The position numbers were made by a program, and so were the translations under genes. Of a stretch of DNA of 64,000 nucleotides, positions 1 to 64,000 are shown piece by piece. Where the stretch lies: positions 1-64,000 of the IMG/VR virus record IMGVR_UViG_3300044630_003601. The stretch is one strand, 5' to 3'. Each line of letters starts with the position of its first letter. Within the stretch, counting starts at the first letter, position 1. The notes under the pieces are model-generated. The model saw nothing but the letters and a program-made list of their open reading frames with translations. It made no database searches and was not told where the DNA came from. Source of the stretch: a virus.

Positions 1-139
1 TTTCAGAGATATAAACTTCAATTAAATGTTTTTGTGCAGTCTTGGATAAGACTCCAGCTTCTTTATCTGCTTTAGTTACAGGTTCGGTCATTAAATAACC
101 GACAGAGCTTGCTCTGATTAGTGTTTCGTTCCAGTTCAT
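1..139 (-). CDS. N-terminus of a PD-(D/E)XK-type phage nuclease (partial)
   Basis: The first 46 codons of a gene that runs off the left edge. The visible N-terminus contains RASSVGYLMTEP, then VLSKTAQKHL about 15 residues later. This pattern (a basic residue, a Ser pair, LMTEP, then L-S-x-T-A) is what I know from the N-termini of YqaJ/lambda-exonuclease-like nucleases of Bacteroidota phages, which resect DNA ends for recombination. The catalytic part is outside the window. The start overlaps the stop of the upstream gene (TAATG), so the two are probably translationally coupled. The family assignment is a recollection from a short stretch. Confidence 0.5.
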   Translation of the reverse strand, partial: MNWNETLIRASSVGYLMTEPVTKADKEAGVLSKTAQKHLIEVYISE

Positions 140-498
140 TAAAGTGTGTTTAGTTTGTTGTTATAATGTTCTAATAGTTCAGGATTGCTTTTGCTCATTA
201 ACTCCCAAGCTTTTAATTCCTCTTTCGTTTTGCAAGAATCAATAAATGATTTTGTTTTTTCAGCTAATGTTTGCTTTGATTGAGTAGGAATTACTTCAAC
301 AATTTCATCATGATAATACCCTAAGCTTTTTAATCTTTCTACATTTTGCTTATGATATTCTTCTACTAACTCTCTTGCAATATCAAGAGCTTTGTTTGCA
401 GACTCGCCTTGATTAAGAGAAAATTCAACACCAATTTTTTCAGAAGAGTAATTACCTAAATTAAATGTTCTAGTGTAGTTAACGGTTTGGATGTGCAT
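139..498 (-). CDS. hypothetical protein, 119 aa
   Basis: I do not recognise this family. The protein is soluble and mixed alpha/beta. Residues 1-30 look like a beta-rich segment, and 35-60 and 75-119 look helical and charged (for example KTKEELKAWELM). There is no signal peptide or membrane segment. It lies between a small basic protein and a nuclease-like gene whose start overlaps its stop, so it probably belongs to a recombination or DNA-processing operon. Its role there is inference from position only. Confidence 0.75.
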   Translation of the reverse strand: MHIQTVNYTRTFNLGNYSSEKIGVEFSLNQGESANKALDIARELVEEYHKQNVERLKSLGYYHDEIVEVIPTQSKQTLAEKTKSFIDSCKTKEELKAWELMSKSNPELLEHYNNKLNTL

Positions 499-503
499 AA
501 TAC

Positions 504-701
504 TTATTTTATTCTTGTTACAGTTGTTTTTTCGTCAATAAATTTCACTTTAAATAATTTTTTTTCATGTCCTTTTTTCTTTTTAAGATTTGAAACCATA
601 ACCATAACAGATGTGTATGGATTGTCAAAAACATAATCTTGGTTTAATTCTAATTCTGCTACTTTACTTGTAACTGATTCTGGATCTATTTTTCTTGCCA
701 T
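504..701 (-). CDS. hypothetical small basic protein, 65 aa
   Basis: A lysine-rich small protein with a KKKKGHEKK cluster near residue 40 followed by a beta-like C-terminus (LFKVKFIDEKTTVTRIK). It is the first gene of a leftward unit that starts just downstream of two copies of the 16-base AT element. It has no recognised domain. The basic charge would fit nucleic-acid contact, but nothing in the sequence proves it. Confidence 0.7.
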   Translation of the reverse strand: MARKIDPESVTSKVAELELNQDYVFDNPYTSVMVMVSNLKKKKGHEKKLFKVKFIDEKTTVTRIK

Positions 702-716
702 TTTATAATTTTTTGT

Positions 717-762
717 AAAATTAATTTAATTAAATATACTAACCAAAATTAATTTAATTAAA
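717..762 (-). promoter_or_regulatory. Promoter/operator: two direct copies of the 16-base AT element
   Basis: The 16-mer TTTAATTAAATTAATT (read on the minus strand) occurs exactly at 747-762 and 719-734, a spacing of 28 bases. The copy at 747-762 runs into TAATTTTG (744-751), a match to the Bacteroidota -7 box TAnnTTTG. The inner TTTAATTAAA is a perfect palindrome, so the element could bind a dimeric regulator. It controls the leftward unit starting at 701. Confidence 0.6.
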
Positions 763-786
763 ATAAAAGGTAGTAAAAATACTACC
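763..786 (-). terminator. Second of two tandem terminators
   Basis: On the minus strand GGTAGTA, a TTTT loop and TACTACC form a perfect 7-bp stem, followed directly by a TTTT-A-TTTT run into 760. It backs up the stronger hairpin at 796-824 and insulates the next leftward unit from the NinG operon. Confidence 0.7.
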
Positions 787-790
787 ATTT

Positions 791-824
791 TAAAAACCCT
801 CCCAGTATAGAAATACAGGAGGGT
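791..824 (-). terminator. Rho-independent terminator of the NinG operon
   Basis: On the minus strand ACCCTCC pairs with GGAGGGT (arms 818-824 and 796-802), with an inner GTAT/ATAC pairing, and a T5 run follows. The GC-rich arms stand out in very AT-rich DNA. It lies just beyond the stop of the NinG-like gene. Confidence 0.8.
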
Positions 825-866
825 ATATTTGCTTAAAACCACCAATCTACAATTACTTCTGTAAAA

Positions 867-1403
867 TTAAATAAATTTCTTTTTTACTAAGTTAAGCTTT
901 GCCCTGTATTCTAGGATCAAAGATTTAAGCTCATCTCTTGTTGGTCTTACTGCTTGTCTTGCTATTTCTCTTAGGTATTCAACTAATGCACCATTTTCTT
1001 TATGTAACTTATATTCAAATTCTTCAATATTACCAGTTTTGAAATAGTTACATTCCATACATTGAGGTCTGCAATTTTCATCCATCCATCTAGTTCCAAG
1101 ATTTGATCTACCCATAAAATGACCGCATTGTATTTCTGCTATAGTATGTTTTTTACCACAGGTATAACATTCTACCATACCTGTTTTATCTGCATATTTA
1201 TTTCTTAAATACTGGCTAAATACATGATCAAGATCTGAAACTAAATTCTGAAAACTTTCTGAATCATCTTCAAACTCTTCCATTCTTTTTTGTGTAGAAA
1301 CTACCGTAGCACATTGCTTGCACATCTTTTTAGAAAAATGATAATCAATATTGCCGCAGCTAACGCACCTTTTCTTTTTCACTATTATTGTTGAATTTCT
1401 CAT
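867..1403 (-). CDS. ninG: NinG/Rap-family recombination protein
   Basis: This 178-residue protein matches the lambda NinG (Rap) family, which acts on recombination intermediates as a structure-specific nuclease. Visible zinc-binding pairs are C13/C16 with C28/C31, C79/C82, C93-G-H95, and C111/C115/C118. The stretch CGHFMGRS (93-100) followed by W106 and NCRPQCMECN (110-119) is the family signature, an HNH-like fold. The C-terminus is basic and helical. It is the last gene of a leftward operon of small proteins and is followed by tandem terminators. Its start lies inside the end of a small upstream ORF. I am confident of the family, less so of the exact activity in this phage. Confidence 0.88.
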   Translation of the reverse strand: MRNSTIIVKKKRCVSCGNIDYHFSKKMCKQCATVVSTQKRMEEFEDDSESFQNLVSDLDHVFSQYLRNKYADKTGMVECYTCGKKHTIAEIQCGHFMGRSNLGTRWMDENCRPQCMECNYFKTGNIEEFEYKLHKENGALVEYLREIARQAVRPTRDELKSLILEYRAKLNLVKKKFI

Positions 1404-1530
1404 CTTCTTTTAGTTTATGTAGTTTATCGTTTATGAACCTAAATTTACCTATGTATTCACCTTTTTTTGTTACTTCAATTACCATGTCTAATCTCTTAGC
1501 CATTTCATAAATCAAATCCCTATTCTCCAT
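1360..1530 (-). CDS. hypothetical small protein, 56 aa
   Basis: An ATG-initiated frame of 56 residues (starts MENRDLIYEMAKRLD, ends SEKEKVR) that fills the gap between its neighbours. Its start overlaps the stop of the upstream gene by 11 bases and its end overlaps the start of ninG by 44 bases. It is charged and helical with no recognised domain. The long overlap with ninG is unusual, but without this ORF the interval would be one of the few empty ones in the operon. Confidence 0.5.
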   Translation of the reverse strand: MENRDLIYEMAKRLDMVIEVTKKGEYIGKFRFINDKLHKLKEDEKFNNNSEKEKVR

Positions 1531-1795
1531 ACTTCTCTTTTAAACTTTGTATCATATGCCAATCTCTTATTTCTTCTTCAGACATTTTATAAAATCCATC
1601 ATCTTCATCTGCTTTTATATCTTCTTTTTGTTCTGATTTGGTAAAATCCCCAAACCAAATTGCTCTTTCTAATCTATCTTTGTGTTGCTCTCTTTTAATT
1701 ATAACTAATGATTCAAAAGTATTAGGGCTATTACATACCATACTTAATTCCATCCTTAGTCTTTCGTTTTCTTTAATTAATTCTGACTTTAACAT
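1520..1795 (-). CDS. hypothetical coiled-coil protein, 91 aa
   Basis: Residues 1-16 (KSELIKENERLRMEL) form a leucine-heptad helix of the kind that mediates dimerisation. The middle is mixed, and the C-terminal third is acidic (KADEDD, SEEEIRDW). No family recognised. It sits in the leftward operon four bases after the previous stop. Confidence 0.65.
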   Translation of the reverse strand: MLKSELIKENERLRMELSMVCNSPNTFESLVIIKREQHKDRLERAIWFGDFTKSEQKEDIKADEDDGFYKMSEEEIRDWHMIQSLKEKYGE

Positions 1796-1798
1796 AGG

Positions 1799-2035
1799 TT
1801 ATTTGTTTTGGTTTAGTAATGCTATAACTCTTTCTTGAAGTTCTATAAATTCAATTTCTGTATGTGGAGCATTAAAACATTCAAATTTTATTTCACCACC
1901 TGTAAACTGGTCTTTAACAATTATAATACGGTAATCATCATAAAATCCCATTTTATTTAATGACTCTGCTGCTTCGCTCAAATGTTTTTGTTCTGCTGTA
2001 TCAGGAAATCTTACTATAAAAATTGGTTTACTCAT
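1799..2035 (-). CDS. hypothetical protein, 78 aa
   Basis: A small soluble protein beginning MSKPIFIVRFP with alternating beta and helical stretches, consistent with a compact ferredoxin-like alpha/beta fold (inference from pattern). No catalytic motif is visible. It is tightly packed with its neighbours (3-base gaps), so it is probably co-translated with the ninG unit. Confidence 0.7.
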   Translation of the reverse strand: MSKPIFIVRFPDTAEQKHLSEAAESLNKMGFYDDYRIIIVKDQFTGGEIKFECFNAPHTEIEFIELQERVIALLNQNK

Positions 2036-2038
2036 AAG

Positions 2039-2293
2039 TTATTTATTTTGGTTATAGGTTTGGTTGTAGTATTCTAATGCTTCTTCTTTTAATTCATTAT
2101 AATCCCATTCTATTACATTCCCTTCTTGCTCTAAACCATTTTTCATTAACATTACATGAAAATCTATTATCTGCTCTTTTTCTTTAGCAAGTAACTCTTG
2201 AGCCTTTTGCATAATCTCGTAACCTTCTGATGTCTTATCGTATTGTGGCCTTTCGTTAAACCACTGCATCAATTCTTGCATTGCTGTTTTCAT
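2039..2293 (-). CDS. hypothetical helical protein, 84 aa
   Basis: First gene of the leftward ninG operon. Almost wholly helical and acidic, for example MQKAQELLAKEKEQIIDF and YNELKEEALEYYN. The ending (YNQTYNQNK) resembles the end of the next protein, which finishes LLNQNK. No family recognised. Its ATG lies 21 bases from the 16-base AT element at 2314-2329. Confidence 0.7.
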   Translation of the reverse strand: MKTAMQELMQWFNERPQYDKTSEGYEIMQKAQELLAKEKEQIIDFHVMLMKNGLEQEGNVIEWDYNELKEEALEYYNQTYNQNK

Positions 2294-2306
2294 AGTAACA
2301 TTTTAA

Positions 2307-2329
2307 CAAAGATAATTAATTTAATTAAA
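2307..2329 (-). promoter_or_regulatory. Leftward promoter with 16-base AT element in a divergent intergenic region
   Basis: On the minus strand the exact 16-mer (2329-2314) overlaps TATCTTTG (2314-2307), a perfect TAnnTTTG -7 box. The start codon is at 2293. The HTH gene at 2419 diverges from the same interval, the classical arrangement for a regulator acting on a neighbouring operator. The remaining ~90 bases up to 2419 are AT-rich without another clear signal. TTACTTTG at 2392 is a weak -7 candidate for the HTH gene. Confidence 0.6.
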
Positions 2330-2418
2330 CCACAAAATAAATTTTAAAAAATAATTGGGGAAAAATATTTTTTTATTCAAATAAAACTTCTTTACTTTGT
2401 TCTTCAACCAAAATTTTT

Positions 2419-2616
2419 ATGAAAAAACAAAATGTAAAAGACCTTATCTTGCTACACCTAGAGCAAGAAGAAAGGCCACTAGCTTGGCTTGCACGAAAAT
2501 CAGGAGTACCATATGGGACATTGTACGGAATCTTAATTCATAGGATTATGAATATTTCAGATGAAAATCTAGAAAAGATAAACAAGGCAATGGGAACTGA
2601 TTTTACTAACGATTAA
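2419..2616 (+). CDS. small HTH (Cro/XRE-like) regulator, 65 aa
   Basis: A single-domain DNA-binding protein. Residues 21-40 (RPLAWLARKSGVPYGTLYGI) give the helix-turn-helix pattern (helix, G-V turn, recognition helix with TLY). The remainder, ISDENLEKINKAMG, is the last helix pair of the Cro/CI fold. The length is that of minimal Cro-type repressors. It opens the rightward replication operon and diverges from the ninG operon. The intervening AT palindrome is the natural candidate operator, and if so the protein may act on the other genome copies of that element too. Target and sign of regulation are not shown by the sequence. Confidence 0.8.
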   Translation: MKKQNVKDLILLHLEQEERPLAWLARKSGVPYGTLYGILIHRIMNISDENLEKINKAMGTDFTND

Positions 2617-2626
2617 TTATAAAAAA

Positions 2627-3409
2627 ATGGCTCGCCCTAAAAAGAATTATTGCGATTACTTCCCTCACGATAGGGATATGAGAAACCATAGAAAGGTTAA
2701 AGCCATTCGTACAAAGTTTGGACCGATAGGTTATGCTATTTGGTCAATGACTTTAGAATACTTAACTGGCATAGATGGTAATGAATTTGAGTATTCTGAT
2801 GTAGAATTTGAACTTATGGCAGGTGATTTCGGAGTTTCTGCTCCAGAAATTCAACAAATGGTTGATTATTGTATCAAATTGGGTATGTTATTTCTAAATG
2901 AAGGGTTTATTCACTCGGAATCACTTGATGAAAGGTTAAAACCTGTATATGAAAAAAGAGGTGATTTAAAACGTAAAAGTGAACAACAACCACGAGTGAA
3001 CGGTAAATTTGTAAATAATAATACCGCAATTGACGGAGTTTCTGCTCCAGAAAGTACGCAAACTAAAAGAAAAGAAACTAAACTAAATAAAACTATTAAT
3101 ATACCGTTTGATTCTTTTTGGGATTTGTATGACAAGAAAACTGGTGAAAAGGGGAAATTGTTAGATAAGTGGGAAAGGCTATCTGATTCTGATAGAAATT
3201 TAATTATGGAATACATTCCAAAATACAAAATTGCTCAACCAGATAAAAAGTTTAGAAAAGATCCACAAACATTTTTAAATAACAAATCTTGGAATGATGA
3301 ATTGATAGGTTTAGTAAATTCGCCACAAACACCAAAAAATAACTCACATTTATACCAAGATGCAGATTTTATAAAATACAAAACAAGAGTTGAACAACTA
3401 AACAAATAA
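2627..3409 (+). CDS. replication protein with Lin1244/Lin1753-like (DUF4373) N-terminus
   Basis: Residues 4-110 (YFPHDRDMRNHRKVKAI, then FGPIGYAIWSMTLEYL, then a winged-helix-like region) match the DUF4373 / Lin1244-Lin1753 N-terminal domain found in phage and conjugative-element replication proteins. A Lys/Asn/Thr-rich linker (about 112-155) leads to a C-terminal segment FWDLYDKKTGEKGKL and DPQTFLNNKSWNDEL, typical of DnaT/DnaD-like helicase-loading tails. The next gene is a primase-helicase, so a role at the origin or in helicase loading is likely. The tripeptide context GVSAPE occurs twice (about 72-77 and 136-141), probably by chance. Confidence 0.75.
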   Translation: MARPKKNYCDYFPHDRDMRNHRKVKAIRTKFGPIGYAIWSMTLEYLTGIDGNEFEYSDVEFELMAGDFGVSAPEIQQMVDYCIKLGMLFLNEGFIHSESLDERLKPVYEKRGDLKRKSEQQPRVNGKFVNNNTAIDGVSAPESTQTKRKETKLNKTINIPFDSFWDLYDKKTGEKGKLLDKWERLSDSDRNLIMEYIPKYKIAQPDKKFRKDPQTFLNNKSWNDELIGLVNSPQTPKNNSHLYQDADFIKYKTRVEQLNK

Positions 3410-3412
3410 ACG

Positions 3413-5278
3413 ATGCAAGTTACTATTTTTAAAAACATTTTTAGCAAGGAACCACATTTTATAACCGTTGATAAGGCACTTGAAAGAATTAAGTTAGGCG
3501 CAAGTAAAGCTTTGGTTTTAGACATTAGGTTAGCTTTGGATAAGGAAAAAGCTAATAAGCTAAAGCTAAATTTACCCTCAATTTGCTTTAGCGGTAAGTT
3601 TGGAGCAGATAGGAAGGATGAGCAATTGGTTGCTCACAGTGGGTTTATAGTTTTAGATTTTGATGATATTTCTGATTTAAGGGATAAGCAAACAGAAATC
3701 ATTCAAAAGGATTTTGTGTATGCTTGTTGGGTTAGCCCTTCGGGTAATGGGTTAAAAGCTTTGGTTAAAATAGCAGAAGGTAAAAAGCATAGAGAGCATT
3801 TTCAGTCACTACAAGAGGTTTTTCCAGAAATTGACCGAAGTGGAATTAATGTAAGCAGGGTTTGTTATGAAAGTTTTGATCCCGATATTTACATCAACGA
3901 TAATGCTGCGGTTTTTACCAAAGCTAAAAAAATAGAAAAAGTTGTAGTCAATGAAATTGAAACAATTGACGATTCTGAAAACTTTCGTAGAATACTCAAG
4001 TGGCTTACGAATAAAAACGATGCTTTTGTTACCGGAGAACGAAATACTTACATTTTTAAGTTGGCATCTGCGTGTTGTAGGTTTGGAATCAACGAGGAGG
4101 CCGCATTAAGCCTCATTTCAGCCGAGTATTTAGTTAGTAATGACTTTACCATGTCTGAGATGAGAAGCGCCGTAAAGAGCGGATATAGGGCAAATAGGGC
4201 TATTGCTGGTTCGGCTATCTTACAAAAGGAGAAGTTGGTTAATAAAACCACTAATTACGAGATTGATGTTAAGAAGGAATTTGTAGATGAAAAAGGGGAT
4301 AATTACAGGGTTGAAGATGTGGTATATGGCATAGATGTAAAGGATAAAGCTTTGCTTATTAACCAAAATGGTTTTGATAAGGTTATGGGTGTAGGAGTGC
4401 CAGAGCTTGATCATATTTTTAAGCCTAAAAGGGGTGAGATTACATTGCTTACCGGTATTGGTAACTACGGTAAAACAGCTTGGCAAAAGTCACAATTGCT
4501 AAGTAGAATTATCATGTATGGCGAAAAGATTGCTACATTTTCTCCAGAAGATACGCCTGCGGAAGAGTATTTCCATGACTTTGTTGAAATGCTTTTAGGT
4601 TGTGAGTGTACTCCGTTCAACCCAAATAGACCTGCTAATGATATTTACGAGGCGGCATACGATTATATTTCTAAGCATATTTTCTATATTAGCGCAGAGA
4701 TGCTTTCGCCTACCCCGCAGTATATCAAAGAGAAGTTTTTGGAATTGATTGTGCAAGAGAAGGTTGACTTTTGTTGTATTGATCCATTTAACCAAATGAC
4801 CAATGATTACAAAGGTTTTGGTGGTAGAACTGATAAGTATTTGGAAACATTATTAGCTGACTTTTCAAGATTTGCGAAGAAGAATGATGTATATTTTTGG
4901 GTTATTGCCCATCCAAAATTAATGGAAAGGGATAGGAGTGGTAACTACAAATGTCCTGATGTATTTGATATAAATGATGGTGCTATGTGGAACAATAAAA
5001 TGGACAATATTACCGTTTACCATAGACCATTTGCACAGACAGATCCAAAAAGTCCTGTAGCAGAATTTCATTCTAAGAAAATTAAAAAGAAAAGTGTTGG
5101 TAGAAAAGGATTTGTAATGATTGAGTATATTTGGGATAGAAGAAGATTTTTTATAGAGGGAAGGGATTTTATACAAGAGATGTTGAATAAAAAAGGACTT
5201 GATTTTTGGAAAAGAAAAGAAGCTAATCAATCATGGCTTCCATACAAAGATGAAGAAGGTGGAGAAGTAATATTTTAA
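3413..5278 (+). CDS. primase-helicase fusion (BT4734-like domain + RecA/DnaB-like ATPase)
   Basis: Two parts are visible. Residues ~40-170 resemble the BT4734-like N-terminal domain found in VirE-type and phage primase proteins, with FIVLDFDDI (78-86) and SPSGNGLKALVKI (108-120) as the acidic and glycine motifs of an archaeo-eukaryotic-primase-like fold. Residues ~325-580 form a RecA-like helicase core of the DnaB/Twinkle kind: Walker A GIGNYGKT (348-355), Walker B with D457 in VDFCCIDP, and a distal Arg/Lys-rich KKIKKKSVGRKG segment. The protein should prime and unwind DNA at the fork. No separate DnaB or DnaG gene is visible in this window. It is preceded by the DUF4373 protein and followed by SSB. 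Confidence 0.85.
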   Translation: MQVTIFKNIFSKEPHFITVDKALERIKLGASKALVLDIRLALDKEKANKLKLNLPSICFSGKFGADRKDEQLVAHSGFIVLDFDDISDLRDKQTEIIQKDFVYACWVSPSGNGLKALVKIAEGKKHREHFQSLQEVFPEIDRSGINVSRVCYESFDPDIYINDNAAVFTKAKKIEKVVVNEIETIDDSENFRRILKWLTNKNDAFVTGERNTYIFKLASACCRFGINEEAALSLISAEYLVSNDFTMSEMRSAVKSGYRANRAIAGSAILQKEKLVNKTTNYEIDVKKEFVDEKGDNYRVEDVVYGIDVKDKALLINQNGFDKVMGVGVPELDHIFKPKRGEITLLTGIGNYGKTAWQKSQLLSRIIMYGEKIATFSPEDTPAEEYFHDFVEMLLGCECTPFNPNRPANDIYEAAYDYISKHIFYISAEMLSPTPQYIKEKFLELIVQEKVDFCCIDPFNQMTNDYKGFGGRTDKYLETLLADFSRFAKKNDVYFWVIAHPKLMERDRSGNYKCPDVFDINDGAMWNNKMDNITVYHRPFAQTDPKSPVAEFHSKKIKKKSVGRKGFVMIEYIWDRRRFFIEGRDFIQEMLNKKGLDFWKRKEANQSWLPYKDEEGGEVIF

Positions 5279-5296
5279 TAATAAAAAACAAACACA

Positions 5297-5635
5297 ATGA
5301 TCAGAATTAGCGTAATCGGAAGATTAGGACAAGATGCAGTAGTTAACACAGTGAATGGTAAAACAGTGATTAATTTTTCAATGGCTTACAGCGAAAAGTT
5401 TAAAAACCAACAAGGTGAAGATGTAGATAAGACTACATGGGTTTCATGTGCTTATTGGACAGACAAATTAAATGTATCTAACTACTTAAAAAAAGGTACA
5501 ATGATTTACATGGAAGGTAAGCCAGAAGCAAAGACTTACAATAACGATAAAACAAAAGAAGTGATTGCGCAGTTGCATGCTAGAGTTACATCTTTACAGC
5601 TTTTATCAGCAAAACAAGACGAAAATAATGCATAA
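5297..5635 (+). CDS. ssb: single-stranded DNA-binding protein
   Basis: An OB-fold SSB of 112 residues. ISVIGRLGQDA (4-14), VINFSMAYSE, then TTWVSCAYW and GTMIYMEGKPEAKTY follow the bacterial SSB core in order. The usual long acidic-tipped C-terminal tail is reduced to AKQDENNA, so the DIPF-type protein-interaction tip of host SSB is missing. It would coat ssDNA behind the adjacent primase-helicase. Its stop overlaps the next start (TAATG). Confidence 0.92.
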   Translation: MIRISVIGRLGQDAVVNTVNGKTVINFSMAYSEKFKNQQGEDVDKTTWVSCAYWTDKLNVSNYLKKGTMIYMEGKPEAKTYNNDKTKEVIAQLHARVTSLQLLSAKQDENNA

Positions 5636-5856
5636 TGTATATTCACGAATTAATAAACCCTATAGAAGTTGAAACACCACTTGGACGCGGAAAAGCAATC
5701 GCATGGATTGACTACGGAACAGAAGTCAACACTGTTTGGAAAGTCGTATTTTACCACAATGGTATGGTGCGGAACTTTTACGATAAAGACATACTCATCT
5801 ACCCCAATAAAATGGACGGTGGGGACATAGATTTAAAGTATTTTAAAACCCAATAA
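5635..5856 (+). CDS. hypothetical small beta protein, 73 aa
   Basis: Pattern ETPLGRGKAIAWIDYG, then NTVWKVVFYHNGMVRNFYDKDILI, strongly beta-stranded and suggestive of a small SH3- or KOW-like barrel. I recall similar small proteins beside replication genes of Bacteroidota phages but know no function. Translationally coupled to ssb. Confidence 0.7.
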   Translation: MYIHELINPIEVETPLGRGKAIAWIDYGTEVNTVWKVVFYHNGMVRNFYDKDILIYPNKMDGGDIDLKYFKTQ

Positions 5857-5857
5857 T

Positions 5858-6130
5858 ATGCAACAAGAATTAGTATTTGACGGAACTGATTATGTTCATG
5901 AAAGAGATGGCAAAAGATTAGCTAAGAATCATTTTAAATTAAAAGAACTTATGCAAGATCAAAGGTTTAGAACCCTTAGTGAAATTTCTGCTATTACTCA
6001 TATTCCAGAAGCATCAGTATCGGCAGGCTTGCGTGATTTTAGGAAAGAAAAGTTTGGTAGGCATACCCTAAATAAAAATTATTTAGAAAATGGCTTATAT
6101 TCGTACCAATTAATCCTAAATAACACATAA
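5858..6130 (+). CDS. winged-helix DNA-binding protein, 90 aa
   Basis: Residues 28-60 read as helix-turn-helix: LMQDQRFRTLSEISAITH, then PEASVSAGLRDFRKEKFG as the recognition helix, followed by a beta wing (HTLNKNYLENGLYSYQLI). This architecture is common in small phage and plasmid proteins that bind DNA near replication genes. Regulator or replication accessory are both possible. Confidence 0.7.
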   Translation: MQQELVFDGTDYVHERDGKRLAKNHFKLKELMQDQRFRTLSEISAITHIPEASVSAGLRDFRKEKFGRHTLNKNYLENGLYSYQLILNNT

Positions 6131-6131
6131 A

Positions 6132-6254
6132 ATGGCAAAAGTTAAAACAGATTCAAGAAAGGTAACATTTGGAAGTAGAAAAACAGGCAGCGCAAAGAAA
6201 TCGTATAACAAACATTCTCCAAAACCCAAGCAATACAGGGGTCAGGGGAGATAA
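6132..6254 (+). CDS. very basic 40-aa protein
   Basis: A short frame rich in Lys, Arg, Ser and Gly (starts MAKVKTDSRKVTFGSRK, ends QYRGQGR) with almost no acidic residue. Small histone-like proteins of this composition are common in Bacteroidota phages, and DNA or RNA binding is the likely activity. It follows the previous stop by one base. Too short for family proof, but ATG, spacing and composition support a real gene. Confidence 0.65.
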   Translation: MAKVKTDSRKVTFGSRKTGSAKKSYNKHSPKPKQYRGQGR

Positions 6255-6263
6255 ATTCAATTT

Positions 6264-6404
6264 ATGAATAACAAAGCAGCTAAAAAATTAAGAAGATTAT
6301 CGGTATTCATGGCATCAGGTGCTGGCAAAACATTAGAAGATGCTAAAAGAATATATAAAAACCTAAAGGCAGTACATAAAGAAAATAAAAAAGCCCCTCG
6401 TTAA
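6264..6404 (+). CDS. small basic helical protein, 46 aa
   Basis: A 46-residue frame (starts MNNKAAKKLRRLS, ends ENKKAPR) that is amphipathic and strongly basic. Its last codons and stop lie inside the terminator hairpin that ends this rightward operon, an arrangement seen for genuine terminal genes of phage operons. No family recognised. Confidence 0.6.
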   Translation: MNNKAAKKLRRLSVFMASGAGKTLEDAKRIYKNLKAVHKENKKAPR

Positions 6405-6428
6405 AAAGGGGCTAATTTACGTTTTTTT
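6392..6428. terminator. Bidirectional terminator between convergent operons
   Basis: AGCCCCT (6392-6398) and AGGGGCT (6407-6413) form a perfect 7-bp GC-rich stem. Leftward transcripts meet a T6 run immediately after the stem, and rightward transcripts meet a T8 run after a 7-base spacer. It separates the replication operon from the leftward Thr-tailed paralogs. Confidence 0.85.
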
Positions 6429-6433
6429 TAAGA

Positions 6434-6697
6434 CTAAGCGTTTGCTGCTGCATTAATTGTTGCTACAGAAGCATCCGTATAAAATAATACGGGTACTTGG
6501 TTTAAACCAGTAGGTGCTACTTCAACGATTGAGTTCATAGTTACTCCATTAGCCACTGTATTAGCAGGACATGGGTAAGCCGCAAATGTGTTTACTGGGA
6601 ATCCGTATGCAATACCAGAAGTTGCAGGAGTTCCGTTAGGGTTTAATAAAGCATATTGGTTTCTTTGATATGCTGTAATTGATACTATACTTGCCAT
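6434..6697 (-). CDS. small virion-type protein, paralog of the adjacent gene, 87 aa
   Basis: This 87-residue protein shares with its neighbour the order R-NQY-L-NPNGTPAT-G, then VANGV-MNS and P-GLNQ, then a closing YTDASVATI-A element, so the two are tandem duplicates. It lacks the Thr-rich tail of the neighbour. The Gly/Asn/Thr/Val-rich composition with few charges is that of phage surface proteins. A capsid decoration or head-fibre role is inference. It is expressed leftward from the promoter at 7107. Confidence 0.65.
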   Translation of the reverse strand: MASIVSITAYQRNQYALLNPNGTPATSGIAYGFPVNTFAAYPCPANTVANGVTMNSIVEVAPTGLNQVPVLFYTDASVATINAAANA

Positions 6698-6733
6698 TTT
6701 TTAATGTTTTTAATTGTTTTTAAATTTTTTGAA

Positions 6734-7063
6734 TTAAGCTGCTGTTGTAGTAGTAGTTGAAGGAGCCGCAGTTGTGGTTGTTGTACTAGTTGTAGTATAA
6801 GATCCACCGCCATTAATTGCTGAAATTAAAGTAGCAACTGATGCAGCGCTATATAATTTTTCAGCAGGTTGATTAAGACCACTAGGATACATAAGAATCA
6901 ATGAATTCATTTGTACGCCATTTGCTACTACTGTAGTAGGTTGAACTTGTAAATTAACGGTTGGTAATGAAAATAATACACCGTTAGTTGCAGGGGTTCC
7001 GTTAGGGTTTGTTAAATCGTATTGGTTTCTACGATAAACATAAACTGATAAATGATTTGCCAT
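6734..7063 (-). CDS. Thr-tailed virion-type protein, 109 aa
   Basis: Residues 1-87 align along their length with the downstream paralog (NQYDLTNPNGTPATNG, VANGVQMNS). The last 22 residues are a Thr/Ala/Pro tail, of the same type as in several proteins of the rightward virion operons (13104-13771, 23699-24619 and 42358-42440). That shared tail is the best evidence that this isolated leftward pair makes virion components. Promoter box at 7107-7114. Function otherwise unknown. Confidence 0.7.
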   Translation of the reverse strand: MANHLSVYVYRRNQYDLTNPNGTPATNGVLFSLPTVNLQVQPTTVVANGVQMNSLILMYPSGLNQPAEKLYSAASVATLISAINGGGSYTTTSTTTTTAAPSTTTTTAA

Positions 7064-7106
7064 TTTTTAATTGTTTTTTTTGTTATAAATTTTTTTTTGG
7101 GCAATA

Positions 7107-7114
7107 CAAATATA
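7107..7114 (-). promoter_or_regulatory. TATATTTG-type promoter for the leftward paralog pair
   Basis: Minus-strand TATATTTG, identical to the -7 box upstream of the portal, connector, fibre and lysis units, 44 bases before the start at 7063. It suggests late expression together with the virion genes. Confidence 0.55.
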
Positions 7115-7147
7115 ATAAATTTTGGTAGATATAAAAAATCGTGTAAT

Positions 7148-7163
7148 TTTAATTAAATTAATT
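7148..7163 (+). promoter_or_regulatory. 16-base AT element upstream of the GroES-like gene
   Basis: An exact copy of TTTAATTAAATTAATT in sense orientation, ending 4 bases before the ATG at 7168. At this distance it cannot lie wholly upstream of the transcription start unless the mRNA is nearly leaderless, so an operator or leader role is as likely as a core promoter role. Confidence 0.5.
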
Positions 7164-7167
7164 AATT

Positions 7168-7833
7168 ATGAAATTGAAAGCTCCAAGTAATAGAGTAATC
7201 ATCAAGGTTGATTTAGAAAGCAAAAACAGCCATACATTTAAAGATGGCACAAAGATTAAATTAGAAAGAGTATATGATAATTTTAATATGCGTTATGTTA
7301 AGCCGGTTAATGCCGAAGTAGTTGATGCTGATGGAATACCTGTTGGATCTGAAATATTGATTCATCATAATGCTACCCATGATACTTATAAAATATTTAA
7401 TTACCAAAGACCAACAGCCGAAGCATCTTCTGATATGCAATATTTCTCAATACCAATTGAAGAGTGTTTTATGTGGAGAAGCGAAAAAGGTTCCACATGG
7501 AACGCTTTGAATAATTTTATTACTGGATTGAGGATTTTTGAGCCATACACAGGTTTTTTGCAAGGAGTTGAGCCTACTCTAATTAAAAATAAGATTTATG
7601 TTACAAGTGGTGATTTGGCTGGGAATGTTGTAGGTACTGTAATATCAAGCGATTATGAAATTATTTACCAAAATGATGACGGAACAGAAGGTAAGATTAT
7701 AAGATTGAGATATTATCCAGAAGGTAATGATAGAAACGAAGTGATTTCGGTTGAGCATGAAATGACCGATAAGGTAGTAAAGGGTGATTTATTGGTTGGT
7801 TATAATATTTCAGATGCTAAAAAACTAAATTAA
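7168..7833 (+). CDS. GroES-like / co-chaperonin-fold protein, 221 aa
   Basis: The N-terminus KLKAPSNRVIIKVD followed later by NAEVVDADGIPVGSEILIHHNATHDT follows the co-chaperonin pattern (R-V-hydrophobic strand, then G-x-x-V-G-x-E-hydrophobic strand with a mobile loop between). The second half (about 100-221) is also beta-rich and may be a second domain of the same fold (SGDLAGNVVGTVI, VVKGDLLVGY). A phage-encoded co-chaperonin would adapt host GroEL to capsid folding, as T4 gp31 does. The length is about double that of GroES. It opens the morphogenesis region and its stop overlaps the next start. Confidence 0.5.
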   Translation: MKLKAPSNRVIIKVDLESKNSHTFKDGTKIKLERVYDNFNMRYVKPVNAEVVDADGIPVGSEILIHHNATHDTYKIFNYQRPTAEASSDMQYFSIPIEECFMWRSEKGSTWNALNNFITGLRIFEPYTGFLQGVEPTLIKNKIYVTSGDLAGNVVGTVISSDYEIIYQNDDGTEGKIIRLRYYPEGNDRNEVISVEHEMTDKVVKGDLLVGYNISDAKKLN

Positions 7834-8222
7834 TGTCAGCAGAATTAGAATCTAAAATAAAAGATTTAGAAAAGCAAATTGCGTATTTGCAAGGTAAAAA
7901 TGCTTATTATGAGCAAGACGGTATAGGGAAATTATATCATGCTCTCAATAGAAAGGCAAACGAAATGGCTGAATTGTTAAATAAAACAAGTCTTACGGCT
8001 ATTGATATTGATGATCCTAAAATTAAAACATTTGAAAGGCTTCAGAAAATATGGGTGGATGCCGGCACAATTTCATCATCAATAAAGGCTTTGGAAGTGC
8101 TTGCAGGAATTAACCAAGAAGTGAAAGAAGATAAAAAGGAGCAAATTCAAGTTACTAGAAAACCATTTTCTCCAGAAAATATGGCTGATGCTGTAGGTGA
8201 ATTAGCTGGCAAAAGATATTAA
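7833..8222 (+). CDS. candidate small terminase subunit
   Basis: A 129-residue helical protein with a coiled-coil N-terminus (ELESKIKDLEKQIAYLQGK, residues 4-22) and a basic, proline-containing C-terminus (VTRKPFSPENM). It stands directly before TerL with a 2-base gap, the usual site of the small subunit, which binds the packaging site and loads TerL. No HTH is clear at its N-terminus. The call rests on position, size and coiled coil. Confidence 0.5.
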   Translation: MSAELESKIKDLEKQIAYLQGKNAYYEQDGIGKLYHALNRKANEMAELLNKTSLTAIDIDDPKIKTFERLQKIWVDAGTISSSIKALEVLAGINQEVKEDKKEQIQVTRKPFSPENMADAVGELAGKRY

Positions 8223-8224
8223 TT

Positions 8225-10273
8225 ATGTACGAAAAAATTGAAGGCGGAAGTGTCGTAGATATACAAGGGCTAAAGTGCAATTTGCCTCCAGAAGGTTATG
8301 TGTTTAATATAATTACAAAACAAGTAGAATTTAGGGGCGTATATAAAAGATCTGAAATTGAGTCAGACCAATATTGGAAAAGAATTTCATTGCCAGATTG
8401 GTATCAAGATACAATGAAGAAATGGGATGAATTTGATAAAAAGAAAAAAGATGACGAAGCCGAATTTTATGATGAAAGACTAGAAGAATACAAAAAACAA
8501 GAGTGGGATAGAAGATTGAATGGGTTTTGGTATATGAACAATGGCACTCCCACTTATTTAACAGGGTTGCATTATTTATATTTACAATGGTGGCCTATTG
8601 ATATTGGTTATCCTAAGTTTCGTATTCCAGATTTGGAAAAATTCTATTTTATGGACTATTGTATTCAAGATCCGTTATGTATGGGGATGCTTGAAGTAAC
8701 AAAAAGACGTTTTGGTAAATCATTTGTGGCTGGCTTATTTGTTTCTGAATACATTACTAGAACTAAAATGACAAATGGTGGTATTCAGTCTAAAACAGGT
8801 TCGGATGCTAAAAAATTCTTTGCTAAGACGGTTGTAAATCCTTTCAGAAGGCTCCCTAAGTTTTTTAGACCAGAATATGATATGTCTTTGGGTGTTAATC
8901 CTAAAACGGAGATGAGATTCCAAAAGACAAACGTAAGAGGTAAGAAAGCAGAAGATAGCGTTGACAAGGATGAATTAGGATCAATTATTGACCATCAATC
9001 GGCAGATACCGTTGCTTATGATGGACAGAAATTACATAGATATGTAGCGGACGAGTGCGGTAAAACAACAGAGGTTAATGTTTATGACAGACACGAGGTT
9101 GTGCGTTATTGTTTGCTAGATGATGAGGGTAAAATTATTGGAAAAGCTTTATATACTACAACAGTAGAAAAATTAACTACAGAAAAAGATGGGGTACAAG
9201 ACGCATTTAAGTTATTATGGGAGGAAAGTAATCAAGATAAAAGGCAAGATAATGGGACGACTTCAAGCGGTCTTTATAGATTCTTTATGTCTGCTAAACG
9301 AACTAGAAACTTTGACGACTTTGGTTTCCCTGATGAAAATAAGACTTTAGACCAAATTTTAGCAGACAGAGAAACTGTTAAAAATAATCCTAGAGCATTA
9401 TCTGCAAGGGTTAGAAAAGAGCCATTGACTATTGACGAGGCGTTTAGCACAGACTCCGATAAGTGTATTTTTAATGTAATGAACATAGGTGCTAGAGAGC
9501 AATACTTAAAAGAAAACCCCGTATTAAAAAGGCATGTTATTTTTTACCGAGATATTGATCAAACGGTAAGATGGAGAAATATTAATGATAAAGAAGAAGA
9601 TTTTCATTGGGTTATAACTCAATTCCCAAAACCGGGTGAAGAAAACAAACATACATTTGATGTTAAAACAAGAAAGCCGGGAAGGGTATCTGATGGAGCA
9701 ATAGCAATTGACGGATATAGTAATAGTCAAGGTGGTAAATATGGTTCAAAAGCTTCCGCTTGGATTGGCAGAAGATATGATTTATTAGATCCGGGTAATA
9801 CAGGAAAGGCAATAGGTCACTTGTACGGCAGACCACAAATTAAAGAAACCTTACATGAACAAGTTCTTTTAGCGGCTGAATTTTATGGCTATCAGGCATG
9901 GTATGAGCATAATAGTGATGACTATTTATCATATTTTAGAGATAGAGGAAGGGTTGGCTATCTAGGTTCTTATCCACTTTCAACAATTGATCCTTCTAAA
10001 AGAGAAACGGCAGAAAGGTTCAAGGGGTTCCCTACAACTCCGTTTAGCTTAACAAAACAGACAGATGTTGGAATTATGTATTTTGAATCTCATATTGATT
10101 CTATAGATTTTGAAAATTTGTTAGAAGATGCCAAAAAATTTGATCCAAATAACAGAACTGATTTTGACCAAACGGTATCATTTTTGATGTTAATAGTATG
10201 TCTTATGGAGCCAGTTCAAAAACAAATTAAACGAGAACCATTAGTTAGAAGCTATAAGCCAGAGTTCAATTAA
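8225..10273 (+). CDS. terL: terminase large subunit
   Basis: The 682-residue packaging motor. The ATPase part shows a Walker-A-like TKRRFGKS (159-166, the deviant K-R-x-G-K-S form of terminases) and a Walker B ending in D276-E277 within HRYVADECGKT. Conserved TTVE (312-315) and MSAKRTRNF (355-363) suit the coupling motif region. The C-terminal nuclease begins near VSDGAIAIDGYSN, where D496 is a likely metal ligand. The N-terminal 150 residues (TGLHYLYLQWWPID) are typical of the long terminases of crAss-like and related Bacteroidota phages. The preceding gene is a candidate small subunit and the following gene is the portal. Confidence 0.92.
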   Translation: MYEKIEGGSVVDIQGLKCNLPPEGYVFNIITKQVEFRGVYKRSEIESDQYWKRISLPDWYQDTMKKWDEFDKKKKDDEAEFYDERLEEYKKQEWDRRLNGFWYMNNGTPTYLTGLHYLYLQWWPIDIGYPKFRIPDLEKFYFMDYCIQDPLCMGMLEVTKRRFGKSFVAGLFVSEYITRTKMTNGGIQSKTGSDAKKFFAKTVVNPFRRLPKFFRPEYDMSLGVNPKTEMRFQKTNVRGKKAEDSVDKDELGSIIDHQSADTVAYDGQKLHRYVADECGKTTEVNVYDRHEVVRYCLLDDEGKIIGKALYTTTVEKLTTEKDGVQDAFKLLWEESNQDKRQDNGTTSSGLYRFFMSAKRTRNFDDFGFPDENKTLDQILADRETVKNNPRALSARVRKEPLTIDEAFSTDSDKCIFNVMNIGAREQYLKENPVLKRHVIFYRDIDQTVRWRNINDKEEDFHWVITQFPKPGEENKHTFDVKTRKPGRVSDGAIAIDGYSNSQGGKYGSKASAWIGRRYDLLDPGNTGKAIGHLYGRPQIKETLHEQVLLAAEFYGYQAWYEHNSDDYLSYFRDRGRVGYLGSYPLSTIDPSKRETAERFKGFPTTPFSLTKQTDVGIMYFESHIDSIDFENLLEDAKKFDPNNRTDFDQTVSFLMLIVCLMEPVQKQIKREPLVRSYKPEFN

Positions 10274-10304
10274 TTAAAAATTTTACTAAATTCTTAATAT
10301 TTAG

Positions 10305-10312
10305 TATATTTG
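10305..10312 (+). promoter_or_regulatory. TATATTTG-type promoter of the portal unit
   Basis: TATATTTGACGTAAAAT closely resembles the sequence 9 kb beyond the capsid region at 35795 (TATATTTGATGTAAAAT). It lies 19 bases before the TTG start of the portal gene. No TTTG -33 element is evident, which hints at a phage-modified or phage-encoded polymerase specificity. Confidence 0.65.
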
Positions 10313-10330
10313 ACGTAAAATACAATCACA

Positions 10331-12724
10331 TTGGCAGATAGTCCGTTATTCATATCAGCAGCAAATAGCAATGGAGAAGCCTTAAAAAAGTTTCAAATTA
10401 CTACAGATGTAGCATCTAAAAAAGATTATGCATATGGTAAAAATGTTGCACAAAGTATCTATTCTACAATTTACGGTAACCAAACTTATTTTTGGTTAAG
10501 AAATAATAGATTTAGAAAAAACAGACAAATCGCAAACGGTAAAATAGACATGAGTGTGTTTATGGATCGTTTGGAGATGAATAGTAAAGCTAACTTTGTA
10601 AATATTAATTGGAAATCAATTATTATTGGTAATACAATTGTTGCAAGGTTAGTTGGCTCATGGATGAGTAGAAATGAAAAGGTTACAGTTACTGCTACGG
10701 ATAGCGCATCTGCAATGCTTAAAAAGAACGCAGCAGATGAAGCTGAATTTATTTATCAAAATAAAGAAATACTTGCTCAATTACAACAAGAGTCAGGTAT
10801 TCCAATTATTCCACAAGATCAATTTATTGCGGAAGATAAAGATGAATTAGATAGATGGATTAGTGAGTTTAATCATTTACCGGAGGAAATACAATATAGC
10901 ATTGGATGTAATAATGTATTAGAAGCTAATGGATGGAATGACGTTTTAAAACAAAGATTATTACATGATTCTGCGGAAGTAGGATTAGTATGTACTTATA
11001 CATTTATGGATGAAGAAGGTGAAGTTCATGTTCAATGGATTAGACCTGAAAATGCAATTTATTCTTATTCTGATTTCCCTGATTTTAGAGATACTACTTA
11101 TAGAGGACATATTTTGTCTATGAAAGTTAGTGAAATAAGAGCAAGGTATAGTATTGCCGCTGGCGGTATATTAACTGAAGAAGATATTTTTAGATTAGCT
11201 CAATCATCAAAAGAATACCAATTAACAGATAAGATTAAGTGGATGCAAGATTGGAATGTTTCTTGGTTAAGACCTTATGATGAATGGAATATTGATTTAG
11301 TTCAATTTGAAATTAGAACATTAGACTCTGATGGTTATACTGTTACTAAAACAAAGAAAAATGGTAGCACTATAATTAAAAAAGGCAAACCTGAAAAATT
11401 AGACGAAAATCAACAATATTTAGAAGAGAAAAAATGGAATATATACGAAGGTGTATATTGTCCTGTTACTCAGACAATGATTAAGTGGGGTATCAAGAAA
11501 AATATGATTCGCCCGCAAGATCCAAAAGAATTAGGAAACGCAGAATTTTCATATAGCTTTTATATGTACGACCCTTACGATATGCGTAATGTGGCTGTGC
11601 CTGAAAAAATAGAAGAGCCTATTGAGCAAATGATTTTAGCTAGATTGAAGATACAACAAATGGTAGCTAAAATGGTGCCAGCAGGCGCTTCAATTGATGT
11701 AGATGCTTTACAAGAACTAGATTTAGGTTTAGGGGATTCTGTAAAGCCATTAGAGGTACAAAAGATTTGGGAACAAACAGGTAAACTATATTATCGCGGT
11801 AGAGATGCTGAAGGAAATAGAATTCCTGTTCCAATTACCGAATTAGCAAATACTGGTTTTGCCCCTCAATTGCAAGCGTTAATTCAATTATATCAATTCC
11901 ATTATCAAGTTTTAAAAGATGAATTGGGAGAAGATCCTAATTTAATGAATCAAGCTGCGCAACCAAGAGTTGCCGCTTCAAACATTGAGGCTTCAAGAGC
12001 TTTAGCAAATAACGCTACAGAATACATGTATGATGCATATATCTATGTTATGGAAGAAACTTGCAAAAAAATCGCATGTTTATTAAATAAAAGTGTTACT
12101 TACGGGTCTAAAAAATATAGAGATATATTAAAGGAAGAAGATGTAAAAGACAGAAATTTTGTTGCAACAGTTAAAATGATGCCACAAGCTCAAGAAATTG
12201 CTAATTTGCAAATAATGATGAATAATGCTATGGCATCAAATCCTCAATTGGTTATGTATTTAGATCCATTTAAGGTAATGAGAATAGCTAAAGAAAATGT
12301 TGACTTAGGTGAATTATACTTTAGACAAGCTCAAAAAAGATATATAAAAACAGAACAAGAAAATGCTCAAAACAATTCACAACAAAACGCAGAAGCTCAA
12401 CAAGCTAGTATTCAAGCAAAAATGCAGGCTGATACAATAATTGATGGGAAAAGAGCTTTAGCTAGAGAAAAGGAAATTATATTACAAGGTGTTTTTGATC
12501 TTGCAAAAGCAAATATTCCTGTTCCAGCCGAGCTTCAGCAATTAGTAGCTGATACTTTGCAGAATGTAAATGTACCAATTGAGGTCCAAAATGAAGAGCA
12601 ACAACAAGCTTTAGAGCAGCAAGCTCAACAACAACAGCAACAACAAATGCAGCAAATGGGCGAACAAGAGCTTTTAGAAGAAGAACAAATGATGATGGAA
12701 CAACAACAAATGCAACAACAATAA
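10331..12724 (+). CDS. portal protein
   Basis: A 797-residue protein directly after TerL and before the scaffold and capsid genes, the place of the portal. The length suits the large portals of crAss-like and P22-like podoviruses. The central region is rich in Trp/Tyr and acidic helices (for example WIRPENAIYSYSDFPDF). The barrel-like C-terminal part is helical and ends in an extreme Gln tract from about residue 755 (Q and E/M only). The start is TTG in the context ACATTGGCA. No nearby ATG would keep the N-terminus, and the same context starts the long fibre. It forms the dodecameric vertex through which DNA enters and leaves. The assignment is by position, length and general look. Confidence 0.8.
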   Translation: MADSPLFISAANSNGEALKKFQITTDVASKKDYAYGKNVAQSIYSTIYGNQTYFWLRNNRFRKNRQIANGKIDMSVFMDRLEMNSKANFVNINWKSIIIGNTIVARLVGSWMSRNEKVTVTATDSASAMLKKNAADEAEFIYQNKEILAQLQQESGIPIIPQDQFIAEDKDELDRWISEFNHLPEEIQYSIGCNNVLEANGWNDVLKQRLLHDSAEVGLVCTYTFMDEEGEVHVQWIRPENAIYSYSDFPDFRDTTYRGHILSMKVSEIRARYSIAAGGILTEEDIFRLAQSSKEYQLTDKIKWMQDWNVSWLRPYDEWNIDLVQFEIRTLDSDGYTVTKTKKNGSTIIKKGKPEKLDENQQYLEEKKWNIYEGVYCPVTQTMIKWGIKKNMIRPQDPKELGNAEFSYSFYMYDPYDMRNVAVPEKIEEPIEQMILARLKIQQMVAKMVPAGASIDVDALQELDLGLGDSVKPLEVQKIWEQTGKLYYRGRDAEGNRIPVPITELANTGFAPQLQALIQLYQFHYQVLKDELGEDPNLMNQAAQPRVAASNIEASRALANNATEYMYDAYIYVMEETCKKIACLLNKSVTYGSKKYRDILKEEDVKDRNFVATVKMMPQAQEIANLQIMMNNAMASNPQLVMYLDPFKVMRIAKENVDLGELYFRQAQKRYIKTEQENAQNNSQQNAEAQQASIQAKMQADTIIDGKRALAREKEIILQGVFDLAKANIPVPAELQQLVADTLQNVNVPIEVQNEEQQQALEQQAQQQQQQQMQQMGEQELLEEEQMMMEQQQMQQQ

Positions 12725-12749
12725 TATAAAAAAATAAAAATAAATTAAA

Positions 12750-13133
12750 ATGGCAACCGTAAGTAAGCTTTTAATAAGACTACAAAAATTCAGTTCAAAA
12801 ATTAGTACAACTGTAGATGCAACTGAATCTTTTAACACAAATAATTCTTTTTATCAAGATTTATCTGGATGGGATTCAGCGGTAGTTCAATTTGTAGGAA
12901 CATCTGGAACAATTAATTTTAGCACTACAAATGATAATGGTTCTATTACAGGACAATTATTGCCAGCTCCAGAAGTGCCTATTAACTGGGTATCTGTCGC
13001 TGGTGTTAATTTAACATCAAAAGCTGATGTTACATCAATTGCCGCAAGTGGTATTGTTGCATTTGGTATTATTGGTAATTATTTGTTATTAGAAGGAGCA
13101 GTGGCTACAACAACAACAACAACAACAGCTTAA
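12750..13133 (+). CDS. Thr-tailed virion protein, 127 aa
   Basis: A beta-rich, weakly charged domain (FYQDLSGWDSAVVQFVG, then TINFSTTNDNGSITGQ) followed at the very end by a seven-Thr tract encoded by ACA repeats. This is the pattern of small capsid-decorating or head-fibre proteins. The domain resembles a jelly-roll-like module that I cannot name. It lies between portal and scaffold, so it is expressed with the head genes. Confidence 0.7.
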   Translation: MATVSKLLIRLQKFSSKISTTVDATESFNTNNSFYQDLSGWDSAVVQFVGTSGTINFSTTNDNGSITGQLLPAPEVPINWVSVAGVNLTSKADVTSIAASGIVAFGIIGNYLLLEGAVATTTTTTTA

Positions 13134-13153
13134 TAAATAAAAATAGAAATAAA

Positions 13154-13771
13154 ATGGCAAATTCAATAGCATATGTATTATCTAGAAATACATACCCTGA
13201 TGCCTATCAGGCAAATCTTATAGGCGTTAGTCAAGGTACTCAAATTGTATATGCAACAACAAGTACATTATCATCAGCAAATGTATTATTTGCCGATAGT
13301 AGATTAACACAACCTATTTATGGGGATGGAACAAGTTGGTATGGTGTGCAATTATTAACAAATACTTCTGTTGTATATCCTATTACTATAAGTGAGAGTG
13401 GAGTGATAGCCATTGGTTCTGGAACTACAACAACAACAACAGCAGGTCCGACTACTACAACAACAACTGCTCCTACTACTACTACTACTACTACTACTGC
13501 ACCGACTACTACTACAACAACAGCTCAAGCTAGTATATTTGCAGTGCTTAGTCTTTCAAGTTGTGGTTCAGGAACAGCAACTCAAGTTCAGTTTACAACT
13601 GGAGAATCTTTATGTGATGCTCCTCTTGCAGTATCTGGGGATTTCTCAGGTATTCCTAATGATACTACTTTTTATATAGTATATAGTGGAATATCTAAAT
13701 CCTTTATCAAAACAAGTCCTACAACAGCAGATTATCTAGGAGGTCCTGCAAATGAATGTGTTACTTGTTAA
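13154..13771 (+). CDS. two-domain virion protein joined by a poly-Thr linker, 205 aa
   Basis: Residues 1-90 form a Thr/Ser-rich beta domain (RNTYPDAYQANLIG, DSRLTQPIYGDG). Residues ~92-127 are a linker of Thr runs broken by GP, AP and AQ. Residues ~128-205 form a second domain with Cys at 138 and 155 and a C-terminal ECVTC. The second domain belongs to a set of Cys-bearing modules attached by Thr linkers elsewhere here. A surface-exposed head fibre or adhesin is likely. The Thr linker resembles mucin-type stretches and is a candidate site for O-glycosylation. Confidence 0.7.
   Translation: MANSIAYVLSRNTYPDAYQANLIGVSQGTQIVYATTSTLSSANVLFADSRLTQPIYGDGTSWYGVQLLTNTSVVYPITISESGVIAIGSGTTTTTTAGPTTTTTTAPTTTTTTTTAPTTTTTTAQASIFAVLSLSSCGSGTATQVQFTTGESLCDAPLAVSGDFSGIPNDTTFYIVYSGISKSFIKTSPTTADYLGGPANECVTC
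13423..13532 (+). repeat. ACN trinucleotide repeat coding poly-Thr linker
   Basis: Nearly uninterrupted ACA/ACT codons, broken by short Ala/Gly-Pro pairs. Mixed use of ACT and ACA argues for selection on the Thr tract, not only for slippage. Confidence 0.9.
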
Positions 13772-13782
13772 AATAAAAAAAA

Positions 13783-13807
13783 AGAGCATATCACATAGAT
13801 ATGCTCT
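13783..13807. repeat. 10-bp perfect inverted repeat after the Thr-linker gene
   Basis: AGAGCATATC and GATATGCTCT are separated by 5 bases. An A9 run precedes the stem on the plus strand, so a T-run follows it only in the leftward direction. It looks like a minus-strand terminator or an RNA-processing/stability hairpin between head genes and scaffold, not a normal rightward terminator. Confidence 0.7.
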
Positions 13808-13837
13808 ACATAAAAAATAGAAACCAAATCAGCATTT

Positions 13838-15007
13838 ATGCCAGAGAATACAGACATGTCAGCACCAATTACGCTGGCAGAAGGTTACAATCCGTTTTCG
13901 GATGAAAATGCACCACAAGTGCAACAGCAAGTAGAAGTAGCCCCTACTGCAACAAATGATGAACCAAATGAGCAACAGCCTCAAACAGTTCAAAATGATG
14001 AGCCAAATCAAGAACAACAAGTTTCATCACCATCTTTTGATCCAAACGAATTCGTTAGAGAAAGATTTGGTTTTGAAAGTGTTGAACAAGCAGAACAAGA
14101 ATTTAAAAAACTTAAAGAAACACCAAGTTTTGAATTCAAAGATGATGTAAGTAAAACATTGTTTGATGCCATTAAAGAAGGTAAAGCAGATGATGTTTAT
14201 GAAGTTTTGAACCAACAAAAAAGGTTGGAAAAATTAATAAATTCAGAGTTAAATACTGAAATTGCTGCCGAGATTGTAAAAACAAATATTAAAAACAAAC
14301 ATAAAAGTTTATCAAACGAAGATGTTGAGCTTTTGTTTTATGATCAATTTTTCGTACCTTTAAAACCTGAACAAGGTTATGATGAATCAGATGATGATTA
14401 TGCTGCAAAAGTAAGTCAATGGCAATCACAAGTTGATTACACTGAAAGACGATTGATGATAGAGGCAAAAGTTTTAAAGCCGGAAATTGAAAAATTAAGA
14501 AGCGAAATTACTTTGCCAGATATTTATAATGAAAGTGCTAAGCAGGCTGCATCTCAAGAGGAATTTGAGATAATGCAAGAAGCTAGGTCAATTTATGAAA
14601 GAACTTTAGATTCTGACTTCCAGTCCTTCAATGGATTTAATGTTTCGGTAAAAGACGAGGATGTTGAAATACCGATTTCATTTAATGTAGCTGAAGAAGA
14701 AAGATTGGCAATGAAGAATGATTTGGAGGATTTTGATACAGATTTATATTTTGAGAATAGATGGTTTAACAAGGAAGGGAAACCAAATGTTCAACAAATA
14801 ATGGCAGATAAATATCTGCTTGAGAATCGTGAAAAAATCTTTTCAAAAATAGCAAATGAAGCTGCATCTCAAAGATTGTTAGCTCATTTAAAAAAGAACG
14901 GGAATATTAATATCAACCAAACACCAACTCCACAAGGAGCGAAACCGGATCTTAATGGCATAGAAGCTGAAAGGCAGAGAATGGCAGAATGGGCCTTTAG
15001 TTCGTAA
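13838..15007 (+). CDS. candidate scaffolding protein
   Basis: A 389-residue, highly charged, mostly helical protein directly upstream of the major capsid gene. Residues 20-65 are a disordered Gln/Asn/Glu/Pro-rich segment (PNEQQPQTVQNDEPNQEQQ). Long helices follow, and the C-terminus ends with a basic then amphipathic helix (IEAERQRMAEWAF) that could bind capsid protein. Composition, length and position match the scaffolds of P22- and crAss-like phages. No sequence motif proves it. Confidence 0.65.
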   Translation: MPENTDMSAPITLAEGYNPFSDENAPQVQQQVEVAPTATNDEPNEQQPQTVQNDEPNQEQQVSSPSFDPNEFVRERFGFESVEQAEQEFKKLKETPSFEFKDDVSKTLFDAIKEGKADDVYEVLNQQKRLEKLINSELNTEIAAEIVKTNIKNKHKSLSNEDVELLFYDQFFVPLKPEQGYDESDDDYAAKVSQWQSQVDYTERRLMIEAKVLKPEIEKLRSEITLPDIYNESAKQAASQEEFEIMQEARSIYERTLDSDFQSFNGFNVSVKDEDVEIPISFNVAEEERLAMKNDLEDFDTDLYFENRWFNKEGKPNVQQIMADKYLLENREKIFSKIANEAASQRLLAHLKKNGNININQTPTPQGAKPDLNGIEAERQRMAEWAFSS

Positions 15008-15054
15008 CTTGTTATTGCCTTTGGAGGAGGCGTTAAAAAACAAAATTCAATATT

Positions 15055-16467
15055 ATGGCAGGAATACCTACCTCAAATATTTTGCAGCCGGGTAATATAT
15101 CGTTGCAAACCCAGAATAGACAACTTATGGTTGATCTACAATTATTAACTCCACAGTATTACAAGCAATACACTCAAAAGTATGGCAATGAAGATTTTAC
15201 TTGGTGGTTAGCTGCTCATAGCGGCATGGAAGAAGTTAAAAACTTAAATTACTTCTGGTTTGAAAACAGAGGTAAATTAATGCCGGGTGTTACTAACGAA
15301 TCTACAGTTGCTGCAGGCGTTGGTTCTACTTTAACTTTAACTTTAGGACAAGAAGCGTACTACAACAATGGTACTCAATCTCCATTAAGAGTTAACGAAA
15401 CTTTGCGTGTGGCTTCTTCTAACATTGAGGGTGTTATCATCTCAATTGACGATAGCGTAGCTTATGCATGGACTTTCCAAGTTGCACCTAAGCAAACATC
15501 TCAAAGATTTGCTTCTGCTGGTGTAAACTCATTGTTAGCAGGTGAGGTTTTATTATTCGGTGGTGATGCAGATGCTGGTGAAGCTTCTCAACAAATCAAT
15601 CCTTTAATCCAATTGGATCAAAGATATGATAACTATGTAACTGAAATTCGTGATGGTTGGTCTAACACTGACTTAGCGCAAATGGCTGAAACATATTATG
15701 AGTTCCCAGTATCTCCAGATATGGCTGCTAATGGCGTTACAGCTTTCACTTACAAGGGTATGTATAAGACTCTTGTTCGTTTCAAGAACAACGTAGAAGC
15801 AAAATTAATGCGTGGTGATTTACAAAATAACTCTGCAATTGATTCTAATTCTCAAGGTTCTGTAGGTATCATCCCTAAAGTAGTTGCTGACGGTGAAACT
15901 GTTGGTTACACTCCGGGTACTTTAGATATCCAAAAATTACACGAGATTACTCGTATCATGGACGTTAATGGTTGTGCTAAGCAATCTGCTTGGTTAACTG
16001 ACATCTTCCAAAGACAAGATTTCTCTGATGGTATCTTCGCTGCTTACCCAGCTGGTGCTTTCGTTTATGGACAAGGCGAGAAGTCTAAAGAAGCTTCTGT
16101 TGCTTATGGTTTCCAAGAAATCTTTATTGATGGATATTTATTATCTGTTAAGAAGTACTCTCAATTCAACACTGAGGTTACAACTGGTTTAACTCCAAAC
16201 GTTGATTACTTCCGTAATTTCGGTTTAATCTATCCAATGGGTGAAACTAAGGATGCAAAAACTGCTCAAGCTTACAAGAACATCACTATTATGTATCAAC
16301 AACCTCCTCAAGGTGGAACAGTTGGTAATGGTATTCGTGTATGGCAATTTGGTGGTGGATCTCCTAATCCAACAGATGGTACAATGACTAATCAAATTGC
16401 GATGATCACTTATCGTGGTACTCGTGTTTGTGCAGCAAACCAGTTCATTATCGTTCAAGGTAACTAA
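15055..16467 (+). CDS. major capsid protein
   Basis: A 470-residue protein in the canonical slot after scaffold and before a strong terminator. It has the look of an HK97-fold shell protein: a helical N-arm (residues 15-65), long beta segments, and a conserved-looking middle with AETYYEFPVSPDMA and MYKTLVRFKNNVEAKLMRGD. Codon use is unlike the neighbours: Arg is mostly CGT and Ile/Phe/Asn/Tyr often end in C, whereas neighbouring genes use AGA and A/T-ending codons. That is the signature of a very highly expressed gene. Confidence comes from order, size, codon bias and the private terminator. Confidence 0.85.
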   Translation: MAGIPTSNILQPGNISLQTQNRQLMVDLQLLTPQYYKQYTQKYGNEDFTWWLAAHSGMEEVKNLNYFWFENRGKLMPGVTNESTVAAGVGSTLTLTLGQEAYYNNGTQSPLRVNETLRVASSNIEGVIISIDDSVAYAWTFQVAPKQTSQRFASAGVNSLLAGEVLLFGGDADAGEASQQINPLIQLDQRYDNYVTEIRDGWSNTDLAQMAETYYEFPVSPDMAANGVTAFTYKGMYKTLVRFKNNVEAKLMRGDLQNNSAIDSNSQGSVGIIPKVVADGETVGYTPGTLDIQKLHEITRIMDVNGCAKQSAWLTDIFQRQDFSDGIFAAYPAGAFVYGQGEKSKEASVAYGFQEIFIDGYLLSVKKYSQFNTEVTTGLTPNVDYFRNFGLIYPMGETKDAKTAQAYKNITIMYQQPPQGGTVGNGIRVWQFGGGSPNPTDGTMTNQIAMITYRGTRVCAANQFIIVQGN

Positions 16468-16489
16468 TTAGTTATTTGAATATTTATCG

Positions 16490-16526
16490 GGTAGGGGCAA
16501 CTTTATTGATTGCCTCTACCTTTTTT
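16490..16526 (+). terminator. Terminator after the major capsid gene
   Basis: GGTAGGGGCAA (16490-16500) pairs with TTGCCTCTACC (16510-16520) in an 11-bp stem with one G-T pair, followed by a T6 run. It would end or attenuate transcription so that capsid mRNA greatly exceeds the downstream messages. Confidence 0.88.
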
Positions 16527-16545
16527 AACACTTAAAAACCATTTT

Positions 16546-17445
16546 ATGGCTAAGTTAAAGGCAAGATCAGTAGGAATATCAGATTCCAACTATTCAGTAC
16601 AAGGTGAAATAAAGGTACAAAGACAGTATGAAGAAGCAGCTCAAGCTATTGAATTAGCTCCTGCATCAAATAACGGTACTACTTTCAAAATTTTCAAGTT
16701 ATCAGATACTAAAAAAAATGGTAAATACCATATGGAAGGTATTGATGATGTATGGAATGAAAAGAAAGGCAGAATGGAAAGAATTAGACTTTTGAGAGGT
16801 TATCCAAGCATTTGGGTAGAGGATCAAAAAGGACTTGAAAAATCATTTGTAGAACAGAACAGAAGAAGCTTAATCTTTGACCGCAGGGTATTAAGAGTAG
16901 CTGATTATGATGTAGAAGCACTTGAGTTTTTAAATCTTTGTAATGCTAATTTAGACAATGCAAATAGAAAAGGAACTAGAAAAATCACATTCTTCCAATG
17001 GAATCCACAAAGAACTGCGGAGCTTGAAAGAGCAAAACGAGTTGCTAAGGTTGAAGCTATTAAATATGCTTCATTAGCTAGTGACGAGGAAATGCGCAAA
17101 CATTGCAATTTCTTAGGAATTTCGTTTGTAGATGATTTAGGTATGCCTAAGTCTATGGAGGCTTTAAGAAATGACTATGAACTTTATGCAGAAGCACAGC
17201 CTAATAAATTTATGCAAAGTGCTGGTACTAAAGAAGTTGAAATAGCATTTATAGTTAAAAAAGCTTTAATTGACAATAAAATTGACACTACTACAAAAGC
17301 GGGTTCAGCTTATTGGTCAAATAATGGTGGTTTTATCTGCAAAATTCCAGCAGACAAAAAGCCACAGAATTATTTGGTTGATTTCGCAATGTTCCCTCAA
17401 GATGAGAGTAAAGCATTTTTAGAGCAATTAAAGAAATTAATGTAG
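16546..17445 (+). CDS. hypothetical head-region protein, 299 aa
   Basis: I chose the ATG at 16546. A TTG-initiated frame 36 bases upstream would start inside the capsid terminator. The protein is basic in the first half (RMERIRLLRGYPSIWVEDQKG, RRSLIFDRRVLRV) and helical around 150-220. No catalytic motif is seen. Related-looking proteins sit after the capsid gene in Bacteroidota phages, and a head-completion or capsid-associated role is plausible. It has its own terminator downstream. Confidence 0.75.
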   Translation: MAKLKARSVGISDSNYSVQGEIKVQRQYEEAAQAIELAPASNNGTTFKIFKLSDTKKNGKYHMEGIDDVWNEKKGRMERIRLLRGYPSIWVEDQKGLEKSFVEQNRRSLIFDRRVLRVADYDVEALEFLNLCNANLDNANRKGTRKITFFQWNPQRTAELERAKRVAKVEAIKYASLASDEEMRKHCNFLGISFVDDLGMPKSMEALRNDYELYAEAQPNKFMQSAGTKEVEIAFIVKKALIDNKIDTTTKAGSAYWSNNGGFICKIPADKKPQNYLVDFAMFPQDESKAFLEQLKKLM

Positions 17446-17468
17446 TTCTTTCCCCTCTAAATAAAATA

Positions 17469-17501
17469 AGCCCTGTAGCCTAAAAATTACGGGGCTTTTT
17501 T
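17469..17501 (+). terminator. Terminator before the connector operon
   Basis: AGCCCTGTA (17469-17477) pairs with TACGGGGCT (17488-17496) with one T-G pair, followed by T6. The -7 box of the next unit begins three bases later. Confidence 0.88.
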
Positions 17502-17503
17502 CG

Positions 17504-17511
17504 TATATTTG
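17504..17511 (+). promoter_or_regulatory. TATATTTG-type promoter of the connector/tail operon
   Basis: TATATTTGTTGTATAAC, the same box and a similar downstream sequence as at 10305 and 35795, 18 bases before the ATG at 17529 and directly after a terminator. It would drive the ~18 kb unit up to 35782. Confidence 0.7.
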
Positions 17512-17528
17512 TTGTATAACTTATTCCA

Positions 17529-18224
17529 ATGAATGTTAATGATATGTATCGTATTTGTCAGTTTGCAGTTAATAAAGCGCAAAATGGCTATTTGACTCCA
17601 TCTGAATTTAATCTTGTTATAAATCAAGCACAAGTTTCATATCAAGACTACTTGTTGGGCGAGTTTCAGCAATATCAATATGGCAGACCTCAAGCTAGGG
17701 TTAGTTATAGCCAAAATCAAAATATTAGACAAAGGTTAACCCCATTGATTGCAGAGGCTACATTAACAATAAATAGCACAACCGGTCAATCACCTTATCC
17801 AGTTGATTATTTGCAAACAGATGCAATTATAACACCAGCTTTTAAGAGAGTTAGATATTCTCAACAAGATACTTTGTATTCTTATTACAATAGCGAAATT
17901 GATCCAATTGCAACTAATCCTATTTATTTATTAGAGCCTGCTGGATTTCAGTTTTATCCTGTAACACTTGGGAGTGCCATTTTAACTTATGTAAAAAACG
18001 CACCTGAAATAGTTTGGGCTTATACAACTGTAAGCGGTAGGCCTTTTTATGCTCCTACTCAAACGGGGTCAGGAGTTACTCCGACAACAGGGACAGTACA
18101 GCCAGTATGGGATGACGTAGATTTATTAGAAATAATATCTAGGGCATTAAAATTAATTGGCTTAAATTTACAAGACGGACAAGTGCAACAATATGCTAAT
18201 CAAGTAACACAAATTGGGCAATAA
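17529..18224 (+). CDS. candidate head-tail connector (ring) protein, 231 aa
   Basis: An N-terminal helical pair (MYRICQFAVNKAQNGYLTPSEFNLVINQAQ, broken around residue 20) is followed by Gln/Tyr-rich beta segments and a C-terminal helix. A helical bundle with a beta insertion fits the adaptor/ring proteins that stack under the portal of P22- and crAss-like phages. It is the first of three similarly built genes before the hub. Assignment by position and architecture. Confidence 0.55.
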   Translation: MNVNDMYRICQFAVNKAQNGYLTPSEFNLVINQAQVSYQDYLLGEFQQYQYGRPQARVSYSQNQNIRQRLTPLIAEATLTINSTTGQSPYPVDYLQTDAIITPAFKRVRYSQQDTLYSYYNSEIDPIATNPIYLLEPAGFQFYPVTLGSAILTYVKNAPEIVWAYTTVSGRPFYAPTQTGSGVTPTTGTVQPVWDDVDLLEIISRALKLIGLNLQDGQVQQYANQVTQIGQ

Positions 18225-18856
18225 TGACTAGAAACGCATTTATAGAAAGAATATTAAGACAGATTTATAATGGGCAACCATCTGATGATAGCAGCATTAC
18301 TTATAATCTAGTTAATCAATGGCTTAATGATGCTGTTGGTGCAGTTGTTAAAAAGAATTATACAGATAGCATCCAATTAGATGGAGTAGCTTATGTAAAC
18401 AATTCATTTTATACTACATTCACTAATTTAGATATTGCAGCTGAACTTGTAGATAATGTAACCTATAGTGTTGATTTACCAATCATTCCAATAGCGTTAG
18501 GCAAAAATGAAGGTATTGCCACTTTGCAGTTCGTTGGTGATAAGAAAACATCACAAACAGCTATTCCTTTAAGTATGAATCAAGTAGCTTATCAAGAGCT
18601 TTTAAGACCTATTCAAAATAAAATAGTTTATTGGATTGAAGGTAAAAATATTTACATTAAAAGTTCAATTCCATTAACTAGCTATAAAGCTACAATTAGA
18701 ATGATTAGTGGTGGAGATTCAACTGATTTAAATTCAACATTAATTGTGCCTGATGATTACATGCCATTTATTGTTGAATACATAAGAGGGCAACTAGCTT
18801 TTGAAAGATCAAGACCAATAGACACAAGTAATGACGGAGTAGATAACAACAACTAA
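18224..18856 (+). CDS. candidate head-tail connector (ring) protein, 210 aa
   Basis: The N-terminal helices (RNAFIERILRQIYNG, LVNQWLNDAVGAVVKK) and a C-terminal PDDYMPFIVEYIRGQLAFER helix surround a beta domain with LQFVGDKKT. I have seen this C-terminal pattern (P-x-D-Y, then a helix with R-x-x-L-A-x-E-R) in connector proteins of Bacteroidota phages. Its start overlaps the previous stop (ATGA type). Ring or adaptor function is inferred. Confidence 0.6.
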   Translation: MTRNAFIERILRQIYNGQPSDDSSITYNLVNQWLNDAVGAVVKKNYTDSIQLDGVAYVNNSFYTTFTNLDIAAELVDNVTYSVDLPIIPIALGKNEGIATLQFVGDKKTSQTAIPLSMNQVAYQELLRPIQNKIVYWIEGKNIYIKSSIPLTSYKATIRMISGGDSTDLNSTLIVPDDYMPFIVEYIRGQLAFERSRPIDTSNDGVDNNN

Positions 18857-18863
18857 ATAATAT

Positions 18864-19136
18864 ATGAAACCAATTAGAGATTTTGTTTTAGTAAAACCAT
18901 TTGCACCAGAAGAAGTTACCGAAGGCGGACTATTATTGCCAGAAGGGTATAGAGAAAGAAATTGTAAGGCAAAGGTAATTTCTGTAGGTAACGGAACGGC
19001 TAAAGTTAAAATGGAAGCTAAAAAAGATGATATTATTTTCCATATTAAAGGAGCAGGGGAACCAATTATATTAGATAATGAACTTGTTTTCTTAATTCGT
19101 CAAAACGATATATTAGCTTACGCATCAAATAATTAA
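18864..19136 (+). CDS. GroES-type co-chaperonin, 90 aa
   Basis: Length and order match Cpn10: PIRDFVLVKPFAPEEVTEGG (N-terminal strand and mobile loop), LLLPEG, then KAKVISVGNGT, then a closing LIRQNDILAYASN in place of the host hydrophilic-VLFxxYAG-type ending. The mobile loop is shorter than in host GroES. It would cap host GroEL and probably assist folding of the capsid or connector proteins between which it is encoded. A second GroES-like gene lies at 7168. Confidence 0.82.
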   Translation: MKPIRDFVLVKPFAPEEVTEGGLLLPEGYRERNCKAKVISVGNGTAKVKMEAKKDDIIFHIKGAGEPIILDNELVFLIRQNDILAYASNN

Positions 19137-19138
19137 AT

Positions 19139-19909
19139 ATGTCACAAGTTAGAAATTATATAACACTAGATTCTGTAATCAATGATTATATTGATGAAAG
19201 TGAACAATCCGTACACAAATACGCTAAATTATACAATATAGCTGTAAGAGGTATGGAGAAGTTAGGACTTGACTTTTTTTATAAAATAAGAACAGTTAAA
19301 GTTGCTATTGATACAACAAATTATACGGCTCAGTTGCCTAATGATTATATTAGTTATACTAAGATAGGTGTATTAAATTCAGTAGGAGAAATTATCCCAT
19401 TGAAGTTTAATAACAAAATGACATATTATGCAGATCAACAGCCAGATAGATTGGCATTGACTCAAGATAATACTTTGGCTACATGGTATCAATCAGATTT
19501 GCCATTGTGGTTTAATTATTGGGATGGATATGGTTTCCAAAATATTTATGGATTACCAAGTGGCTCTCCATTTGTAGGTCAATTTAATATTGATGATTCA
19601 AATGGTGTGGTTCTTTTAAATCAATATTTTTATTATTCTTATTTGATGATAGAATATTTATCCAGTGGTAATCCGGAAGAAACTTTTTCTATACCTATTC
19701 AATTTAGAGAGGCATTGCTTTCATGGTTAGCTTGGAGGGATATAGCTAGCATGCCAAGTACAAGAAAAGGCAACTTAGGGGATAAAAGAGATAGAAAGCA
19801 AGAATTCTATAATCAAAGAAGAATTGCTAATGCTCAATTTAAACCATTGTATTTAATGCAAGCTTACGAACAAAATTTAGACACTCAAAGAATGACTGTT
19901 AAGGCATAA
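19139..19909 (+). CDS. candidate connector/ring protein, 256 aa
   Basis: N-terminal helical pair (SVINDYIDESEQSVHKYAKL, YNIAVRGMEKLGLDFFYKI), then beta segments with QLPNDYISYTKIGVLN, and a basic C-terminal helical region (STRKGNLGDKRDRKQEF, YNQRRIANAQFKPLYLMQAY). The same helix-beta-helix plan as its two upstream neighbours and the position just before the hub make a portal-tail adaptor likely. Confidence 0.6.
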   Translation: MSQVRNYITLDSVINDYIDESEQSVHKYAKLYNIAVRGMEKLGLDFFYKIRTVKVAIDTTNYTAQLPNDYISYTKIGVLNSVGEIIPLKFNNKMTYYADQQPDRLALTQDNTLATWYQSDLPLWFNYWDGYGFQNIYGLPSGSPFVGQFNIDDSNGVVLLNQYFYYSYLMIEYLSSGNPEETFSIPIQFREALLSWLAWRDIASMPSTRKGNLGDKRDRKQEFYNQRRIANAQFKPLYLMQAYEQNLDTQRMTVKA

Positions 19910-19912
19910 AAA

Positions 19913-22900
19913 ATGATAATAAATACTCCTTTTAGTGGAAAGCTAAACTTAGATGATGCTGATTATAGAATTAGTAATAATGACTATACTGATGCATTAA
20001 ATGTCACAAAAGATGCCCAAGGTCTTGGTGCCGATAAAGTAGTATCTAATATACAAGGAAATACTTTAATACCATATGCGGCTCCTTCCGGTACAAATAA
20101 AGTAATAGGATTTTACTCTGATAAGGTTAGAAATAGAGCCTATTATTTTTTATGGAATAGTAACGGATTCAATACTATTCTTTATTATGATTTAAATTCA
20201 AACAAAATAAATGTTGTTTTGCAAAGTAAAACGCAAAGTAACGGAATTGATATTTTAAATTTTAACCCATCTTACAAAGTATTATCAATAAATATATTTT
20301 ATAGAGATCTAGAAGGTGACATTTTATTTTTTAATGATGCGTATAATCCACCAAAAAGTTTAAATGTAATTAACTTATACGGGAATAGTTGGAAGTTAGA
20401 ATATTTGTTAGTCGCAAAAGCTCCTCCAGTAATGCCTCCAAAAGTAGTTTATGAAAATGATACTACTATTACTATCAATAATTTAAGAAACAAATTGTTT
20501 CAATTCTCGTACAGATATGTTTATGATAACAATGAAAAGTCTGTATGGAGTTCAAAAAGTATAGTTCCATTACCTCAACAGCCATCTTTAACACTTACTG
20601 ATAATACAGCATCAAATAACGCGAGGATAGCTGTATTGTTTTCAACTGGCGGATCGGACGTAAAAGCGGTAGAGCTTTGTTTTAGAGAAACTACAAATGG
20701 TTTAACTAGCGATTGGTTTTTAATAGAATCATTTGATGTTTCAAATATTGATAATGACATATATATTACAAAGTTTTTTAACGACTCTATTTATACTCAA
20801 TTAGATGTTATAGAAACGGGGCAATTACAAGATTGGGTTCCTCAAAGAGCTAATGCGGGCGAGTTAGCTAATGGAAATGTTTTATTATATGCTGGTATTG
20901 TTGAAGGTTATGATAAAACAACAATGGATTTGAGTGTTGATTTGACTACAGACGCATATACTTATTTTTATGATCAAGCTGGGTTATTGCTACTTGCTAC
21001 AGTAAATGGAAACGATAGCGGCTCTGGTACGCAAATGAGTATATACCTTTATGGTACTGGTACAAACACAAACGGAGAAGTTACAACACTAAATAATTCT
21101 GCGGGTACATATTATATTAATTCGTTTTCAGCAAGTGGTACAAATTTAAGTACTTTTTATACAGCTAATTCATCTAATTCAAATAGTGTTAATAGTATTT
21201 TAAGTGGTATTTCCGCTGCTATGGTATTAAAAGGTTATAATCAAGTATCATTAGATGGAAATAAGTTGGTAATGAACTATTCAAGTGGTTTTGTTTTGAC
21301 GTCTGTTGGGTTTAAAATATTTACTTTATTGAGTAGTGAAGCTACTCGTTTTGCGAATGTATGGGATTCTGGTTATCAATATGCAATTCAATATTTTGAT
21401 GCACAAGGAAGAACAATAGGTGCGCAAACGTCAACTGACGGAACTATTAACACCCCAAGTTTTACAAATTTGCCATCGGATGAACCTCTTGTAAATTATC
21501 CTCAAATAAGTTTAAGTATACTTAACAGACCCCCGCTATATGCTACATATTATCAAGTTTTAAGATCAAATAATACTACTTATAATAAAAGATTATGTTG
21601 GGTAAGTGAATCGGCTTATTCTGGGATAACTAATAATATAGATAACTCAAGATATTTTTATATTGGTATCGGGAATATATCAGCATACAATGAGGCTATA
21701 AGTTCAACACAAAATGTTGTTTCTTATAACTACACTGAAGGAGATAGAATTAGATTTATTGCTAGATATAATGTTAGCAATGAAATAGTTTATTTGCCTC
21801 AATATGACTATGAAATAGTTGGTACAGTTGCTTCATTTGAGTATAACATTGAATGGCCTATACCTGTAGCTACAGATAATAATACATATACAGCTAATGG
21901 TAATTTTTTAAAAATAAGATATCCAGATGATGATATAAGTGCTGATTTTCAATTTCCGGGTACTGCTGATTTTCAGCATTATGAAATACTTGTGTACAAT
22001 TATTCAACTAATACAGATTCAACACAAAGGTTTTTTTATGAATTTGGTAAAGAATACGGTATTGGAAGTCCGGGAACAGCTAATAGGTATCATTTTGGTA
22101 TGTCGCAGTTGCCAAATGGTGGCGCTGTAATACCAGTCACAAATGGTGATTTATTTTATAGACTTAGAACAGTTCCATTTTCAGATCGTTTTAATTTCAA
22201 TTCTAGTTCATTTGATTTAGGTACTAATAATCCTAATGAAACAAGATCAGAATCATTCCCTATTACTATATCAAGAACAATAGATAATGTTGCTTATACA
22301 ATACAATCTCAGACAAGTATCCCTGTTGATATATCTGGCTCTGGGACACCTATTTGGTCAACTAGTGGTTATTTCTTTTATAATAAATCAACTACAATTG
22401 AAAGAATATTGTCAATAAAAGGCACATTAAGATTTTTGACAACTGGTAATTCTACTTTTTCACTTTACGCATTAATTTTAACAAATTTAGTTCCTTTTGA
22501 TCCAAAATATACAATTTCATTATTGCCTATAGAAATTAATTCTCTTAATTCAACTACAAATAATTTTAGTGTAACTTTTGATATTGATAAAAGATTTTCA
22601 GTTCCTCCAACAGGTAAGGTTTGGTTAGTCGCTAGTTCTACAAATGATAATGTTGGAAGTAATAATGTTATTATTCAACCAATGAATTTTGATTTTGATG
22701 TAATTAAAGATAAAACAATTGGTATAATTGAATCAAGTTTTAATGATACATACAATTTAATTACAAACAGTAATGGCAGGCCTTCTGTTATTGATGCAAA
22801 TGCAAGACAAACATATTTCCCTACTGTAATAAGATTTGGTCAAGCGTATCAGCAAAATACCAACTTAAATGCTACTAATAGATTTTTTTATGATGATTTT

Positions 22901-24052
22901 GATGAATATGATAGAACATTTGGTGATGTATTAAGATTGCATGTTAGAGATAGATATTTAAAGGTTTATCAACAATTTAAAGTAGGTACTGTGCCTATTT
23001 TAACTCAAATTGTAAAAGATGTTACTGGCAACCCTTTACAAGCTAATAGCAACCAATTAATTAACAAAATACAATATTACGCAGGTGATTATGGTATTGG
23101 GGATGCCGCAACTAGTCTTGCATGGAATAACTTTGCAGATTATTTTGTAGATAATTATAGGGGTGTGGTTTGTAGATTAAGTCAAAATGGGATTGAGCCA
23201 CTTAGTATTCTTTATAAAACTAATGCTTTCTTTGTTGCTAAAACGGCAGCTTATAGAAAAGATTTAAATAATGGAGTTAACGAAGCTGGAGTTTATACTG
23301 GCGATCCTTGTATTTATGGTGTATTTGACGCAAATACAAATAAGTATATTATTGCTATGGAAGAGATTAATAGATATTCTGCTTGTAACTTTAATGGAGG
23401 TACTGCAAGAGCTATTGCTAATGCTACTTTTGTGGCATCATATAGCATGACAAGTGCTAACACTGTTTGTAATAATTGTAACGGGGTACACCCGCTAGAG
23501 GTATTTACTATTACAGCCCCAGCCTATGCTACTACATTATGTACCGCACAAGTATTAACAAGTCCTTTAATTTCAGATGGAACTATAACGGGTGAGGTTT
23601 GGATAAGTACTTGCGATGGAATTAGTAGGCAATTTGGGGCGGGTCTTGGTCCGGATGGTACAAATATAGCAGTATATCAAGCTAATTGTCAAGCTTGTCC
23701 GACCACTACAACTACTACTACAACTGCTGCACCTACTACGACAACTACAACTGCTGCACCTACAACAACAACAACCACAGCAGCTCCTACATATTATACA
23801 TTGTTGGGACCTGTAGGATTATTTAGCACATCTAATAATGCTTGTTTAGGTTATAATAGTGGTAGAAGTTATCAAAGTAATGTAAACTTTATGCAGTCAG
23901 GTGTAACTTATATTTATGATTCAACATCACCTACAGTAGTACCTTTAGATACAGGAGGACAATGGAAATCATTAGTTTTTGTAGCCACATCTACAACATA
24001 CGCTGTAATTACTGATTCTAATGGTTTAGTAAGTAATTATACTTCATGCTAA
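19913..24052 (+). CDS. giant tail hub/stabilisation protein with Thr-linked C-terminal module, 1379 aa
   Basis: The N-terminus (NTPFSGKLNLDDADYRISNN, then DYTDALNVTKDAQG) is one I associate with the large hub or needle-stabilising tail proteins of crAss-like phages. About 1,250 residues are beta-rich, low in Cys and repetitive in feel. Cys-rich segments appear near the end (TVCNNCNG, ANCQACP), followed by three Thr-Thr-Ala-Pro linker units and a final ~85-residue domain ending NYTSC. The protein should be the main structural element of a short tail, with the C-terminal module displayed outwards. Hub function is by analogy. The modular tail is directly visible. Confidence 0.65.
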   Translation: MIINTPFSGKLNLDDADYRISNNDYTDALNVTKDAQGLGADKVVSNIQGNTLIPYAAPSGTNKVIGFYSDKVRNRAYYFLWNSNGFNTILYYDLNSNKINVVLQSKTQSNGIDILNFNPSYKVLSINIFYRDLEGDILFFNDAYNPPKSLNVINLYGNSWKLEYLLVAKAPPVMPPKVVYENDTTITINNLRNKLFQFSYRYVYDNNEKSVWSSKSIVPLPQQPSLTLTDNTASNNARIAVLFSTGGSDVKAVELCFRETTNGLTSDWFLIESFDVSNIDNDIYITKFFNDSIYTQLDVIETGQLQDWVPQRANAGELANGNVLLYAGIVEGYDKTTMDLSVDLTTDAYTYFYDQAGLLLLATVNGNDSGSGTQMSIYLYGTGTNTNGEVTTLNNSAGTYYINSFSASGTNLSTFYTANSSNSNSVNSILSGISAAMVLKGYNQVSLDGNKLVMNYSSGFVLTSVGFKIFTLLSSEATRFANVWDSGYQYAIQYFDAQGRTIGAQTSTDGTINTPSFTNLPSDEPLVNYPQISLSILNRPPLYATYYQVLRSNNTTYNKRLCWVSESAYSGITNNIDNSRYFYIGIGNISAYNEAISSTQNVVSYNYTEGDRIRFIARYNVSNEIVYLPQYDYEIVGTVASFEYNIEWPIPVATDNNTYTANGNFLKIRYPDDDISADFQFPGTADFQHYEILVYNYSTNTDSTQRFFYEFGKEYGIGSPGTANRYHFGMSQLPNGGAVIPVTNGDLFYRLRTVPFSDRFNFNSSSFDLGTNNPNETRSESFPITISRTIDNVAYTIQSQTSIPVDISGSGTPIWSTSGYFFYNKSTTIERILSIKGTLRFLTTGNSTFSLYALILTNLVPFDPKYTISLLPIEINSLNSTTNNFSVTFDIDKRFSVPPTGKVWLVASSTNDNVGSNNVIIQPMNFDFDVIKDKTIGIIESSFNDTYNLITNSNGRPSVIDANARQTYFPTVIRFGQAYQQNTNLNATNRFFYDDFDEYDRTFGDVLRLHVRDRYLKVYQQFKVGTVPILTQIVKDVTGNPLQANSNQLINKIQYYAGDYGIGDAATSLAWNNFADYFVDNYRGVVCRLSQNGIEPLSILYKTNAFFVAKTAAYRKDLNNGVNEAGVYTGDPCIYGVFDANTNKYIIAMEEINRYSACNFNGGTARAIANATFVASYSMTSANTVCNNCNGVHPLEVFTITAPAYATTLCTAQVLTSPLISDGTITGEVWISTCDGISRQFGAGLGPDGTNIAVYQANCQACPTTTTTTTTAAPTTTTTTAAPTTTTTTAAPTYYTLLGPVGLFSTSNNACLGYNSGRSYQSNVNFMQSGVTYIYDSTSPTVVPLDTGGQWKSLVFVATSTTYAVITDSNGLVSNYTSC
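23699..23792 (+). repeat. Poly-Thr/Ala-Pro linker repeat in the hub gene
   Basis: Three units of about six to eight Thr codons followed by Ala-Ala-Pro, with mixed ACT/ACA/ACG/ACC use, joining a Cys-rich domain to the terminal module. Confidence 0.9.
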
Positions 24053-24076
24053 TTAATTTAAAATTATAAAAAAATT

Positions 24077-24622
24077 ATGTATATACTAGTTACATTAAAC
24101 CCGAATCAAGGTGTAGATTTAGGCCCAAATTTTGCATTAACTGCCAATGTTGGAAGCTTATCTCCTGCAACAGCTACATTAACTCAATTATTATCGGGTG
24201 TAACAGTTCGTGCTGATGACGGGGTTAGTTCAATTGTTATAACTTCGCAAGGAATATGTACTAATTCAATAACGCTTTTTGTATTGCCGCCTGCCACTAC
24301 AACTACAACTACCGCAGCACCTACAACTACAACCACTACATCTAATATAACAACTACAACTACAACTGCAGCGCCTATTTTATGTTTTAACTATTTTGTT
24401 TATGCTGATGATGGCACATCAAATAAAAATTCTTATTCTTACTCATATATTAATTGTGCGGGGGTTACTTTGTTTGGCGCACGCACAAATGGCGGTGCGG
24501 GAACTACAATATGTGCGCAAGAAGGTACAGTTACTTCTGAATCTGGTTATATTTTTGCAGATGAGGGGGCTTCTTGTAATCCGACTACAACAACCACAAC
24601 TACAACTACAACCGCACCATAA
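24077..24622 (+). CDS. Thr-linked two-module virion protein, 181 aa
   Basis: Residues 1-73 form an Ig-like beta domain (LVTLNPNQGVDLGPNFALTA, then VRADDGVSSIVITSQG). Two Thr linkers (about 74-104) lead to a Cys-containing module with C at ~107, 127, 147 and 166. A final Thr10-AP tail follows. The module type matches those ending the hub and the 13154 protein. The gene follows the hub, so the product is probably a tail or vertex appendage. No enzymatic motif. Confidence 0.7.
   Translation: MYILVTLNPNQGVDLGPNFALTANVGSLSPATATLTQLLSGVTVRADDGVSSIVITSQGICTNSITLFVLPPATTTTTTAAPTTTTTTSNITTTTTTAAPILCFNYFVYADDGTSNKNSYSYSYINCAGVTLFGARTNGGAGTTICAQEGTVTSESGYIFADEGASCNPTTTTTTTTTTAP
24293..24377 (+). repeat. 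Poly-Thr linker repeat
   Basis: ACT/ACA/ACC runs interrupted by GCAGCACCT-type Ala-Ala-Pro codons. The same design recurs at 24582-24619 at the end of this gene. Confidence 0.88.
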
Positions 24623-24634
24623 AATAAATAAAAA

Positions 24635-25183
24635 ATGGCATTAATATTTCACCAAGATCCTTATACAATATCATTTGACGAAAATGCTAATGCATTTGAG
24701 GCTTTTTATTCGTATTTCCCTGAATTTATGGGTGTAGTAAATGTTACCATGTTTACCTTTAAAAATGGTCAAATTTGGAAGCATGGGACAGTCCCTTTCT
24801 GTAATTTCTATGGCGTTCAATATAATGCCTCAATAACTAGCGTATTTAACTCAAATTCATTGGATAAAAAGACATGGATTTCGGTTATGGAAACAGGCAA
24901 TACCACATGGGCTTGTCCGGTCATATATACTCAAATGGATACAGGCGGAAGTACAGTCGTAAAGCAAACAAGTCAGCTTTTAGAGTCTGATTTTGTGTCT
25001 TTGGAGTCTGAATACCAAGCATCGTTTTTAAGGGATTCTAACAGTCCGGGAGGGCTGATAGAGGGGGATAGCTTGAAGGGTAATTATATGGTTATAAAAT
25101 TTGAGAAAGCAAGTGCAAATTCTTTCGTATATTTGAACAGCGCAACGACTAAGTATATTAATTCACCATTGAATAATAGATAA
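24635..25183 (+). CDS. tail-associated structural protein, 182 aa
   Basis: The order FTFKNGQIWKHG, FYGVQYNASI, then ASFLRDSNSPGGLIEGDSLKG and a closing VIKFEKAS-strand is one I recall from structural proteins next to the tail hub in crAss-like and other Bacteroidota phages. It is soluble and beta-rich. A hub-associated or baseplate-like role is inferred from family memory and position. Confidence 0.6.
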   Translation: MALIFHQDPYTISFDENANAFEAFYSYFPEFMGVVNVTMFTFKNGQIWKHGTVPFCNFYGVQYNASITSVFNSNSLDKKTWISVMETGNTTWACPVIYTQMDTGGSTVVKQTSQLLESDFVSLESEYQASFLRDSNSPGGLIEGDSLKGNYMVIKFEKASANSFVYLNSATTKYINSPLNNR

Positions 25184-25680
25184 TGATTATTAGGGAAAAT
25201 GATGAGATTGTAGATAATATTGAAGCTGCAATAATGCAATTCCCTGATGAATTAATAGAAGGCCCGTTAGTTCATAAATTTACAGAAGGAATGTATATAA
25301 GAGAAATCTTCATGCCTGCTGGATCTTTATGGACAAGTAAGATACATAAAACAGAACATCCATATGTTGTTTCTTATGGAAAAGCTGCTGTATCTATTGA
25401 TGCGCAAGAATGGTACGAAATAATAGCTCCTTATACTGGTATCACAAAGCCGGGAACAAGAAGAGTTTTATATATATTGGAAGATTGTATTTGGACTACA
25501 TTTCACAGAATAGATGGAATGAAATCTGAATATAACGATTTAAGTGAAGAAGAAATAGAGAAGATAGTTGAATCAATAGAAGATAAAATATTAGAACCAC
25601 ATATTAATCAGATTACTGGTACAGATGTTGGTAAAGAATATAAAGAAATTTTGAATAACATTAAAAATTTGGAATTATGA
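25183..25680 (+). CDS. cupin-fold phage protein, 165 aa
   Basis: Residues 29-110 follow the small phage cupin pattern: VHKFTEGMYIREIFMPAGS, then KIHKTEHPYVVSYGKAAV, then APYTGITKPGTRRVLYI and ending with WTTFHRI. H61 and H65 (KIHKTEH) lie where cupins bind metal. The last 40 residues are an acidic helix (SEEEIEKIVESIEDKI). Such cupins are frequent in phage structural operons without a proven role. The start overlaps the previous stop and the next gene overlaps its end (ATGA). Confidence 0.75.
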   Translation: MIIRENDEIVDNIEAAIMQFPDELIEGPLVHKFTEGMYIREIFMPAGSLWTSKIHKTEHPYVVSYGKAAVSIDAQEWYEIIAPYTGITKPGTRRVLYILEDCIWTTFHRIDGMKSEYNDLSEEEIEKIVESIEDKILEPHINQITGTDVGKEYKEILNNIKNLEL

Positions 25681-26378
25681 GTTTTGCAGTATTAGGCGTT
25701 GGAGGTGGCATAGCCGCAATAACAGCAGTTACTGGCGCTACAATAGGTGGCATATCAGCTGGAAAATCTAATAGGAGAAGAAAAGCTCGCGAAAGAGAAT
25801 TAGATCAATTAGCTCAAGAAAGTCCTTTGTATGCTGGTAGTAAGCCAATTAGTGAATACTATCAACAAGCATTAAATAGATATAACGAAAATCCATATCA
25901 ATCGCAGCAGTATCAATTGGGAGCCATGAACGCCAGAAGAGCAACAGCTCAAAGCCTAGGTGCATTGCAAGACAGAAGGTCAGCAATAGGTGGGGTTACT
26001 AGATTAGAAGGTATTCAAAATGCAGCTATGCAAAATTTAGGCGCACAAGCGGAAGCTCAAAGAAATGCAAGATTCGGACAATTAGGATCAGCAACCCAAA
26101 TGAAAAATGCAGATTTAATGCAACAATTTGATATTAATAAAATGACTCCTTATAATCGTAAATTTGGATTAGGCCAATTAAAATCACAAGCAGCTAATCA
26201 ACAGTATGCTCAAGATATGCAAAATACATTTAGTTCTTTAAATAATTTGGCTTCTTTGGGTATGGTGTATGGGGGAGGTTTCGGAGGCGGTCAAGCAGCT
26301 GGCATTCCTTTAACAAATCAAGCTGGATTTGATTCATTCATGGCGAGTAGGGGGGCGGCACCTAGACCAAAATTATAA
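25677..26378 (+). CDS. candidate ejection (internal virion) protein, 233 aa
   Basis: The N-terminus is a Gly/Ala/Ile-rich hydrophobic stretch (FAVLGVGGGIAAITAVTGAT, residues 3-22) followed by a basic cluster SNRRRKARER. The rest is Gln/Ala/Asn-rich helix with a Gly-rich patch near the end (MVYGGGFGGGQAAG). A membrane-active N-terminus plus Ala/Gln helices is the hallmark of podovirus ejection proteins that form a conduit across the envelope. It is the first of a run of candidate internal proteins. Confidence 0.6.
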   Translation: MSFAVLGVGGGIAAITAVTGATIGGISAGKSNRRRKARERELDQLAQESPLYAGSKPISEYYQQALNRYNENPYQSQQYQLGAMNARRATAQSLGALQDRRSAIGGVTRLEGIQNAAMQNLGAQAEAQRNARFGQLGSATQMKNADLMQQFDINKMTPYNRKFGLGQLKSQAANQQYAQDMQNTFSSLNNLASLGMVYGGGFGGGQAAGIPLTNQAGFDSFMASRGAAPRPKL

Positions 26379-26394
26379 TATCAAAATCTAAAAA

Positions 26395-27762
26395 ATGGCA
26401 GCTACAGGATTATTAGGAATAAACCCATATTTTAAAGGTGTAAGCTTAGATACATCTAAGCCGGTTAATTTAGCTATTCAGCTTGAGCAAAAAAATCAAG
26501 CTAAAAAAGAAGCGTTAGATAAATATTTTATGGATTATGAGAAATCAATTAATCCAGCAGGTATGCGTTCTCAAGATCAAGATATTGTATTAAAGAAGCT
26601 GAATGAAAATAAACAGTTCTATATGCAAAATAGAGATCGCATATTGAATCCTTCTAAATATGGAGCAGAAGCTCAATCTAGATATATGGCTGGATTTAAA
26701 GATATTTTATCTGATATATCTAAATCAAAACAAGCATCCGCTGAAGATAAAGTATTACAAAATACTTACAGTAGAATAAAAACACAAGGATTAGAAATAC
26801 CAGATGGCTTTATGGAGGCAATACAAGAAAGCCAAAAGCCGATTTACGCAGGTTACAAGCCTGTAGATTTATTTAAATTTGATTTTAATAAACCATACAA
26901 CGAAACGGAATTCACTAAAAATGTTTGGAGTGGATTAACATTACCTACAAAAGAAGTTCCGACAACATTGCCAAATGGCAAAGTTCAGTATGCAAAAATA
27001 TCTTATTTAACTCCAGATATTGCACAAGCTGTTGCTTTAAATGCAATAAACGAATACAAAACAAAACCGGGAAGTACAAAGAATTTTAATAATTTAATGA
27101 AGGATGCTAATATATTTAGTGCTGCTGAAAAGGAATTTGGTGAAGCATTTAAATATACAGATCCTAAAACGAAGAAGATAGTAAAACCAAGAATAGAAAG
27201 CCCAGAACAATTTGTTGCTGGTTATGCTCTATTGAAGAAACCTACAGGAGAAATTTCAAGAGGAAAAGAAGATTTTGATTGGTTGACTAGGTTTAGAATG
27301 ACACAAAATGCAATTAATGCAAGGGCTGGCGCACAGGCGGTTAGGATGGAAAATATATTTGATAAGACAGGTAGTGGTGGAGTGCCTTTAAAAATAGGCA
27401 GTGATTACGAGATAGTAGCTGGTAAGGTTTTAGATAAAGATGGCAACCTTGCTACGGTAAACTTTAAAGATATTTCAGGAGAAAAATTGCCACCTGATTT
27501 ATTTAGTGTTTTAGAAAAATACGGTATTGATTTAAGAAAGAAGGATAAATATAAAATGGTTGCTAAAGACGGTAAAATACAAAGCATAACAGATTCAAAA
27601 GGAAATGTTATAACTAGACAAACTATAATGAGCGCTCAAAAGAAATTTGATACTGAAAGAAAAGGAGAAGAGCCATTATTTTATGAGGAAGTTGATGAAG
27701 TATCAGTGCCTAAAGTAGAAACATTAGCTGAAAGAATGAGAAGAAATAAAAATAAAAAATAA
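26395..27762 (+). CDS. candidate internal virion protein, 455 aa
   Basis: Lys/Gln-rich helical protein. The start MAATGLLGINPYFKGVSLDTSK and following Q-rich helix (AIQLEQKNQAKKEALDKYFM region) look like an internal or ejection protein. The middle contains alternating helices and a small beta domain (about 340-400). No enzyme motif. Placed between two other large internal-type proteins with 4-17-base gaps. Confidence 0.6.
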   Translation: MAATGLLGINPYFKGVSLDTSKPVNLAIQLEQKNQAKKEALDKYFMDYEKSINPAGMRSQDQDIVLKKLNENKQFYMQNRDRILNPSKYGAEAQSRYMAGFKDILSDISKSKQASAEDKVLQNTYSRIKTQGLEIPDGFMEAIQESQKPIYAGYKPVDLFKFDFNKPYNETEFTKNVWSGLTLPTKEVPTTLPNGKVQYAKISYLTPDIAQAVALNAINEYKTKPGSTKNFNNLMKDANIFSAAEKEFGEAFKYTDPKTKKIVKPRIESPEQFVAGYALLKKPTGEISRGKEDFDWLTRFRMTQNAINARAGAQAVRMENIFDKTGSGGVPLKIGSDYEIVAGKVLDKDGNLATVNFKDISGEKLPPDLFSVLEKYGIDLRKKDKYKMVAKDGKIQSITDSKGNVITRQTIMSAQKKFDTERKGEEPLFYEEVDEVSVPKVETLAERMRRNKNKK

Positions 27763-27765
27763 CAA

Positions 27766-30708
27766 ATGGACGAAAAGCAATTACAATTTTTATATAACGA
27801 ATACGCAAAGGGTAAGGGTTTTAAAGATTACTCTGATTTTAAAGGATTGATGTCCTCTGAAGGCAGCAGAAAATTGTTTTTTGATGATGCTAATAAAGAA
27901 CTTGGCTTTAAAGACTACAACGAGTTTAATGATTTACTTGGCTTAAAAAAAAAAGTTGGTGGCGAAGTATCTTCCCCTACAAAATCACAATTGGTATTAC
28001 CAGACTTTGAGAAAGGTAAAGCTTTTGCTGAAAAAGGTTTTTTAATGCAAGCGGAGGGTACAAAGACTCCGAAAAAACAAAAGATATTAATTGAACCTTC
28101 TTTATCATTATTAGGTGCGCCAAAAGTAAAAGTAATAGAAGAAGGTGATGAAACTTCTATTTTGGCTGATTTTACATCTTCTGCTATAAAAGGACAAATA
28201 CAAGGTAAAGTTGCAAATATATTATCAGCTGGTAAAAGACCAACTCCAGAAGAATTAGGTGAAATAGCTCAATTGCAATCTGATTTACAATTGTTACCTC
28301 AATCAAAATCAGAGAAAGCATATCAAGAAAAAGGATTAAAGGGATTATTTACAGATAGTCCGGGATTAGGCGTTCAGTTTATTGCTGAAACGATGGCTAG
28401 TTCATTATCATCATTATTTGAAGCAAGTAAAAGAACAGTTCCTACTGCTGTAGCAATGGGTGCTGCTGCTGGTGCGCCATTCGCGGGTATTGGTGCTTTA
28501 GTAGGCGCGGGTACTGGTTTATTAGCTGGACAATCAGCTGCTGGGTATAACATATCTACTTCTCAAGACATTTTAAGTTCATTATCTGAAAATGGAGTTG
28601 ATATATCAAATAAAGAAAGTTTAATTAATGCATTTTCGGATGAAGCAAAAATGGCTAAAATAAGAAATACTGCCGTTAAGTATGGCGTACCTATTTTAGT
28701 TTTTGATGCATTGACCGCAGGGCTAGCAGGTAAGTTAGCAGCTGGTGCGGTTGGTAAAAGTTTAGGTAAAAAATTATTAGCGGGTCTTGGTGAAACGGGG
28801 CTGCAAATAACTGGAGGTAGTGGGGGTGAATTAACAGCTCAAATTGCTTCAGGTAAAAAAGTAAATTGGGATGAAATAATTATAGAAGGTCTTGCAGAAG
28901 TACCGGGTGGCGTTACGGAAGTTGCTACTGGAGTTGCAATGGAAAGATCAAAAACATCTTCTAATAATAAAACATTAGCTACTCAAATTGCAACACAAGG
29001 TGTTCAGAATGGAACGGAAGATGCTATCATCAATTTAAACAGAGATTTGGCCAATAATGTTATTACTCCAGAACAGCACCAAGAAGGTATTATTTTTGCA
29101 GAAAAAGCAGCACAAGTATCAGATAAAATACCTGAAACAGTAACTGGAGAAAGTAGAGTTAAATCAATTGAATTATTAGTTGAAAGAAATGATATAAAGC
29201 AAGCCAATCAAGATTTGCTTCAGCAAAAACAAACAACAGACGAGGCTTATCATGCAGGTATTGATGAAGAAATAAAAGCCAACGAAGAAAAAATTAAAAA
29301 ATTAGATGCAGAGGTATATAATATTGCAAAAACCCCATTAAAAGAGGTTGGAACTAAAAAGTATATAGTAGATGGGAAAGAGATAACCCAAGAAGAATTT
29401 GAAGGATTGCAAGGTAAACCTACAGGTACAAAGCGAGTTGTAAGAGCAATTGACGAATATGATGCCCTTGATGCTATGACACCTGAAGAAAGTCAGAAGT
29501 TAGCAGATCTAACAGCGCAAGGTAAATCGGAAGAAGCCTCTAAAATGTTAGCAGAAAAATTAGACCAATTAAAAGCAGAAGTTAAGACTACTGAAGTTGA
29601 AGTGGCTGAAGGAGTTGAACCAACTGAAGTAAAAGAAACGCCTAAAGAAGAAAAAAAATTAGGCAAATCACTTATTAGTGAAGAACCTGCTCAAGGCAAA
29701 GGAGTTGTAATTGCAACAGAAACTGGTTTAACAGAGCAAGAAAGATTAGATAAGATAGCAGAAAGAGAAAAACAAACAAAAATTAGTGATAAGGTAAATA
29801 CAGAAAATGCTTTAGTTCAAGAAACAAAATTATTTTATGAAAAAAATAAAAGACAAAGAAGCAGTTCTGAAGGTTTAAGAAAATTAAATGAATTAAGAAC
29901 AAGGGCTAGAGAACTTGGTCTTGAAATTGATGATGCCTCTGAGTCTGTTGTTAGGAAAAAAGGGTCAAGAAAAACTAAAATTAAATATAATTCAAAAGCA
30001 GATGCTGATTCTGTTATAGACAAAAGTGGTAAAACTATTTACGAAAGGCGAAAGGATGTTCAAGATGTATTTAAAACGCTAAACGATAATAAAAATTTTT
30101 TAGATTTTAAAACAGATTTAGGCGTTAGAATGAGCGATACACAACTTGATGCAACTATACAAGATATTTTAGACGGAGTACCTAGTAAAAGAGCTAATCG
30201 TTATCTTGATGAAATTCAAAAGGCTATAGATAATGATGCTTTTGGGTTAAAAGATATGGGTAACAATGCTTTAACTTTAGAACAAATAATGGAATCTGAC
30301 AGGGATATTAATAAAATAGAAAAAGAATTGGTTGGGGAGCCTATGGATGAAAAGGCGTTAGAGGCTTGGCTTAATGATCAGTCTAATTTAACCCCAGAAG
30401 AAGAGGCTATAATGATTGATGATTTTGAAAATTTATTAAATGAATATGAATATGAAAACGAAACAAGACCTGAAGCAGAGGTACCAAGAGTTAAGCCAGC
30501 CCCAGAAGAAAGAGTTGTTGCAAAGGCTGAACCGACTGAAATCAATAAGAAAACAACCTCTATTGAATCAAAAAAAGAAGTAACTTTACAAGACATTTAC
30601 GAGGCATTGCCAAAGTCAGAAAAACTGAAAAATAAGCAAGTTGAAGAAATGGTAGATAAAAATTTTGATAGTATTATCAAGCAACTAGAAAAATATAAAA
30701 TATGTTAG
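27766..30708 (+). CDS. large internal virion protein with tandem FKDY motifs, 980 aa
   Basis: The N-terminus carries two copies of a short motif: GFKDYSDFKGLM (about 18-29) and GFKDYNEFNDLLGL (about 47-60). Residues ~205-270 and 300-330 contain Ala/Gly-rich membrane-like helices (TAVAMGAAAGAPFAGIGAL). The remainder is charged coiled coil. Near residue 540 is KYIVDGKEITQEEFEGL, resembling the N-terminus of the 1524-residue protein. Size, coiled coil and hydrophobic helices suggest an ejected core protein like T7 gp15/gp16. No lysozyme motif is seen. Its stop overlaps the ferritin start by 7 bases. Confidence 0.6.
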   Translation: MDEKQLQFLYNEYAKGKGFKDYSDFKGLMSSEGSRKLFFDDANKELGFKDYNEFNDLLGLKKKVGGEVSSPTKSQLVLPDFEKGKAFAEKGFLMQAEGTKTPKKQKILIEPSLSLLGAPKVKVIEEGDETSILADFTSSAIKGQIQGKVANILSAGKRPTPEELGEIAQLQSDLQLLPQSKSEKAYQEKGLKGLFTDSPGLGVQFIAETMASSLSSLFEASKRTVPTAVAMGAAAGAPFAGIGALVGAGTGLLAGQSAAGYNISTSQDILSSLSENGVDISNKESLINAFSDEAKMAKIRNTAVKYGVPILVFDALTAGLAGKLAAGAVGKSLGKKLLAGLGETGLQITGGSGGELTAQIASGKKVNWDEIIIEGLAEVPGGVTEVATGVAMERSKTSSNNKTLATQIATQGVQNGTEDAIINLNRDLANNVITPEQHQEGIIFAEKAAQVSDKIPETVTGESRVKSIELLVERNDIKQANQDLLQQKQTTDEAYHAGIDEEIKANEEKIKKLDAEVYNIAKTPLKEVGTKKYIVDGKEITQEEFEGLQGKPTGTKRVVRAIDEYDALDAMTPEESQKLADLTAQGKSEEASKMLAEKLDQLKAEVKTTEVEVAEGVEPTEVKETPKEEKKLGKSLISEEPAQGKGVVIATETGLTEQERLDKIAEREKQTKISDKVNTENALVQETKLFYEKNKRQRSSSEGLRKLNELRTRARELGLEIDDASESVVRKKGSRKTKIKYNSKADADSVIDKSGKTIYERRKDVQDVFKTLNDNKNFLDFKTDLGVRMSDTQLDATIQDILDGVPSKRANRYLDEIQKAIDNDAFGLKDMGNNALTLEQIMESDRDINKIEKELVGEPMDEKALEAWLNDQSNLTPEEEAIMIDDFENLLNEYEYENETRPEAEVPRVKPAPEERVVAKAEPTEINKKTTSIESKKEVTLQDIYEALPKSEKLKNKQVEEMVDKNFDSIIKQLEKYKIC

Positions 30709-31196
30709 GGAAATCATTACTTAGCGCCAGTATGAAGAAAGGGCTTCAAAGCGCAATTCAGGCTGAATTATACCAGTCTAACCTTTGGAAGCACTTAGCT
30801 AACCAATTGCAAAGATTAGGCTTTTTTGGAAGCCAAAAGTACTTTTTAGCTGAAAGCGCTGAAGAGTTAACCCATTACCAAATTATTGTTGAATTTATCA
30901 ATGATATGGGCGATGTTGCAAGTGTACCTTCTATTGAAGCCATTACCGATAAAGTAGAATCAATTGGGGATGCATTAGAGATAGGTTACGAAACCGAGCT
31001 TGATGTATTAAATCAGTACAAAAAGATCTATAAGCAAGCCGAAGAAGAAGATTGCGCAGTTGCTATATTCTTACAACAGTTTATTACTATTCAGGTAAAG
31101 GCTGTGGGTCAATATGGTGATTTATTGGCTAAATATAAAATAGCTGAAGAAACAAAAGAAATTTTGGAATTTGACCAACATATTGCAGACGTTTAA
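30702..31196 (+). CDS. ferritin with complete ferroxidase site
   Basis: A 164-residue four-helix-bundle protein that aligns without gaps over its first half with bacterial non-haem ferritin (FtnA). The spacing of ligands is exact: E22, E55 and H58 (E-x-x-H in ESAEELTH), then E99 and Q131, corresponding to FtnA E17, E50, H53, E94 and Q127. The G-F-F-G turn at 40-43 matches the G-F-S-G turn of FtnA. It should oxidise Fe(II) and store ferric iron in a 24-mer, or act as a smaller iron-binding protein. It is encoded between two giant internal virion proteins, overlapping the upstream one by 7 bases, so it is co-expressed with late virion genes. Whether it is packaged in the virion is unknown. Confidence 0.85.
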   Translation: MLGKSLLSASMKKGLQSAIQAELYQSNLWKHLANQLQRLGFFGSQKYFLAESAEELTHYQIIVEFINDMGDVASVPSIEAITDKVESIGDALEIGYETELDVLNQYKKIYKQAEEEDCAVAIFLQQFITIQVKAVGQYGDLLAKYKIAEETKEILEFDQHIADV

Positions 31197-31207
31197 TAAA
31201 TATACAC

Positions 31208-34200
31208 ATGGCTTGTAAGTACATCATTGACGGGGTAGAATATACGGAAAGTGAGTTAAAAGACTATCTTATTAAAGGTGGACTTGATAAGTTTGTAAAA
31301 GACGATATAATTGATTTATCAAAAATAAAACCAATAGGATATGCCGTACAAGAGCCAAGCGCAAGCAGCGTACTTCAACCTGAACAAAAAGAAGCTAGAG
31401 AAGCAAGGGGTGAACGTGGAGGAGTGGAACAAAGAAAGCAAAGGCAAAAAATTGCCGAAGAAGGTAAACAATCTAAAGGCGATGAAGAAGCCGTAAGGAT
31501 GCGTTCTCTCTATAAGCAGATTATAACAAGATCAACAGGGCTTACAGAAGAACAAAAGTCAATATTAAAAAATGATCCAAATGCACTTTATACGGTGCTG
31601 CCTATTGCTGAAAGTAAAAGAATAGCATTAGAATTAATTAAAGAAATGGGCGTAGCTGAAGCTGTAGCTGAAGCATCTAGCTCAACAACAACGCTTCAGC
31701 CAGTAGAAAGAACAATGATATTGGGTGCTGCTATGGATTATTATGCTAAATTAGGTAAAGAAAGCTTGCAGGATGGTGATATGGCAGCAGCGCAATCAGC
31801 AGCAAGAAAAGAAATAGATGCAAATGAAGAATTAAGATTAGTAGCTTCAACATTAGGCGAACTAGGAACGGCATATGGAAGAGCTATCAATGCATTTAAG
31901 GAAATATATAAATTATCAAGTTTAGCTCTAGAAAGAAAGCTTATAAAAGATGTTGAGGAATTAAATGAAGCAAGGTTGCAAGTAGCAACGGCAGACGCAA
32001 AAGAAATTAAAAAGATCATTAAAGAAGATGCATCTGATATAAAGGATGTAGCAAGCGAATTAACTAATGAAGAGGCTGAAATAAAATTAAATGCTTCTAA
32101 AAAGATTTCTGAATTAGAAAAACAAGTTGAAGATTTAAGAAATCAAATATTAGAAAGAGATAAAGCACAAAAGGGAACTAAAAAGAACCCTTTAAAAATA
32201 AGCAGAATAACTAATGATACAGAGTACGATAAAAGATTAAAAGATTTTAAACAAAGAGTTAGAAGTATTGCTTCTAAAGACGACTTAATTGATTTGACTT
32301 ATTTTGGTTTATATCATATAGAAAATGGAATAACAAAATTTGCAGATTGGTATAAAGAAATGTCAAAAGATTTTAAAGGTTTTAAAAACCAATTCAAAGA
32401 CATATATAATAATGTAACAGAAAAGTCTATAGAGAATGGTGCAGATATAAATTTATTTGATGACGAGGAAACAATACAATCAGTATTGGATGATTTTCAA
32501 CAAGAAACAGATGCTAAAAAAATAGCACAAGCAACAAAAAAATTAACTCAAGCAAAGCTACAAAAAGAAGAAGAAAATAATCCAGAAAAAGCAATTAAAA
32601 ATGCTCCATCATTAGCGGCCGAAAGGATTAGAAAAGATGCAGAAAAGAATTTAGGTATGCCATCTACTGAAGTAGAACAGACTTATTTAAAGAGATTAGT
32701 AAAAGTAGTAAATAGTAAGGCAAAAGAATATTACGCAAGCAAAAAGCAAGACGTTAAAAATATAAACGATATATTAGCATTTGCTATTGCTAATGGTAAA
32801 AGAGATTACGCTATATGGGAAAATACTCAAAAAGAATTAGAAGAACAAATAGACGCTGATGAAAAATTAACTGAAGATCAAAAAGAAGAAGTAAAAGACT
32901 TTTTGGAAGCTTATAGAGAAAGTATTTTTGATACATTACTTACAAAGAATCAAATATCAGAAGCAGTAAGAGAAAAGCTTATAGAAAATGGGTACTTTGT
33001 TGAAAAAATAATAAAAGGCAATCCTGTAAAATCAGTTGATTGGAATAAGATTATAGGTAATGCAAGTACATTAAAGGAAGCAAAAGAAAAAATAATCAAA
33101 TCAATAACAGATTTAGGATTTACAGAATCAGAAGCTAAAAGTGAAATTAATTCTATATTAGATTATTTTGATGCAAAGGTATCTGAGAAAAAAACACAGC
33201 AAATAAACAAGTATCTTCAAAAAGGTATTTTAAATAAAGTAAAAGGATTGGCGAAGAAAAAAGTTAAAAGAGGCAGTGTTGATAAACTAATTGATTTAAA
33301 CAAAAAAGGTTTGCTTGATGATGATAAAATAAAAGAAATACTTTCTGCGGAATTAGGTTTAGTAAAAATAACTGATGAGGATTTAAAAAATTTAAGAGAT
33401 TGGTCTAGCAAAGTGGATGACGAGAATACTCCTATTTTTATTAAAAAAGAGCTTGAAGAGAAAATACAATACTTATTTGATACAAAGTCTGGTAATATAG
33501 ATTATTTAGAAAATAGAGCAGCTAGCATGTCTAATAGATTATCTAGTGTAGTCAATCAAGTAATTAACTTGACAGGTTTCTTTCGTGCTTTATCTACATT
33601 ATCTACTGTGGCAGTTAAAACAGGTAAGCCAGTAAATGCGGCAAAAGTATTTTTAAAAGAGATTGGCAATGCAGCACAAGAAGCAAAAACCATACTTAAA
33701 GGAAGAGTTAGCAGAGGTAGTTCTTTTGATGATTTAGTAGGGTCTGCGTCAGGTCAGCCAAGAGTAAGATATTTAGAACAAGGTAAGGGTAAGTTTTTAG
33801 GAGGAAAATTTTTAGGCAAACCATTATATCTTGAAATTGGGGGTAAAAAAGTAGATTTAAACCCTATTAATTTAGGATACTCAAAGTTAAAATATATTTC
33901 AAGGTTATTAGAAAGTGCAGATACTATGGCATCTGGAGCTATATCTGGTCTTACTCAATTTAGAATAGCTACAAAAGAGATAAATAAATATTATCCAGAA
34001 TTAAGTGCAGCTCAAAGAAGCCAAAAAGTGTATGATATTTTATACAGTGTAGATAGAGCAACTGAATTGCCAAAGGCTATAAAAGATTTAAAAAATGCAG
34101 GGGTTCCAAATCCTACTCCAGCTGAAATAAATAGAACTATAAATGAAAGAGTTGAAAGAGCTAGAAGCGAAAGATTGGCAAATGATTTTTATAATCAAGC

Positions 34201-35782
34201 AAAATCATTGAATCTACTCTCGGAAGCAAAATTAAAATCAGATGGTATAGCTAATCCTACGGAAGATGAAATTTTAGCTCAATCTTATAAAACACTAGGT
34301 TCTACAGAGGCAGCTGATTTAGTCGCAAGAGGGGAAAGACAAGCGGCTAGAGAAACAGGTAAAATGACTACAAGAGGTATTACCTCAATTATTCTACTTC
34401 CGGTAGATATGATACAAAAAACCCTAAATTCTGGGTTACAAAGTAAGTCAAAAACTGTGTCTAAATTAGCAGCTGCGGGAGATGTTAGTTTTTCAATATT
34501 AATGCCATTTGCAAATTCAATCGCTAGATGGGCTGAAATGACTGCTGAATTATTTGCCCCGTATGGTATAGCAAAAGGAGCAGCTTATAAAATTGGAGCA
34601 AAATTAACTAGCAAAGAATCTAAAATATCAGCGGAAGAATATAGCGATCTAGGTGATGATTATTTAATAAGAGGCACTCAAGGTTTAGCTATGACATTAG
34701 CTATAATGTATGCGGTAGGAATGTTAAATGCAGCTGAAGATGAAGAACAAGAAGAATTAGGTAAATCATTTACTGGAACAGCAAAAGAAAAGCAATATGC
34801 TCAAGAAAGGGTACAAAGCGTGGGTAAGCCAAAGCAGTCGGTTAATATTTTAGGCAGAAATGTATCATTAGCCTTTTTGGGCAACCAAGGTCTAGCTATA
34901 GGTATGTATGCTGATTTCTTAAAATTACGAAGCAAAAAGAAGCTAGATGAAAACATGACGGAAAGAGGGGAACTTTTTATATCTGGATTAGCAGCAATGG
35001 AGGCATTTGGAAGTTATATTTTTGATGCTACCTATTTAAACACTGCAAAAAAATACGGAAGTGCTGCTTCATCTTTAGTTGAAATGAAGGAAGAGGGGTA
35101 TGCGCCAACACTAGGTAGATTAGCTGGGGGTATAATATCATCACAAATACCATTTAATAGATTGCAAGTGGAGGCGGCTACATTATTTAATCCAAAATCA
35201 CAATCATCAAAGGATTTTGGATCTAATTTATTAGCTCAAATGAGTATTACAAGAGCTTTTCAATCAAATCAGCCAAATTTTGACTATAGGGGGAGGGAGT
35301 ATGATTATGGGGATATATACGCAAATAGTGCAGACGGTATAGTAAAAATGTTTGGGAAAGCCAAATATGGGGATGAAATAGACGCATTTTTAAGTGAAAT
35401 AAACTTTGCAGCCACAGATGCATACAGAGAAACAAGAGATGAGGATAATTATAAGTTCTCAATATTGAATCCGGACGGAACGAAAAGGTTTATGACAAAT
35501 GATGAATATTACGAATTTAAGAAGAAAACAGCCAATTATTTTAATGAATACTTAAAGGCGGATTATAAAGACATTAAAAACGAGGTTGTAGATGAGGGTT
35601 CACTAACTGAAGCTCAAAAACAGATTGTTTCTCAGCTATTATCAGATGCAAAATCAAACGCATTTGTAGAAATACAAGAGTCAACCGGGTTTGAGGATGC
35701 TCAATATTTAAAACAATTAGAAAAGGAAAAGGCTAAAGCTCGGAAAGCTGTGTCCAAATTAAAAAAATACTACAAAAAATAG
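31208..35782 (+). CDS. giant internal virion/ejection protein, 1524 aa
   Basis: The start MACKYIIDGVEYTESELKDYL repeats the KYI-x-DG-x-E motif found inside the upstream 980-residue protein. Residues ~60-800 are very charged coiled coil (KEEENNPEKA, SEKKTQQINKYL). The second half contains several hydrophobic helices, for example GITSIILLPVDMIQKTLN, VSFSILMPFANSIARW and GLAMTLAIMYAVGML, then a soluble tail ending in KARKAVSKLKKYYKK. Length and membrane helices fit an ejection protein that forms part of a DNA conduit. I looked for a DxDxD RNA polymerase signature and saw none. The fibre promoter follows 13 bases after its stop. Confidence 0.6.
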   Translation: MACKYIIDGVEYTESELKDYLIKGGLDKFVKDDIIDLSKIKPIGYAVQEPSASSVLQPEQKEAREARGERGGVEQRKQRQKIAEEGKQSKGDEEAVRMRSLYKQIITRSTGLTEEQKSILKNDPNALYTVLPIAESKRIALELIKEMGVAEAVAEASSSTTTLQPVERTMILGAAMDYYAKLGKESLQDGDMAAAQSAARKEIDANEELRLVASTLGELGTAYGRAINAFKEIYKLSSLALERKLIKDVEELNEARLQVATADAKEIKKIIKEDASDIKDVASELTNEEAEIKLNASKKISELEKQVEDLRNQILERDKAQKGTKKNPLKISRITNDTEYDKRLKDFKQRVRSIASKDDLIDLTYFGLYHIENGITKFADWYKEMSKDFKGFKNQFKDIYNNVTEKSIENGADINLFDDEETIQSVLDDFQQETDAKKIAQATKKLTQAKLQKEEENNPEKAIKNAPSLAAERIRKDAEKNLGMPSTEVEQTYLKRLVKVVNSKAKEYYASKKQDVKNINDILAFAIANGKRDYAIWENTQKELEEQIDADEKLTEDQKEEVKDFLEAYRESIFDTLLTKNQISEAVREKLIENGYFVEKIIKGNPVKSVDWNKIIGNASTLKEAKEKIIKSITDLGFTESEAKSEINSILDYFDAKVSEKKTQQINKYLQKGILNKVKGLAKKKVKRGSVDKLIDLNKKGLLDDDKIKEILSAELGLVKITDEDLKNLRDWSSKVDDENTPIFIKKELEEKIQYLFDTKSGNIDYLENRAASMSNRLSSVVNQVINLTGFFRALSTLSTVAVKTGKPVNAAKVFLKEIGNAAQEAKTILKGRVSRGSSFDDLVGSASGQPRVRYLEQGKGKFLGGKFLGKPLYLEIGGKKVDLNPINLGYSKLKYISRLLESADTMASGAISGLTQFRIATKEINKYYPELSAAQRSQKVYDILYSVDRATELPKAIKDLKNAGVPNPTPAEINRTINERVERARSERLANDFYNQAKSLNLLSEAKLKSDGIANPTEDEILAQSYKTLGSTEAADLVARGERQAARETGKMTTRGITSIILLPVDMIQKTLNSGLQSKSKTVSKLAAAGDVSFSILMPFANSIARWAEMTAELFAPYGIAKGAAYKIGAKLTSKESKISAEEYSDLGDDYLIRGTQGLAMTLAIMYAVGMLNAAEDEEQEELGKSFTGTAKEKQYAQERVQSVGKPKQSVNILGRNVSLAFLGNQGLAIGMYADFLKLRSKKKLDENMTERGELFISGLAAMEAFGSYIFDATYLNTAKKYGSAASSLVEMKEEGYAPTLGRLAGGIISSQIPFNRLQVEAATLFNPKSQSSKDFGSNLLAQMSITRAFQSNQPNFDYRGREYDYGDIYANSADGIVKMFGKAKYGDEIDAFLSEINFAATDAYRETRDEDNYKFSILNPDGTKRFMTNDEYYEFKKKTANYFNEYLKADYKDIKNEVVDEGSLTEAQKQIVSQLLSDAKSNAFVEIQESTGFEDAQYLKQLEKEKAKARKAVSKLKKYYKK

Positions 35783-35794
35783 CCATAAATTTCT

Positions 35795-35802
35795 TATATT
35801 TG
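35795..35802 (+). promoter_or_regulatory. TATATTTG-type promoter of the fibre operon
   Basis: TATATTTGATGTAAAAT, nearly identical to the portal promoter at 10305, 18 bases before the ATG at 35820. It separates ejection genes from appendage genes. Confidence 0.7.
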
Positions 35803-35819
35803 ATGTAAAATTTAATACA

Positions 35820-36338
35820 ATGCCTTTAGTACCGAATTTTACAGCTAGCCAGTTTAGTGGCACACCATCGGTTATCACTTTAACAGATACAAGTACAGGC
35901 TCTGATGTTACTATTGCTAAGCGTAGAATTTATCTATTGCAAGCTAATGGTACTATGTTAGTGCCAGCTGGTACACTTACTACTTATATTGATTGGCCTT
36001 TAGCAAATACAAGTATTAGTTTAGATGTATTATCACAAGATAGTGCATTAAGTATTACTGTTCAATGGTTGACTTCTGCAAATGCGGTGGTTACATCAAA
36101 AACAACTTCATTCGCATTTACTGCATACAATGAAACTTTCTATTATGGATTAACAGAAAGTCAAGTAGCAAATTCAAATTTAAGCGCAAGTACGAATTGG
36201 TATCAAACTAAATTAATACTTAGAGTTGAAATTGATAGCGCAGATCAAGCAATTACATTTGCATCTGATATTTATTCAGCACAAGCTGCATTAAATAGAG
36301 CAACATATATTTCTACTAACCAATCATATTTCTTCTAA
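35820..36338 (+). CDS. tail/appendage structural protein, 172 aa
   Basis: A beta-rich protein with few charges (VITLTDTSTGSDVTIAKRR, IDWPLANTSISLDVLSQDSA, WLTSANAVVTSKTTSFAF) and a short helical ending (AQAALNRATYISTNQSYFF). It is a plausible Ig- or jelly-roll-like component linking fibres to the tail. I recall similar proteins directly before fibre genes in Bacteroidota phages, without known function. Confidence 0.6.
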   Translation: MPLVPNFTASQFSGTPSVITLTDTSTGSDVTIAKRRIYLLQANGTMLVPAGTLTTYIDWPLANTSISLDVLSQDSALSITVQWLTSANAVVTSKTTSFAFTAYNETFYYGLTESQVANSNLSASTNWYQTKLILRVEIDSADQAITFASDIYSAQAALNRATYISTNQSYFF

Positions 36339-36339
36339 T

Positions 36340-36873
36340 ATGTTAGATCCACAAACTGTAGTATCAATAGCGGAAATTTCGCAATACTTATGGAATGATT
36401 CTATTCCTAAGCAAAATGTATTTTTTAATGGAAGCGTTGATCCACGCAAAGCACAACAGCTTTACATGGAAAGAAAAGCTTTACAATATGGTATTGAAGA
36501 ATCATTATCAGGACTGCCGGGAACATCTAATTATGTTTATGCTCTTTGTGGTTCTAAATTACAATTAGCAATTGAAATATTAGGTAATGGCGGTGGCGGT
36601 GGTGGTGTAATACCGGGCGGTGGCGGAAACTTCAGCGTATTTGAATATTCATCTAACGCAGTTGAAAATTCTGTTACAATATACTTCCCAGAAGCAGTTG
36701 GAAAAAGATGCGTAAATGCATTTAGACAAGGTAATGATGTTGGTACTATACTAACAGCAGGTACCCCAACCGGAAATCAAGTTGTTTGGGATAAAGATTC
36801 GGCATCATTAACAGTTGCGTCAACAGTTCCTTTTTACAATCAAGAATTTATAAGGGTAGTTGTTCAACAATAA
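36340..36873 (+). CDS. fibre-attachment-like protein with poly-Gly linker, 177 aa
   Basis: Two domains joined by GNGGGGGGVIPGGGGN (about 82-97). The N-terminal helical domain (DPQTVVSIAEISQYLWNDS) resembles an adaptor. The C-terminal beta domain (about 98-177, FSVFEYSSNAVENSV, VVWDKDSASLTVAST) resembles a small fibre-tip or adhesin module. The layout suggests a flexible connector between tail and long fibre. Function inferred. Confidence 0.6.
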   Translation: MLDPQTVVSIAEISQYLWNDSIPKQNVFFNGSVDPRKAQQLYMERKALQYGIEESLSGLPGTSNYVYALCGSKLQLAIEILGNGGGGGGVIPGGGGNFSVFEYSSNAVENSVTIYFPEAVGKRCVNAFRQGNDVGTILTAGTPTGNQVVWDKDSASLTVASTVPFYNQEFIRVVVQQ

Positions 36874-36885
36874 AAAGTTTTTACA

Positions 36886-39800
36886 TTGGCAATACAGAAT
36901 TTAATAACAGGTGAATTTCAGATCAGGAAATTAAATGGAGTTCTTGTAGCTACCAATGGTATCGTTGATGCGGTTGGTAATATTACATCTGGAACATCTG
37001 GATCAAGTGGTACTAGCGGCACATCAGGCACAAGTGGAACTTCTGGTTTTGCTGGTACAAGTGCCATGTTAGTTTATACATTCATAGCAAATGAAGGTCA
37101 AACTACTTTTTTTATTCCTAGTGGATATGTTAATGGTATGCTTGGTGTATTTGTTAATGGTGTTAAATTATCACCATTAGATTTTACATCATTAGATGGT
37201 TTTAATGTAATTTTAAATACACCTGTTACCGTAGGGGATATTGTAGAAATAGATAATTTTGTTGCTAATTATGTTTCTACTTCAGGAACTTCTGGAACTT
37301 CTGGTATTTCTGGTTCTTCAGGTACTACTGGAACATCGGGTTCTTCTGGTACTTCAGGTACATCAGGTTCTTCTGGAACATCTGGAACATCGGGTTCTTC
37401 TGGAACAACTGGAACTTCAGGAACTTCAGGAACAGCAGGTTCTTCTGGTTTAAGTGGGGATAGATATTTTACTACATCCAACACTACATTTACTTTAGGT
37501 AATTCTGGAACTTTGATTGTAGGGACAAATTTATCATTTAGTCCTGCGCAATCAATAGTCATTGTTTACGATAATACAAACTTCCAAGAGTGTGAAGTTA
37601 TTTCATATAATTCAACAACTGGGCAATTGCAATTTGCAGAACCCAATAGAACAGTTGGTTCGGGTACTTATTCTAACTGGTCAGTTAACTTAGATGGTGC
37701 ATCAGGTACATCAGGAACTTCAGGTACATCAGGAACATCAGCGACTTCAGGTACATCTGGAACTTCAGGTAGTTCTGGTTCAAGTGCTACAAGCGGTACG
37801 GCTGGAACTTCTGGTAGCTCTGGCACAACCGGTACGTCTGGCACAACTGGGACCTCTGGAACTTCTGGTACATCAGGCACAACTGGGACATCTGGAACTT
37901 CTGCAACCGATGGCACAAGTGGCAGTTCTGGTACGACAGGAACTTCAGGTACGACAGGAACTTCAGGTACAACCGGCACTTCAGGTACGTCAGGTACATC
38001 AGGTACTTCTGCAATAGATGGCACTAGCGGTACTTCTGGCACAACCGGTACATCAGGAACTAGTGGCACTTCGGGGACGACTGGCACATCTGGTACAAGC
38101 GGAACGGCAGGTACATCAGGTATAAATGGTATGAATGGGGTTGCAGGGGGTCTTGTGTACTATCTAAATCAATCTTTAAATACAGATACTGCGTTTGGCA
38201 CTCCAACATATAAGCAATGGTCGTCAATTCCAACGGGAGGCGCAGAGCAATCGGTAGCATTAAATAATGTACCCAACAACACAAGAACTCTTATTGCTAC
38301 TTATGCGACTGATTCAGGAGTACCTAATGTCACCACAATACCTTCAGGTTTATGGGCGTGGACAACACATTTTGACATAAACCATAATTGTGATTTAGCG
38401 GTAGATGTTGAACTTTACAAATATACAACAGGCGGAGTATCAACACTTTTAGGTACTACTAACATAGATACTGAACCAGTATCGTCAAATACTATTAAAG
38501 AATTTTTTACTGATTTATTTTTAATATCACAATCTTTAAACGCTACCGATAGACTTTATTGCAAAATATATGTTCTGCATAATCATGGTGGGAATGCTAA
38601 TATAAATTTTTATACTGAAGGAATAAGTAATTACTCTTTTGCACAAACAACATTCAATCCACCAAGTGGTACGTCTGGTACTTCAGGTACTTCAGGAATA
38701 GATGGAACTTCTGGATCTAATGGTACAAGCGGTACTTCTGGCACATCTGGTACTTCAGGTACAAGCGGTACTTCAGGAACTTCAGGTGAAAATGGTACAA
38801 GCGGTAGTTCTGGAACTTCAGGTTCTAGCGGAACTACGGGTACTTCAGGAACAACAGGTACTTCAGGAACAACAGGGACTTCAGGTACATCAGGTGAAAA
38901 TGGTACAAATGGCACATCCGGGACAACAGGTACTTCTGGATCAAGTGGTACTTCTGGTTCTACAGGGACAAGCGGAACATCTGGTACTTCTGGTGCTACT
39001 GGTTCTACAGGGACAAGCGGAACTTCCGGGACGAGTGGAGCTACTGGTTCTACTGGTACAAGCGGAACTTCTGGAACAAGCGGAGTTACCGGGTCTAGTG
39101 GTACTTCTGGAACAAGTGGTGCTAATGGTGGTAATGGGACAAATGGTACATCAGGTACAAGTGGTGCTAATGGTACAAACGGAACTTCAGGAAGTAGTGG
39201 AGTATCTCCATCTGTATCAGGGTATTTACCTTTGACTGGTGGTACACTTACTGGACCGCTTGTTATCGGAACAACAGGTTTAGCAAATAGCCCTTCATTA
39301 AGAATAAACACTTCATCTTCTTTACCTTTTGTACATACTCAAGAAAATTTTGCAGCAAATCTTACAGCAGGCCAAAGAGCTATGATATTCTTTGGTAAAG
39401 AAGGTAGCACTAAGAATGCTGGTGCCATTGGGTATTATTGGGCAGCGGCAGCCTCTAATAATAATTTTATAACATTAGGACATTGGGGAAATGATGATCT
39501 TTTAAGAATATACGGGGACGCTGCAGTTCAAACAACTGGCTATTTAAGAACAGCGGGTGTCACTTCAAATACAGTATTATTTACAAGTGGAACAAGTAGT
39601 GTTGATTTTGGTAATGCTCTTGGACAAGGTACTGCAAGTAGAAGTACATTTTTTAGAGGCAATACAAATAATGTTTCTGTATGGTGGGGTGGTATTGATG
39701 CTAATGGGGCTAATATCCCATTTGGAGCAATAGACGCAGTAGCTGGTGAGTTTAATTTTTGGAGAAATAGTGGTGGACTTGGTGGTGGAACATGGACAAA

Positions 39801-41490
39801 TACTATGACCATGAATTCATCTGGTCTTACTATGAATTCAGGAAACTTTATTGGTAATTTAACAGGAACAGCAAGTTCTGCAACTTCTGCAACTTCTGCA
39901 ACATACTTAGGAAGCGGAGGGTATATTTTTAGAGGAGGATTTAGTGGTAATTGTAATACAGATTTTCAAAACACCCCAGCAGGAAGTTATAGATATAATG
40001 GAGACAATCCCTCTGATGTAAATAATCCGGGAGGTACTTGGTGGTTTATTGAAAACTTTAGACATAGTAACGCAAGTAATTTCTGGGGTACACAAGTAGC
40101 ATGGGGATGGGAAGATAATGCTAATAGATTAGCTACAAGAAATATTACTGGTAATAGTTTTGGAGGTTGGGTTTATTATATGAATACGGCAGCTTATCCA
40201 TTTGCTGCTAATATGAATCAGAATGTTAGAACTTCTGATTCACCAACATTTAGTTCAGTTTATACCAATGACTGGATTAGAATGAATACAATTTTAGGAT
40301 TGATTTGTCCGGGAACTAATAATGCTCAACTTTATGCAAATAATGGTTCATATGGGGCATGGAAAATAGAAGGTTCTAGAAATAGTTACGGTGGTATAGA
40401 AGTGGGAGGTTTAAGTAATGGAAATATTTCTTGGATGGTAAATCTAAGTTCAAACACAACTGGTTTCAATAATCATTCTTATGGGTGGCAGTTTTATTGG
40501 CAAAGTGGTATTTTATATGTTGGAAAAGCTACATATGGTGGAGGTACTATAGCTACTGTTTTTGATACTTCAAATTATACATCTTTTCTAGATGCCCCTA
40601 ATAAAGCAGGAACATCTTATTATCAGACAAATACATGGTTGCAGCTTAATGGAGAATATGGTCTATACTGTCCATCAATAAATAATGCTCACTTTTATCC
40701 AAATACTAGAAGCTATGGCGCATGGAAAGTATTAGGAGAAAGAAACGGATGGAGAGGATTACATTTTGGCGAAGGATCAGGAATAACGCTAATGATGAAT
40801 GAAGGCGAGTTTGGGTTTCATAGAGAAAGTGTAGGCTGGGTGGGTAGATTTACTAGCGGAAGATATTATGGGACATCTGATAATACTGTTAGTATATCAA
40901 GTGCGGTAGGTGGTGGTTATACATGGACAGGAATTCAATATTTTGAAACAAATAACGGAGGTAGATGCGGCAGCACAAATAGTGCAAAATTACAAGCTTA
41001 CTCATCAGGTAATAACTCAGCGTTTATGTCTTTTCATAAAGGCGGTTACTATGCTGTTAATATGGGTTTAGATGATGATAACGTACTTAGAATTGGAGGT
41101 TGGAGTGCAGGGGCTAATTTATTTCAAATGGACATGGCAGGCAACCTTACAATGGCTGGAAATATTTGCGCTTATTCTGATTCTAGAGTAAAAGAAAATG
41201 TAAAAACAATAGAAAATGCTTTATCAAAAGTATTAAACCTAAGAGGTGTAAGCTATAATAGAACTGACTCTGATGATAAAAATACACAAATTGGCGTAAT
41301 TGCTCAAGAAACTTTACCTATTGTTCCAGAGGTAGTTAATATGGATAACAACGGAATGTATAATGTTGCTTATGGAAATTTTGGTGGATTATTTATTGAA
41401 GCTTTCAAAGAACAACAAGCTGAAATTAAAGAACAAAAAGCTCAAATTCAAGAACTTAAAAAATTAGTTAACCAATTATTAAGTAAATAA
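36886..41490 (+). CDS. long tail fibre with Gly-Thr-Ser triplet repeats and S74 chaperone domain, 1534 aa
   Basis: Starts at TTG in the context ACATTGGCA, as the portal does. Order: short N-terminal domain, GTS repeats, a fibre module (GYVNGMLGVFVNGVKLSPLD), repeats, a ~90-residue module (TFTLGNSGTLIVGTN, then VGSGTYSNWSVNLDG), a long repeat block, a Trp-rich domain, another repeat block (to about residue 774), several Gly/Trp-rich modules, and a C-terminal peptidase S74 intramolecular chaperone (SDSRVKENVKTI with the catalytic Ser-Lys pair, then IGVIAQE and a trimeric coiled coil). The Gly-X-Y repeats should form a collagen-like trimeric shaft rich in Ser/Thr. S74 trims itself after folding. 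Host receptor binding is the likely role. Confidence 0.85.
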   Translation: MAIQNLITGEFQIRKLNGVLVATNGIVDAVGNITSGTSGSSGTSGTSGTSGTSGFAGTSAMLVYTFIANEGQTTFFIPSGYVNGMLGVFVNGVKLSPLDFTSLDGFNVILNTPVTVGDIVEIDNFVANYVSTSGTSGTSGISGSSGTTGTSGSSGTSGTSGSSGTSGTSGSSGTTGTSGTSGTAGSSGLSGDRYFTTSNTTFTLGNSGTLIVGTNLSFSPAQSIVIVYDNTNFQECEVISYNSTTGQLQFAEPNRTVGSGTYSNWSVNLDGASGTSGTSGTSGTSATSGTSGTSGSSGSSATSGTAGTSGSSGTTGTSGTTGTSGTSGTSGTTGTSGTSATDGTSGSSGTTGTSGTTGTSGTTGTSGTSGTSGTSAIDGTSGTSGTTGTSGTSGTSGTTGTSGTSGTAGTSGINGMNGVAGGLVYYLNQSLNTDTAFGTPTYKQWSSIPTGGAEQSVALNNVPNNTRTLIATYATDSGVPNVTTIPSGLWAWTTHFDINHNCDLAVDVELYKYTTGGVSTLLGTTNIDTEPVSSNTIKEFFTDLFLISQSLNATDRLYCKIYVLHNHGGNANINFYTEGISNYSFAQTTFNPPSGTSGTSGTSGIDGTSGSNGTSGTSGTSGTSGTSGTSGTSGENGTSGSSGTSGSSGTTGTSGTTGTSGTTGTSGTSGENGTNGTSGTTGTSGSSGTSGSTGTSGTSGTSGATGSTGTSGTSGTSGATGSTGTSGTSGTSGVTGSSGTSGTSGANGGNGTNGTSGTSGANGTNGTSGSSGVSPSVSGYLPLTGGTLTGPLVIGTTGLANSPSLRINTSSSLPFVHTQENFAANLTAGQRAMIFFGKEGSTKNAGAIGYYWAAAASNNNFITLGHWGNDDLLRIYGDAAVQTTGYLRTAGVTSNTVLFTSGTSSVDFGNALGQGTASRSTFFRGNTNNVSVWWGGIDANGANIPFGAIDAVAGEFNFWRNSGGLGGGTWTNTMTMNSSGLTMNSGNFIGNLTGTASSATSATSATYLGSGGYIFRGGFSGNCNTDFQNTPAGSYRYNGDNPSDVNNPGGTWWFIENFRHSNASNFWGTQVAWGWEDNANRLATRNITGNSFGGWVYYMNTAAYPFAANMNQNVRTSDSPTFSSVYTNDWIRMNTILGLICPGTNNAQLYANNGSYGAWKIEGSRNSYGGIEVGGLSNGNISWMVNLSSNTTGFNNHSYGWQFYWQSGILYVGKATYGGGTIATVFDTSNYTSFLDAPNKAGTSYYQTNTWLQLNGEYGLYCPSINNAHFYPNTRSYGAWKVLGERNGWRGLHFGEGSGITLMMNEGEFGFHRESVGWVGRFTSGRYYGTSDNTVSISSAVGGGYTWTGIQYFETNNGGRCGSTNSAKLQAYSSGNNSAFMSFHKGGYYAVNMGLDDDNVLRIGGWSAGANLFQMDMAGNLTMAGNICAYSDSRVKENVKTIENALSKVLNLRGVSYNRTDSDDKNTQIGVIAQETLPIVPEVVNMDNNGMYNVAYGNFGGLFIEAFKEQQAEIKEQKAQIQELKKLVNQLLSK
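37279..37454 (+). repeat. GTS triplet-repeat block (shaft) in the long fibre
   Basis: About 58 codons of G-T-S / G-S-S / G-T-T triplets. Codons are varied at the third position, which argues against recent simple slippage and for selection on the protein sequence. Confidence 0.9.
37699..38118 (+). repeat. Longest uninterrupted GTS triplet-repeat block
   Basis: Gly-Thr-Ser triplets with occasional A-T, T-D-G and I-D-G breaks. The antisense strand is open across it and would read (V/E)-P-x repeats, a by-product of the codon pattern. Confidence 0.9.
38665..39207 (+). repeat. Second long GTS triplet-repeat block, with Asn- and Ala-containing units
   Basis: Triplets GTS, GSS, GTT mixed with GEN, GTN, GAT and GAN units. 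GATGST repeats three times at DNA level (around 38995-39055), pointing to unequal recombination within the block. Confidence 0.9.
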
Positions 41491-41494
41491 TACA

Positions 41495-41794
41495 ATGGGA
41501 ACACCAAGTAGCGGTACTATATGTTGGAGTGACATACAAGCTGTGGCAGGCGGCGGCTATTGTATGTCTGATTTTAATGCTGCAAGCGGAAGGGGGTATT
41601 GTGCAAATGGTTATTATAATTATAATCCACCACCTACAACTTGTTATTTATATGATGTTTATGATTATGGGTATGCTGATTTTGTGGATTGCATTGGAAC
41701 TCCTACATATACGTATACTGTCCCTGGCGATTTCTTTTGTGTATCGGTTTGGTATTCTGGTCCTGCTTATAATACTTCGTTGACATGTATTTAA
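41495..41794 (+). CDS. Cys/Tyr/Gly-rich small appendage protein, 99 aa
   Basis: The N-terminal half (TICWSDIQAVAGGGYCMSDF, then GRGYCANGYYNYNPPP) is Gly/Tyr-rich. A Pro3 linker leads to a ~50-residue module with CYLYDVYDYGYADFVDC and a closing SLTCI, like the Cys-ended modules elsewhere in the virion genes. It lies four bases after the long fibre. Possibly a fibre-tip protein. No family known to me. Confidence 0.6.
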   Translation: MGTPSSGTICWSDIQAVAGGGYCMSDFNAASGRGYCANGYYNYNPPPTTCYLYDVYDYGYADFVDCIGTPTYTYTVPGDFFCVSVWYSGPAYNTSLTCI

Positions 41795-41814
41795 TAAATT
41801 ATATATAATAAATT

Positions 41815-42051
41815 ATGATAAATTATTACAAATTCAGAGTTAGTTACTATAAAATAGATACTGATTCTAAATATTTTACTCAAGTTACTGATGCCGAAGA
41901 TGCATCATCTGTTGGTGTATATAAAAACGAAAAAGCTTTTACAAGCATATCCAAGATTGCATCTGATAATACAAATGGGGAATGGCTTGTAATTTCAGAA
42001 GAAGAGTTTACCTTTACAAAACAAAATATTTTTAACAAATTAATTCAATAA
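41815..42051 (+). CDS. hypothetical small protein, 78 aa
   Basis: Soluble, mixed alpha/beta (YYKFRVSYYKIDTDSKYF, then EWLVISEEEFTFTKQNIFNKL). The pattern of beta hairpin plus helix with a DAEDASSVG turn is unremarkable. Located between fibre genes with a 3-base gap to the next, so it may assist fibre assembly. Function unknown. Confidence 0.65.
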   Translation: MINYYKFRVSYYKIDTDSKYFTQVTDAEDASSVGVYKNEKAFTSISKIASDNTNGEWLVISEEEFTFTKQNIFNKLIQ

Positions 42052-42054
42052 AAA

Positions 42055-42441
42055 ATGAAAACAATTGAACCAGTACAAGTTTGGTATAATGGCCAAGAAG
42101 TAAATGCAACAGTATTAAATGCATACGCAACAAATGTAGAATTAAATGTTTCTGCTAGTTTTTATTACACTTTATATAGTGTAAATCAATACAACACTAT
42201 ATATCAAGTAAATGGTGGAGTATTAAAAATGGAAGGTCAAGCTTACCAAGATTGGGATCAAGATACTTTTGCTTGGGATTGGGTAGCTGCTCAGCTTAAT
42301 TTAACAATTACAGGCGAGTATATACCACCTATTCCACCAACACCATTCCCAACAACACCAACAACAACAGCATCTCCTACAACTACTACAACAGAAGCGC
42401 CAACAACTACAACAACAACAGAATCAACGCCAATAGCATAA
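42055..42441 (+). CDS. Thr-tailed appendage protein, 128 aa
   Basis: Residues 1-98 form a beta domain with Trp/Tyr-rich strands (QVWYNGQEVNATVLNAYA, FAWDWVAAQLNLTITGEY). A PPIPPTPFP segment starts a Thr/Pro/Glu tail (three Thr runs, TEAPTTTTTTES) to the C-terminus. The same small-domain-plus-Thr-tail design recurs from 6734 through the head and hub genes. Probably displayed on the fibre or tail. Confidence 0.7.
   Translation: MKTIEPVQVWYNGQEVNATVLNAYATNVELNVSASFYYTLYSVNQYNTIYQVNGGVLKMEGQAYQDWDQDTFAWDWVAAQLNLTITGEYIPPIPPTPFPTTPTTTASPTTTTTEAPTTTTTTESTPIA
42358..42440 (+). repeat. Poly-Thr tail repeat
   Basis: ACA/ACT codons interrupted by Ala-Ser-Pro and Glu-Ala-Pro. Confidence 0.85.
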
Positions 42442-42451
42442 TTCTTTAAAG

Positions 42452-44290
42452 ATGACTAAAAATACAATTTTAAGCGAATTACCTAATATTGATGGTATAA
42501 TTAAAGGAAACTTAGATGCTAACTTTAGCACAGCAGTTCCTGACGTTGACTACCAATTGCCATTAAGTCTTACGACAAATGGCGTTAGTGGACCATCTAC
42601 ATTTAGTGGTAATGTATTGAATGTGCCTATTTATAGCTCATCTTCTGGTACAGCTGGTAGTTCTGGTACGTCAGGTAGTTCTGGTACATCGGGTAGTTCT
42701 GGTAGTTCTGGTACAACAGGGACTTCAGGGACTAGTGGCACATCGGGTTCAAGTGGTAATACTGGTTCAAGTGGTACAAGTGGTACATCGGGATATGCGG
42801 GGGATAAGTATTATACTACTTCAACAACTTCTTTTACTTTAGGCAATAGTGGTACGATAACAGTACAGACAGCATTGGCATATACAATTGGTCAAACTAT
42901 CCTTATTGTATATAATATTACAAATTATCAAGAATCAGTAGTTACAGCGTATGATCCTATTACGGGATCTCTTTCATTTGGCGCTCCGGTAATCACAGTT
43001 GGTTCAGGTACTTATGCAGCATGGATTGTAAACTTAGCTGGTGCTAGTGGTGGTGATGGTAGTTCTGGTTCTTCAGGTACTTCAGGTAGTTCTGGTAGTT
43101 CTGGTGCTACGGGTACTTCAGGAAGTAATGGTACATCAGGATCATCTGGTACCACAGGAACTTCAGGGAGTTCAGGGTCTAGTGGAATTAACGGGACTAG
43201 TGGTACTACAGGTACATCAGGATCATCTGGTATTTCAGGTAGTTCAGGAACTACAGGAACTTCTGGAACTTCTGGTACGAGAGGTACTTCAGGTACGACA
43301 GGTACTTCGGGTACTTCCGGTACATCCGGAGCAGTTGGTGGCAATGGTACTTCAGGCACATCAGGTACCACAGGAACGTCTGGAACTTCAGGAACATCAG
43401 GTACCACAGGAACGTCTGGAACTTCTGGAACATCAGGCACTTCTGGTACATCAGGAGTAAATGGTGGAAATGGTAGTTCAGGTACTTCAGGCACATCAGG
43501 TACGACTGGAACATCAGGTACTTCTGTAACTGTTTCAGGTACTACAAATTGTTTAGCTAAATTTACATCAGCTACCACTATAGGTAATAGTATTATTTTT
43601 GCTGATACTACAAAAGTGGAAGTTGCAGGAGCGGAAGATGATTGTTTTAGAATATTTTCAGTACAACCTTTCCCATCAATTCGTGCCACAGGGGCATCAA
43701 ACACAGCAGGACTTCAAATACATCCAACAACAGGATTTGATGCAGCTATAGGCAACTATAATGGTGGAAGCTTAAACTTAGTTGCAGCTGGTAATACAAT
43801 TGTACAAGTAACTAATACTGTGGGGGTTATTTTTTATGTAGGAAGTCATGGACCAATAGCAGCATATGGTAATAATACTAGCGCATACAATATATACGTT
43901 AATTCATCTTCAGGTAATAAAACATGGGATATATCCATGTTTGGAAATGATTGGTATTTAAATGAAAGTAATATTAACGTAAGATTAAAAGTATTAGCAG
44001 GGGGAGGAGTTTATGCAGATGCATTTTATGAATTTTCAGATAAAAGATTTAAAACATTAGTTAAAGAAAATCCTATATTTTCTGGCATAGAATCAATCAC
44101 TGCAAAAAGTTATATAAAAGAAGGCAAAGAAGAATTAGGTTATTTTGCTCAAGATTTTGAAGGAGTTTTAGATAGTGCGATTCTTAAAGATAAAGATGAT
44201 GTTTTAAGTTTATCTTATCGTCAAGTTCATACAGCTAAAATAGCTGCTTTAGAAAAACGTATTGCTGAATTAGAAGCTAAATTAAAATAA
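42452..44290 (+). CDS. second GTS-repeat tail fibre with S74 domain, 612 aa
   Basis: A shorter relative of the long fibre. An N-terminal ~60-residue domain, GTS repeats (about 64-116), a module (FTLGNSGTITVQTALAYT, then VGSGTYAAWIVNLAGASG) clearly homologous to the one in the long fibre, a second repeat block (about 198-360), a beta domain, and a C-terminal S74 chaperone (EFSDKRFKTLVKENP with Ser/Lys, LGYFAQDFEG, and a closing coiled coil AALEKRIAELEAKLK). It is likely a self-cleaving trimeric fibre. It may bind a different receptor or cap the first fibre. Confidence 0.83.
   Translation: MTKNTILSELPNIDGIIKGNLDANFSTAVPDVDYQLPLSLTTNGVSGPSTFSGNVLNVPIYSSSSGTAGSSGTSGSSGTSGSSGSSGTTGTSGTSGTSGSSGNTGSSGTSGTSGYAGDKYYTTSTTSFTLGNSGTITVQTALAYTIGQTILIVYNITNYQESVVTAYDPITGSLSFGAPVITVGSGTYAAWIVNLAGASGGDGSSGSSGTSGSSGSSGATGTSGSNGTSGSSGTTGTSGSSGSSGINGTSGTTGTSGSSGISGSSGTTGTSGTSGTRGTSGTTGTSGTSGTSGAVGGNGTSGTSGTTGTSGTSGTSGTTGTSGTSGTSGTSGTSGVNGGNGSSGTSGTSGTTGTSGTSVTVSGTTNCLAKFTSATTIGNSIIFADTTKVEVAGAEDDCFRIFSVQPFPSIRATGASNTAGLQIHPTTGFDAAIGNYNGGSLNLVAAGNTIVQVTNTVGVIFYVGSHGPIAAYGNNTSAYNIYVNSSSGNKTWDISMFGNDWYLNESNINVRLKVLAGGGVYADAFYEFSDKRFKTLVKENPIFSGIESITAKSYIKEGKEELGYFAQDFEGVLDSAILKDKDDVLSLSYRQVHTAKIAALEKRIAELEAKLK
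42640..42797 (+). repeat. GTS triplet-repeat block 1 of the second fibre
   Basis: About 52 codons of GTS/GSS/GTT/GNT triplets upstream of the module shared with the long fibre. Confidence 0.88.
43040..43531 (+). repeat. GTS triplet-repeat block 2 of the second fibre
   Basis: Triplet repeats downstream of the shared module, with internal DNA repeats such as GGTACCACAGGAACGTCTGG occurring twice around 43363-43413. Confidence 0.88.
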
Positions 44291-46479
44291 TGAGTTGGAA
44301 ATCTATATCTGGAAATCAAACTGTATCTAGAGCAAATTTGCAAAATGCTATAGATACCGGTGTTTTTGTAGTAAAAAACGGGGTGCCTGCAACAGAGCCT
44401 AATAGAGGAGTAACAAAAGCCAATGTAGAAGATTATATTAATGTATGGAGCTTATATCCTCCTTTTAGGAATAAAGCACCAAATCAACTTCCTGTTAAAT
44501 CTAATCTTGCTGTACAGTCTAATCAAATATATGGTGGTACAGACACTAGGATATATGTTGGAAATACTAATAGAAATTGGGTATATAGCATAGATTTTGC
44601 TGGTGGAGATAGTATTGGTTCAGTCGCTTCTTCTACAGATAATAGATGTATATTATATGGTAAGTCTTATGATCCCGGAGCTGGTGGTGGTGGCGCTCAC
44701 GTGTCTAATGATTACGGAGAAACTTTTAGAAGGTTAGATGACGTGATGTCAACTAATGATGCATGTTTAGCAACTGCTATGAGCAGTGATGGTGAATTAA
44801 TGATTTTAACAAGGCAGGTTGGTTCATTTGATGCTGATAGAGCAAAAATATATATTTCATACAATTCAGGGGCAACATGGACTATAGCTTATAATGCAGG
44901 AGGGGTAAGATATAACTTTAACGGAGCTGCAATGTCTGGAAATGGAGGGTATATTACAGTATTAGGTTGTGATGGTGTATACTATTATGTATTTACGTCT
45001 AATAATTTTGGAGCAAGTTTTACTAGAACGTATTTTATCGTTGGAAGCAAAACTTTAGTTACAGGGTGTGTTGGTATGTCTAAATCAGGACAATATCAAT
45101 TAGTAGCTCCACCAGAACCATCTGGCTCTTTTTTGGGTTATTTTTATGTTTCAAATGATTATGGAAATAGTTGGACAGGTGTTACACTCCCAGATATACC
45201 ATTAGCTCCAAATGATATTTTTAAAGGATGTTCTGTTTCAGCAGGTGGTGATTACATGACAGTAGTTGCTTACTCTCTTACATTAGGTCAACTTAGAACT
45301 TATATCTCAAGTGATTGGGGAGTTAATTGGACTATTGTATCTGGTGGAAATATTGCTCAGGCTGTAGATAGTTCTGGTCAATTTCAATATCAAAGCGGAC
45401 GTGCATCTCAAAATTATGGAAATACGTGGTTTAATACAGGATTTTTTGGAAAGTCTATTTCTGTAAATCCAACAACATTTACAACCCCATACACTTACGG
45501 AACATCTACTGGTGGAAATTTATACAAATCTGTTGATCAAGGAAGTAGTTTTAGCTTAATATCTATATCTGGGTATTTTACTAAAGTTGCTACTTCTGGT
45601 GGCTCAAATAATGGTAAGTATGTAGCTGCTATTAAAGATAATGATCCCGGCGGATTCCCTAACTATAATCTTTACCAATCTTATGATTATGGGGCAACAT
45701 GGAACACAATTCTGTCTTTTGGTGGACAAGTATTAAGTTGTTGCGCTGTATCTGATGATGGAGTTTATTGGTTTGCTGCTGCATATGATGGACCATCAAA
45801 CGGTACATTCATATATAGATCTACTGATTCAGGAGTGACTTGGAGCTATGTGTATGCTGTTACTGGTCGGGCAGGAAACTGTGCTATGTCAAATACTGGG
45901 CAATATATAAGCATGGTGGTAAATAATGCTGATCGCCCTGGTCTTTACAATTCATTTTTAGCTAGCTCTAATGATTATGGGTTGAACTGGGCAGGGCAAG
46001 CTTTTAACAATACAGGAAGAACATTCGTTGATATTGCTATGTCTGGACAAGGTAGATTTAGAACACTTGTAAGTTCAGATTCTGGGGATGGTGGTGCTAG
46101 AATTTCTTATTCAACACAGTATGGTGTAGGTTTTAGTGACGTATTTCTTTTAGAATATTTTTATGCTACTTCATGTTCTATGGATGATTCTGGTCGTGTG
46201 GCAGTGGTATCATTTACGGGAGGGCAAATACCATTAGCCACAACTAGTAGAATATATTCTACAACAAATGGATGGGGTAGTATAAACACTTACAATACCG
46301 ATATATATCCCGGACCATTATTACCACCAACCATAAGCGGGGTAAATGTTTCTTCAGATGGAACATATTGGTCTGCAGTATCAAGTAATGCCGGGGGGTA
46401 TTCATTTACTTGCACTACTGGAGATGGGAATTTTGTTCCTAATATTACAGGAATAACCTTTAATAATTTATCAAAATAA
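44290..46479 (+). CDS. Asp-box (BNR) beta-propeller tail protein, 729 aa
   Basis: After an N-terminal ~60-residue helical attachment domain (SISGNQTVSRANLQNAIDTG) the protein contains many Asp-box motifs S-x-D-x-G-x-x-W/F: SNDYGETF, SYNSGATW, SNDYGNSW, SSDWGVNW, SYDYGATW, STDSGVTW and SNDYGLNW, separated by roughly 40-90 residues. That is the signature of sialidase/sortilin-type beta-propellers. It could be a receptor-binding spike or a glycan-degrading depolymerase. I could not identify a sialidase Arg triad, so enzymatic activity is open. The start overlaps the stop of the second fibre (TAATG). Confidence 0.75.
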   Translation: MSWKSISGNQTVSRANLQNAIDTGVFVVKNGVPATEPNRGVTKANVEDYINVWSLYPPFRNKAPNQLPVKSNLAVQSNQIYGGTDTRIYVGNTNRNWVYSIDFAGGDSIGSVASSTDNRCILYGKSYDPGAGGGGAHVSNDYGETFRRLDDVMSTNDACLATAMSSDGELMILTRQVGSFDADRAKIYISYNSGATWTIAYNAGGVRYNFNGAAMSGNGGYITVLGCDGVYYYVFTSNNFGASFTRTYFIVGSKTLVTGCVGMSKSGQYQLVAPPEPSGSFLGYFYVSNDYGNSWTGVTLPDIPLAPNDIFKGCSVSAGGDYMTVVAYSLTLGQLRTYISSDWGVNWTIVSGGNIAQAVDSSGQFQYQSGRASQNYGNTWFNTGFFGKSISVNPTTFTTPYTYGTSTGGNLYKSVDQGSSFSLISISGYFTKVATSGGSNNGKYVAAIKDNDPGGFPNYNLYQSYDYGATWNTILSFGGQVLSCCAVSDDGVYWFAAAYDGPSNGTFIYRSTDSGVTWSYVYAVTGRAGNCAMSNTGQYISMVVNNADRPGLYNSFLASSNDYGLNWAGQAFNNTGRTFVDIAMSGQGRFRTLVSSDSGDGGARISYSTQYGVGFSDVFLLEYFYATSCSMDDSGRVAVVSFTGGQIPLATTSRIYSTTNGWGSINTYNTDIYPGPLLPPTISGVNVSSDGTYWSAVSSNAGGYSFTCTTGDGNFVPNITGITFNNLSK

Positions 46480-46483
46480 TTTT

Positions 46484-46511
46484 TTTAATTAAATTAATTA
46501 ACCTAATTTTG
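46484..46511 (+). promoter_or_regulatory. Promoter with 16-base AT element and TAATTTTG box
   Basis: The exact 16-mer at 46484-46499 is followed four bases later by TAATTTTG (46504-46511), 15 bases before the ATG at 46527. The spacing from TTTTAATTAAAT to the -7 box (9 bases) equals that at 61265-61292, the best case for element plus -7 box acting as one promoter. Confidence 0.65.
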
Positions 46512-46526
46512 TTTAAAATATAAAAC

Positions 46527-46862
46527 ATGAAATCAATAGAATTAAAGATTGCAAAAGAAACCCAAGAAGGGCAAGATCAGTATGTAAGCACATACGCTAT
46601 TTTAAGAGCAGTTATCAATAATGCATCAGAAAGTGGCATTAATGTAGAGGAAATGCTTGTAAGATTAAAACTTCTTGATAAGTTAGACAAATTTAAAGAC
46701 ATTTTTGAATTAACTGCGCCTCCAGAAGATTTATTGCAAAGGACGGCAACATTAGAATTAGAAGATAATGAATTTAACAAATTAAGGGATTTGTATAAGA
46801 ATATGAAATTCATAATTGTTTCTAAGTTTCTAGTTGAAATTAGCGAACAATTAAATAAATAA
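46527..46862 (+). CDS. hypothetical helical protein, 111 aa
   Basis: An independently transcribed, mostly helical, charged protein (EEMLVRLKLLDKLDKFKDIF, then FNKLRDLYKNMKFIIVSKFL). It has its own 16-mer promoter and a terminator, isolating it between the late fibre operon and the sugar cluster. That placement suggests a regulatory or early role in contrast to its neighbours, but no motif identifies it. Confidence 0.7.
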   Translation: MKSIELKIAKETQEGQDQYVSTYAILRAVINNASESGINVEEMLVRLKLLDKLDKFKDIFELTAPPEDLLQRTATLELEDNEFNKLRDLYKNMKFIIVSKFLVEISEQLNK

Positions 46863-46872
46863 TTAAAAAAAG

Positions 46873-46893
46873 AGCAGCTAAAAAGCTGCTTTT
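46873..46893. terminator. Bidirectional terminator at the fibre/glycosyltransferase junction
   Basis: AGCAGCT and AGCTGCT flank an AAAA loop. T-rich runs follow the stem in both directions (TTTATTTTTT rightward, TTTTTT leftward after CTC). The stop codon of the leftward glycosyltransferase lies inside the hairpin. Confidence 0.82.
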
Positions 46894-49800
46894 ATTTTTT
46901 CTATAACCATTTGAGCTGTTATTGATTTATGACATTCAAAGTGTTTGTCAGTGCCTTTATGTTTGCACCAATTCCAATCTCCCTTATCAAATATAATCCC
47001 ATTTTCATTCCAACAGCTATTACAAACATTGGTATTTGTTATTCTAATGCAGTCTAATTGGAATTCGTGATCAGCAGAAGTGAAATTGCTTATCATAATT
47101 ACTTTCTTTTTTAAAGCCCAAGCAAGCCAGCTCAACCCACTAGAAAGCCCAATGAAGAATTCACTATTTAGTATTACATCAATTGTGTTTTCTATTGAGG
47201 TATCAGATATTTTAGTGCAATTATCAAATGGGTTATCCTCTTTAGATACGTTTATTACAGCATATCCTTCATCGTGTAAATAATTAATTACCTCTTGCCA
47301 TCCTTCCCTAGTCCAAAACTTGCATCCAGATGTTGAATTAGTGGCTATAGTAACATATTTGCCATTAATCTTGCTTTTATTCCTAATCTTCAACATTGGT
47401 CTTATTTCTTTAAATTCAAGACCTAGTATGTTTGTAGCTGCTTTTTGTAGTGGGATAGTATTTGGGACTTCTGGTTCTTTATCGCTGTTGTAAAACCATC
47501 CTAATCTATACGAAGCATGAATATTATCTACTACATTACCCGGCTCTACTAATTCCAATTCGGGATAGTCCAGTATTTTATTCCAAAAAGTGGACAATAT
47601 AACCTTGCATTGATGTAGCTTTTGAAATTCTAAAGCATAGGGAACCCAAGCTAATGTATCTCCCAATGATTTACTTTCTATAACAATAAATACTCTTTTG
47701 TTATTTAAGTGCAAGAAATTTGCATATATCATTTCATTACCTTCCCAAACTTTGGTTGTCCAATTTGTAAAGTATGTTCTATTTAATTTTACCCAAGTGT
47801 TTGAATTTATTATATTTTCGTAAATAATACTACCATTCCCATCAAAAAATTGAACTTTAAATTTACTATCTACATTGCCTTTGATTTCTAGAAATGGATT
47901 GTCAACAAAGTGCTGAGAAATAGATACTTTTTGCTTTTGAATAGGTAATTCAATTATTTTTTTATAAGCATCTTCTTGTCTAAAAGCAAATATAGGAGTG
48001 GTATTGTCTGTAGGTACTTCGTAATTGCATTCTAAGGTATTTAAATCGCTATCAATTGGCTGTAGGTAGTCTGTAAACATATCTCCATATTGAGGCAAAT
48101 TTCTAGCTATAATAGGCAATCCGTAGCTAATGGCTTCCCTCAAAACTAAGGGATTACATTCCCAAGTGCTATTGAACATAAATATATCAGCCATCTCCAT
48201 AAAAGTATCTATGTCTTTCCTTTCCCCCCAAACTTTAACATTACTAGGCAAATCTTTCATCAATGGTTCCCAATAATCCTTAAAGTTCCCAGCTTGATTG
48301 CCAACAAAATGAAATGTCATATTAGGGTATTTACGCGCAATTTCAATGCCTTCACCTTGATTTTTACCACTAGTCCATAACCCTACATTTAAAACATGTT
48401 TTCCATCTTTTACTGCATTAACTTCTTTTTTATCTATCGGATATTCTATTGTAACAAATGTAGATTCCATATTAGCAAAAGTTTCCTCATGATATGGAGA
48501 ACAGAATATATATGAATCTGGATGAAATATCTTTTCTTTATCAGGATCAAAAGATACGTCATGGCAAGTTTCTGCAATTCTATATTTTCTATTTGTGTTA
48601 TAAAGTTGTTTTATCATCTCCCTATCTAATCTTTCTGATGGCTCATCTATGTGTATTAAATCGGGCTTCCATTTATCAATTACTTTGAATAACTCCATTT
48701 TATCTTCGTATAAAGTAGTAAAGTTCTCTCCTAGTAAACTTTTTATCTTATCTCTTTGAACCACAAAATCTAAGCTATAGCATTGATATTCAACAACATA
48801 TATTTCACAATCAGTATAATCTTTAAGAGCTTCAATTCTTTTTAGTAAAAACTGGGGCATCCCGCCTGTGCTTAAATGTGGGGCTAGGTAAAGTATTCTC
48901 ATTTTCTTTTCTCCAATAAACAAGTTTATCTTGTCTATATTTTTTTCTCCATGATAAAATAATAAATCTTCTTTCTTTGCGGGTATTCTAAGCCAGTTGC
49001 CATCTATTCTGGCTTCTCCTGTAAATTCTAAATTATTATGTAATCCATTAACATATATACAAGGCAAGCCGTTAAAAACGAGTCTTTTGTATAGCAATAC
49101 GTTCATTATTGTTTCTTCGTGATATGGCGCATACCATTCATGATTTGCTAGTATTTTGGGGTGGTTGCACATCCAATACCATTCGTCCAAGAAGTCTATT
49201 GTTTTTTGCCCAGCAACATAATACCCCGTTTGCCTATATCTTTCCCTCACATATTGGTTTATACCAAATAAATCACAAGCTGGATGCTCTAACGTAGTGC
49301 TTAAATCATCTCTGCTATCGGCTCCACCACGACCATTTATATGCAAATAGTCATATACCCCTTCTACAAAATAAGGACAAGTTGAATTATAGTCATAAAA
49401 ATCAAAAATCCTATCTACGTAAGGACTTGCAACAGAATCAGTATCAATGTAAGCTACTGTGTCTGCGTAATTGATTAAAGCATCTTTTGTAATCTTGGGT
49501 CTTTCTATAAGGAGCTTGTAAATATCTTTGTCTGCTCTGTCTATATAATCTTTCCTTTTAACCGAATTTTTTACATCACAATCCCATCTTATTGTTATGG
49601 TGTTTTCTACTTCTACTTTATTGTCCGAATTAAGCATGTAAACGTAAATAGGATAAGTGCTAAAATTTCTAATGGAACGACAACAAGCATCCACAAGATC
49701 AAAATAGGAATCGTCAGCATAAAGGACGTAAGCTTTTTCATGTTCGTGTTTTTTTTTATTCAAAAATATATCATTTTCACGTCTATCAATATTGTAGATA

Positions 49801-50348
49801 TTTTGTATTTTTAATAGAATATTGTCTATTGCCTCTTTATTTGATATTTCATTGCACTCAAATTCTATAGTATCTGCAAGCAATTTAGGGTTAATGTTGC
49901 ATTGGTTTAAATATGACTCAAGTATAATGTGGTCATGCCCTTCGGTATCTATTTTAAGGTGTGTAATGCCTTCTATATTAAACATATCAACAAGAGAATA
50001 CCAATCCATCTTAATTACTCTTGTTTTTGTCACTATTTTATCATATAAATCTTTCCCTATCTTATTTATAACATATTCATGTGGTTTATCTACACTATTG
50101 CATCCTCTAACCCAATATGGTAGATTATTTTCTATTATTTTATCTTCTTCTATGTGGTATATATCTATAAATCCGCTATATTCAGATATAGCAGCATTGA
50201 CTTTAGTGACATTTTTTTTATCTGGGAGCCTGTCTAGATAGAATTTTATTGGTTCTATACTTAATCCAATGGTATTATCATCTGCATTTTCAATAAGAGT
50301 ATCAAAATCAGATGTACCTATTTCTATGAAATCGTAGTGTTTACCCAT
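46878..50348 (-). CDS. four-domain FkbM methyltransferase / glycosyltransferase / BAHT-like O-heptosyltransferase, 1156 aa
   Basis: Four enzyme domains in one chain. (1) 1-~200: FkbM-type SAM methyltransferase (VIKMDWYSLVDMF, HLKIDTEGHDHIILES). (2) ~203-480: GT-A-like glycosyltransferase with a DxD motif in YIDTDSVASPYVDR. (3) from M483: GT-B (GT4-like) transferase, MRILYLAPHLSTGG through FMFNSTWECNPLVLREAISY. (4) ~885-1156: GT9-like domain of the bacterial autotransporter heptosyltransferase (BAHT/TibC) kind, with SLGDTLAWVPYALEF, FIGLSSGLSWLAWAL, and the four-Cys iron-finger pattern CNSCW, WNWCKHKG, FECHKSI. TibC-family enzymes O-glycosylate Ser in repeat adhesins. The gene lies beside GTS-repeat fibres, which are natural substrates. 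M483 might serve as an internal start. Confidence 0.82.
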   Translation of the reverse strand: MGKHYDFIEIGTSDFDTLIENADDNTIGLSIEPIKFYLDRLPDKKNVTKVNAAISEYSGFIDIYHIEEDKIIENNLPYWVRGCNSVDKPHEYVINKIGKDLYDKIVTKTRVIKMDWYSLVDMFNIEGITHLKIDTEGHDHIILESYLNQCNINPKLLADTIEFECNEISNKEAIDNILLKIQNIYNIDRRENDIFLNKKKHEHEKAYVLYADDSYFDLVDACCRSIRNFSTYPIYVYMLNSDNKVEVENTITIRWDCDVKNSVKRKDYIDRADKDIYKLLIERPKITKDALINYADTVAYIDTDSVASPYVDRIFDFYDYNSTCPYFVEGVYDYLHINGRGGADSRDDLSTTLEHPACDLFGINQYVRERYRQTGYYVAGQKTIDFLDEWYWMCNHPKILANHEWYAPYHEETIMNVLLYKRLVFNGLPCIYVNGLHNNLEFTGEARIDGNWLRIPAKKEDLLFYHGEKNIDKINLFIGEKKMRILYLAPHLSTGGMPQFLLKRIEALKDYTDCEIYVVEYQCYSLDFVVQRDKIKSLLGENFTTLYEDKMELFKVIDKWKPDLIHIDEPSERLDREMIKQLYNTNRKYRIAETCHDVSFDPDKEKIFHPDSYIFCSPYHEETFANMESTFVTIEYPIDKKEVNAVKDGKHVLNVGLWTSGKNQGEGIEIARKYPNMTFHFVGNQAGNFKDYWEPLMKDLPSNVKVWGERKDIDTFMEMADIFMFNSTWECNPLVLREAISYGLPIIARNLPQYGDMFTDYLQPIDSDLNTLECNYEVPTDNTTPIFAFRQEDAYKKIIELPIQKQKVSISQHFVDNPFLEIKGNVDSKFKVQFFDGNGSIIYENIINSNTWVKLNRTYFTNWTTKVWEGNEMIYANFLHLNNKRVFIVIESKSLGDTLAWVPYALEFQKLHQCKVILSTFWNKILDYPELELVEPGNVVDNIHASYRLGWFYNSDKEPEVPNTIPLQKAATNILGLEFKEIRPMLKIRNKSKINGKYVTIATNSTSGCKFWTREGWQEVINYLHDEGYAVINVSKEDNPFDNCTKISDTSIENTIDVILNSEFFIGLSSGLSWLAWALKKKVIMISNFTSADHEFQLDCIRITNTNVCNSCWNENGIIFDKGDWNWCKHKGTDKHFECHKSITAQMVIEKIKAAF

Positions 50349-50349
50349 A

Positions 50350-50862
50350 TTATTTTTTTCTTATGTAATAGCCATAAACCTCATTACCATAAATAAGCTC
50401 TAAATCAGGGTATCTTTCTTTAACTAAGTCTGGTGTTAAGTCTGGTTGCAGATGAGTTTCATAGGTATTGCCTTCATATTCACCTTGCTCATATTGGTAT
50501 GGTACTGCAACAAGATATTCTTTGCCCGTTGATTTTAAAAAATTCATAAACCATTGTGCATCTTCCACTGAAAAATGTTCTAAAACATCCCCTAAAATAT
50601 AAAAATCATATCCTTTTAGTGCATTTAGCGGCATGTTAAAAACATTTTCTTTATAAACCACATTATACTTGTTTTTTAAATCATATTGTATAATATATGG
50701 CTCCCATATTTCAACTGCATCCATTTTATAATCATACCCTTTTAATAAATCAGAGTATGTACCGCATCCTGCTCCAATATCTAAAATTTTAGCATCAAAA
50801 GGTATGTTTTCTACGAACCAATTTCTTACTGAATCTTTGTAATAAGGATAACTACTTGGCAT
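50350..50862 (-). CDS. class I SAM-dependent methyltransferase, 170 aa
   Basis: I chose the ATG at 50862. An upstream in-frame TTG at 50880 would overlap the -7 box. Motif I is ILDIGAGCGTY (26-36), an acidic residue follows in MDAVEIWEP, and motif IV-like LGDVLEHF is present. The small size and EHF motif suit sugar- or small-molecule methyltransferases of glycan clusters. It is one base upstream of the four-domain glycosyltransferase, so it probably methylates the same glycan. Confidence 0.8.
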   Translation of the reverse strand: MPSSYPYYKDSVRNWFVENIPFDAKILDIGAGCGTYSDLLKGYDYKMDAVEIWEPYIIQYDLKNKYNVVYKENVFNMPLNALKGYDFYILGDVLEHFSVEDAQWFMNFLKSTGKEYLVAVPYQYEQGEYEGNTYETHLQPDLTPDLVKERYPDLELIYGNEVYGYYIRKK

Positions 50863-50877
50863 ATTATGTATTTTTGA

Positions 50878-50910
50878 CAAAACTATGTATTTTTTTTAAT
50901 TAAATTAAAT
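50878..50910. promoter_or_regulatory. Divergent regulatory region of the sugar cluster
   Basis: Leftward: TAGTTTTG (50885-50878), a TAnnTTTG box 16 bases before the ATG at 50862. Rightward: a 14/16 match to the AT 16-mer at 50895-50910, followed by TACCTTTA (50928-50935), the same variant box as at 61265, but only 4 bases from the ATG at 50940. It probably coordinates both arms of the cluster. Confidence 0.5.
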
Positions 50911-50939
50911 AATTAATAAATAAATATTACCTTTACCCC

Positions 50940-51317
50940 ATGAAAATAGAAGTAAGTATCGGTGAAGTAGTAGATAAATATACTATTCTAACTATAAAAA
51001 AGCTATTCATCCATGATAATGAAAAGCTAGTAAACATAGAAAAAGAGTGGAAAATAATCAAGTCTGCTCTATTAAAAAAATACCCAGAAACACTAACAGA
51101 ACCCTTTACCCAAGAGCTTTATGACATAAACAAAAAGCTATGGAAAGTGGAAGATGATTTAAGGGATTGCGAGCATAAGAACTATTTTGGCGAAAAGTTT
51201 GTTGAATTAGCAAGGGAAGTTTACCAATTAAATGATGTTAGGGCTATAATAAAAAAACAAATTAATCAAAAGTATGGCTCTGAATTAATAGAAGAAAAAT
51301 CATATAAACAACACTAA
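50940..51317 (+). CDS. DUF6165-family protein, 125 aa
   Basis: The start MKIEVSIGEVVDKYTILTIK, the middle DINKKLWKVEDDLRDCE and the ending KYGSELIEEKSYK are the pattern I know as DUF6165, small helical proteins that sit beside glycosyltransferases and surface-glycan genes in bacteria and phages. No activity is established. Here it opens the rightward arm of the cluster, three bases before a glycosyltransferase-like gene. Confidence 0.75.
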   Translation: MKIEVSIGEVVDKYTILTIKKLFIHDNEKLVNIEKEWKIIKSALLKKYPETLTEPFTQELYDINKKLWKVEDDLRDCEHKNYFGEKFVELAREVYQLNDVRAIIKKQINQKYGSELIEEKSYKQH

Positions 51318-51320
51318 TTT

Positions 51321-52253
51321 ATGAAGAACATCAGATTTGTCTGCGCGCAACCCACCTCTATATTTTATGCTTGGCAAATAGAAGTTATGATTAATAACTT
51401 TATAGAAATGGGTATAAACCCAAATAGCATTGATATTGTATCTTGGAAAGTGAACAATGTAATTCCTGAAGAATGGTTAAAACTAGCTAATGCATATCCT
51501 GTTAGGTTCTTCTTTTATGATGATACTAGAGTTACAACACATTACATATCTTCTATCCGTCCTAATATATTGAAGCAGCATTTTGCAGCTCACCCTGAAT
51601 TAGAAGAAGAAGCAATTCTTTACCATGATTGCGATATTGTATTGACAAAACCAATAAATTGGGAACAATTTTTGGAAGATGAAAAATGGTATGGATCTGA
51701 TACTAGATGGTATATAGCGCATAGTTACATATTAAGCAAAGGTCAAGATGTTTTAGATAAAATGTGTGAAATAGTTGGTATTGAAGAATCAATTATTAAA
51801 GACAACGAGCTTAATTCAATTGGCGCACAATACTTAATGAAAGGTATAAATGCTGAATTTTGGGCTAATGTAGAAAAAGATTGTGAGAGATTATATAATG
51901 AAATAACAATGTTGAATAACATTAAAAAGGCTGAAAATAACCAATATCATGAATTACAAATATGGTGCGCAGACATGTGGGCAGTTCTTTGGAATGGCTG
52001 GAAATTGGGCAAAGAAACTGTTTGCCATCCAGATTTAGAATTTGCTTGGGGAACTAGCACCGAAAGCGATTTTGACAGATTAAATATATTGCATAATGCC
52101 GGTGTCGTTAGCTCTGCTGATGGTTTATTTTATAAAGCAGAATTTATGAATAGATTACCTTACAATCTAAATTTAAATATCAAAGAAGGAACGGCATCAA
52201 AAAAGTATTATGAAATTATACAAAAAGTAGAAAAAAAATCAGTTTTAATATGA
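51321..52253 (+). CDS. glycosyltransferase-like (GT-A) protein, 310 aa
   Basis: An alpha/beta protein with a DxD-type motif in ILYHDCDIVLTKPI (about 99-112), which in GT-A enzymes binds metal and the nucleotide-sugar phosphates. FVCAQPTSIFYAWQIEVMI at the N-terminus and HELQIWCADMWAVLWNGWKLG in the C-terminal half resemble a group of phage/bacterial transferases related to hydroxyproline-arabinosyltransferase-like proteins. The sugar and acceptor are unknown. Its stop overlaps the next start (ATGA). Confidence 0.7.
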   Translation: MKNIRFVCAQPTSIFYAWQIEVMINNFIEMGINPNSIDIVSWKVNNVIPEEWLKLANAYPVRFFFYDDTRVTTHYISSIRPNILKQHFAAHPELEEEAILYHDCDIVLTKPINWEQFLEDEKWYGSDTRWYIAHSYILSKGQDVLDKMCEIVGIEESIIKDNELNSIGAQYLMKGINAEFWANVEKDCERLYNEITMLNNIKKAENNQYHELQIWCADMWAVLWNGWKLGKETVCHPDLEFAWGTSTESDFDRLNILHNAGVVSSADGLFYKAEFMNRLPYNLNLNIKEGTASKKYYEIIQKVEKKSVLI

Positions 52254-52906
52254 AAATCCCAGCTTTTATAATCAATTATAATAGATTAACATTACCTAAA
52301 AATATGGCTGAGTTTTTGTCCAAAAACGAAAATGTAGATGTATATATAATAGATAACAATAGCACTTATCAACCTTTATTAGATTGGTATGCTACATGCC
52401 CTTATAAGATTATTCACATGGATAAAAATTATGGACATACGGTTTTTTGGAATAAAAAATTATATGATATTTATGTTAAAGAAGGATATTATATTTTATC
52501 TGATCCAGATTTAGATTTATCTGAAATACCGGAAGATTGGTTAGATGTGCTACTAAATGGATTAGCTAAATATCAATATAATAAAATAGGCTTTTCATTG
52601 AAAACAAGCGATTTACCAGAATCGGTTTTTAGAAATCAAATAATTGATTGGGAAAGTCAATTTTGTACCCCAAAAGCTAAATATCTTGATGATTTATATA
52701 CAGAAGCACATATTGATACTACCTTTGCCTTACATAGAACAGATGAGCATGCATTATATTCTTCAGTCAGAGTAAATCATCCTTATACTGCAAAACACGT
52801 GCCTTGGTATTATACAGATTTTCAACTTTTACCAGAAGATGAAAAATTTTATTTTAAAAATATAAAAACAGATACTTTTTGGAGTAATCAATTCAATGTA
52901 AGATAA
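52250..52906 (+). CDS. GT2-like glycosyltransferase, 218 aa
   Basis: A compact GT-A fold: PAFIINYNRLTLPKNM (N-terminal strand and helix), IIDNNSTYQPLLDWY (nucleotide-binding DNxS motif), and YYILSDPDLDLSEIPEDW (DxD-type metal site). At 218 residues it is near the minimum for the fold and lacks a C-terminal extension. Part of the four-gene arm 50940-53774. The substrate cannot be read from sequence. Confidence 0.75.
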   Translation: MKIPAFIINYNRLTLPKNMAEFLSKNENVDVYIIDNNSTYQPLLDWYATCPYKIIHMDKNYGHTVFWNKKLYDIYVKEGYYILSDPDLDLSEIPEDWLDVLLNGLAKYQYNKIGFSLKTSDLPESVFRNQIIDWESQFCTPKAKYLDDLYTEAHIDTTFALHRTDEHALYSSVRVNHPYTAKHVPWYYTDFQLLPEDEKFYFKNIKTDTFWSNQFNVR

Positions 52907-52907
52907 T

Positions 52908-53774
52908 ATGTTAAAAATTATAAAAGCTACCTATGGTGGCGCAGATTGTTCCGATGAATTACGAGGTTTAATGGTATCTGGTAAATTAGTAGTTAGAGCA
53001 AACAATAAGATAATAGGAGATCCCTCTTTAGGCATTGTTAAGTACCTAGAAGTTGAATTTAGCGATGGACACAAAGAGAAAGTAATGGAAGGAAATACTT
53101 TAGTCTATCCCAAGTCTAAAACCCGAAAATTGGGCATATTCTATTCAAATAATAACAATCATGAGATATGGCCTGCAATATATAAATCAATAGATACGAT
53201 TAAAGAAGCAAGTGAAGGGGTAGCAGAAATTGTGGTATGTACTTGGGAGCATATGCCTGACGTACCATTTCAACAAATAAAAAGCTGGTACACTAAACAA
53301 TCCCATCTTAATCAATTACTACAAATTATGCAGTGTCTTTATACTGCTAAGAATATGGGACAATACGACTATGTTTCTTTCCTTGAACATGATGTAATGT
53401 ATCCAAAGGGATATTTTGATTTCCCTGATTTCCCGAATGGGCAGGTGCTTACAAATATGAACTACGGGGGCGTATGTAAAAATGGGTGGCAAAAAAGAAA
53501 CCAACACGATCAACCATTTCACCAAATGACCATGCGCTTTGATGATGCAATTGAACATTGCTTAACTATATTGCCTAATGCATTAGTTACAAATAGCGGA
53601 ATGATTGAAACACAAAAGCTAACAAGGACTCAATGGAACTGCGAAAACGAGGCAGTACATATAAATCATGGAGTTCATTTTACTAGCCATAATTCTATTT
53701 ATGATAAAGACAATTTAACACAATTACACCCATATTGGGGCGAACATAATAAATATAAAAATTTATTTATATGA
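52908..53774 (+). CDS. glycosyltransferase-like protein with N-terminal beta domain, 288 aa
   Basis: Residues 1-67 (IIKATYGGADCSDELRGLMV, then VEFSDGHKEKVMEGNTLVYP) form a small beta domain I have seen fused to various phage and bacterial enzymes. Residues ~72-288 look like a GT-A-like transferase with YDYVSFLEHDVMYPKGYF as the acidic motif and a conserved His-rich end (HINHGVHFTSHNSIYD). The C-terminal TQLHPYWGEH may bind metal. Activity is inferred from motif and cluster. Confidence 0.62.
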   Translation: MLKIIKATYGGADCSDELRGLMVSGKLVVRANNKIIGDPSLGIVKYLEVEFSDGHKEKVMEGNTLVYPKSKTRKLGIFYSNNNNHEIWPAIYKSIDTIKEASEGVAEIVVCTWEHMPDVPFQQIKSWYTKQSHLNQLLQIMQCLYTAKNMGQYDYVSFLEHDVMYPKGYFDFPDFPNGQVLTNMNYGGVCKNGWQKRNQHDQPFHQMTMRFDDAIEHCLTILPNALVTNSGMIETQKLTRTQWNCENEAVHINHGVHFTSHNSIYDKDNLTQLHPYWGEHNKYKNLFI

Positions 53775-53995
53775 ACAAAATAAAAGAAATCATTATATCT
53801 TATGCGACAGCCCTTAATCCGACTGAAGAGCAGAAAGAAGTAGCTGAAAAAAGGCTTGAAATTTGTATGGGGTGTGAGTTTTGGGTTCAATCGCCTATCA
53901 GAGATTATTGCGGTAAATGTGGGTGTACAACGAGTGCCAAAGTATTTAGCCCTGTTGGGGCGGGGGCTTGTCCGGAAAAAAAGTGGACAATTTAA
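53771..53995 (+). CDS. Cys-rich zinc-ribbon protein, 74 aa
   Basis: An N-terminal helix (TEEQKEVAEKRLEICMGC) is followed by CGKCGC and a final C, giving two Cys pairs (CMGC, CGKC) plus C52 and C67 for a zinc ribbon. Such small proteins are frequent next to GT genes in Bacteroidota phages, with no known function. It overlaps the previous gene by 4 bases. Confidence 0.75.
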   Translation: MNKIKEIIISYATALNPTEEQKEVAEKRLEICMGCEFWVQSPIRDYCGKCGCTTSAKVFSPVGAGACPEKKWTI

Positions 53996-54016
53996 AAAAT
54001 ATAATAGATTATTGGT

Positions 54017-54024
54017 TATATTTG
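54017..54024 (+). promoter_or_regulatory. TATATTTG-type promoter of the lysis operon
   Basis: TATATTTGTTAAAAAATTG, 14 bases before the ATG at 54038. Identical -7 box to the portal and fibre promoters, consistent with late expression of lysis genes. Confidence 0.62.
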
Positions 54025-54037
54025 TTAAAAAATTGAA

Positions 54038-54220
54038 ATGGGGAATAATACCTTAGCTGACGTTTCTGCATCTGTAAGTTTACTAAGTGCAGCTGTATCT
54101 ATAACTGCAATTCAACCATACGTTAGCTTAGTGGCTAGTTTAGTTGGTATTTGTGCTGGTTCGTTTACGATAAGATATTATTATTATAAACATAAAAATA
54201 GCAAAAATGACAACAGCTAA
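54038..54220 (+). CDS. small membrane protein, 60 aa (holin-like?)
   Basis: Residues ~10-45 are hydrophobic with a break near P27 (SVSLLSAAVSITAIQPYVSL, then VASLVGICAGSFTI), suggesting two short or one long membrane helix. A basic, Tyr/Lys-rich tail follows (RYYYYKHKNSKND). It is the first gene of the lysis unit. It could be a second holin or antiholin. Confidence 0.6.
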   Translation: MGNNTLADVSASVSLLSAAVSITAIQPYVSLVASLVGICAGSFTIRYYYYKHKNSKNDNS

Positions 54221-54764
54221 AAACGTACTAATTTTAGCACTAATTTTTGTAGTGCTTTTTTTTGTTTTAGCCCCTCATAAGGGATCGGACACTATAGTTA
54301 TCACTAAGATAGACACGCTAATAAAGCACGACACAATAAGGAAATATAAAAAAGGGGATGCTATCCCTTTTGTTGTTTTAGATACAGTTTACCAAGTTAA
54401 CGAGGTACACGATACAACCTATATAGTTAATGATTATAATAAGGTAAAAGTTTATTTAGATACTTTGCGTATAAATACGGATAACTACGTATCTATTCAA
54501 GATACAATCTCTCAAAATAAGATTTTTGGTAGAGGCTATGACGCACATTTTACTGAAAAAACTATTGTGAAAGTAAGAGAATTACGCACGCCACCACCAC
54601 CACCAAAAGCAGCACTATATTGGGGAGTAATGGCAACTAAGCAAGAAAATAATTTTGGATATGGAGGAGGTTTGATTTACAAATCACCTAATAAAGGCAT
54701 TATCCAATTAAATATTACTAACAACAAGCAGTTCCAATTCGGGTACTACTCTAAAATATTTTAA
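54207..54764 (+). CDS. membrane-anchored envelope protein, spanin-like, 185 aa
   Basis: N-terminal signal anchor (residues 7-23, VLILALIFVVLFFVLAP), then a periplasmic region with IKHDTIRKYKKGD and a PPPPPK segment (about 131-136), and a C-terminal aromatic beta hairpin region (ALYWGVMATKQENNFGYGGG, then FGYYSKIF) that resembles an outer-membrane strand ending in F. It could bridge the inner and outer membranes, the task of a unimolecular spanin. This is inference. Confidence 0.6.
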   Translation: MTTAKNVLILALIFVVLFFVLAPHKGSDTIVITKIDTLIKHDTIRKYKKGDAIPFVVLDTVYQVNEVHDTTYIVNDYNKVKVYLDTLRINTDNYVSIQDTISQNKIFGRGYDAHFTEKTIVKVRELRTPPPPPKAALYWGVMATKQENNFGYGGGLIYKSPNKGIIQLNITNNKQFQFGYYSKIF

Positions 54765-54766
54765 CA

Positions 54767-55087
54767 ATGGCAGCAGCAAAAAAGACAGATGAAAAAAAAG
54801 ATGTAAATGTATCTGCAAATCCATTGCCAGTAAGCTTTAAAGATTTTGTCAAGCATCCAAAAGAAGCAATTGCATTTCTAGCTATTATAGCAATGGGATA
54901 TTTGTATGTAGATATAAGAAGCACATTCCAGACTAATGCAGATAAGCAAGACAGAAGGGTAGATAAGGTAGAAACAAGACTAGATGCAGTACAAGACGCA
55001 TTGAGAAGAAGCGATTCATCTGGTGCAGTAACCGCATCTCAATTAAAAATGTTAAATGATTTAGGAGCTATAAAATCACTTAGATAA
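54767..55087 (+). CDS. single-span membrane protein with coiled coil, 106 aa
   Basis: A basic N-terminus (KKTDEKKD), a membrane helix at ~34-50 (AIAFLAIIAMGYLYVDI) and a periplasmic coiled coil (QDRRVDKVETRLDAVQDALRR). That is the layout of an inner-membrane spanin (Rz-like) or a lysis regulator. Followed by the overlapping secreted pair. Assignment tentative. Confidence 0.6.
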   Translation: MAAAKKTDEKKDVNVSANPLPVSFKDFVKHPKEAIAFLAIIAMGYLYVDIRSTFQTNADKQDRRVDKVETRLDAVQDALRRSDSSGAVTASQLKMLNDLGAIKSLR

Positions 55088-55401
55088 TGAAATACTTAGT
55101 ATTCATATTTTTATTTGGTTGTGGTGTTACGGCTCAAGGTGTAAGTGAGGAGTCAAAAGAGGATCAAGAGTTAGATATGCTTTTAAAAAAGGCGCAGTCT
55201 AATATTCAAGTCCAAGCTACATTGCAAGATGCGGCTACTAAAGAACAAAAGAAGATAGTTAAGCAGACAATCAGCCAAATAGTAGGATTAAAAGAAGAAA
55301 ACAAAGAATTAAAAATAGAATTAAATGAAACTAAAGCAAAGTTTGATAGTATTAGCTTTGATACTCTTGTTCCATTCCAGTTACTCCCAATACCCCGTTA
55401 A
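55087..55401 (+). CDS. secreted coiled-coil protein, possible lipoprotein, 104 aa
   Basis: A signal peptide YLVFIFLFGCGVTAQG with a Cys at 12 after L-F-G, an imperfect lipobox. The rest is heptad-rich coiled coil (LKEENKELKIELNETKAKFD). If lipidated it would suit an outer-membrane spanin. The last 77 bases overlap the next gene in a different frame, as Rz1 overlaps Rz. Confidence 0.6.
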   Translation: MKYLVFIFLFGCGVTAQGVSEESKEDQELDMLLKKAQSNIQVQATLQDAATKEQKKIVKQTISQIVGLKEENKELKIELNETKAKFDSISFDTLVPFQLLPIPR

Positions 55402-55723
55402 ACGAGTATTCAGGGGTGATTCGGTGGTAATAATGAAAGTATCACAAGCAGATACAATTAATATGCTTTACAAGTTTTATTCTCAAAAAATAGATTCATT
55501 AACCGATTCAGTCGCAATTAAAAACAAAACAAATGAAGAACTTTATAAAAAATTATTTGTTAAAAATGATACAATCTTTTATTGGAAAGGAAAATACGAA
55601 GCAAGTAGAGAGCTTTATACCGGATACAGAAATATCAACTACGAAAAAGAAGAAGCGTTCCACCTCCTCCAAAAAATCATCCTCATCGGAGTTATAATTT
55701 TACAATTTAGTCAAATAAAATAA
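55325..55723 (+). CDS. secreted/membrane protein with C-terminal membrane helix, 132 aa
   Basis: Cleavable-type signal peptide (LKQSLIVLALILLFHSSYSQ), a helical periplasmic domain with NMLYKFYSQKIDSLTDSV, and a C-terminal hydrophobic helix (IILIGVIILQF). It begins inside the previous gene in another frame. The nested pair plus endolysin and holin point to a spanin complex or lysis accessory. The topology (signal peptide plus C-terminal anchor) is unusual for a spanin. Confidence 0.6.
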   Translation: MKLKQSLIVLALILLFHSSYSQYPVKRVFRGDSVVIMKVSQADTINMLYKFYSQKIDSLTDSVAIKNKTNEELYKKLFVKNDTIFYWKGKYEASRELYTGYRNINYEKEEAFHLLQKIILIGVIILQFSQIK

Positions 55724-55724
55724 T

Positions 55725-55955
55725 ATGAAACAATTTTTCCAAGAAGATAATGGTAGATATAGTATGAAGCGTTTATGTGGTTTACTATGTACACTAGCTT
55801 TATGTGCTACTATGTACCATAACCAATTTAGTGAGGAGCATTTTGCTCCAAGTCCAGTTTTAGTAGAAGCAGTAGCTTTATTAGCCTTTGGAACTTTAGG
55901 TTTAACGGCAGTAGAAAAAATATTTAAAAAGAAGGAAAATGAAAATGCCGAATAA
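55725..55955 (+). CDS. holin, 76 aa
   Basis: An N-terminal polar segment (FQEDNGRYSMKRLCG) is followed by two membrane helices (LLCTLALCATMYH and VEAVALLAFGTLGLTAVEKIF) separated by a periplasmic loop, and a charged KKKENENAE tail. This is the pattern of two-span holins common in Bacteroidota phages, where a D-x-G-x-x-S-x-x-R motif precedes the first helix. It would permit export of the M15 endolysin encoded two genes downstream. Confidence 0.72.
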   Translation: MKQFFQEDNGRYSMKRLCGLLCTLALCATMYHNQFSEEHFAPSPVLVEAVALLAFGTLGLTAVEKIFKKKENENAE

Positions 55956-56031
55956 TGAAAAAAGAGCATTAATCATTGGAGGAATCCTTTGGGTAGTGTT
56001 ATTGACATATTTTACAATTAAAATGTTATAA
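55939..56031 (+). CDS. 30-aa single-span membrane peptide
   Basis: A short frame (starts MKMPNNEKRALIIGG, then ILWVVLLTYFTIKML) that overlaps the holin end by 17 bases and ends 2 bases before the endolysin ATG. One membrane helix with a basic N-terminus. A GGAAAATG context precedes the start. It could be a lysis modulator. The size limits confidence. Confidence 0.5.
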   Translation: MKMPNNEKRALIIGGILWVVLLTYFTIKML

Positions 56032-56033
56032 AA

Positions 56034-56501
56034 ATGAAATTATCAGAACATTTATCTCTTTCAGAGGTTACTAGAAGCGAGTCAGCAAAAAGAAATGGCA
56101 TTAGTAATATGCCAACAGAACAACACATAGCTAATTTTAAATTATTAGCAGAAAAGGTATTTGAGCCAATTAGAAATAACTTTCGTTGCCCTATACATAT
56201 CTCTAGTGCATACAGATCCATTGAACTTAATCGTGTGGTGAAGGGAAGTTTGACAAGCCAGCATTGTACGGGCGAAGCGATTGACGTGGATATGGATGGC
56301 ACTCCTAATGGAGTAACTAATAAAATGGTTTTTGATTACATCAAAGATAATTTAGAATTTGATCAATTGATTTGGGAATTTGGAACAAAAGACAATCCTG
56401 ATTGGGTTCATGTTTCATACGAAAGCACAGGTAAACAAAGAAAGCAAATTTTGAGAGCAACTAGGGTTAATGGTAGCACACAATACTCGCCATACAAATA
56501 A
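56034..56501 (+). CDS. peptidoglycan endopeptidase, peptidase M15 (endolysin)
   Basis: Matches the Peptidase_M15_3 / D,D-carboxypeptidase-like fold: LSEHLSLSEVTRSESAKRNG (N-terminal motif), ISSAYRS (57-62, R61), SQHCTGEAIDVD with zinc ligands H77 and D84, and WVHVSY with H126. The 155-residue length and lack of a signal peptide suit a holin-dependent endolysin that cuts peptide cross-links. Its place just after the holin confirms the lysis cassette. Confidence 0.9.
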   Translation: MKLSEHLSLSEVTRSESAKRNGISNMPTEQHIANFKLLAEKVFEPIRNNFRCPIHISSAYRSIELNRVVKGSLTSQHCTGEAIDVDMDGTPNGVTNKMVFDYIKDNLEFDQLIWEFGTKDNPDWVHVSYESTGKQRKQILRATRVNGSTQYSPYK

Positions 56502-56506
56502 AAATT

Positions 56507-57508
56507 ATGCCAGCTAAAAATGGTAACGCAGATATTGCTAGACAATATCGCACAAAATATCCCGATATGCCAACATTAAAATTGGCTAGGATAATGTATA
56601 AAGAAAACAATCTTGCTTTTCAAGATGTAGAAGCTGCAAGAGGTACATTAAGATATATTGAAGGCAAATGCGGTGATAGAAGGAAAGCCCAAGTAAAAAA
56701 CGAAGATTTTATAAAAACGGAAGCAAGACCTTACAATCCATATAATTTACCCGCATCAGATGAAACTGCTTTTGAACCTTTTGTGTTTAAAGGGCATAAA
56801 AAGGTTTTAATACTATCCGATATTCATGTTCCATATCATAGTATAGATGCGATAACGGCAGCTTTACAATATGCCAAGAAAAGTAAACCTGACGCTTTAC
56901 TTTTAAACGGAGATACAATAGACTGCCATAGATTAAGCAGATTCATTAAAGATCCAAAGAAAAGAAACTTTAAGCTAGAATTAGATACATTCAAGGCATT
57001 GTTTGATATATTTGAGAAGGAACTAAAGTGTAAGATATATTTTAAAATAGGAAATCACGAGGAAAGATATGAGCATTTCTTGTATGAGAAAGCGGGTGAA
57101 TTAGTAGGAATAGAGGAGTTTGAATTTGAGAATATCATTAAAGCCAGAGCCAGAGGAATAGAAATAATAGGGGACAAACGCCCAATGAAACTAAATAACC
57201 TTTGGGGAATTCATGGTCACGAATATGTGGGCGGTATCTCAGCTCCGGTAAACCCTGCAAGGGGCTTATTCTTAAAAGCAAAAGTTAGCACCTTTCAAGG
57301 GCATAACCACCAAACATCAGAACATACAGAACCCACTCTTACGGGCAAGATGGTAACTACTTGGTCACTTGGTTGCCTAAGTGAATTACATCCAGCCTAT
57401 ATGCCTCTAAATAAGTGGAATCATGGTTTTGCAGAGGTTGATTTAGATCCTAACGGGGAGGACTTTGAATTTAACAATAAACGTATCTTTAAAGGTAAAA
57501 TTGTGTAA
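56507..57508 (+). CDS. calcineurin-like metallophosphoesterase, 333 aa
   Basis: All metallophosphatase motifs are present in order: SDIHVPYH (D105, H107), LNGDTIDC (D136), IGNHEER (N183-H184-E185), WGIHGHEY (H236/H238), and FQGHNHQT (H266-N-H268). An N-terminal ~85 residues (with DIARQYRTKYPDMPTLKLA, an HTH-like segment) could bind nucleic acid. The enzyme would hydrolyse phosphodiester or phosphomonoester bonds. In phages such proteins act in DNA processing or nucleotide metabolism. Its stop overlaps the next start (TAATG). Confidence 0.85.
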   Translation: MPAKNGNADIARQYRTKYPDMPTLKLARIMYKENNLAFQDVEAARGTLRYIEGKCGDRRKAQVKNEDFIKTEARPYNPYNLPASDETAFEPFVFKGHKKVLILSDIHVPYHSIDAITAALQYAKKSKPDALLLNGDTIDCHRLSRFIKDPKKRNFKLELDTFKALFDIFEKELKCKIYFKIGNHEERYEHFLYEKAGELVGIEEFEFENIIKARARGIEIIGDKRPMKLNNLWGIHGHEYVGGISAPVNPARGLFLKAKVSTFQGHNHQTSEHTEPTLTGKMVTTWSLGCLSELHPAYMPLNKWNHGFAEVDLDPNGEDFEFNNKRIFKGKIV

Positions 57509-57912
57509 TGCCAAAGCAAAAGCCATATAAGACTTATACTTATAAGATACCCACGTTTTACGTTACTATTAAAATAATGGTGGCGCCTAAGATGTCGGAT
57601 ATGCTTTCCGATAAGATATTTGAATTAGATGAGAACAGAGATAGCTATGCAAAGACGGCTGCTGCATTATGCCTAACATATAAAGATGATATATACTTGT
57701 GCTTGCCTAACGAAGGCAAATTTGCCACTGAATTTATGTTCCACGAGATAATCCATGCCAAGAACTTTATATACTCAAAAAGGGGTGTTAAATTAGACGT
57801 AGATAATGATGAGAATGAAGCATACCTAGTTCAGTATCTTTATAGCAAGTGCGAGGATGCTAAAAAGAAATTTGCCAAATCTCAAATACCTACGCCAAGT
57901 GAAAGCATATAG
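57508..57912 (+). CDS. minimal zincin (HExxH) protein, 134 aa
   Basis: The motif MFHEIIHA (H79-E80-x-x-H83) with a downstream NDENEAYLVQYL (third ligand probably E104) is the Zn-peptidase pattern of ImmA/IrrE-like and Bacteroidota phage 'mini-zincins'. Before it, DIYLCLPNEG suits the edge strand. The substrate could be a host repressor, toxin-antitoxin component or virion protein. The C-terminus overlaps the next gene. Confidence 0.75.
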   Translation: MPKQKPYKTYTYKIPTFYVTIKIMVAPKMSDMLSDKIFELDENRDSYAKTAAALCLTYKDDIYLCLPNEGKFATEFMFHEIIHAKNFIYSKRGVKLDVDNDENEAYLVQYLYSKCEDAKKKFAKSQIPTPSESI

Positions 57913-58069
57913 GGTATATTTCAAAAAAAACGGCATAAACCTAACTAAATTGGTCTATGCCGAGTCTATGTCTGAAATTTACATTCAGTTTAAAGGATTA
58001 GATATAATAATGATAAAGCAAATAGATATGTTGCCGGAGGGGGATATAGATATTATTTCTTTGAATTAA
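57857..58069 (+). CDS. hypothetical small beta protein, 56-70 aa
   Basis: The start is uncertain: the ATG at 57857 gives 70 residues with a 56-base overlap, while a GTG at 57899 gives 56 residues with a 14-base overlap and starts directly at the folded-looking VKAYRVYFKKNGINL. The body is beta-rich (MSEIYIQFKGLDIIMIKQID). Its stop codon overlaps the stop of the convergent gene at 58066. Confidence 0.6.
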   Translation: MLKRNLPNLKYLRQVKAYRVYFKKNGINLTKLVYAESMSEIYIQFKGLDIIMIKQIDMLPEGDIDIISLN

Positions 58070-58254
58070 TCTAATTTAATAATTAACTGATAAATATCTA
58101 TCCCATTAGGTTTTACTTCCGAGTTCCATATTTTTAAAACTGATCTTCTGCGGTAGGCATCATGAAACTTAAATTCTCTAATTAGTTTATCATTCTTGAA
58201 TAATTGCATTGTCCCCTTTATTTTGTACCATTCTTTCTCTCGTTGTTTAATCAT
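58066..58254 (-). CDS. hypothetical basic beta protein, 62 aa
   Basis: An Arg/Lys-rich protein with alternating strands (KGTMQLFKNDKLIREFKFHD, then SVLKIWNSEVKPNGIDIYQL). No family recognised. It ends with a stop that overlaps the stop of the rightward gene by four bases at a TTAA site, so no room exists for a classical terminator between the two operons. Confidence 0.65.
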   Translation of the reverse strand: MIKQREKEWYKIKGTMQLFKNDKLIREFKFHDAYRRRSVLKIWNSEVKPNGIDIYQLIIKLD

Positions 58255-58318
58255 CCTTTAATTTATTTAAAAAATAAAAATAAAGAACGAGCATCCCAAC
58301 AAAGTATATTATAGTCAT
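58247..58318 (-). CDS. possible 23-aa membrane peptide
   Basis: A tiny frame (starts MTIIYFVGMLVLYFYF, then LNKLKDD) that fills the interval between its neighbours, overlaps the next start by 8 bases, and is one membrane helix with a charged tail. Size alone makes it uncertain. Confidence 0.3.
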   Translation of the reverse strand: MTIIYFVGMLVLYFYFLNKLKDD

Positions 58319-58321
58319 TGG

Positions 58322-58486
58322 TTAAAAAATTTTATCATTATCAATTTGATTTTCTTTCTTTTTTATTTCCTCAATCAACTTTTTTAATTCATTAAAATCG
58401 GAAACTAATTTCTTTATCCTTTCCCTCAATTCATCATTTTCTAATTGAAGCAAGTAGTTAGGACTTATGGTATAATTATTCTTCAT
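58322..58486 (-). CDS. hypothetical coiled-coil protein, 54 aa
   Basis: After NYTISPNYLLQLENDELRER comes a strongly helical KKLVSDFNELKKLIEEIKKKENQ heptad pattern (two stretches), that is, a dimeric coiled coil. Its start overlaps the end of the upstream gene by 11 bases. No family recognised. Confidence 0.6.
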   Translation of the reverse strand: MKNNYTISPNYLLQLENDELRERIKKLVSDFNELKKLIEEIKKKENQIDNDKIF

Positions 58487-58706
58487 TATGTTCTTCCTCC
58501 TTTAAGAATTTCTTTTCTTTAATAGGGTTTTGTTCCCAATAAGTAAATAGATCATATAGTTGTTCAAATCTTTCTTGATTATACCAAGCATTGTGGTACA
58601 ATTCAGCCATTATTATATGCCTTTCATAAGCAGTAAAGTCTGCAAAAGTGCTAAATGCAGTTTTTTCAGTTGGAGTTCCTAAAATTTCAAGTTGTTCTTT
58701 GTTCAT
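58476..58706 (-). CDS. hypothetical protein, 76 aa
   Basis: Acidic helical protein (starts MNKEQLEILGTPTEKTAFST, then AYERHIIMAELYHNAWYNQE), ending in EEEHNEE. Small acidic proteins in dense early clusters are often anti-host or anti-defence, but nothing specific is visible. Confidence 0.65.
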   Translation of the reverse strand: MNKEQLEILGTPTEKTAFSTFADFTAYERHIIMAELYHNAWYNQERFEQLYDLFTYWEQNPIKEKKFLKEEEHNEE

Positions 58707-58720
58707 TGTTTATTTTTTAA

Positions 58721-58924
58721 TTAAAAATCGTGTTTTACGCTTAATACATGAACCTTACCTACCCTATTGTATTTTATTACTTCGGGTAATGGCATATTAT
58801 TTCTTATGCGGTACATAATTGCGTGTCTTGTCAAAGGAGTGTCGGGGTATTTTCTATTTTTTCTAAAATAATTAGGATTTATTTTTTCTGCATACTCTAA
58901 CACACTAATTTGTTTAATCTTCAT
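58721..58924 (-). CDS. HTH-type DNA-binding protein, 67 aa
   Basis: The pattern ISVLEYAEKINPNYFR, then PLTRHAIMYRIRNNMPLPEV and KYNRVGKVHVLSV is that of excisionase/MerR-like winged-helix proteins with a beta wing (VGKVHVLSV). I know similar proteins from Bacteroidota mobile DNA. No integrase is seen in this window, so regulation is the more likely role. It overlaps the upstream gene by 11 bases. Confidence 0.65.
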   Translation of the reverse strand: MKIKQISVLEYAEKINPNYFRKNRKYPDTPLTRHAIMYRIRNNMPLPEVIKYNRVGKVHVLSVKHDF

Positions 58925-59114
58925 TTACCTCTATTGTTTTAATTGTTTCTTTTATTGTGTCTAATGTGCCATTTTTTGTAGCAATATGTAAATACTTTTC
59001 AGCTTCTTCTAAATTATGAGTTAAACTTCTGTTTACATAAAGCCCATCTTTTTCAATAGAATATCGCACTATTCCATCAATCGTTGTTTCTTTTACTAAT
59101 TCATACTTTGCCAT
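58914..59114 (-). CDS. hypothetical protein, 66 aa
   Basis: Mixed alpha/beta (ELVKETTIDGIVRYSIEKDG, then LEEAEKYLHIATKNG), with Thr/Glu at the C-terminus (KETIKTIEVNED). No family recognised. It overlaps the HTH gene downstream and so is probably coexpressed. Confidence 0.65.
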   Translation of the reverse strand: MAKYELVKETTIDGIVRYSIEKDGLYVNRSLTHNLEEAEKYLHIATKNGTLDTIKETIKTIEVNED

Positions 59115-59135
59115 AATTGTTTGTTTTTTGTTGTT

Positions 59136-59795
59136 TTAAAAATGATATACTTTTGTTGGTTTTCGGCATTTAATCTGCCAATCGTGGTTATTAAGCATTT
59201 GAAAGCCATAAGATAGCTTTGATTCAATCTTTTTTAATACCAAGCCTTCATATAGGTCGGTTTTAGATATGTCCTCAAATAGCTTAGAAAAGCCATTCAT
59301 ATAGGTTGGCGCTTTATATATCCCATTAAGGTTGGTGTGGCATAAGTGTTCGTACATCTCCAAGCCATCTTTACCTATTTTACCTCTTTGGCAAGGATAT
59401 GTTTCTTCAAGCAAGTTTATTCTGGTCAATAGGTCATCTCCAATTAGATATTGGTCTGCCCAAACAAGAACATCCCATATAATAAACTTATCCTTTTCTT
59501 TTATGCCATTTTCCCCTAATTTACCCTTGTTAAGATATTCTCCCGTATAAACATACCATTGGTCGGAGTGCGCAAGACCTTTAAAATCTATATCGGGGCA
59601 ATACCAAGACATTGGACTTTTATGCCGGTTATATACATGGACATCAGTACCATTGGTAAAAACAATACAACAAGTTCCATTATACTTTGGTTGCGCCACA
59701 TAATCTCCAATATCAAAATTATATAAGTCTTTGGGTTGTATCTTAAATTCGGGACGTGGCGGGTATATGTAATTGAAATTTAAATAAGGTATCAT
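59136..59795 (-). CDS. DNA/RNA ligase-like nucleotidyltransferase, 219 aa
   Basis: The nucleotidyltransferase motifs are in order: motif I KYNG (K37, the likely AMP-acceptor lysine, in QPKYNGT), motif III YTGEYLN (E86), motif IIIa IIWDVLVW, motif IV LYEGLVLKK (E183) and motif V WQIKCRK (K209). The sequence ends soon after motif V, so the OB-fold domain of classical DNA ligases is absent. Its size is that of minimal DNA ligases or RNA-ligase-like enzymes. It would seal nicks or repair host-cleaved RNA. The start overlaps the upstream stop (ATGA). Confidence 0.82.
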   Translation of the reverse strand: MIPYLNFNYIYPPRPEFKIQPKDLYNFDIGDYVAQPKYNGTCCIVFTNGTDVHVYNRHKSPMSWYCPDIDFKGLAHSDQWYVYTGEYLNKGKLGENGIKEKDKFIIWDVLVWADQYLIGDDLLTRINLLEETYPCQRGKIGKDGLEMYEHLCHTNLNGIYKAPTYMNGFSKLFEDISKTDLYEGLVLKKIESKLSYGFQMLNNHDWQIKCRKPTKVYHF

Positions 59796-59968
59796 AGTTT
59801 TTCTAATTCTTTTAATATTTCATAATATTCTTTATAACTTATATCATTTGCCAATGCCAAAATATGAAGCACTTTTAACCCATAATTTTTTGCTTCCCAA
59901 TGTTGATTAGTTCCGAAGGATAATGTATATGAATTATATATTTCTATTGCAGTTTCTTTTGGTGTCAT
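59792..59968 (-). CDS. hypothetical helical protein, 58 aa
   Basis: A frame with ATGA overlaps at both ends, fitting perfectly between the flanking genes (starts MTPKETAIEIYNSYTLSFG, ends YEILKELEKL). Helical with a central NQHWEAKNYGLKVLHILALA segment. I recall similar ~60-residue helical proteins in Bacteroidota phages, without function. Confidence 0.65.
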   Translation of the reverse strand: MTPKETAIEIYNSYTLSFGTNQHWEAKNYGLKVLHILALANDISYKEYYEILKELEKL

Positions 59969-60204
59969 ATAAAATATTTATCAAAAATTTCGTTAAAAAT
60001 ACTTTGCCTATTAGAAGCTACCGAGTTTACTTCTTCAATAAATTCTTCCCATTGGTCATCCTCTATTCGTATGTTCCATTGGTCGGCTAAAGATTGCCAC
60101 ATAATCAAAAAATCTTCCATATCTAAATAGGGCAAATGGTCATCTTTAAACATTACATACATTGTTTCCCTTAACATTTTGTGTTTAGTTATTTTTTTAT
60201 CCAT
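59965..60204 (-). CDS. hypothetical acidic protein, 79 aa
   Basis: Helical and acidic, with Trp/Met-rich LDMEDFLIMWQSLADQWN and DDQWEEFIEEVNSVA. It overlaps the gene on either side. No motif identifies it. A protein-interaction or inhibitor role is possible but unproven. Confidence 0.65.
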   Translation of the reverse strand: MDKKITKHKMLRETMYVMFKDDHLPYLDMEDFLIMWQSLADQWNIRIEDDQWEEFIEEVNSVASNRQSIFNEIFDKYFI

Positions 60205-60326
60205 TTTATTATTCTTTTAAGTTCAAAAAATAGGTGGGCAGTTAATAGTAGCGTAAGAGCTAATGGTACACAAACAACTATAAAGTAGGTTAATTGTGCT
60301 AAAAAAATTATAATAGCTTTAAGCAT
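60189..60326 (-). CDS. small membrane protein, 45 aa
   Basis: I chose the ATG at 60326. A longer frame to 60413 would overlap the upstream gene. The protein is one long hydrophobic segment (LKAIIIFLAQLTYFIVVCVP, then LALTLLLTAHLFFEL) with a basic tail KRIIKWIKK, probably one or two membrane spans. It overlaps the next gene by 16 bases. Confidence 0.55.
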   Translation of the reverse strand: MLKAIIIFLAQLTYFIVVCVPLALTLLLTAHLFFELKRIIKWIKK

Positions 60327-60333
60327 ATTTATT

Positions 60334-60528
60334 TTATTTAATATGTGGTAATTGGCATATTCTAACTTCAGTAAATTTTTTACCTTCATTATCTTCACAA
60401 TTTTGTATTGCATCTATGTAAAAACTGAATAGGTCGGTTTCATCTCCATTTTCATCACAAGCAGATAGGACTACCCAATCTTCATCATTAAATTCATACA
60501 AGGCGTTTATTAATTCTTTAACTTTCAT
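60334..60528 (-). CDS. hypothetical acidic protein, 64 aa
   Basis: MKVKELINALYEFNDEDWVV followed by FYIDAIQNCEDNEGKKFTEV and a closing VRICQLP. Acidic, small, single-domain alpha/beta. Similar proteins starting M-x-V-x-E-L-I-x-x-L are common in phage early regions. Function unknown. Confidence 0.65.
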   Translation of the reverse strand: MKVKELINALYEFNDEDWVVLSACDENGDETDLFSFYIDAIQNCEDNEGKKFTEVRICQLPHIK

Positions 60529-60652
60529 TTTTAGTAATTTTAGAGTTTATTAATTCTTCTTCTTCTTCCCAATCGCAATGTTCCATACAATCAGGGCATA
60601 TCCCTATTTCAGGGAAAGTGGTATGTGCGTTACAACAAGTTGAATATGGCAT
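60518..60652 (-). CDS. Cys/His-rich small protein, 44 aa
   Basis: A frame with C6, C7, H10 and then CPDCMEHCDW, that is, two Cys groups that could bind zinc, followed by a poly-Glu stretch (WEEEEE). It overlaps the downstream gene start by 11 bases. Small zinc-ribbon-like peptides of this kind are often overlooked. Supported by ATG, spacing and the conserved-looking Cys pairs. Confidence 0.6.
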   Translation of the reverse strand: MPYSTCCNAHTTFPEIGICPDCMEHCDWEEEEELINSKITKNES

Positions 60653-60656
60653 AAAA

Positions 60657-61241
60657 TTATTTTTTAAGTGCTACAATAGGGTTGATTAATTCAAATACTG
60701 CTTCTGGACTATCATACTGCATCAGGCGGTCAATACTGCCTTTAGCTACTGAAAAGGTCTTTTCTCCGCTAATTAAGTTTCCTTTGTCCAAATCATCAAT
60801 ATCAGGGCAATTAAGAATAAGTTCACTCAATACTGCACCATACTTCTCAACAAGGTCGGCATTGAATTTATAAACTACATTTTCAGCTAATAAGCCATCA
60901 AATTGGGATAAGATACCCGCCTTGTTTTCATCTACAATAGTGTACTTATCCATACAAATAAACATACAAGAATTACCCGTTTCATCTTGTATCTTAAAAT
61001 TATCGGGTGTACTGCGTTGGGTACGATATTCTTTCATAAATAGGTCTTTGCCTACTGCTTTAATATCCCCCTCAATCATTTTAAGTTCTCCGGTAGCGCT
61101 ATCAATCGTTTGCTTGAGTTCTGCATACCTTTGAACTTTGTTGCCCAATAAAGGGCTAGAAATAACCTTTTTATCGGTTTTCTTTGTTGTTTCTTTAACC
61201 TTTGTTGCGGTTGCAAATAGGTTTGTGGTGGTTGTTTTCAT
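60657..61241 (-). CDS. hypothetical protein, 194 aa
   Basis: The first 30 residues are Thr/Lys-rich and likely disordered. A helical segment follows (VQRYAELKQTIDSATGELKM), then a beta-containing domain with DNFKIQDETGNSCMFICMDK and VYKFNADLVEKYG. I recall similar proteins beside recombination and nuclease genes in Bacteroidota phages, but cannot name an activity. First gene downstream of the promoter at 61265-61292. Confidence 0.7.
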   Translation of the reverse strand: MKTTTTNLFATATKVKETTKKTDKKVISSPLLGNKVQRYAELKQTIDSATGELKMIEGDIKAVGKDLFMKEYRTQRSTPDNFKIQDETGNSCMFICMDKYTIVDENKAGILSQFDGLLAENVVYKFNADLVEKYGAVLSELILNCPDIDDLDKGNLISGEKTFSVAKGSIDRLMQYDSPEAVFELINPIVALKK

Positions 61242-61264
61242 TTTCGTTTTATGTTTTTGAAAAA

Positions 61265-61292
61265 TAAAGGTAAAATAATTAATTTAATTAAA
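61265..61292 (-). promoter_or_regulatory. Leftward promoter with 16-base AT element
   Basis: The exact 16-mer on the minus strand (61292-61277) followed by TACCTTTA (61272-61265), 23 bases before the ATG at 61241. The distance between the T4 of the element and the box equals that at 46484-46511. Confidence 0.6.
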
Positions 61293-61302
61293 AAAAATAA
61301 TT

Positions 61303-61878
61303 TTATACAAAAGGGTTTATTTCGTGGGTATCTTCGGTGTATTCATCAGTGCCTAAAATACGATACATATCTTTTTCTTCTTCGTATCTTACCTCGTTCC
61401 CATCATCATCTACTTGCATAGGTTCTCCGTATTGCTCCTCCACTTCCTCTCCTTTGACAAATACTCGTCCTGCGAACCATTCTCCCGTTTCCATAAAATA
61501 AAGGTCAAAAATAAGGTCGGGAAACATCTTTGCAACTTGCTTGATATAAGGGATAGCGGGACTCCAAGCGGTGTCAAAATTAATTGTCAATCCGTTTTCA
61601 TCTTCTTCAATATAAGACTCGTGTGCATCCCATTTGCTCCCCCAATTCTCAAATCTCCAATCATACCAATTATCATAGCCATATTTTGCTATTCTATCTG
61701 CCTTTTGTTCGGGTGTTAAGTCCTCACATATTGCAAGTTCTTGGGGCATAGGAATACATCCATCCATAAGAAATATATCTACATCCATTGCGCTTTTAGA
61801 AATAGATTTTTGCTTGAAAATTTCAAGTTGTTCTTTGTCCCCACTAATTTGTAAGGTGTTACTGCACCAATTTGGCAT
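61303..61878 (-). CDS. Api92/YubB-like ferredoxin-fold protein, 191 aa
   Basis: The N-terminal MPNWCSNTLQISG is diagnostic of the DUF1281/Api92-like family (ferredoxin-like fold) of phages, plasmids and bacteria. A Trp-rich core (YDNWYDWRFENWGSKWDA) and NFDTAWSPAIPYIKQVAKMF match the family too. No activity is proven for it. A beta-type acidic tail (YEEEKDMYRI, TEDTHEINPFV) ends it. Usual in early regions. Confidence 0.8.
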   Translation of the reverse strand: MPNWCSNTLQISGDKEQLEIFKQKSISKSAMDVDIFLMDGCIPMPQELAICEDLTPEQKADRIAKYGYDNWYDWRFENWGSKWDAHESYIEEDENGLTINFDTAWSPAIPYIKQVAKMFPDLIFDLYFMETGEWFAGRVFVKGEEVEEQYGEPMQVDDDGNEVRYEEEKDMYRILGTDEYTEDTHEINPFV

Positions 61879-61889
61879 AAAATTTAGTT

Positions 61890-62228
61890 TTAAATTTGAT
61901 TTTTATTTAAGTTATCAATAAGAAATTCTCTATTCTTATTTTCATAAGTTCCGTCAAAATACAATTCAGCAGTAGCATTACCGCTATTATCTTCAATATC
62001 CATATATGTTTCGCAATCAAATAAATGTTCTTGTCCAAGATAAGTTTCAGTATCTCCTAGTTCATCTTTTTTAAATTCCAAGATCATTTGCTTAATTGCT
62101 TCCTCTTTTGATTCTGCGGTAATTGAGTGAAGCTCCCTTACCCAAGTAGTTATCTTTCTTTCTACATTAAAATAATACTGCGTTTTAGCTAATTCTCTTT
62201 CAGCTTTTTCATTGTCAAAAATTCCCAT
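61890..62228 (-). CDS. hypothetical protein, 112 aa
   Basis: A basic N-terminal helix (EKAERELAKTQYYFNVERKI) precedes a beta-rich acidic part (VRELHSITAESKEEAIKQMI, LFDCETYMDIEDNSGNATAE). The V-x-a-x-S-x-E-E-A pattern is that of many small phage proteins. Unknown function. The start is preceded by TTAAATTAAATTTTATG, as at the two neighbouring genes. Confidence 0.65.
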   Translation of the reverse strand: MGIFDNEKAERELAKTQYYFNVERKITTWVRELHSITAESKEEAIKQMILEFKKDELGDTETYLGQEHLFDCETYMDIEDNSGNATAELYFDGTYENKNREFLIDNLNKNQI

Positions 62229-62233
62229 AAAAT

Positions 62234-62407
62234 TTAATTTAATTGTTCTAAAATATTAGTTTCTTTTTGTGTTTCATATACTAGTTTGTTATAATAAACA
62301 TCAACTAGCAATGCGTTATAATCAATCCCAAGCTGGTCGCATATTGCGTACCAATCATTTATGTTCCTGAAATCATCAGGATAAATAGTAACAAATTTTT
62401 GTGGCAT
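62234..62407 (-). CDS. hypothetical small protein, 57 aa
   Basis: A 57-residue frame (starts MPQKFVTIYPDDFRNINDW, then YAICDQLGIDYNALLVDVYY) with an ATG in the same TTAAATTAAATTTTATGCC context as its neighbours and short gaps on either side. Mixed alpha/beta with acidic Asp/Asn-rich surface. No family recognised. Confidence 0.62.
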   Translation of the reverse strand: MPQKFVTIYPDDFRNINDWYAICDQLGIDYNALLVDVYYNKLVYETQKETNILEQLN

Positions 62408-62412
62408 AAAAT

Positions 62413-62946
62413 TTAATTTAAAAGTTGTTGTGGTATGTTAGTGTTTAATAATCTATATCCTTTATCTGCGTACTTTTCAAGTTTAGATTTTAATGTCATT
62501 TTGAAGCGGTTAGGGTAATGCTCTAATATATCTTGCAAGGGTAAATTGAAGCTAATTGTGAGGTATTCATCATCATTGCCTATAACAATACCTTTACCCA
62601 TTTCTTTGGCTATTTTCTTGTCAAATTTAGCTTTGTCTTTAGCTTTTAAATAGGCATAGAACAAATCATCTAAAAAATGCTCTAAATTCATTTTAATAAC
62701 GCATTTACCATCCTTATATAAGCTACTTTCATACACTAGCGGGGGTAATGATTCGCAATAAGTTTCCATTTGGTGTATTACCTCGTAACTAACCCCACTT
62801 ATCCGATTGTAGCTAGTGCTTCCACCTTTGCCATCATTATTGCAATAACCTACTAATTTGCCATTTAGGTAGATATTAGCTTGAAAGCAAGAAGTTTCCT
62901 CACTTGCCCAATCCGAGTACTTAATGTTTTTTAATTCAATTTTCAT
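62413..62946 (-). CDS. hypothetical protein, 177 aa
   Basis: Start placed at the ATG at 62946. A GTG at 62967 would overlap the upstream gene. The N-terminal half is beta-rich (IELKNIKYSDWASEETSCFQ, then NIYLNGKLVGYCNNDGKGGS) and the C-terminal half helical (AYLKAKDKAKFDKKIAKEMG). I recall proteins with this N-G-K-x-V-G pattern next to Api92-like genes. Function unknown. Confidence 0.7.
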   Translation of the reverse strand: MKIELKNIKYSDWASEETSCFQANIYLNGKLVGYCNNDGKGGSTSYNRISGVSYEVIHQMETYCESLPPLVYESSLYKDGKCVIKMNLEHFLDDLFYAYLKAKDKAKFDKKIAKEMGKGIVIGNDDEYLTISFNLPLQDILEHYPNRFKMTLKSKLEKYADKGYRLLNTNIPQQLLN

Positions 62947-62956
62947 TTTAAAATTT

Positions 62957-63100
62957 TTAGTTTGCACCGATAACCCTTTTAGCTTCGGTAAGTGTTAAAA
63001 AATATTGGTCATTATATTTCCCGCTTTTAGATTGCAAGACATAATAAGTCCCTTTTGCAATAATCCTGCACCATTTGTTTTGATATAAAATTTCAGCCAT
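62957..63100 (-). CDS. hypothetical small protein, 47 aa
   Basis: A short beta-type protein (ILYQNKWCRIIAKGTYYVLQ, then SKSGKYNDQYFLTLTEAKRV) with an ATG and good spacing to both neighbours. The pattern of a curved two-strand sheet plus C-terminal helix is common in small phage proteins. No family recognised. Confidence 0.6.
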   Translation of the reverse strand: MAEILYQNKWCRIIAKGTYYVLQSKSGKYNDQYFLTLTEAKRVIGAN

Positions 63101-63113
63101 ATCCTAGTATTTT

Positions 63114-63302
63114 TTAAATTGATAAATAATTCTCCCAATAATAATTGTCTATTTCCGTTTTTAAAGCCACTTTCAGGGCTTCAATCTTGTTAAGGACGGG
63201 ATATGGGTTTTTCACTTTGCCCTCTCTTAATTGCTTGTTGAGTGCCTTTATTTGGCTTTGTAGTTTGTTGATAGATTGAATTGGGGTTAGTACTTTTTTC
63301 AT
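63114..63302 (-). CDS. hypothetical coiled-coil protein, 62 aa
   Basis: Two helices with heptads (PIQSINKLQSQIKALNKQLR and LNKIEALKVALKTEIDNYYW) around a Pro-containing turn (KVKNPYP): a helical hairpin, basic overall. Function unknown. Confidence 0.65.
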   Translation of the reverse strand: MKKVLTPIQSINKLQSQIKALNKQLREGKVKNPYPVLNKIEALKVALKTEIDNYYWENYLSI

Positions 63303-63332
63303 TTGTTTTATATTTTTGAAAATTAGAAAATA

Positions 63333-63440
63333 TTATTTGAATAAAAAATAAATAAATTCAAGTCCAATGGCTAGGCAAAGGAGAATAAAAAATAAATAAA
63401 TTGGGAGAACATAAAATAAATAAATAAAAAATCTTTTCAT
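63333..63440 (-). CDS. 35-aa membrane peptide
   Basis: A frame (starts MKRFFIYLFYVLPIYLF, then FILLCLAIGLEFIYFLFK) that is hydrophobic throughout with basic ends. The surrounding DNA has AT repeats (AAAATAAATAAAT four times), so the frame might be fortuitous, but size and place between genes suit a small membrane protein like those at 58247 and 60189. Confidence 0.4.
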   Translation of the reverse strand: MKRFFIYLFYVLPIYLFFILLCLAIGLEFIYFLFK

Positions 63441-63450
63441 TGTTACGAGT

Positions 63451-63699
63451 TTAAATATAAATATTAACTTTATTAACGGGGTTTGTTTTTGTTAGGCTCT
63501 CGGTTGGTTTTAATATATCATAAAACGCTTGGGGAGTGCCTAAACTATTGATAAATTCAACGCGATACAAAATGTGCCTATTTAAGGTATTTATAAAAGT
63601 TTCGCCAATTTCCAGACTTTTGTAATTGTCTTTTTCAATCTTTGCGATTGTTTCGCCTAATGTGTTGATAAAATTAGGTAATTGCCATTTTTGAAGCAT
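63451..63699 (-). CDS. hypothetical protein, 82 aa
   Basis: Mixed alpha/beta (LPNFINTLGETIAKIEKDNY, then RHILYRVEFINSLGTPQAFY). It has no recognised motif. It belongs to the leftward cluster of small genes that continues beyond the window. Confidence 0.62.
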   Translation of the reverse strand: MLQKWQLPNFINTLGETIAKIEKDNYKSLEIGETFINTLNRHILYRVEFINSLGTPQAFYDILKPTESLTKTNPVNKVNIYI

Positions 63700-63760
63700 A
63701 AAAATAAATTTAGGGTTTAAAATAGCGGTTTATACGATACCGCAAAACGGCTTCGGGGGT

Positions 63761-63976
63761 TTAATCTATTTCAGGGGATAAAAGGTAAAATCCACCCCAA
63801 TCTTGGGACATAGGGCAATATTCCGCCTTTATTTTTAGGGCGTAACCTCTCGCATCATAATTGATAAAAAAGCCTTTTAAATTGTTTTTAAATAGCTTTT
63901 GAACTTCTGCCCTCACTTTATCAAGTTTCACTTCACTTTCGGGAAATTCTCCATCCTCCGTACATTGTAGGCGCAT
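63761..63976 (-). CDS. hypothetical protein, 71 aa
   Basis: A small protein with DKVRAEVQKLFKNNLKGFFI, then NYDARGYALKIKAEYCPMSQ and DWGGFYLLSPEID. It looks like a one-domain alpha/beta fold. The local DNA is slightly richer in GC than the flanking AT-rich DNA. Function unknown. Confidence 0.62.
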   Translation of the reverse strand: MRLQCTEDGEFPESEVKLDKVRAEVQKLFKNNLKGFFINYDARGYALKIKAEYCPMSQDWGGFYLLSPEID

Positions 63977-64000
63977 TTTCTCAAAGTTCCCGTTTTTGTA

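Follow-up and report, generated by a model that had tools for sequence, protein, structure and literature searches.

What does a phage do with a ferritin gene that lies between the genes of two giant proteins? The window, i.e., the 64,000-nt stretch of the IMG/VR virus record IMGVR_UViG_3300044630_003601 that was analyzed here, contains such a gene, for which the original prediction, made from the sequence alone, proposed a ferritin with an intact ferroxidase center that is encoded among virion proteins and might be packaged.

The gene encodes a true ferritin of the classical PF00210 type. Its product matches Pfam PF00210 (Ferritin) with an E-value of 3.3e-18 and 66.4 bits (curated cut-off 24.5), and its AlphaFold2 model, for which 29 phage sequences served as input, has a mean pLDDT of 97.0 and a pTM of 0.90, with helices at residues 9–39, 42–68, 88–116, and 118–151 and an E helix at 154–161. 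The best database and PDB matches are non-haem ferritins, and the best PDB matches include Escherichia coli FtnA (1eum; Z 24.1, rmsd 1.1 Å, 19% identity) and the ferritin of Thermotoga maritima (1z4a; Z 24.4, rmsd 1.3 Å, 27% identity). Structure prediction, proposed at the outset as a check, thus recovered the FtnA fold, and the Pfam match, the fold, and the diiron ligands (the site as read from sequence) all agree with a ferritin whose ferroxidase center is intact. The predicted gene order is also confirmed by the coordinates: the ferritin start overlaps the end of the 980-aa ORF by 7 nt, and its stop lies 11 nt upstream of the 1524-aa ORF. A structure search against viral models returned, among the top matches listed, other viral ferritin-like proteins with at most 21% identity, as well as Dps-like matches in models named “Prohead protease”.

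Features of the ferritin locus and of the marker genes in the window
Feature	Coordinates	Strand	Remarks
Terminase large subunit	8225..10273	+	phrog_6681; bait for relatives with and without ferritin
Portal protein	10331..12724	+	phrog_6547
455-aa gene, cluster c12	26395..27762	+	left locus marker, in carriers and non-carriers alike
Upstream giant, 980 aa, N-terminal part of split giant	27766..30708	+	phrog_32588 (unknown function); single ORF here in ferritin-less relatives
C-terminal tail of upstream giant, ending KNFDSIIKQLEKYKIC	30604..30708	+	resembles pre-ferritin tails of other lineages
Phage ferritin, 164 aa	30702..31196	+	E22, E55, H58, E99, Q131; A134 replaces bacterial glutamate
Downstream giant, 1524 aa, C-terminal part of split giant	31208..35782	+	relative L057 aligns with fused giants
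N-terminal C-x-Y head (MACKYIIDGVEYTESELKDYL...) of downstream giant	31208..31330	+	common to post-ferritin gene in other lineages
172-aa gene, cluster c1	35820..36338	+	right locus marker

The five ligand residues are invariant in all 153 contigs that carry the family (window included; 116 distinct proteins), so that by sequence the intra-subunit diiron set E, E-x-x-H, E, and Q is present in every one of them, and no relative with degenerate ligands, which would have spoken against the prediction, was found among these contigs. The ligands had been said to match those of FtnA; their positions are indeed correct, but the match is incomplete. The third iron site of FtnA, which consists of the glutamates at 126, 129, and 130, and its B-site glutamate are absent from the phage ferritins: the window ferritin has I, K, and A at positions 130, 133, and 134, and most family members have I/K/A-S, in contrast to the 29 cellular ferritins of the comparison, which have glutamate there in 29, 29, and 28 cases, respectively. 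Across the 153 phage contigs, glutamate is absent throughout at 130 and 134 and occurs at 133 in three, and position 134 is occupied by A in 69 and by S in 84. Further residues that mark the family are E51, Y59, and Y106. Thus, the phage protein shares the four-helix bundle with E helix and the five ligands with the E. coli and T. maritima ferritins, and differs from them in its low identity (19–27%), in the third site (E/E/E to I/K/A), in the family-specific residues, and in its separate clade (see below).

Eukaryotic H chains combine the same E/E/H/E/Q ligands with A or S at the site of the fourth-helix glutamate, a pattern that the phage ferritins share, and entries named ferritin heavy chain match the window ferritin distantly (E about 7e-6 to 2e-4). 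This likeness probably reflects convergence or retained simplicity; our tree holds no eukaryotic sequence. Dps proteins, in which the ferroxidase site lies between subunits and an E helix is lacking, differ from the phage ferritin with its intra-subunit ligand set and E helix. Encapsulated ferritins have a half-size, two-helix subunit with a C-terminal cargo peptide, and their enclosure by encapsulins links ferritin to an HK97-type shell. In contrast, the phage subunit is a full four-helix protein of 164 aa with an E helix, and none of the 153 contigs, in which its length ranges from 156 to 174 aa, shows a sign of a terminal cargo-peptide extension.

We found 79 terminase loci and searched all 39 on contigs of at least 34 kb for ferritin. 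It is present in 25 of these relatives, and 23 of the 25 carriers have it between two ORFs, i.e., at the same locus as in the window, in line with the recurrence that had been proposed as a check. The remaining 14 gave no ferritin match; ten of these contigs cover the locus completely, and all ten have one giant ORF of 1921–3361 aa there. As these 14 relatives show, the ferritin is dispensable. In the window's lineage, it is present as a cassette inside a giant gene. The single pair of filled and empty loci has a cassette of ∼821 bp in place of ∼7 bp, and the relative of the 1524-aa part in L057 aligns with the C-terminal ∼920 aa in two giants that are fused (61%). An unsplit giant followed by the ferritin occurs in L002 and L006, both included in the 25 carriers, and also in L003. 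When the search was started from the downstream giant, the ferritin lay directly upstream in all 25 loci with a visible gene start, 24 of them on contigs already known to carry it. A profile comparison of the giants of the window's lineage with those of group G gave nothing significant, the downstream parts aligning only over the first ∼35 residues with a probability of 3%. The description of the 980- and 1524-aa ORFs as internal virion proteins is based on their relatives and position; neither has a Pfam match above cut-off and their PHROG matches are families of unknown function.

The linkage to such genes extends beyond the window's lineage. The gene upstream of the ferritin is on the same strand in all 86 contigs of the first set and lies at a distance of −60 to +10 nt in 80 of them, and both neighbors are at least 800 aa long in 80 of 153 contigs (11 duplicate contigs removed). 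In 38 contigs, the ferritin directly follows a portal homologous to that of the window (cluster c3; PHROG test on the member from L012), and portals of other families precede it in L082 (phrog_21) and L074 (phrog_12082). A scaffold match is found downstream of the ferritin in L080, and a minor head/DNA pilot gene upstream of it in L070, whose portal belongs to phrog_113. The ferritin neighbors in L077 carry ART-PolyVal and LPD38, which passages of Iyer et al. 2017 (PMC5512222) treat as domains of polyvalent proteins predicted to be packaged and injected; the portal, MuF-type, and giant contexts likewise match those described there, although Pfam searches detected no polyvalent-protein domain in the window's 980- and 1524-aa ORFs or in three giants of its lineage. 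The word “ferritin” is absent from the main text of that paper. A capsid function was suspected for a 450-aa gene two places after the ferritin in portal-type loci, but neither its AlphaFold2 model (pLDDT 31) nor PHROGs (no match) backed it, and we make no such claim. Across phage groups whose portals differ in family, the ferritin adjoins a gene for a portal, a minor-head protein, or a giant virion/polyvalent protein. This recurrent linkage to head and ejection genes in several groups strengthens the idea of packaging, which itself is suggested by gene context.

The phage ferritins span 43–100% identity and group in one clade, which a long branch separates from the 29 cellular ferritins (the tree comprised 48 of 86 phage sequences, near-identical ones having been removed, and 29 of 55 cellular ones). 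The dN/dS ratio has a median of 0.047 and a range of 0.007–0.61 (211 pairs, 81 phage ferritin sequences), and the gene is under purifying selection. A recent acquisition from Bacteroidota, which phylogeny had been expected to date, found no backing: 114 of 395 Bacteroidota genomes had matches to the phage ferritin profile, the best with 77 bits, compared to 256–280 bits for phage members, several of which built that profile. Together with the separate clade, this disfavors a recent donor among the Bacteroidota genomes sampled, though not every donor. A scan of genome contigs for a pattern taken from the phage alignment, and limited to what that pattern can detect, returned 75 stretches, none of them a relative. 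Searches of 50,697 cultured-phage records by tblastn with five ferritins (P0001, L070, L081, L082, and L083) revealed no clear family member. The ferritin of one candidate, MT838721.1, matches Bacteroides genomes at 100% identity, and this record was taken as bacterial DNA; weak matches occur in MT836766.1 (20.9%) and two Staphylococcus phage records (28.8%), all of which lack annotation. All members of the family found so far come from viral contigs.

The copies next to portal genes do not form a single clade (AU p 0.0009, with a minimum of four context changes; the tree was seen before the test). The ferritin is exchanged alone: L068 and L050 share portals with 98% but ferritins with only 67% identity, which speaks against a ferritin closely fitted to a single virion partner.

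The best overall explanation, which we put forward tentatively and with somewhat less than even confidence, is a catalytically competent, cage-type ferritin of the phage head/ejection gene module that is perhaps carried by the virion. The data suggest a connection between iron handling and the production or delivery of virions. The ferritin would be made late, together with the head and ejection proteins, and would bind Fe2+ and oxidize it at the diiron site with O2 or H2O2 as oxidant; Fenton-active iron would therefore be removed at the sites of phage DNA packaging, storage, or delivery. Less certain is a further step, in which the ferritin may associate with the flanking giants and be carried in or on the virion. 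Based on gene context, it is probably virion-associated; a 24-mer cage, if formed, should be too large to pass through the portal intact. Dispensability, exchange of the ferritin alone, the unsplit giants in L002, L006, and L003, and the lack of a sign of a cargo peptide count against this explanation, as does a tail/head pair without ferritin in the phage Lbo-JY46 (see below).

A credible alternative, to which we assign a smaller but real probability, is late detoxification of iron in the cytosol, i.e., an auxiliary gene on a strong late operon whose product shields the infected cell and the DNA of progeny phages against Fenton chemistry and does not leave with the particles at lysis, the head-gene neighborhood being merely a convenient slot. 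In line with this, main-text passages of PMC6802176 list a ferritin of freshwater phages from lakes and reservoirs as a ROS-defence gene; that ferritin may include the window family, and these passages give no analysis of sequence family, gene context, or active site. Passages of PMC8008677 and PMC6669764 describe DPS and Mn-catalase in Gratiaviridae and a DPS-like gene in Lactobacillus plantarum phages, respectively, which are likewise ferritin-superfamily iron/ROS proteins of phages but belong to other families, and the latter gene lies near replication rather than head genes. Allele swapping at a fixed site and dispensability also fit a free enzyme. However, a random late slot would not require as much specificity as is seen in the recurrent placement beside head and ejection genes in groups with different portals.

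The giant-type loci share two further elements. Of 99 contigs from the giant-type groups and the second set in which the upstream gene is visible, 98 have a cysteine among the five C-terminal residues of its product, the sole miss being a 97-aa fragment at a contig end (L296), compared to none of 50 in other contexts. A pattern for the C-x-Y head matches the start of the downstream gene in 77 of 80 contigs, and the remaining three are similar by eye. In the window, the strict tail pattern missed the tail, whose resemblance was judged by eye; its terminal Cys was counted separately. Portal-type contexts carry neither element. Among cultured phages, head-piece queries gave no match or Lbo-JY46 alone, and the tail-piece query nothing better than E about 8 to 10. 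Because this Leptolyngbya phage has both the Cys tail and the C-x-Y head at a split giant without ferritin, a ferritin-specific meaning of the pair is weakened. We consider it unlikely, albeit conceivable, that the ferritin is a virion component held by tail and head between both parts of a giant protein that is packaged in the head and injected, where it would shield the DNA.

Delivery of mineralized iron by the particle, either to trick the uptake machinery at the host surface or to supply the injected cell with iron, appears improbable; the original prediction had mentioned the “Ferrojan horse” concept of iron in phage tails as a possible relation. The ferritin is linked to giant and head genes, and there is a precedent in gp217 of the Vi01-like phage Sajous1, ferritin-like by Phyre2 at 22% identity, reported among proteins found by mass spectrometry, and encoded by a gene that supposedly shares an operon with a tail-completion gene (passages of PMC10892097); it comes from another phage group. 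However, no tail fibre or receptor-binding gene was found among the identified immediate neighbors (many neighbors are unidentified), so that a Ferrojan link is not specifically supported, and the Sajous1 study reports no dependence on that pathway in the host tested (PMC10892097).

Quite improbable, too, is a structural use of the cage as an assembly hub for the two giant halves with iron oxidation as a secondary trait: the near-constant Cys tail and C-x-Y head would fit it, but both occur without ferritin, portal-type contexts lack them, and the invariant ligands suggest selected catalysis. A hitchhiking mobile gene without benefit to the phage, suggested by its movement between lineages and its cassette-like insertion, is very improbable, as the low dN/dS and an active site that stays invariant across the whole range of identities speak against it.

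Phage ferritins as such have already been reported, but as auxiliary genes with an anti-oxidative role and not as part of the particle, and “viral ferritin” occurs once in a giant-virus paper (PMC7136201). Searches of open-licence PMC papers revealed no phage ferritin that is connected with portal or giant virion proteins. New is the genomic setting, beside portal, minor-head, and giant virion-protein genes and, in the window's lineage, inside such a giant gene. The carrier phages are probably viruses of water bacteria, and even if absent from virions, the ferritin would define a large group of viral iron enzymes made late in infection of these hosts. If it sits between the giant halves, the phage head would be a natural shell that houses an active ferritin, similar to encapsulin compartments but of viral origin, in which packaged DNA is protected from iron-driven damage and from which the ferritin may enter the next host with the DNA. 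If it is found in virions, metal enzymes would join the packaged and injected phage proteins, providing a viral parallel to ferritin-loaded encapsulins.

By profile match the window ORF on which the original prediction centred encodes a ferritin, and phmmer recovered 92 sequences of solved ferritins with it at E ≤ 0.001. Its predicted structure (pLDDT 97.0) matches E. coli FtnA and T. maritima ferritin, both at Z 24; it also matches phrog_16594, whose function is annotated as unknown. Conservation analysis across 153 contigs (116 distinct proteins) showed that E22, E55, H58, E99 and Q131 are without variation in 153/153, so that the diiron site predicted from the window is intact by sequence throughout this set, with no degenerate relative among them. 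The predicted match to FtnA holds for these five ligands but does not extend to the third-site glutamates. Cellular ferritins (n = 29) carry E at the positions matching 130, 133 and 134 in 29/29, 29/29 and 28/29 cases, whereas phage ferritins have A or S at 134 in 153/153, no E at 130, and E at 133 in only 3/153, which indicates that the bacterial third iron site is gone. The remaining ligand set is that of eukaryotic H-chain ferritins. Further family marks are E51 (152/153, with one gap) and Y106 and F127 (153/153 each); the cellular set has Q for E51 in 28/29 and I for Y106 in 29/29. Median dN/dS was 0.047 (range 0.007-0.61; 211 pairs from 81 sequences, taken at dS 0.1-1.0).

Three viral models in BFVD named 'Prohead protease' (A0A6J7WIS1, A0A6J7XDU5 and A0A6J7WPK9) show a partial ferritin-fold match (TM about 0.6, E 4e-3 to 4e-2), and head-maturation proteins of other phages may carry a fused Dps/ferritin-like domain.

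Within the databases scanned, the phage ferritin family was seen in viral contigs only. IMG/VR scans returned 26, 80 (of 84), 6 and 80 (of 122) loci in overlapping sets, and a pattern-limited scan of the family alignment against one genome each from 84,980 species gave zero confirmed relatives. Phage members, several of which built the profile, score 256-280 bits on it, and Bacteroidota cellular ferritins, matched in 114/395 genomes, at most 77 bits. A branch with SH-aLRT 100 separates 48 phage rows from 29 cellular rows, with about 1.6 changes per column to each side of the drawn root; because of such long branches, which the program flags with a warning, the deep order is unsure. In MT838721.1, deposited as 'Bacteriophage sp.', the encoded ferritin (locus L030:1423-1902) matches Bacteroides genomes at 100% identity, and the record is probably bacterial DNA within a phage collection. 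The virus record containing the window (65.1 kb, 33% G+C) has a terminase that matches 87 phage records, every one at <60% identity; nearly all are phages of Flavobacterium, Cellulophaga, Tenacibaculum or Maribacter, which makes a Bacteroidota host likely.

The gene recurs at the same locus in related phages: when all 39 contigs of at least 34 kb gathered via the window terminase were searched, 25 carried ferritin and 14 lacked it. Ten of the 14, including L344 and L350, have the whole locus in view, and in 10/10 a single giant ORF of 1921-3361 aa lies between the same flanking genes, followed in L350 by an extra 265-aa gene. Three others (L345, L349, L351) end inside the giant, and the L346 stretch stops short of the locus; L346's record contains two terminase copies in opposite orientation. 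The giant is split in 23/25 ferritin carriers, L347 and L348 among them (in L011 and L347 the contig stops within its C part); L002 and L006 have it unsplit. L067, with ferritin, and L344, without, are 91.8% identical in the 1310 bp that end at L344:13807 and 84.3% identical in the 1352 bp that begin at L344:13815, right of the junction. Between these flanks L067 has about 821 bp absent from L344, made up of a new tail of ~183 bp for the upstream ORF, the ferritin gene itself, and a new head of ~147 bp for the downstream ORF. Since the outgroups Manatee Spring phage and elemoE have one giant gene each (11,580 and 11,085 bp), the unsplit giant is probably the older state; the Manatee Spring phage giant matches upstream parts of the window lineage's giants, and that of elemoE matches the lineage weakly (29% over 127 aa).

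Two side observations concern single contigs. IMGVR_UViG_3300032323_002596 (L157, L158) has two terminase copies in opposite orientation, 95% identical to the window's, and appears to be a chimera or an inverted assembly. In contig L228 a segment of the fused giant (residues about 876-1106) matches the annotated minor capsid protein of Microbacterium phages Caron, Barnstormer and UtzChips (36-45% identity).

Beyond this lineage, ferritin recurs in several gene contexts (see table). The upstream gene is on the ferritin strand in 86/86 contigs of the first set, at a distance of -60 to +10 nt in 80/86. Portal phrog_6547 occurs in 5/22 records tested (those of L071, L027, L055, L288 and L081) and phrog_21 only in that of L082, and phrog_6547 is in none of 12 group-G records tested; these records may be fragments.

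Gene contexts of phage ferritins and features of the window and of Lbo-JY46. L-numbers are virus contigs or loci; gene calls were made mechanically, and contigs are partly near-duplicates, their counts not being independent.
Feature	Position or locus	Content
Ferritin	window 30702-31196 (+)	164 aa
Split giant halves	window 27766-30708 and 31208-35782	980 and 1524 aa
Portal	window 10331-12724	phrog_6547
Collagen-like repeats	window 36886-41490 and 42452-44290	long GTSGTSG repeats, probable tail or fibre proteins; Pfam Collagen match on the latter
Poly-threonine tracts	window 12750-13771, 24077-24622, 42055-42441	long, TTTTTTAP type
GroES-like proteins (by eye)	window 18864-19136 and 7168-7833	small, inside virion gene region; co-chaperonin GroES genes annotated in elemo phages
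Methyltransferase- and glycosyltransferase-like cluster (by eye)	window 46878-53774	1156-aa minus-strand ORF and several plus-strand ORFs; perhaps surface or DNA modification
Adjacent giant ORFs	L311:1332-5990 and 5992-12072 (Lbo-JY46)	Cys tail and C-x-Y head at junction
Context A	38 contigs	portal cluster directly upstream; phrog_6547 shown on L012
Context B	24 contigs incl. L011, L040	giant split by ferritin, as in window
Context B variant	L002, L003, L006	ferritin behind unsplit giant (3 contigs)
Context C	L025 (tested); L026, L027 alike	GroES-like upstream, virion structural proteins downstream
Context D	L070	terminase, portal phrog_113, minor head phrog_220, ferritin; L072 has the same direct ferritin neighbours
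Context E	L074	terminase, portal phrog_12082, ferritin; L075 has downstream genes in common, upstream gene cut
Context F	L082	terminase phrog_15, portal phrog_21, ferritin; head scaffold phrog_673 downstream of ferritin in L080
Context G	L077	giant-ferritin-giant in another phage group; ART-PolyVal and LPD38

Genes of at least 800 aa lie on both sides of ferritin in 80/153 contigs. In group G, the giant that follows ferritin in L077 aligns with the final ~900 residues of PHROG profiles 2793-3925 residues long, indicating that here, as in the window's lineage, it is equivalent to the last part of a longer protein. A scan with the group-G downstream giant found 29 loci, 9 of them with the gene start cut by the contig edge, and ferritin is directly upstream in all 20 with a visible start; in the window's lineage the same holds for 5/5. 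These scans are supporting, non-independent evidence for coupling of ferritin and giant: 24 of the 25 contigs had previously been found via ferritin, the reach of the scans was limited to close relatives, and a peptide from the C-x-Y head itself was among the queries of the second scan.

A Cys lies among the final five residues of the upstream protein in 98/99 contigs of the giant-type groups and second set with this gene in view, the single miss being L296, a fragment of 97 aa next to a contig edge; in other contexts the count is 0/50. Tails look similar between groups (NF.DI..L...KINC and similar), their profile matches upstream genes in 84/153 contigs, and the downstream giant carries the C-x-Y head by pattern in 77/80. 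Fused giants tested gave no match to either profile at E 0.01. Counting against a ferritin-specific meaning of tail and head, Leptolyngbya phage Lbo-JY46 has a 1553-aa ORF with the end EVEVNC; the next ORF follows directly and begins MSNCVFSYNGKTYSEAEFKKLL, and the 12-kb stretch contains no ferritin. In our reading, tail and head characterise split giants in general, and ferritin uses that junction; tail and head are perhaps a pair rejoining the giant halves, and those of Lbo-JY46 may represent a docking pair that split giants use more generally.

In the tree, ferritins next to portals are intermixed with those next to giants, with at least four changes between these contexts, and the portal-type rows do not form a single clade (AU p 0.0009, in a test made after tree inspection). 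The ferritins of L004 and the window are 84% identical; the window portal and that of portal-type L012 share 25% identity over 343 aa. Between L068 and L050, the portal is 98%, the next two genes 92% and 97%, and ferritin 67% identical. Together, the intermixed contexts and these identities show that the ferritin gene undergoes transfer and exchange but still ends up next to genes for head or ejection proteins.

Judging from operon position and ferritin biochemistry, the ferritin would be transcribed late, together with the virion genes, assemble as a cage, oxidise Fe2+ and store iron, and its recurrent linkage to head and ejection genes suggests that it may also associate with the virion, although allele swapping and dispensability weaken the case for such an association. 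We give this combination slightly less than an even chance. A late phage ferritin acting purely in the cytosol we consider less likely, but plausible.

Ferritin in freshwater phages as ROS defence (PMC6802176), other ferritin-superfamily genes in phages (PMC8008677, PMC6669764) and a ferritin-like phage protein found by mass spectrometry (PMC10892097) are already in print. A literature search, largely of open-access main texts, did not find the features described here, and what is apparently new is a phage ferritin family with an H-like site, recurrently linked to head and ejection genes and, in some phages, carried as a cassette inside a giant gene.

Follow-up and report, generated by a model that had tools for sequence, protein, structure and literature searches.

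A TibC-family glycosyltransferase that probably decorates the proline-free collagen-like fibres of its own phage

Genes and domains at the locus

The window analysed here, a stretch of 64,000 nucleotides, covers almost the whole of a 65.1-kb virus record whose terminase is distantly related to Flavobacterium and Cellulophaga phage terminases (28-29% identity). It encodes a multi-domain protein of 1156 amino acids (its gene is called tibC below), a cluster of smaller genes and two collagen-like fibres with Gly-Thr-Ser (GTS) tracts (Table 1).

Table 1 Features of the tibC region and fibre genes in the window; counts refer to 80 viral tibC loci
Feature	Position	Strand	Basis and occurrence
GTS fibre 1 (presumed acceptor), S74 chaperone domain at C terminus	36886..41490	+	PF01391 (Collagen) 163 bits; PF13884 52.8 bits
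GTS fibre 2 (presumed acceptor)	42452..44290	+	PF01391 100.7 bits
BNR/sortilin-like gene, between fibre 2 and tibC	44290-46479		
Large multi-domain protein, 1156 aa	46878-50348	-	ORF call
TibC-like O-glycosyltransferase domain, residues 819-1156	46881..47894	-	TIGR04414, TibC sequence match, Foldseek
Iron-finger Cys 1109, 1112, 1128, 1139 (= TibC Cys339/342/358/370)	46932..47024	-	Alignment; invariant
Catalytic Asp codon, residue 897 (= TibC Asp110)	47658..47660	-	TibC alignment; invariant in 39 viral sequences
GT4 (GT-B) domain, about residues 486-800	47949..48893	-	PF00534 47.6 bits; Foldseek
GT-A-fold domain, residues 200-485	48894..49751	-	DxD pair, model, Foldseek
FkbM-like methyltransferase domain (weak), residues 1-199	49752..50348	-	PF05050 25.3 bits, cut-off 22.7
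Small methyltransferase-like gene	50350..50880	-	PF13489 19.9 bits, below cut-off; homologue in 40/80
DUF6165 gene	50940..51317	+	PF19662 48.9 bits, cut-off 27; 42/80
phrog_4417 protein	51321..52253	+	217 bits, PHROG without assigned function; 37/80
Possible GT2-like gene (weak)	52250..52906	+	PF00535 18.3 bits, cut-off 23.3; 7/80
ORF without family match	52908..53774	+	Pfam, NCBIfam, PHROGs; present in 11/80

Read from its N terminus, the 1156-aa protein gave in a family scan a marginal FkbM match, then a stretch matching no family, followed by GT4 and heptosyltransferase-type domains. The C-terminal part is a true TibC-family domain, as the original prediction had proposed from sequence motifs: TIGR04414 (Aah/TibC) in the NCBIfam scan covers residues 827-1153 with 255.6 bits (equivalog cut-off 200), and the TibC structures 4rap and 4rb4 are the nearest solved structures in a PDB sequence search (4rap, E 1.2e-44). 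Chains of the same two entries were the best PDB fold matches of the AlphaFold2 model in Foldseek, with a TM score of 0.82-0.84 normalised to TibC, an E-value of about 1e-29 and an rmsd of about 2.1 A in most chains. The model is good from residue 200 onward and poor over residues 1-199. Because some 800 N-terminal residues are fused to the TibC domain, a dodecameric ring like that of TibC is uncertain here.

The GT4 and GT-A domains had not been separated out in the earlier reading of the locus. For the former, the Foldseek neighbours are BshA, PimA and PglA. The latter was recognised by its fold alone, sequence searches having found nothing convincing; its model (pLDDT 92.6) matches GT-A enzymes of the blood-group and UGGT type in Foldseek (E 1e-7, TM about 0.5-0.67), and it has an invariant DxD pair (D103/D105 in domain numbering) and an HGEK motif at its C-terminal end.

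A scan of viral contigs for the TibC domain yielded 84 related contigs, of which 80 (44-91% identical) were kept; these fall into 41 clusters at 85% identity. The GT4 domain is found in 78 of the 80 loci, sharing one ORF with TibC in 77, and the GT-A domain in 68, while the small methyltransferase occurs in relatives as an N-terminal fusion to GT-A or to the entire GT-A/GT4/TibC protein. That methyltransferase, GT-A, GT4 and TibC form a conserved core suggests that the module makes a short, possibly methylated glycan. Two methyltransferase-like features are present, in line with the original prediction, one of them as the FkbM-like domain inside the large protein and the other as a separate gene that stays below Pfam cut-offs, and DUF6165 was correctly named. 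Three further glycosyltransferase-like genes had also been expected; 52250-52906 has a sub-threshold GT2 match, 51321-52253 belongs to phrog_4417 and 52908-53774 has no match, so that the expectation was overstated and just the first of the three is supported, weakly, as a glycosyltransferase. Searches of the cluster proteins against Pfam, NCBIfam and PHROGs gave no homology to DNA glucosyltransferases of the T4 type.

Active site and sugar donor

In TibC, Asp110 acts as the base, Thr226 and Lys230 are the phosphate residues, Trp305 serves the heptose O4, Arg286 contacts adenine N1 and is required for activity, Pro300 is associated with stereoselectivity, and Cys339, Cys342, Cys358 and Cys370 bind iron (PMC4358343). 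In the alignment to TibC the equivalents of Asp110, Thr226, Lys230 and Trp305 in the window protein are D, T, K and W. The TibC fold and the catalytic Asp had been named beforehand among the points on which the original prediction would stand or fall; the fold was found and the Asp is kept, and the proposed four-Cys iron finger aligns with that of TibC.

The window protein departs from TibC at two key residues, with Thr in place of Arg286 and Ser in place of Pro300; AAH likewise has Ser at position 300 (PMC4358343). Thr occupies the Arg286 position in 33 of 39 viral sequences, whereas 59 of the 62 cellular loci that lack a GTS neighbour have Arg; among GTS-linked cellular sequences the position varies. 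An ADP-heptose donor therefore cannot be assumed for the phage enzyme, in which nucleotide recognition may differ from that of TibC, and "heptosyl" should be taken as a name only.

Collagen-like fibres

The fibres had been described as consisting mostly of Gly-Thr-Ser triplets, which overstates their share: fibre 1 has 135 Gly-x-y triplets, amounting to 26% of its 1534 residues, and fibre 2 has 72, or 35% of 612 residues. The triplets of both are mainly GTS, GSS and GTT, and Pro is absent from the tracts. Collagen-like tracts without proline should form weak triple helices. Codons within the tracts are mixed in both fibres, and thus the repeat is kept at the protein level. Neither fibre lies directly beside tibC, as had been thought, a 111-aa gene as well as the BNR/sortilin-like gene separating the nearer one from it. 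The TIGR04415 repeat, the known BAHT acceptor, was not found in the six window proteins tested, both fibres included. Poly-Thr runs are present in six window proteins, in agreement with the earlier count of at least six.

Distribution in phages

A locus entered the positional counts for a given side if 6 kb or more of sequence was available there, and GTS tracts were counted within 9 kb. In 42 of 49 viral loci there is a GTS tract on the 3' side of tibC, on the opposite strand every time; on the 5' side the count is 1 of 57. The pattern used allowed Ser or Thr; several true fibres escaped a stricter version in which Thr was fixed. The expectation that related phages keep the glycosyltransferase gene only alongside GTS fibres holds for 37 of the 39 TibC-positive contigs measuring 50 kb or more (32 with the fibre near tibC, 5 with it elsewhere in the record). 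In the viral contig L078, and likewise in the 636-kb phage LR756504, TibC is present and the GTS pattern was found nowhere in the record. Control contigs picked by an arbitrary 14-mer had TibC in 0/36 and GTS in 0/21. Reciprocally, TibC was found in 20 of 60 contigs picked by the GTS pattern and, at a size of at least 50 kb, in 16 of 27 GTS-positive contigs versus 0 of 11 random ones; the 11 large GTS-positive contigs that show no TibC are possibly incomplete records. A general link between collagen and TibC was ruled out by contigs picked with a Gly-Pro collagen pattern, which had TibC in 1/34, and in 1/15 once the set was limited to contigs of 50 kb or more that contain a true Gly-x-y tract (Fisher 0.001 versus GTS).

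Relatives recruited by the capsid gene form two sets, a near one (84-100% identity) and a farther one (62-76%). Of the 16 near relatives whose contigs reach 56 kb or more, 15 have both TibC and GTS; the remaining one, which has two capsid-gene copies in inverted order, is probably misassembled. Neither was found in any of the 14 farther relatives searched, and in two farther genomes that were read the syntenic fibre position is occupied by different large ORFs. The split within this phage family may represent a single evolutionary event. Among TibC-positive contigs 34 of 49 lack the capsid gene of this phage, so several virus lineages are involved. The terminase Pfam was useless as a lineage marker here, giving only 2 matches in 36, and the independence of the lineages accordingly rests on the capsid gene, contig sizes and an isolate. 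Shared descent inflates the contig counts, a concern that the tree and the chromosomal pairs described below lessen and do not remove.

Among 50,697 phage records only 4 contain a TibC relative. One of these four belongs to Mel-JY01, a cultured Microcystis phage, which has a GTS ORF at the start of its record (2-3049, plus strand), followed by a structural gene, and on the same strand, about 1.7 kb away, a fusion gene running from GT4 to TibC. The 735-kb phage LR756501 likewise has both TibC and GTS (LR756503 is a record of equal length).

Bacterial relatives and phylogeny

A plain-sequence scan of bacterial genomes returned zero TibC-domain relatives, whereas a profile-alignment scan of 84,980 species genomes returned 474, of which 80, at most 42% identical, were kept. 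The cellular relatives most like the phage domain adjoin GTS proteins. In a tree of 92 domains, a quick build without bootstrap, a branch with SH-aLRT 98 holds 32 members including TibC, and all 39 phage sequences fall on the opposite side together with 21 cellular ones. A GTS neighbour was found for 18 of these 21 cellular rows but for none of the 32 classical-clade members (Fisher 2e-11); the long-branch row L487, with GTS, falls just outside the SH-aLRT 98 branch. Four autotransporter neighbours tested in the classical clade have 21-37 TIGR04415 repeats each. With GTS neighbours on one side of the tree and TIGR04415 autotransporters on the other, the TibC family appears to be split by acceptor type.

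Several of the GTS neighbours are small exported proteins, with Sec signal peptides in Methylobacter and other Methylococcaceae and as lipobox-like lipoproteins in other Gammaproteobacteria and Polaromonas, the signal type having been read by eye in both cases; such examples lie 4-150 bp from tibC. The Methylobacter pair is clearly chromosomal, with dnaK, csiV and FAD/Fe-S oxidase genes around it, and chromosomal two-gene neighbourhoods occur in both orientations. Among other loci in metagenome-assembled genomes, some that have long GTS ORFs could stem from phage contigs placed in bacterial bins. Phages and bacteria thus appear to share a TibC subfamily, hitherto undescribed, that is dedicated to proline-free collagen-like proteins. 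We found no report of a phage TibC or of the TibC/GTS pairing in the open-access literature, subscription journals and preprints being outside the scope of the search. This family-level pattern, a GTS-dedicated TibC branch in phages and bacteria, appears to be what is new beyond the original prediction.

Interpretation

The 1156-aa protein is probably a virion-glycosylation enzyme that acts on the phage's own two GTS fibres. Self-glycosylation of the GTS shafts is the best-supported reading given the homology, the modelled fold and the strong, specific TibC/GTS association seen in unrelated viruses and in bacterial chromosomes, from which we infer an enzyme-substrate pairing, the order of the sugars and a biological role. 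The TibC domain would place the first sugar on Ser and Thr of the proline-free tracts in the host cytoplasm, the fused GT4 and GT-A domains would lengthen the chain, and the FkbM-like domain, the separate methyltransferase or both may cap it, the fibre assembling afterwards. The favoured role of such a glycan would be to stiffen or protect a proline-free collagen-like shaft; alternatively it may shield the shaft against antibodies or proteases, as described for mycobacteriophages. Points that count against the proposal are the Arg286 to Thr exchange, the lack of a TIGR04415 repeat in the window proteins tested, the 11 of 27 large GTS-positive contigs without TibC, and the two GTS-negative records LR756504 and L078.

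It might instead be supposed that the cluster modifies host surface polysaccharide, for superinfection exclusion or receptor masking, and that the GTS fibres are mere neighbours in a variable region. This agrees with the standing view of glycosyltransferases in pelagimyophage host-recognition clusters (PMC7029224) and with the common occurrence of GT4 and GT-A folds in LPS synthesis, but the TibC family is known to act on protein acceptors (PMC4358343), GTS proteins accompany this enzyme branch in bacterial chromosomes too, outside phage islands, and TibC is associated with GTS tracts and scarcely with collagens of other kinds. The one-sided placement of the tracts (42/49 versus 1/57) is also tighter than a shared island predicts, and we regard a host-surface target as improbable. 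A further reading keeps the enzyme on phage proteins and makes the GTS link indirect, the acceptor being another virion protein such as the poly-Thr linkers, the propeller or the capsid. The six window proteins with poly-Thr runs, the glycosylated capsids and tails of mycobacteriophages (in the passage of PMC11652166 cited below) and the TibC-positive records LR756504 and L078 would all suit it. Poly-Thr linkers had indeed been proposed originally as targets alongside the fibres; T10 runs, the only pattern counted, occur in just 3 of 15 TibC-positive relatives versus 0 of 14 TibC-negative ones, so that runs of this length do not track TibC, and GTS is the feature that does so over lineages and chromosomes. 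Of the two proposed targets the GTS shafts are the supported one, and a different virion acceptor seems decidedly improbable.

The two genes could finally have hitch-hiked together as a historical fibre-locus cassette, with no enzyme-substrate relation, inasmuch as the convergent order kept in most viral loci and the co-loss in one family are possibly single events. Yet the gene order differs in Mel-JY01, with both genes on the same strand, chromosomal pairs occur in both orientations, and the active-site residues are all conserved except Arg286; we give this explanation very little credence.

Beyond the single phage, it is possible, though we put it forward tentatively, that a TibC subfamily serves GTS proteins across unrelated phages of 65 to 735 kb and in bacterial chromosomes, with glycans replacing proline and hydroxyproline in holding the rod together, so that both phage fibres and bacterial lipoproteins would be sugar-coated, the donor of the phage branch probably not being standard ADP-heptose. 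Environmental phage contigs often encode GTS collagen-like fibres, whose chemistry has so far been unexplained. If the proposal is true, virion glycosylation would be a widespread phage trait, the TibC family would gain a second class of acceptors, and the host-surface role currently presumed for many glycosyltransferases of phage fibre islands would have to be reconsidered; it would also bear on the stability of a collagen-like rod without proline. A bacterial tibC and GTS lipoprotein gene pair offers a cheap test system, and the cultured phage Mel-JY01 another.

The phage enzyme resembles TibC and AAH (BAHT family, TIGR04414; PMC4358343) in fold, catalytic Asp, the Thr226, Lys230 and Trp305 equivalents and the four-Cys iron finger. 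It differs from both in being phage-borne, in its fusion to GT4, GT-A and methyltransferase-like domains and in its neighbour, a GTS collagen-like protein instead of a TIGR04415 strand-loop-strand autotransporter, and from TibC also in the Thr at position 286 and its place on a separate side of the tree. Three precedents speak for the proposal. In Clostridioides difficile, SgtA, encoded next to bclA3, glycosylates Thr and Ser of the collagen region (PMC7157674), so that there too a glycosyltransferase gene adjoins a collagen-like gene and the sugar is placed on collagen-region Thr (and Ser); SgtA is nevertheless a UDP-GlcNAc transferase, its target is a spore-coat protein with a proline-containing GPT repeat (PMC7157674), and the two systems are likened by description only. 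Mimivirus L230 glucosylates collagen and is thus a virus enzyme acting on its own collagen-like protein, although it belongs to a eukaryotic giant virus and is a bifunctional lysyl hydroxylase/glucosyltransferase with hydroxylysine as acceptor (PMC4691112). According to the passage of PMC11652166 that reports Freeman et al. 2023, virion proteins of mycobacteriophages (capsid, tail or both) are glycosylated by a phage-encoded enzyme, which shields from antibodies; that passage mentions neither TibC nor collagen-like fibres, and the likeness is again one of description only. In Riftia cuticle collagen, as Mann et al. 1996 are quoted in a passage of PMC11766948, glycosylated Thr replaces hydroxyproline and stabilises the triple helix; although this is an animal collagen and an analogy only, it suggests a role for glycans on the proline-free GTS tracts.

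TibC–GTS gene pairs and a GTS collagen-like ORF

In bacteria, stand-alone genes for TibC-type O-glycosyltransferases adjoin genes whose products are GTS-repeat lipoproteins or secreted GTS-repeat proteins, as at the Methylobacter chromosomal locus (GTS gene at L425:8881-9762) and at the cellular loci L421, L422, L428, L429, L431, L432 and L440. These pairs constitute a putative and probably undescribed two-gene surface glycoprotein system. The cultured Microcystis phage Mel-JY01 carries a long GTS collagen-like ORF that the deposited annotation seems to have overlooked, a hypothetical gene being placed antisense within it (739-2298, minus strand).

Features of the window and of related phages
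Feature	Location	Strand	Match
Long GTS collagen-like ORF, Mel-JY01, open at record start	L414 (PP395634.1) 2-3049	+	
Large fibre-locus ORF, TibC-less relative	L500:5520-9413		
Large fibre-locus ORF, TibC-less relative	L502:3147-8093		
Poly-Thr run proteins (n=6)	window 6734-7063, 12750-13133, 13154-13771, 19913-24052, 24077-24622, 42055-42441		
Cpn10/GroES-like co-chaperonin gene	window 18864-19136	+	60 bits
Ferritin-like protein gene	window 30702-31196	+	PF00210, 66 bits

Poly-Thr proteins and other phage genes

The poly-Thr runs of the six window proteins frequently take the form TTTTTTAAPTTTTTT; among relatives, long runs are scattered in occurrence and do not track with TibC. At the fibre locus of two TibC-less relatives, the N termini of the large ORFs (MKKIFLLLSFFLI in L500, MKKFISIFFLLCFIKG in L502) resemble Sec signal peptides, which are unusual in virion fibres.

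Within the window, the ferritin-like gene is enclosed by the phage structural gene cassette, and the Cpn10/GroES-like gene is surrounded by head and tail genes. The near-relative contig IMGVR_UViG_3300032323_002596 has a capsid gene copy close to either end (L216, L217), the two being inverted relative to each other, a doubling that is probably a palindromic assembly artefact.
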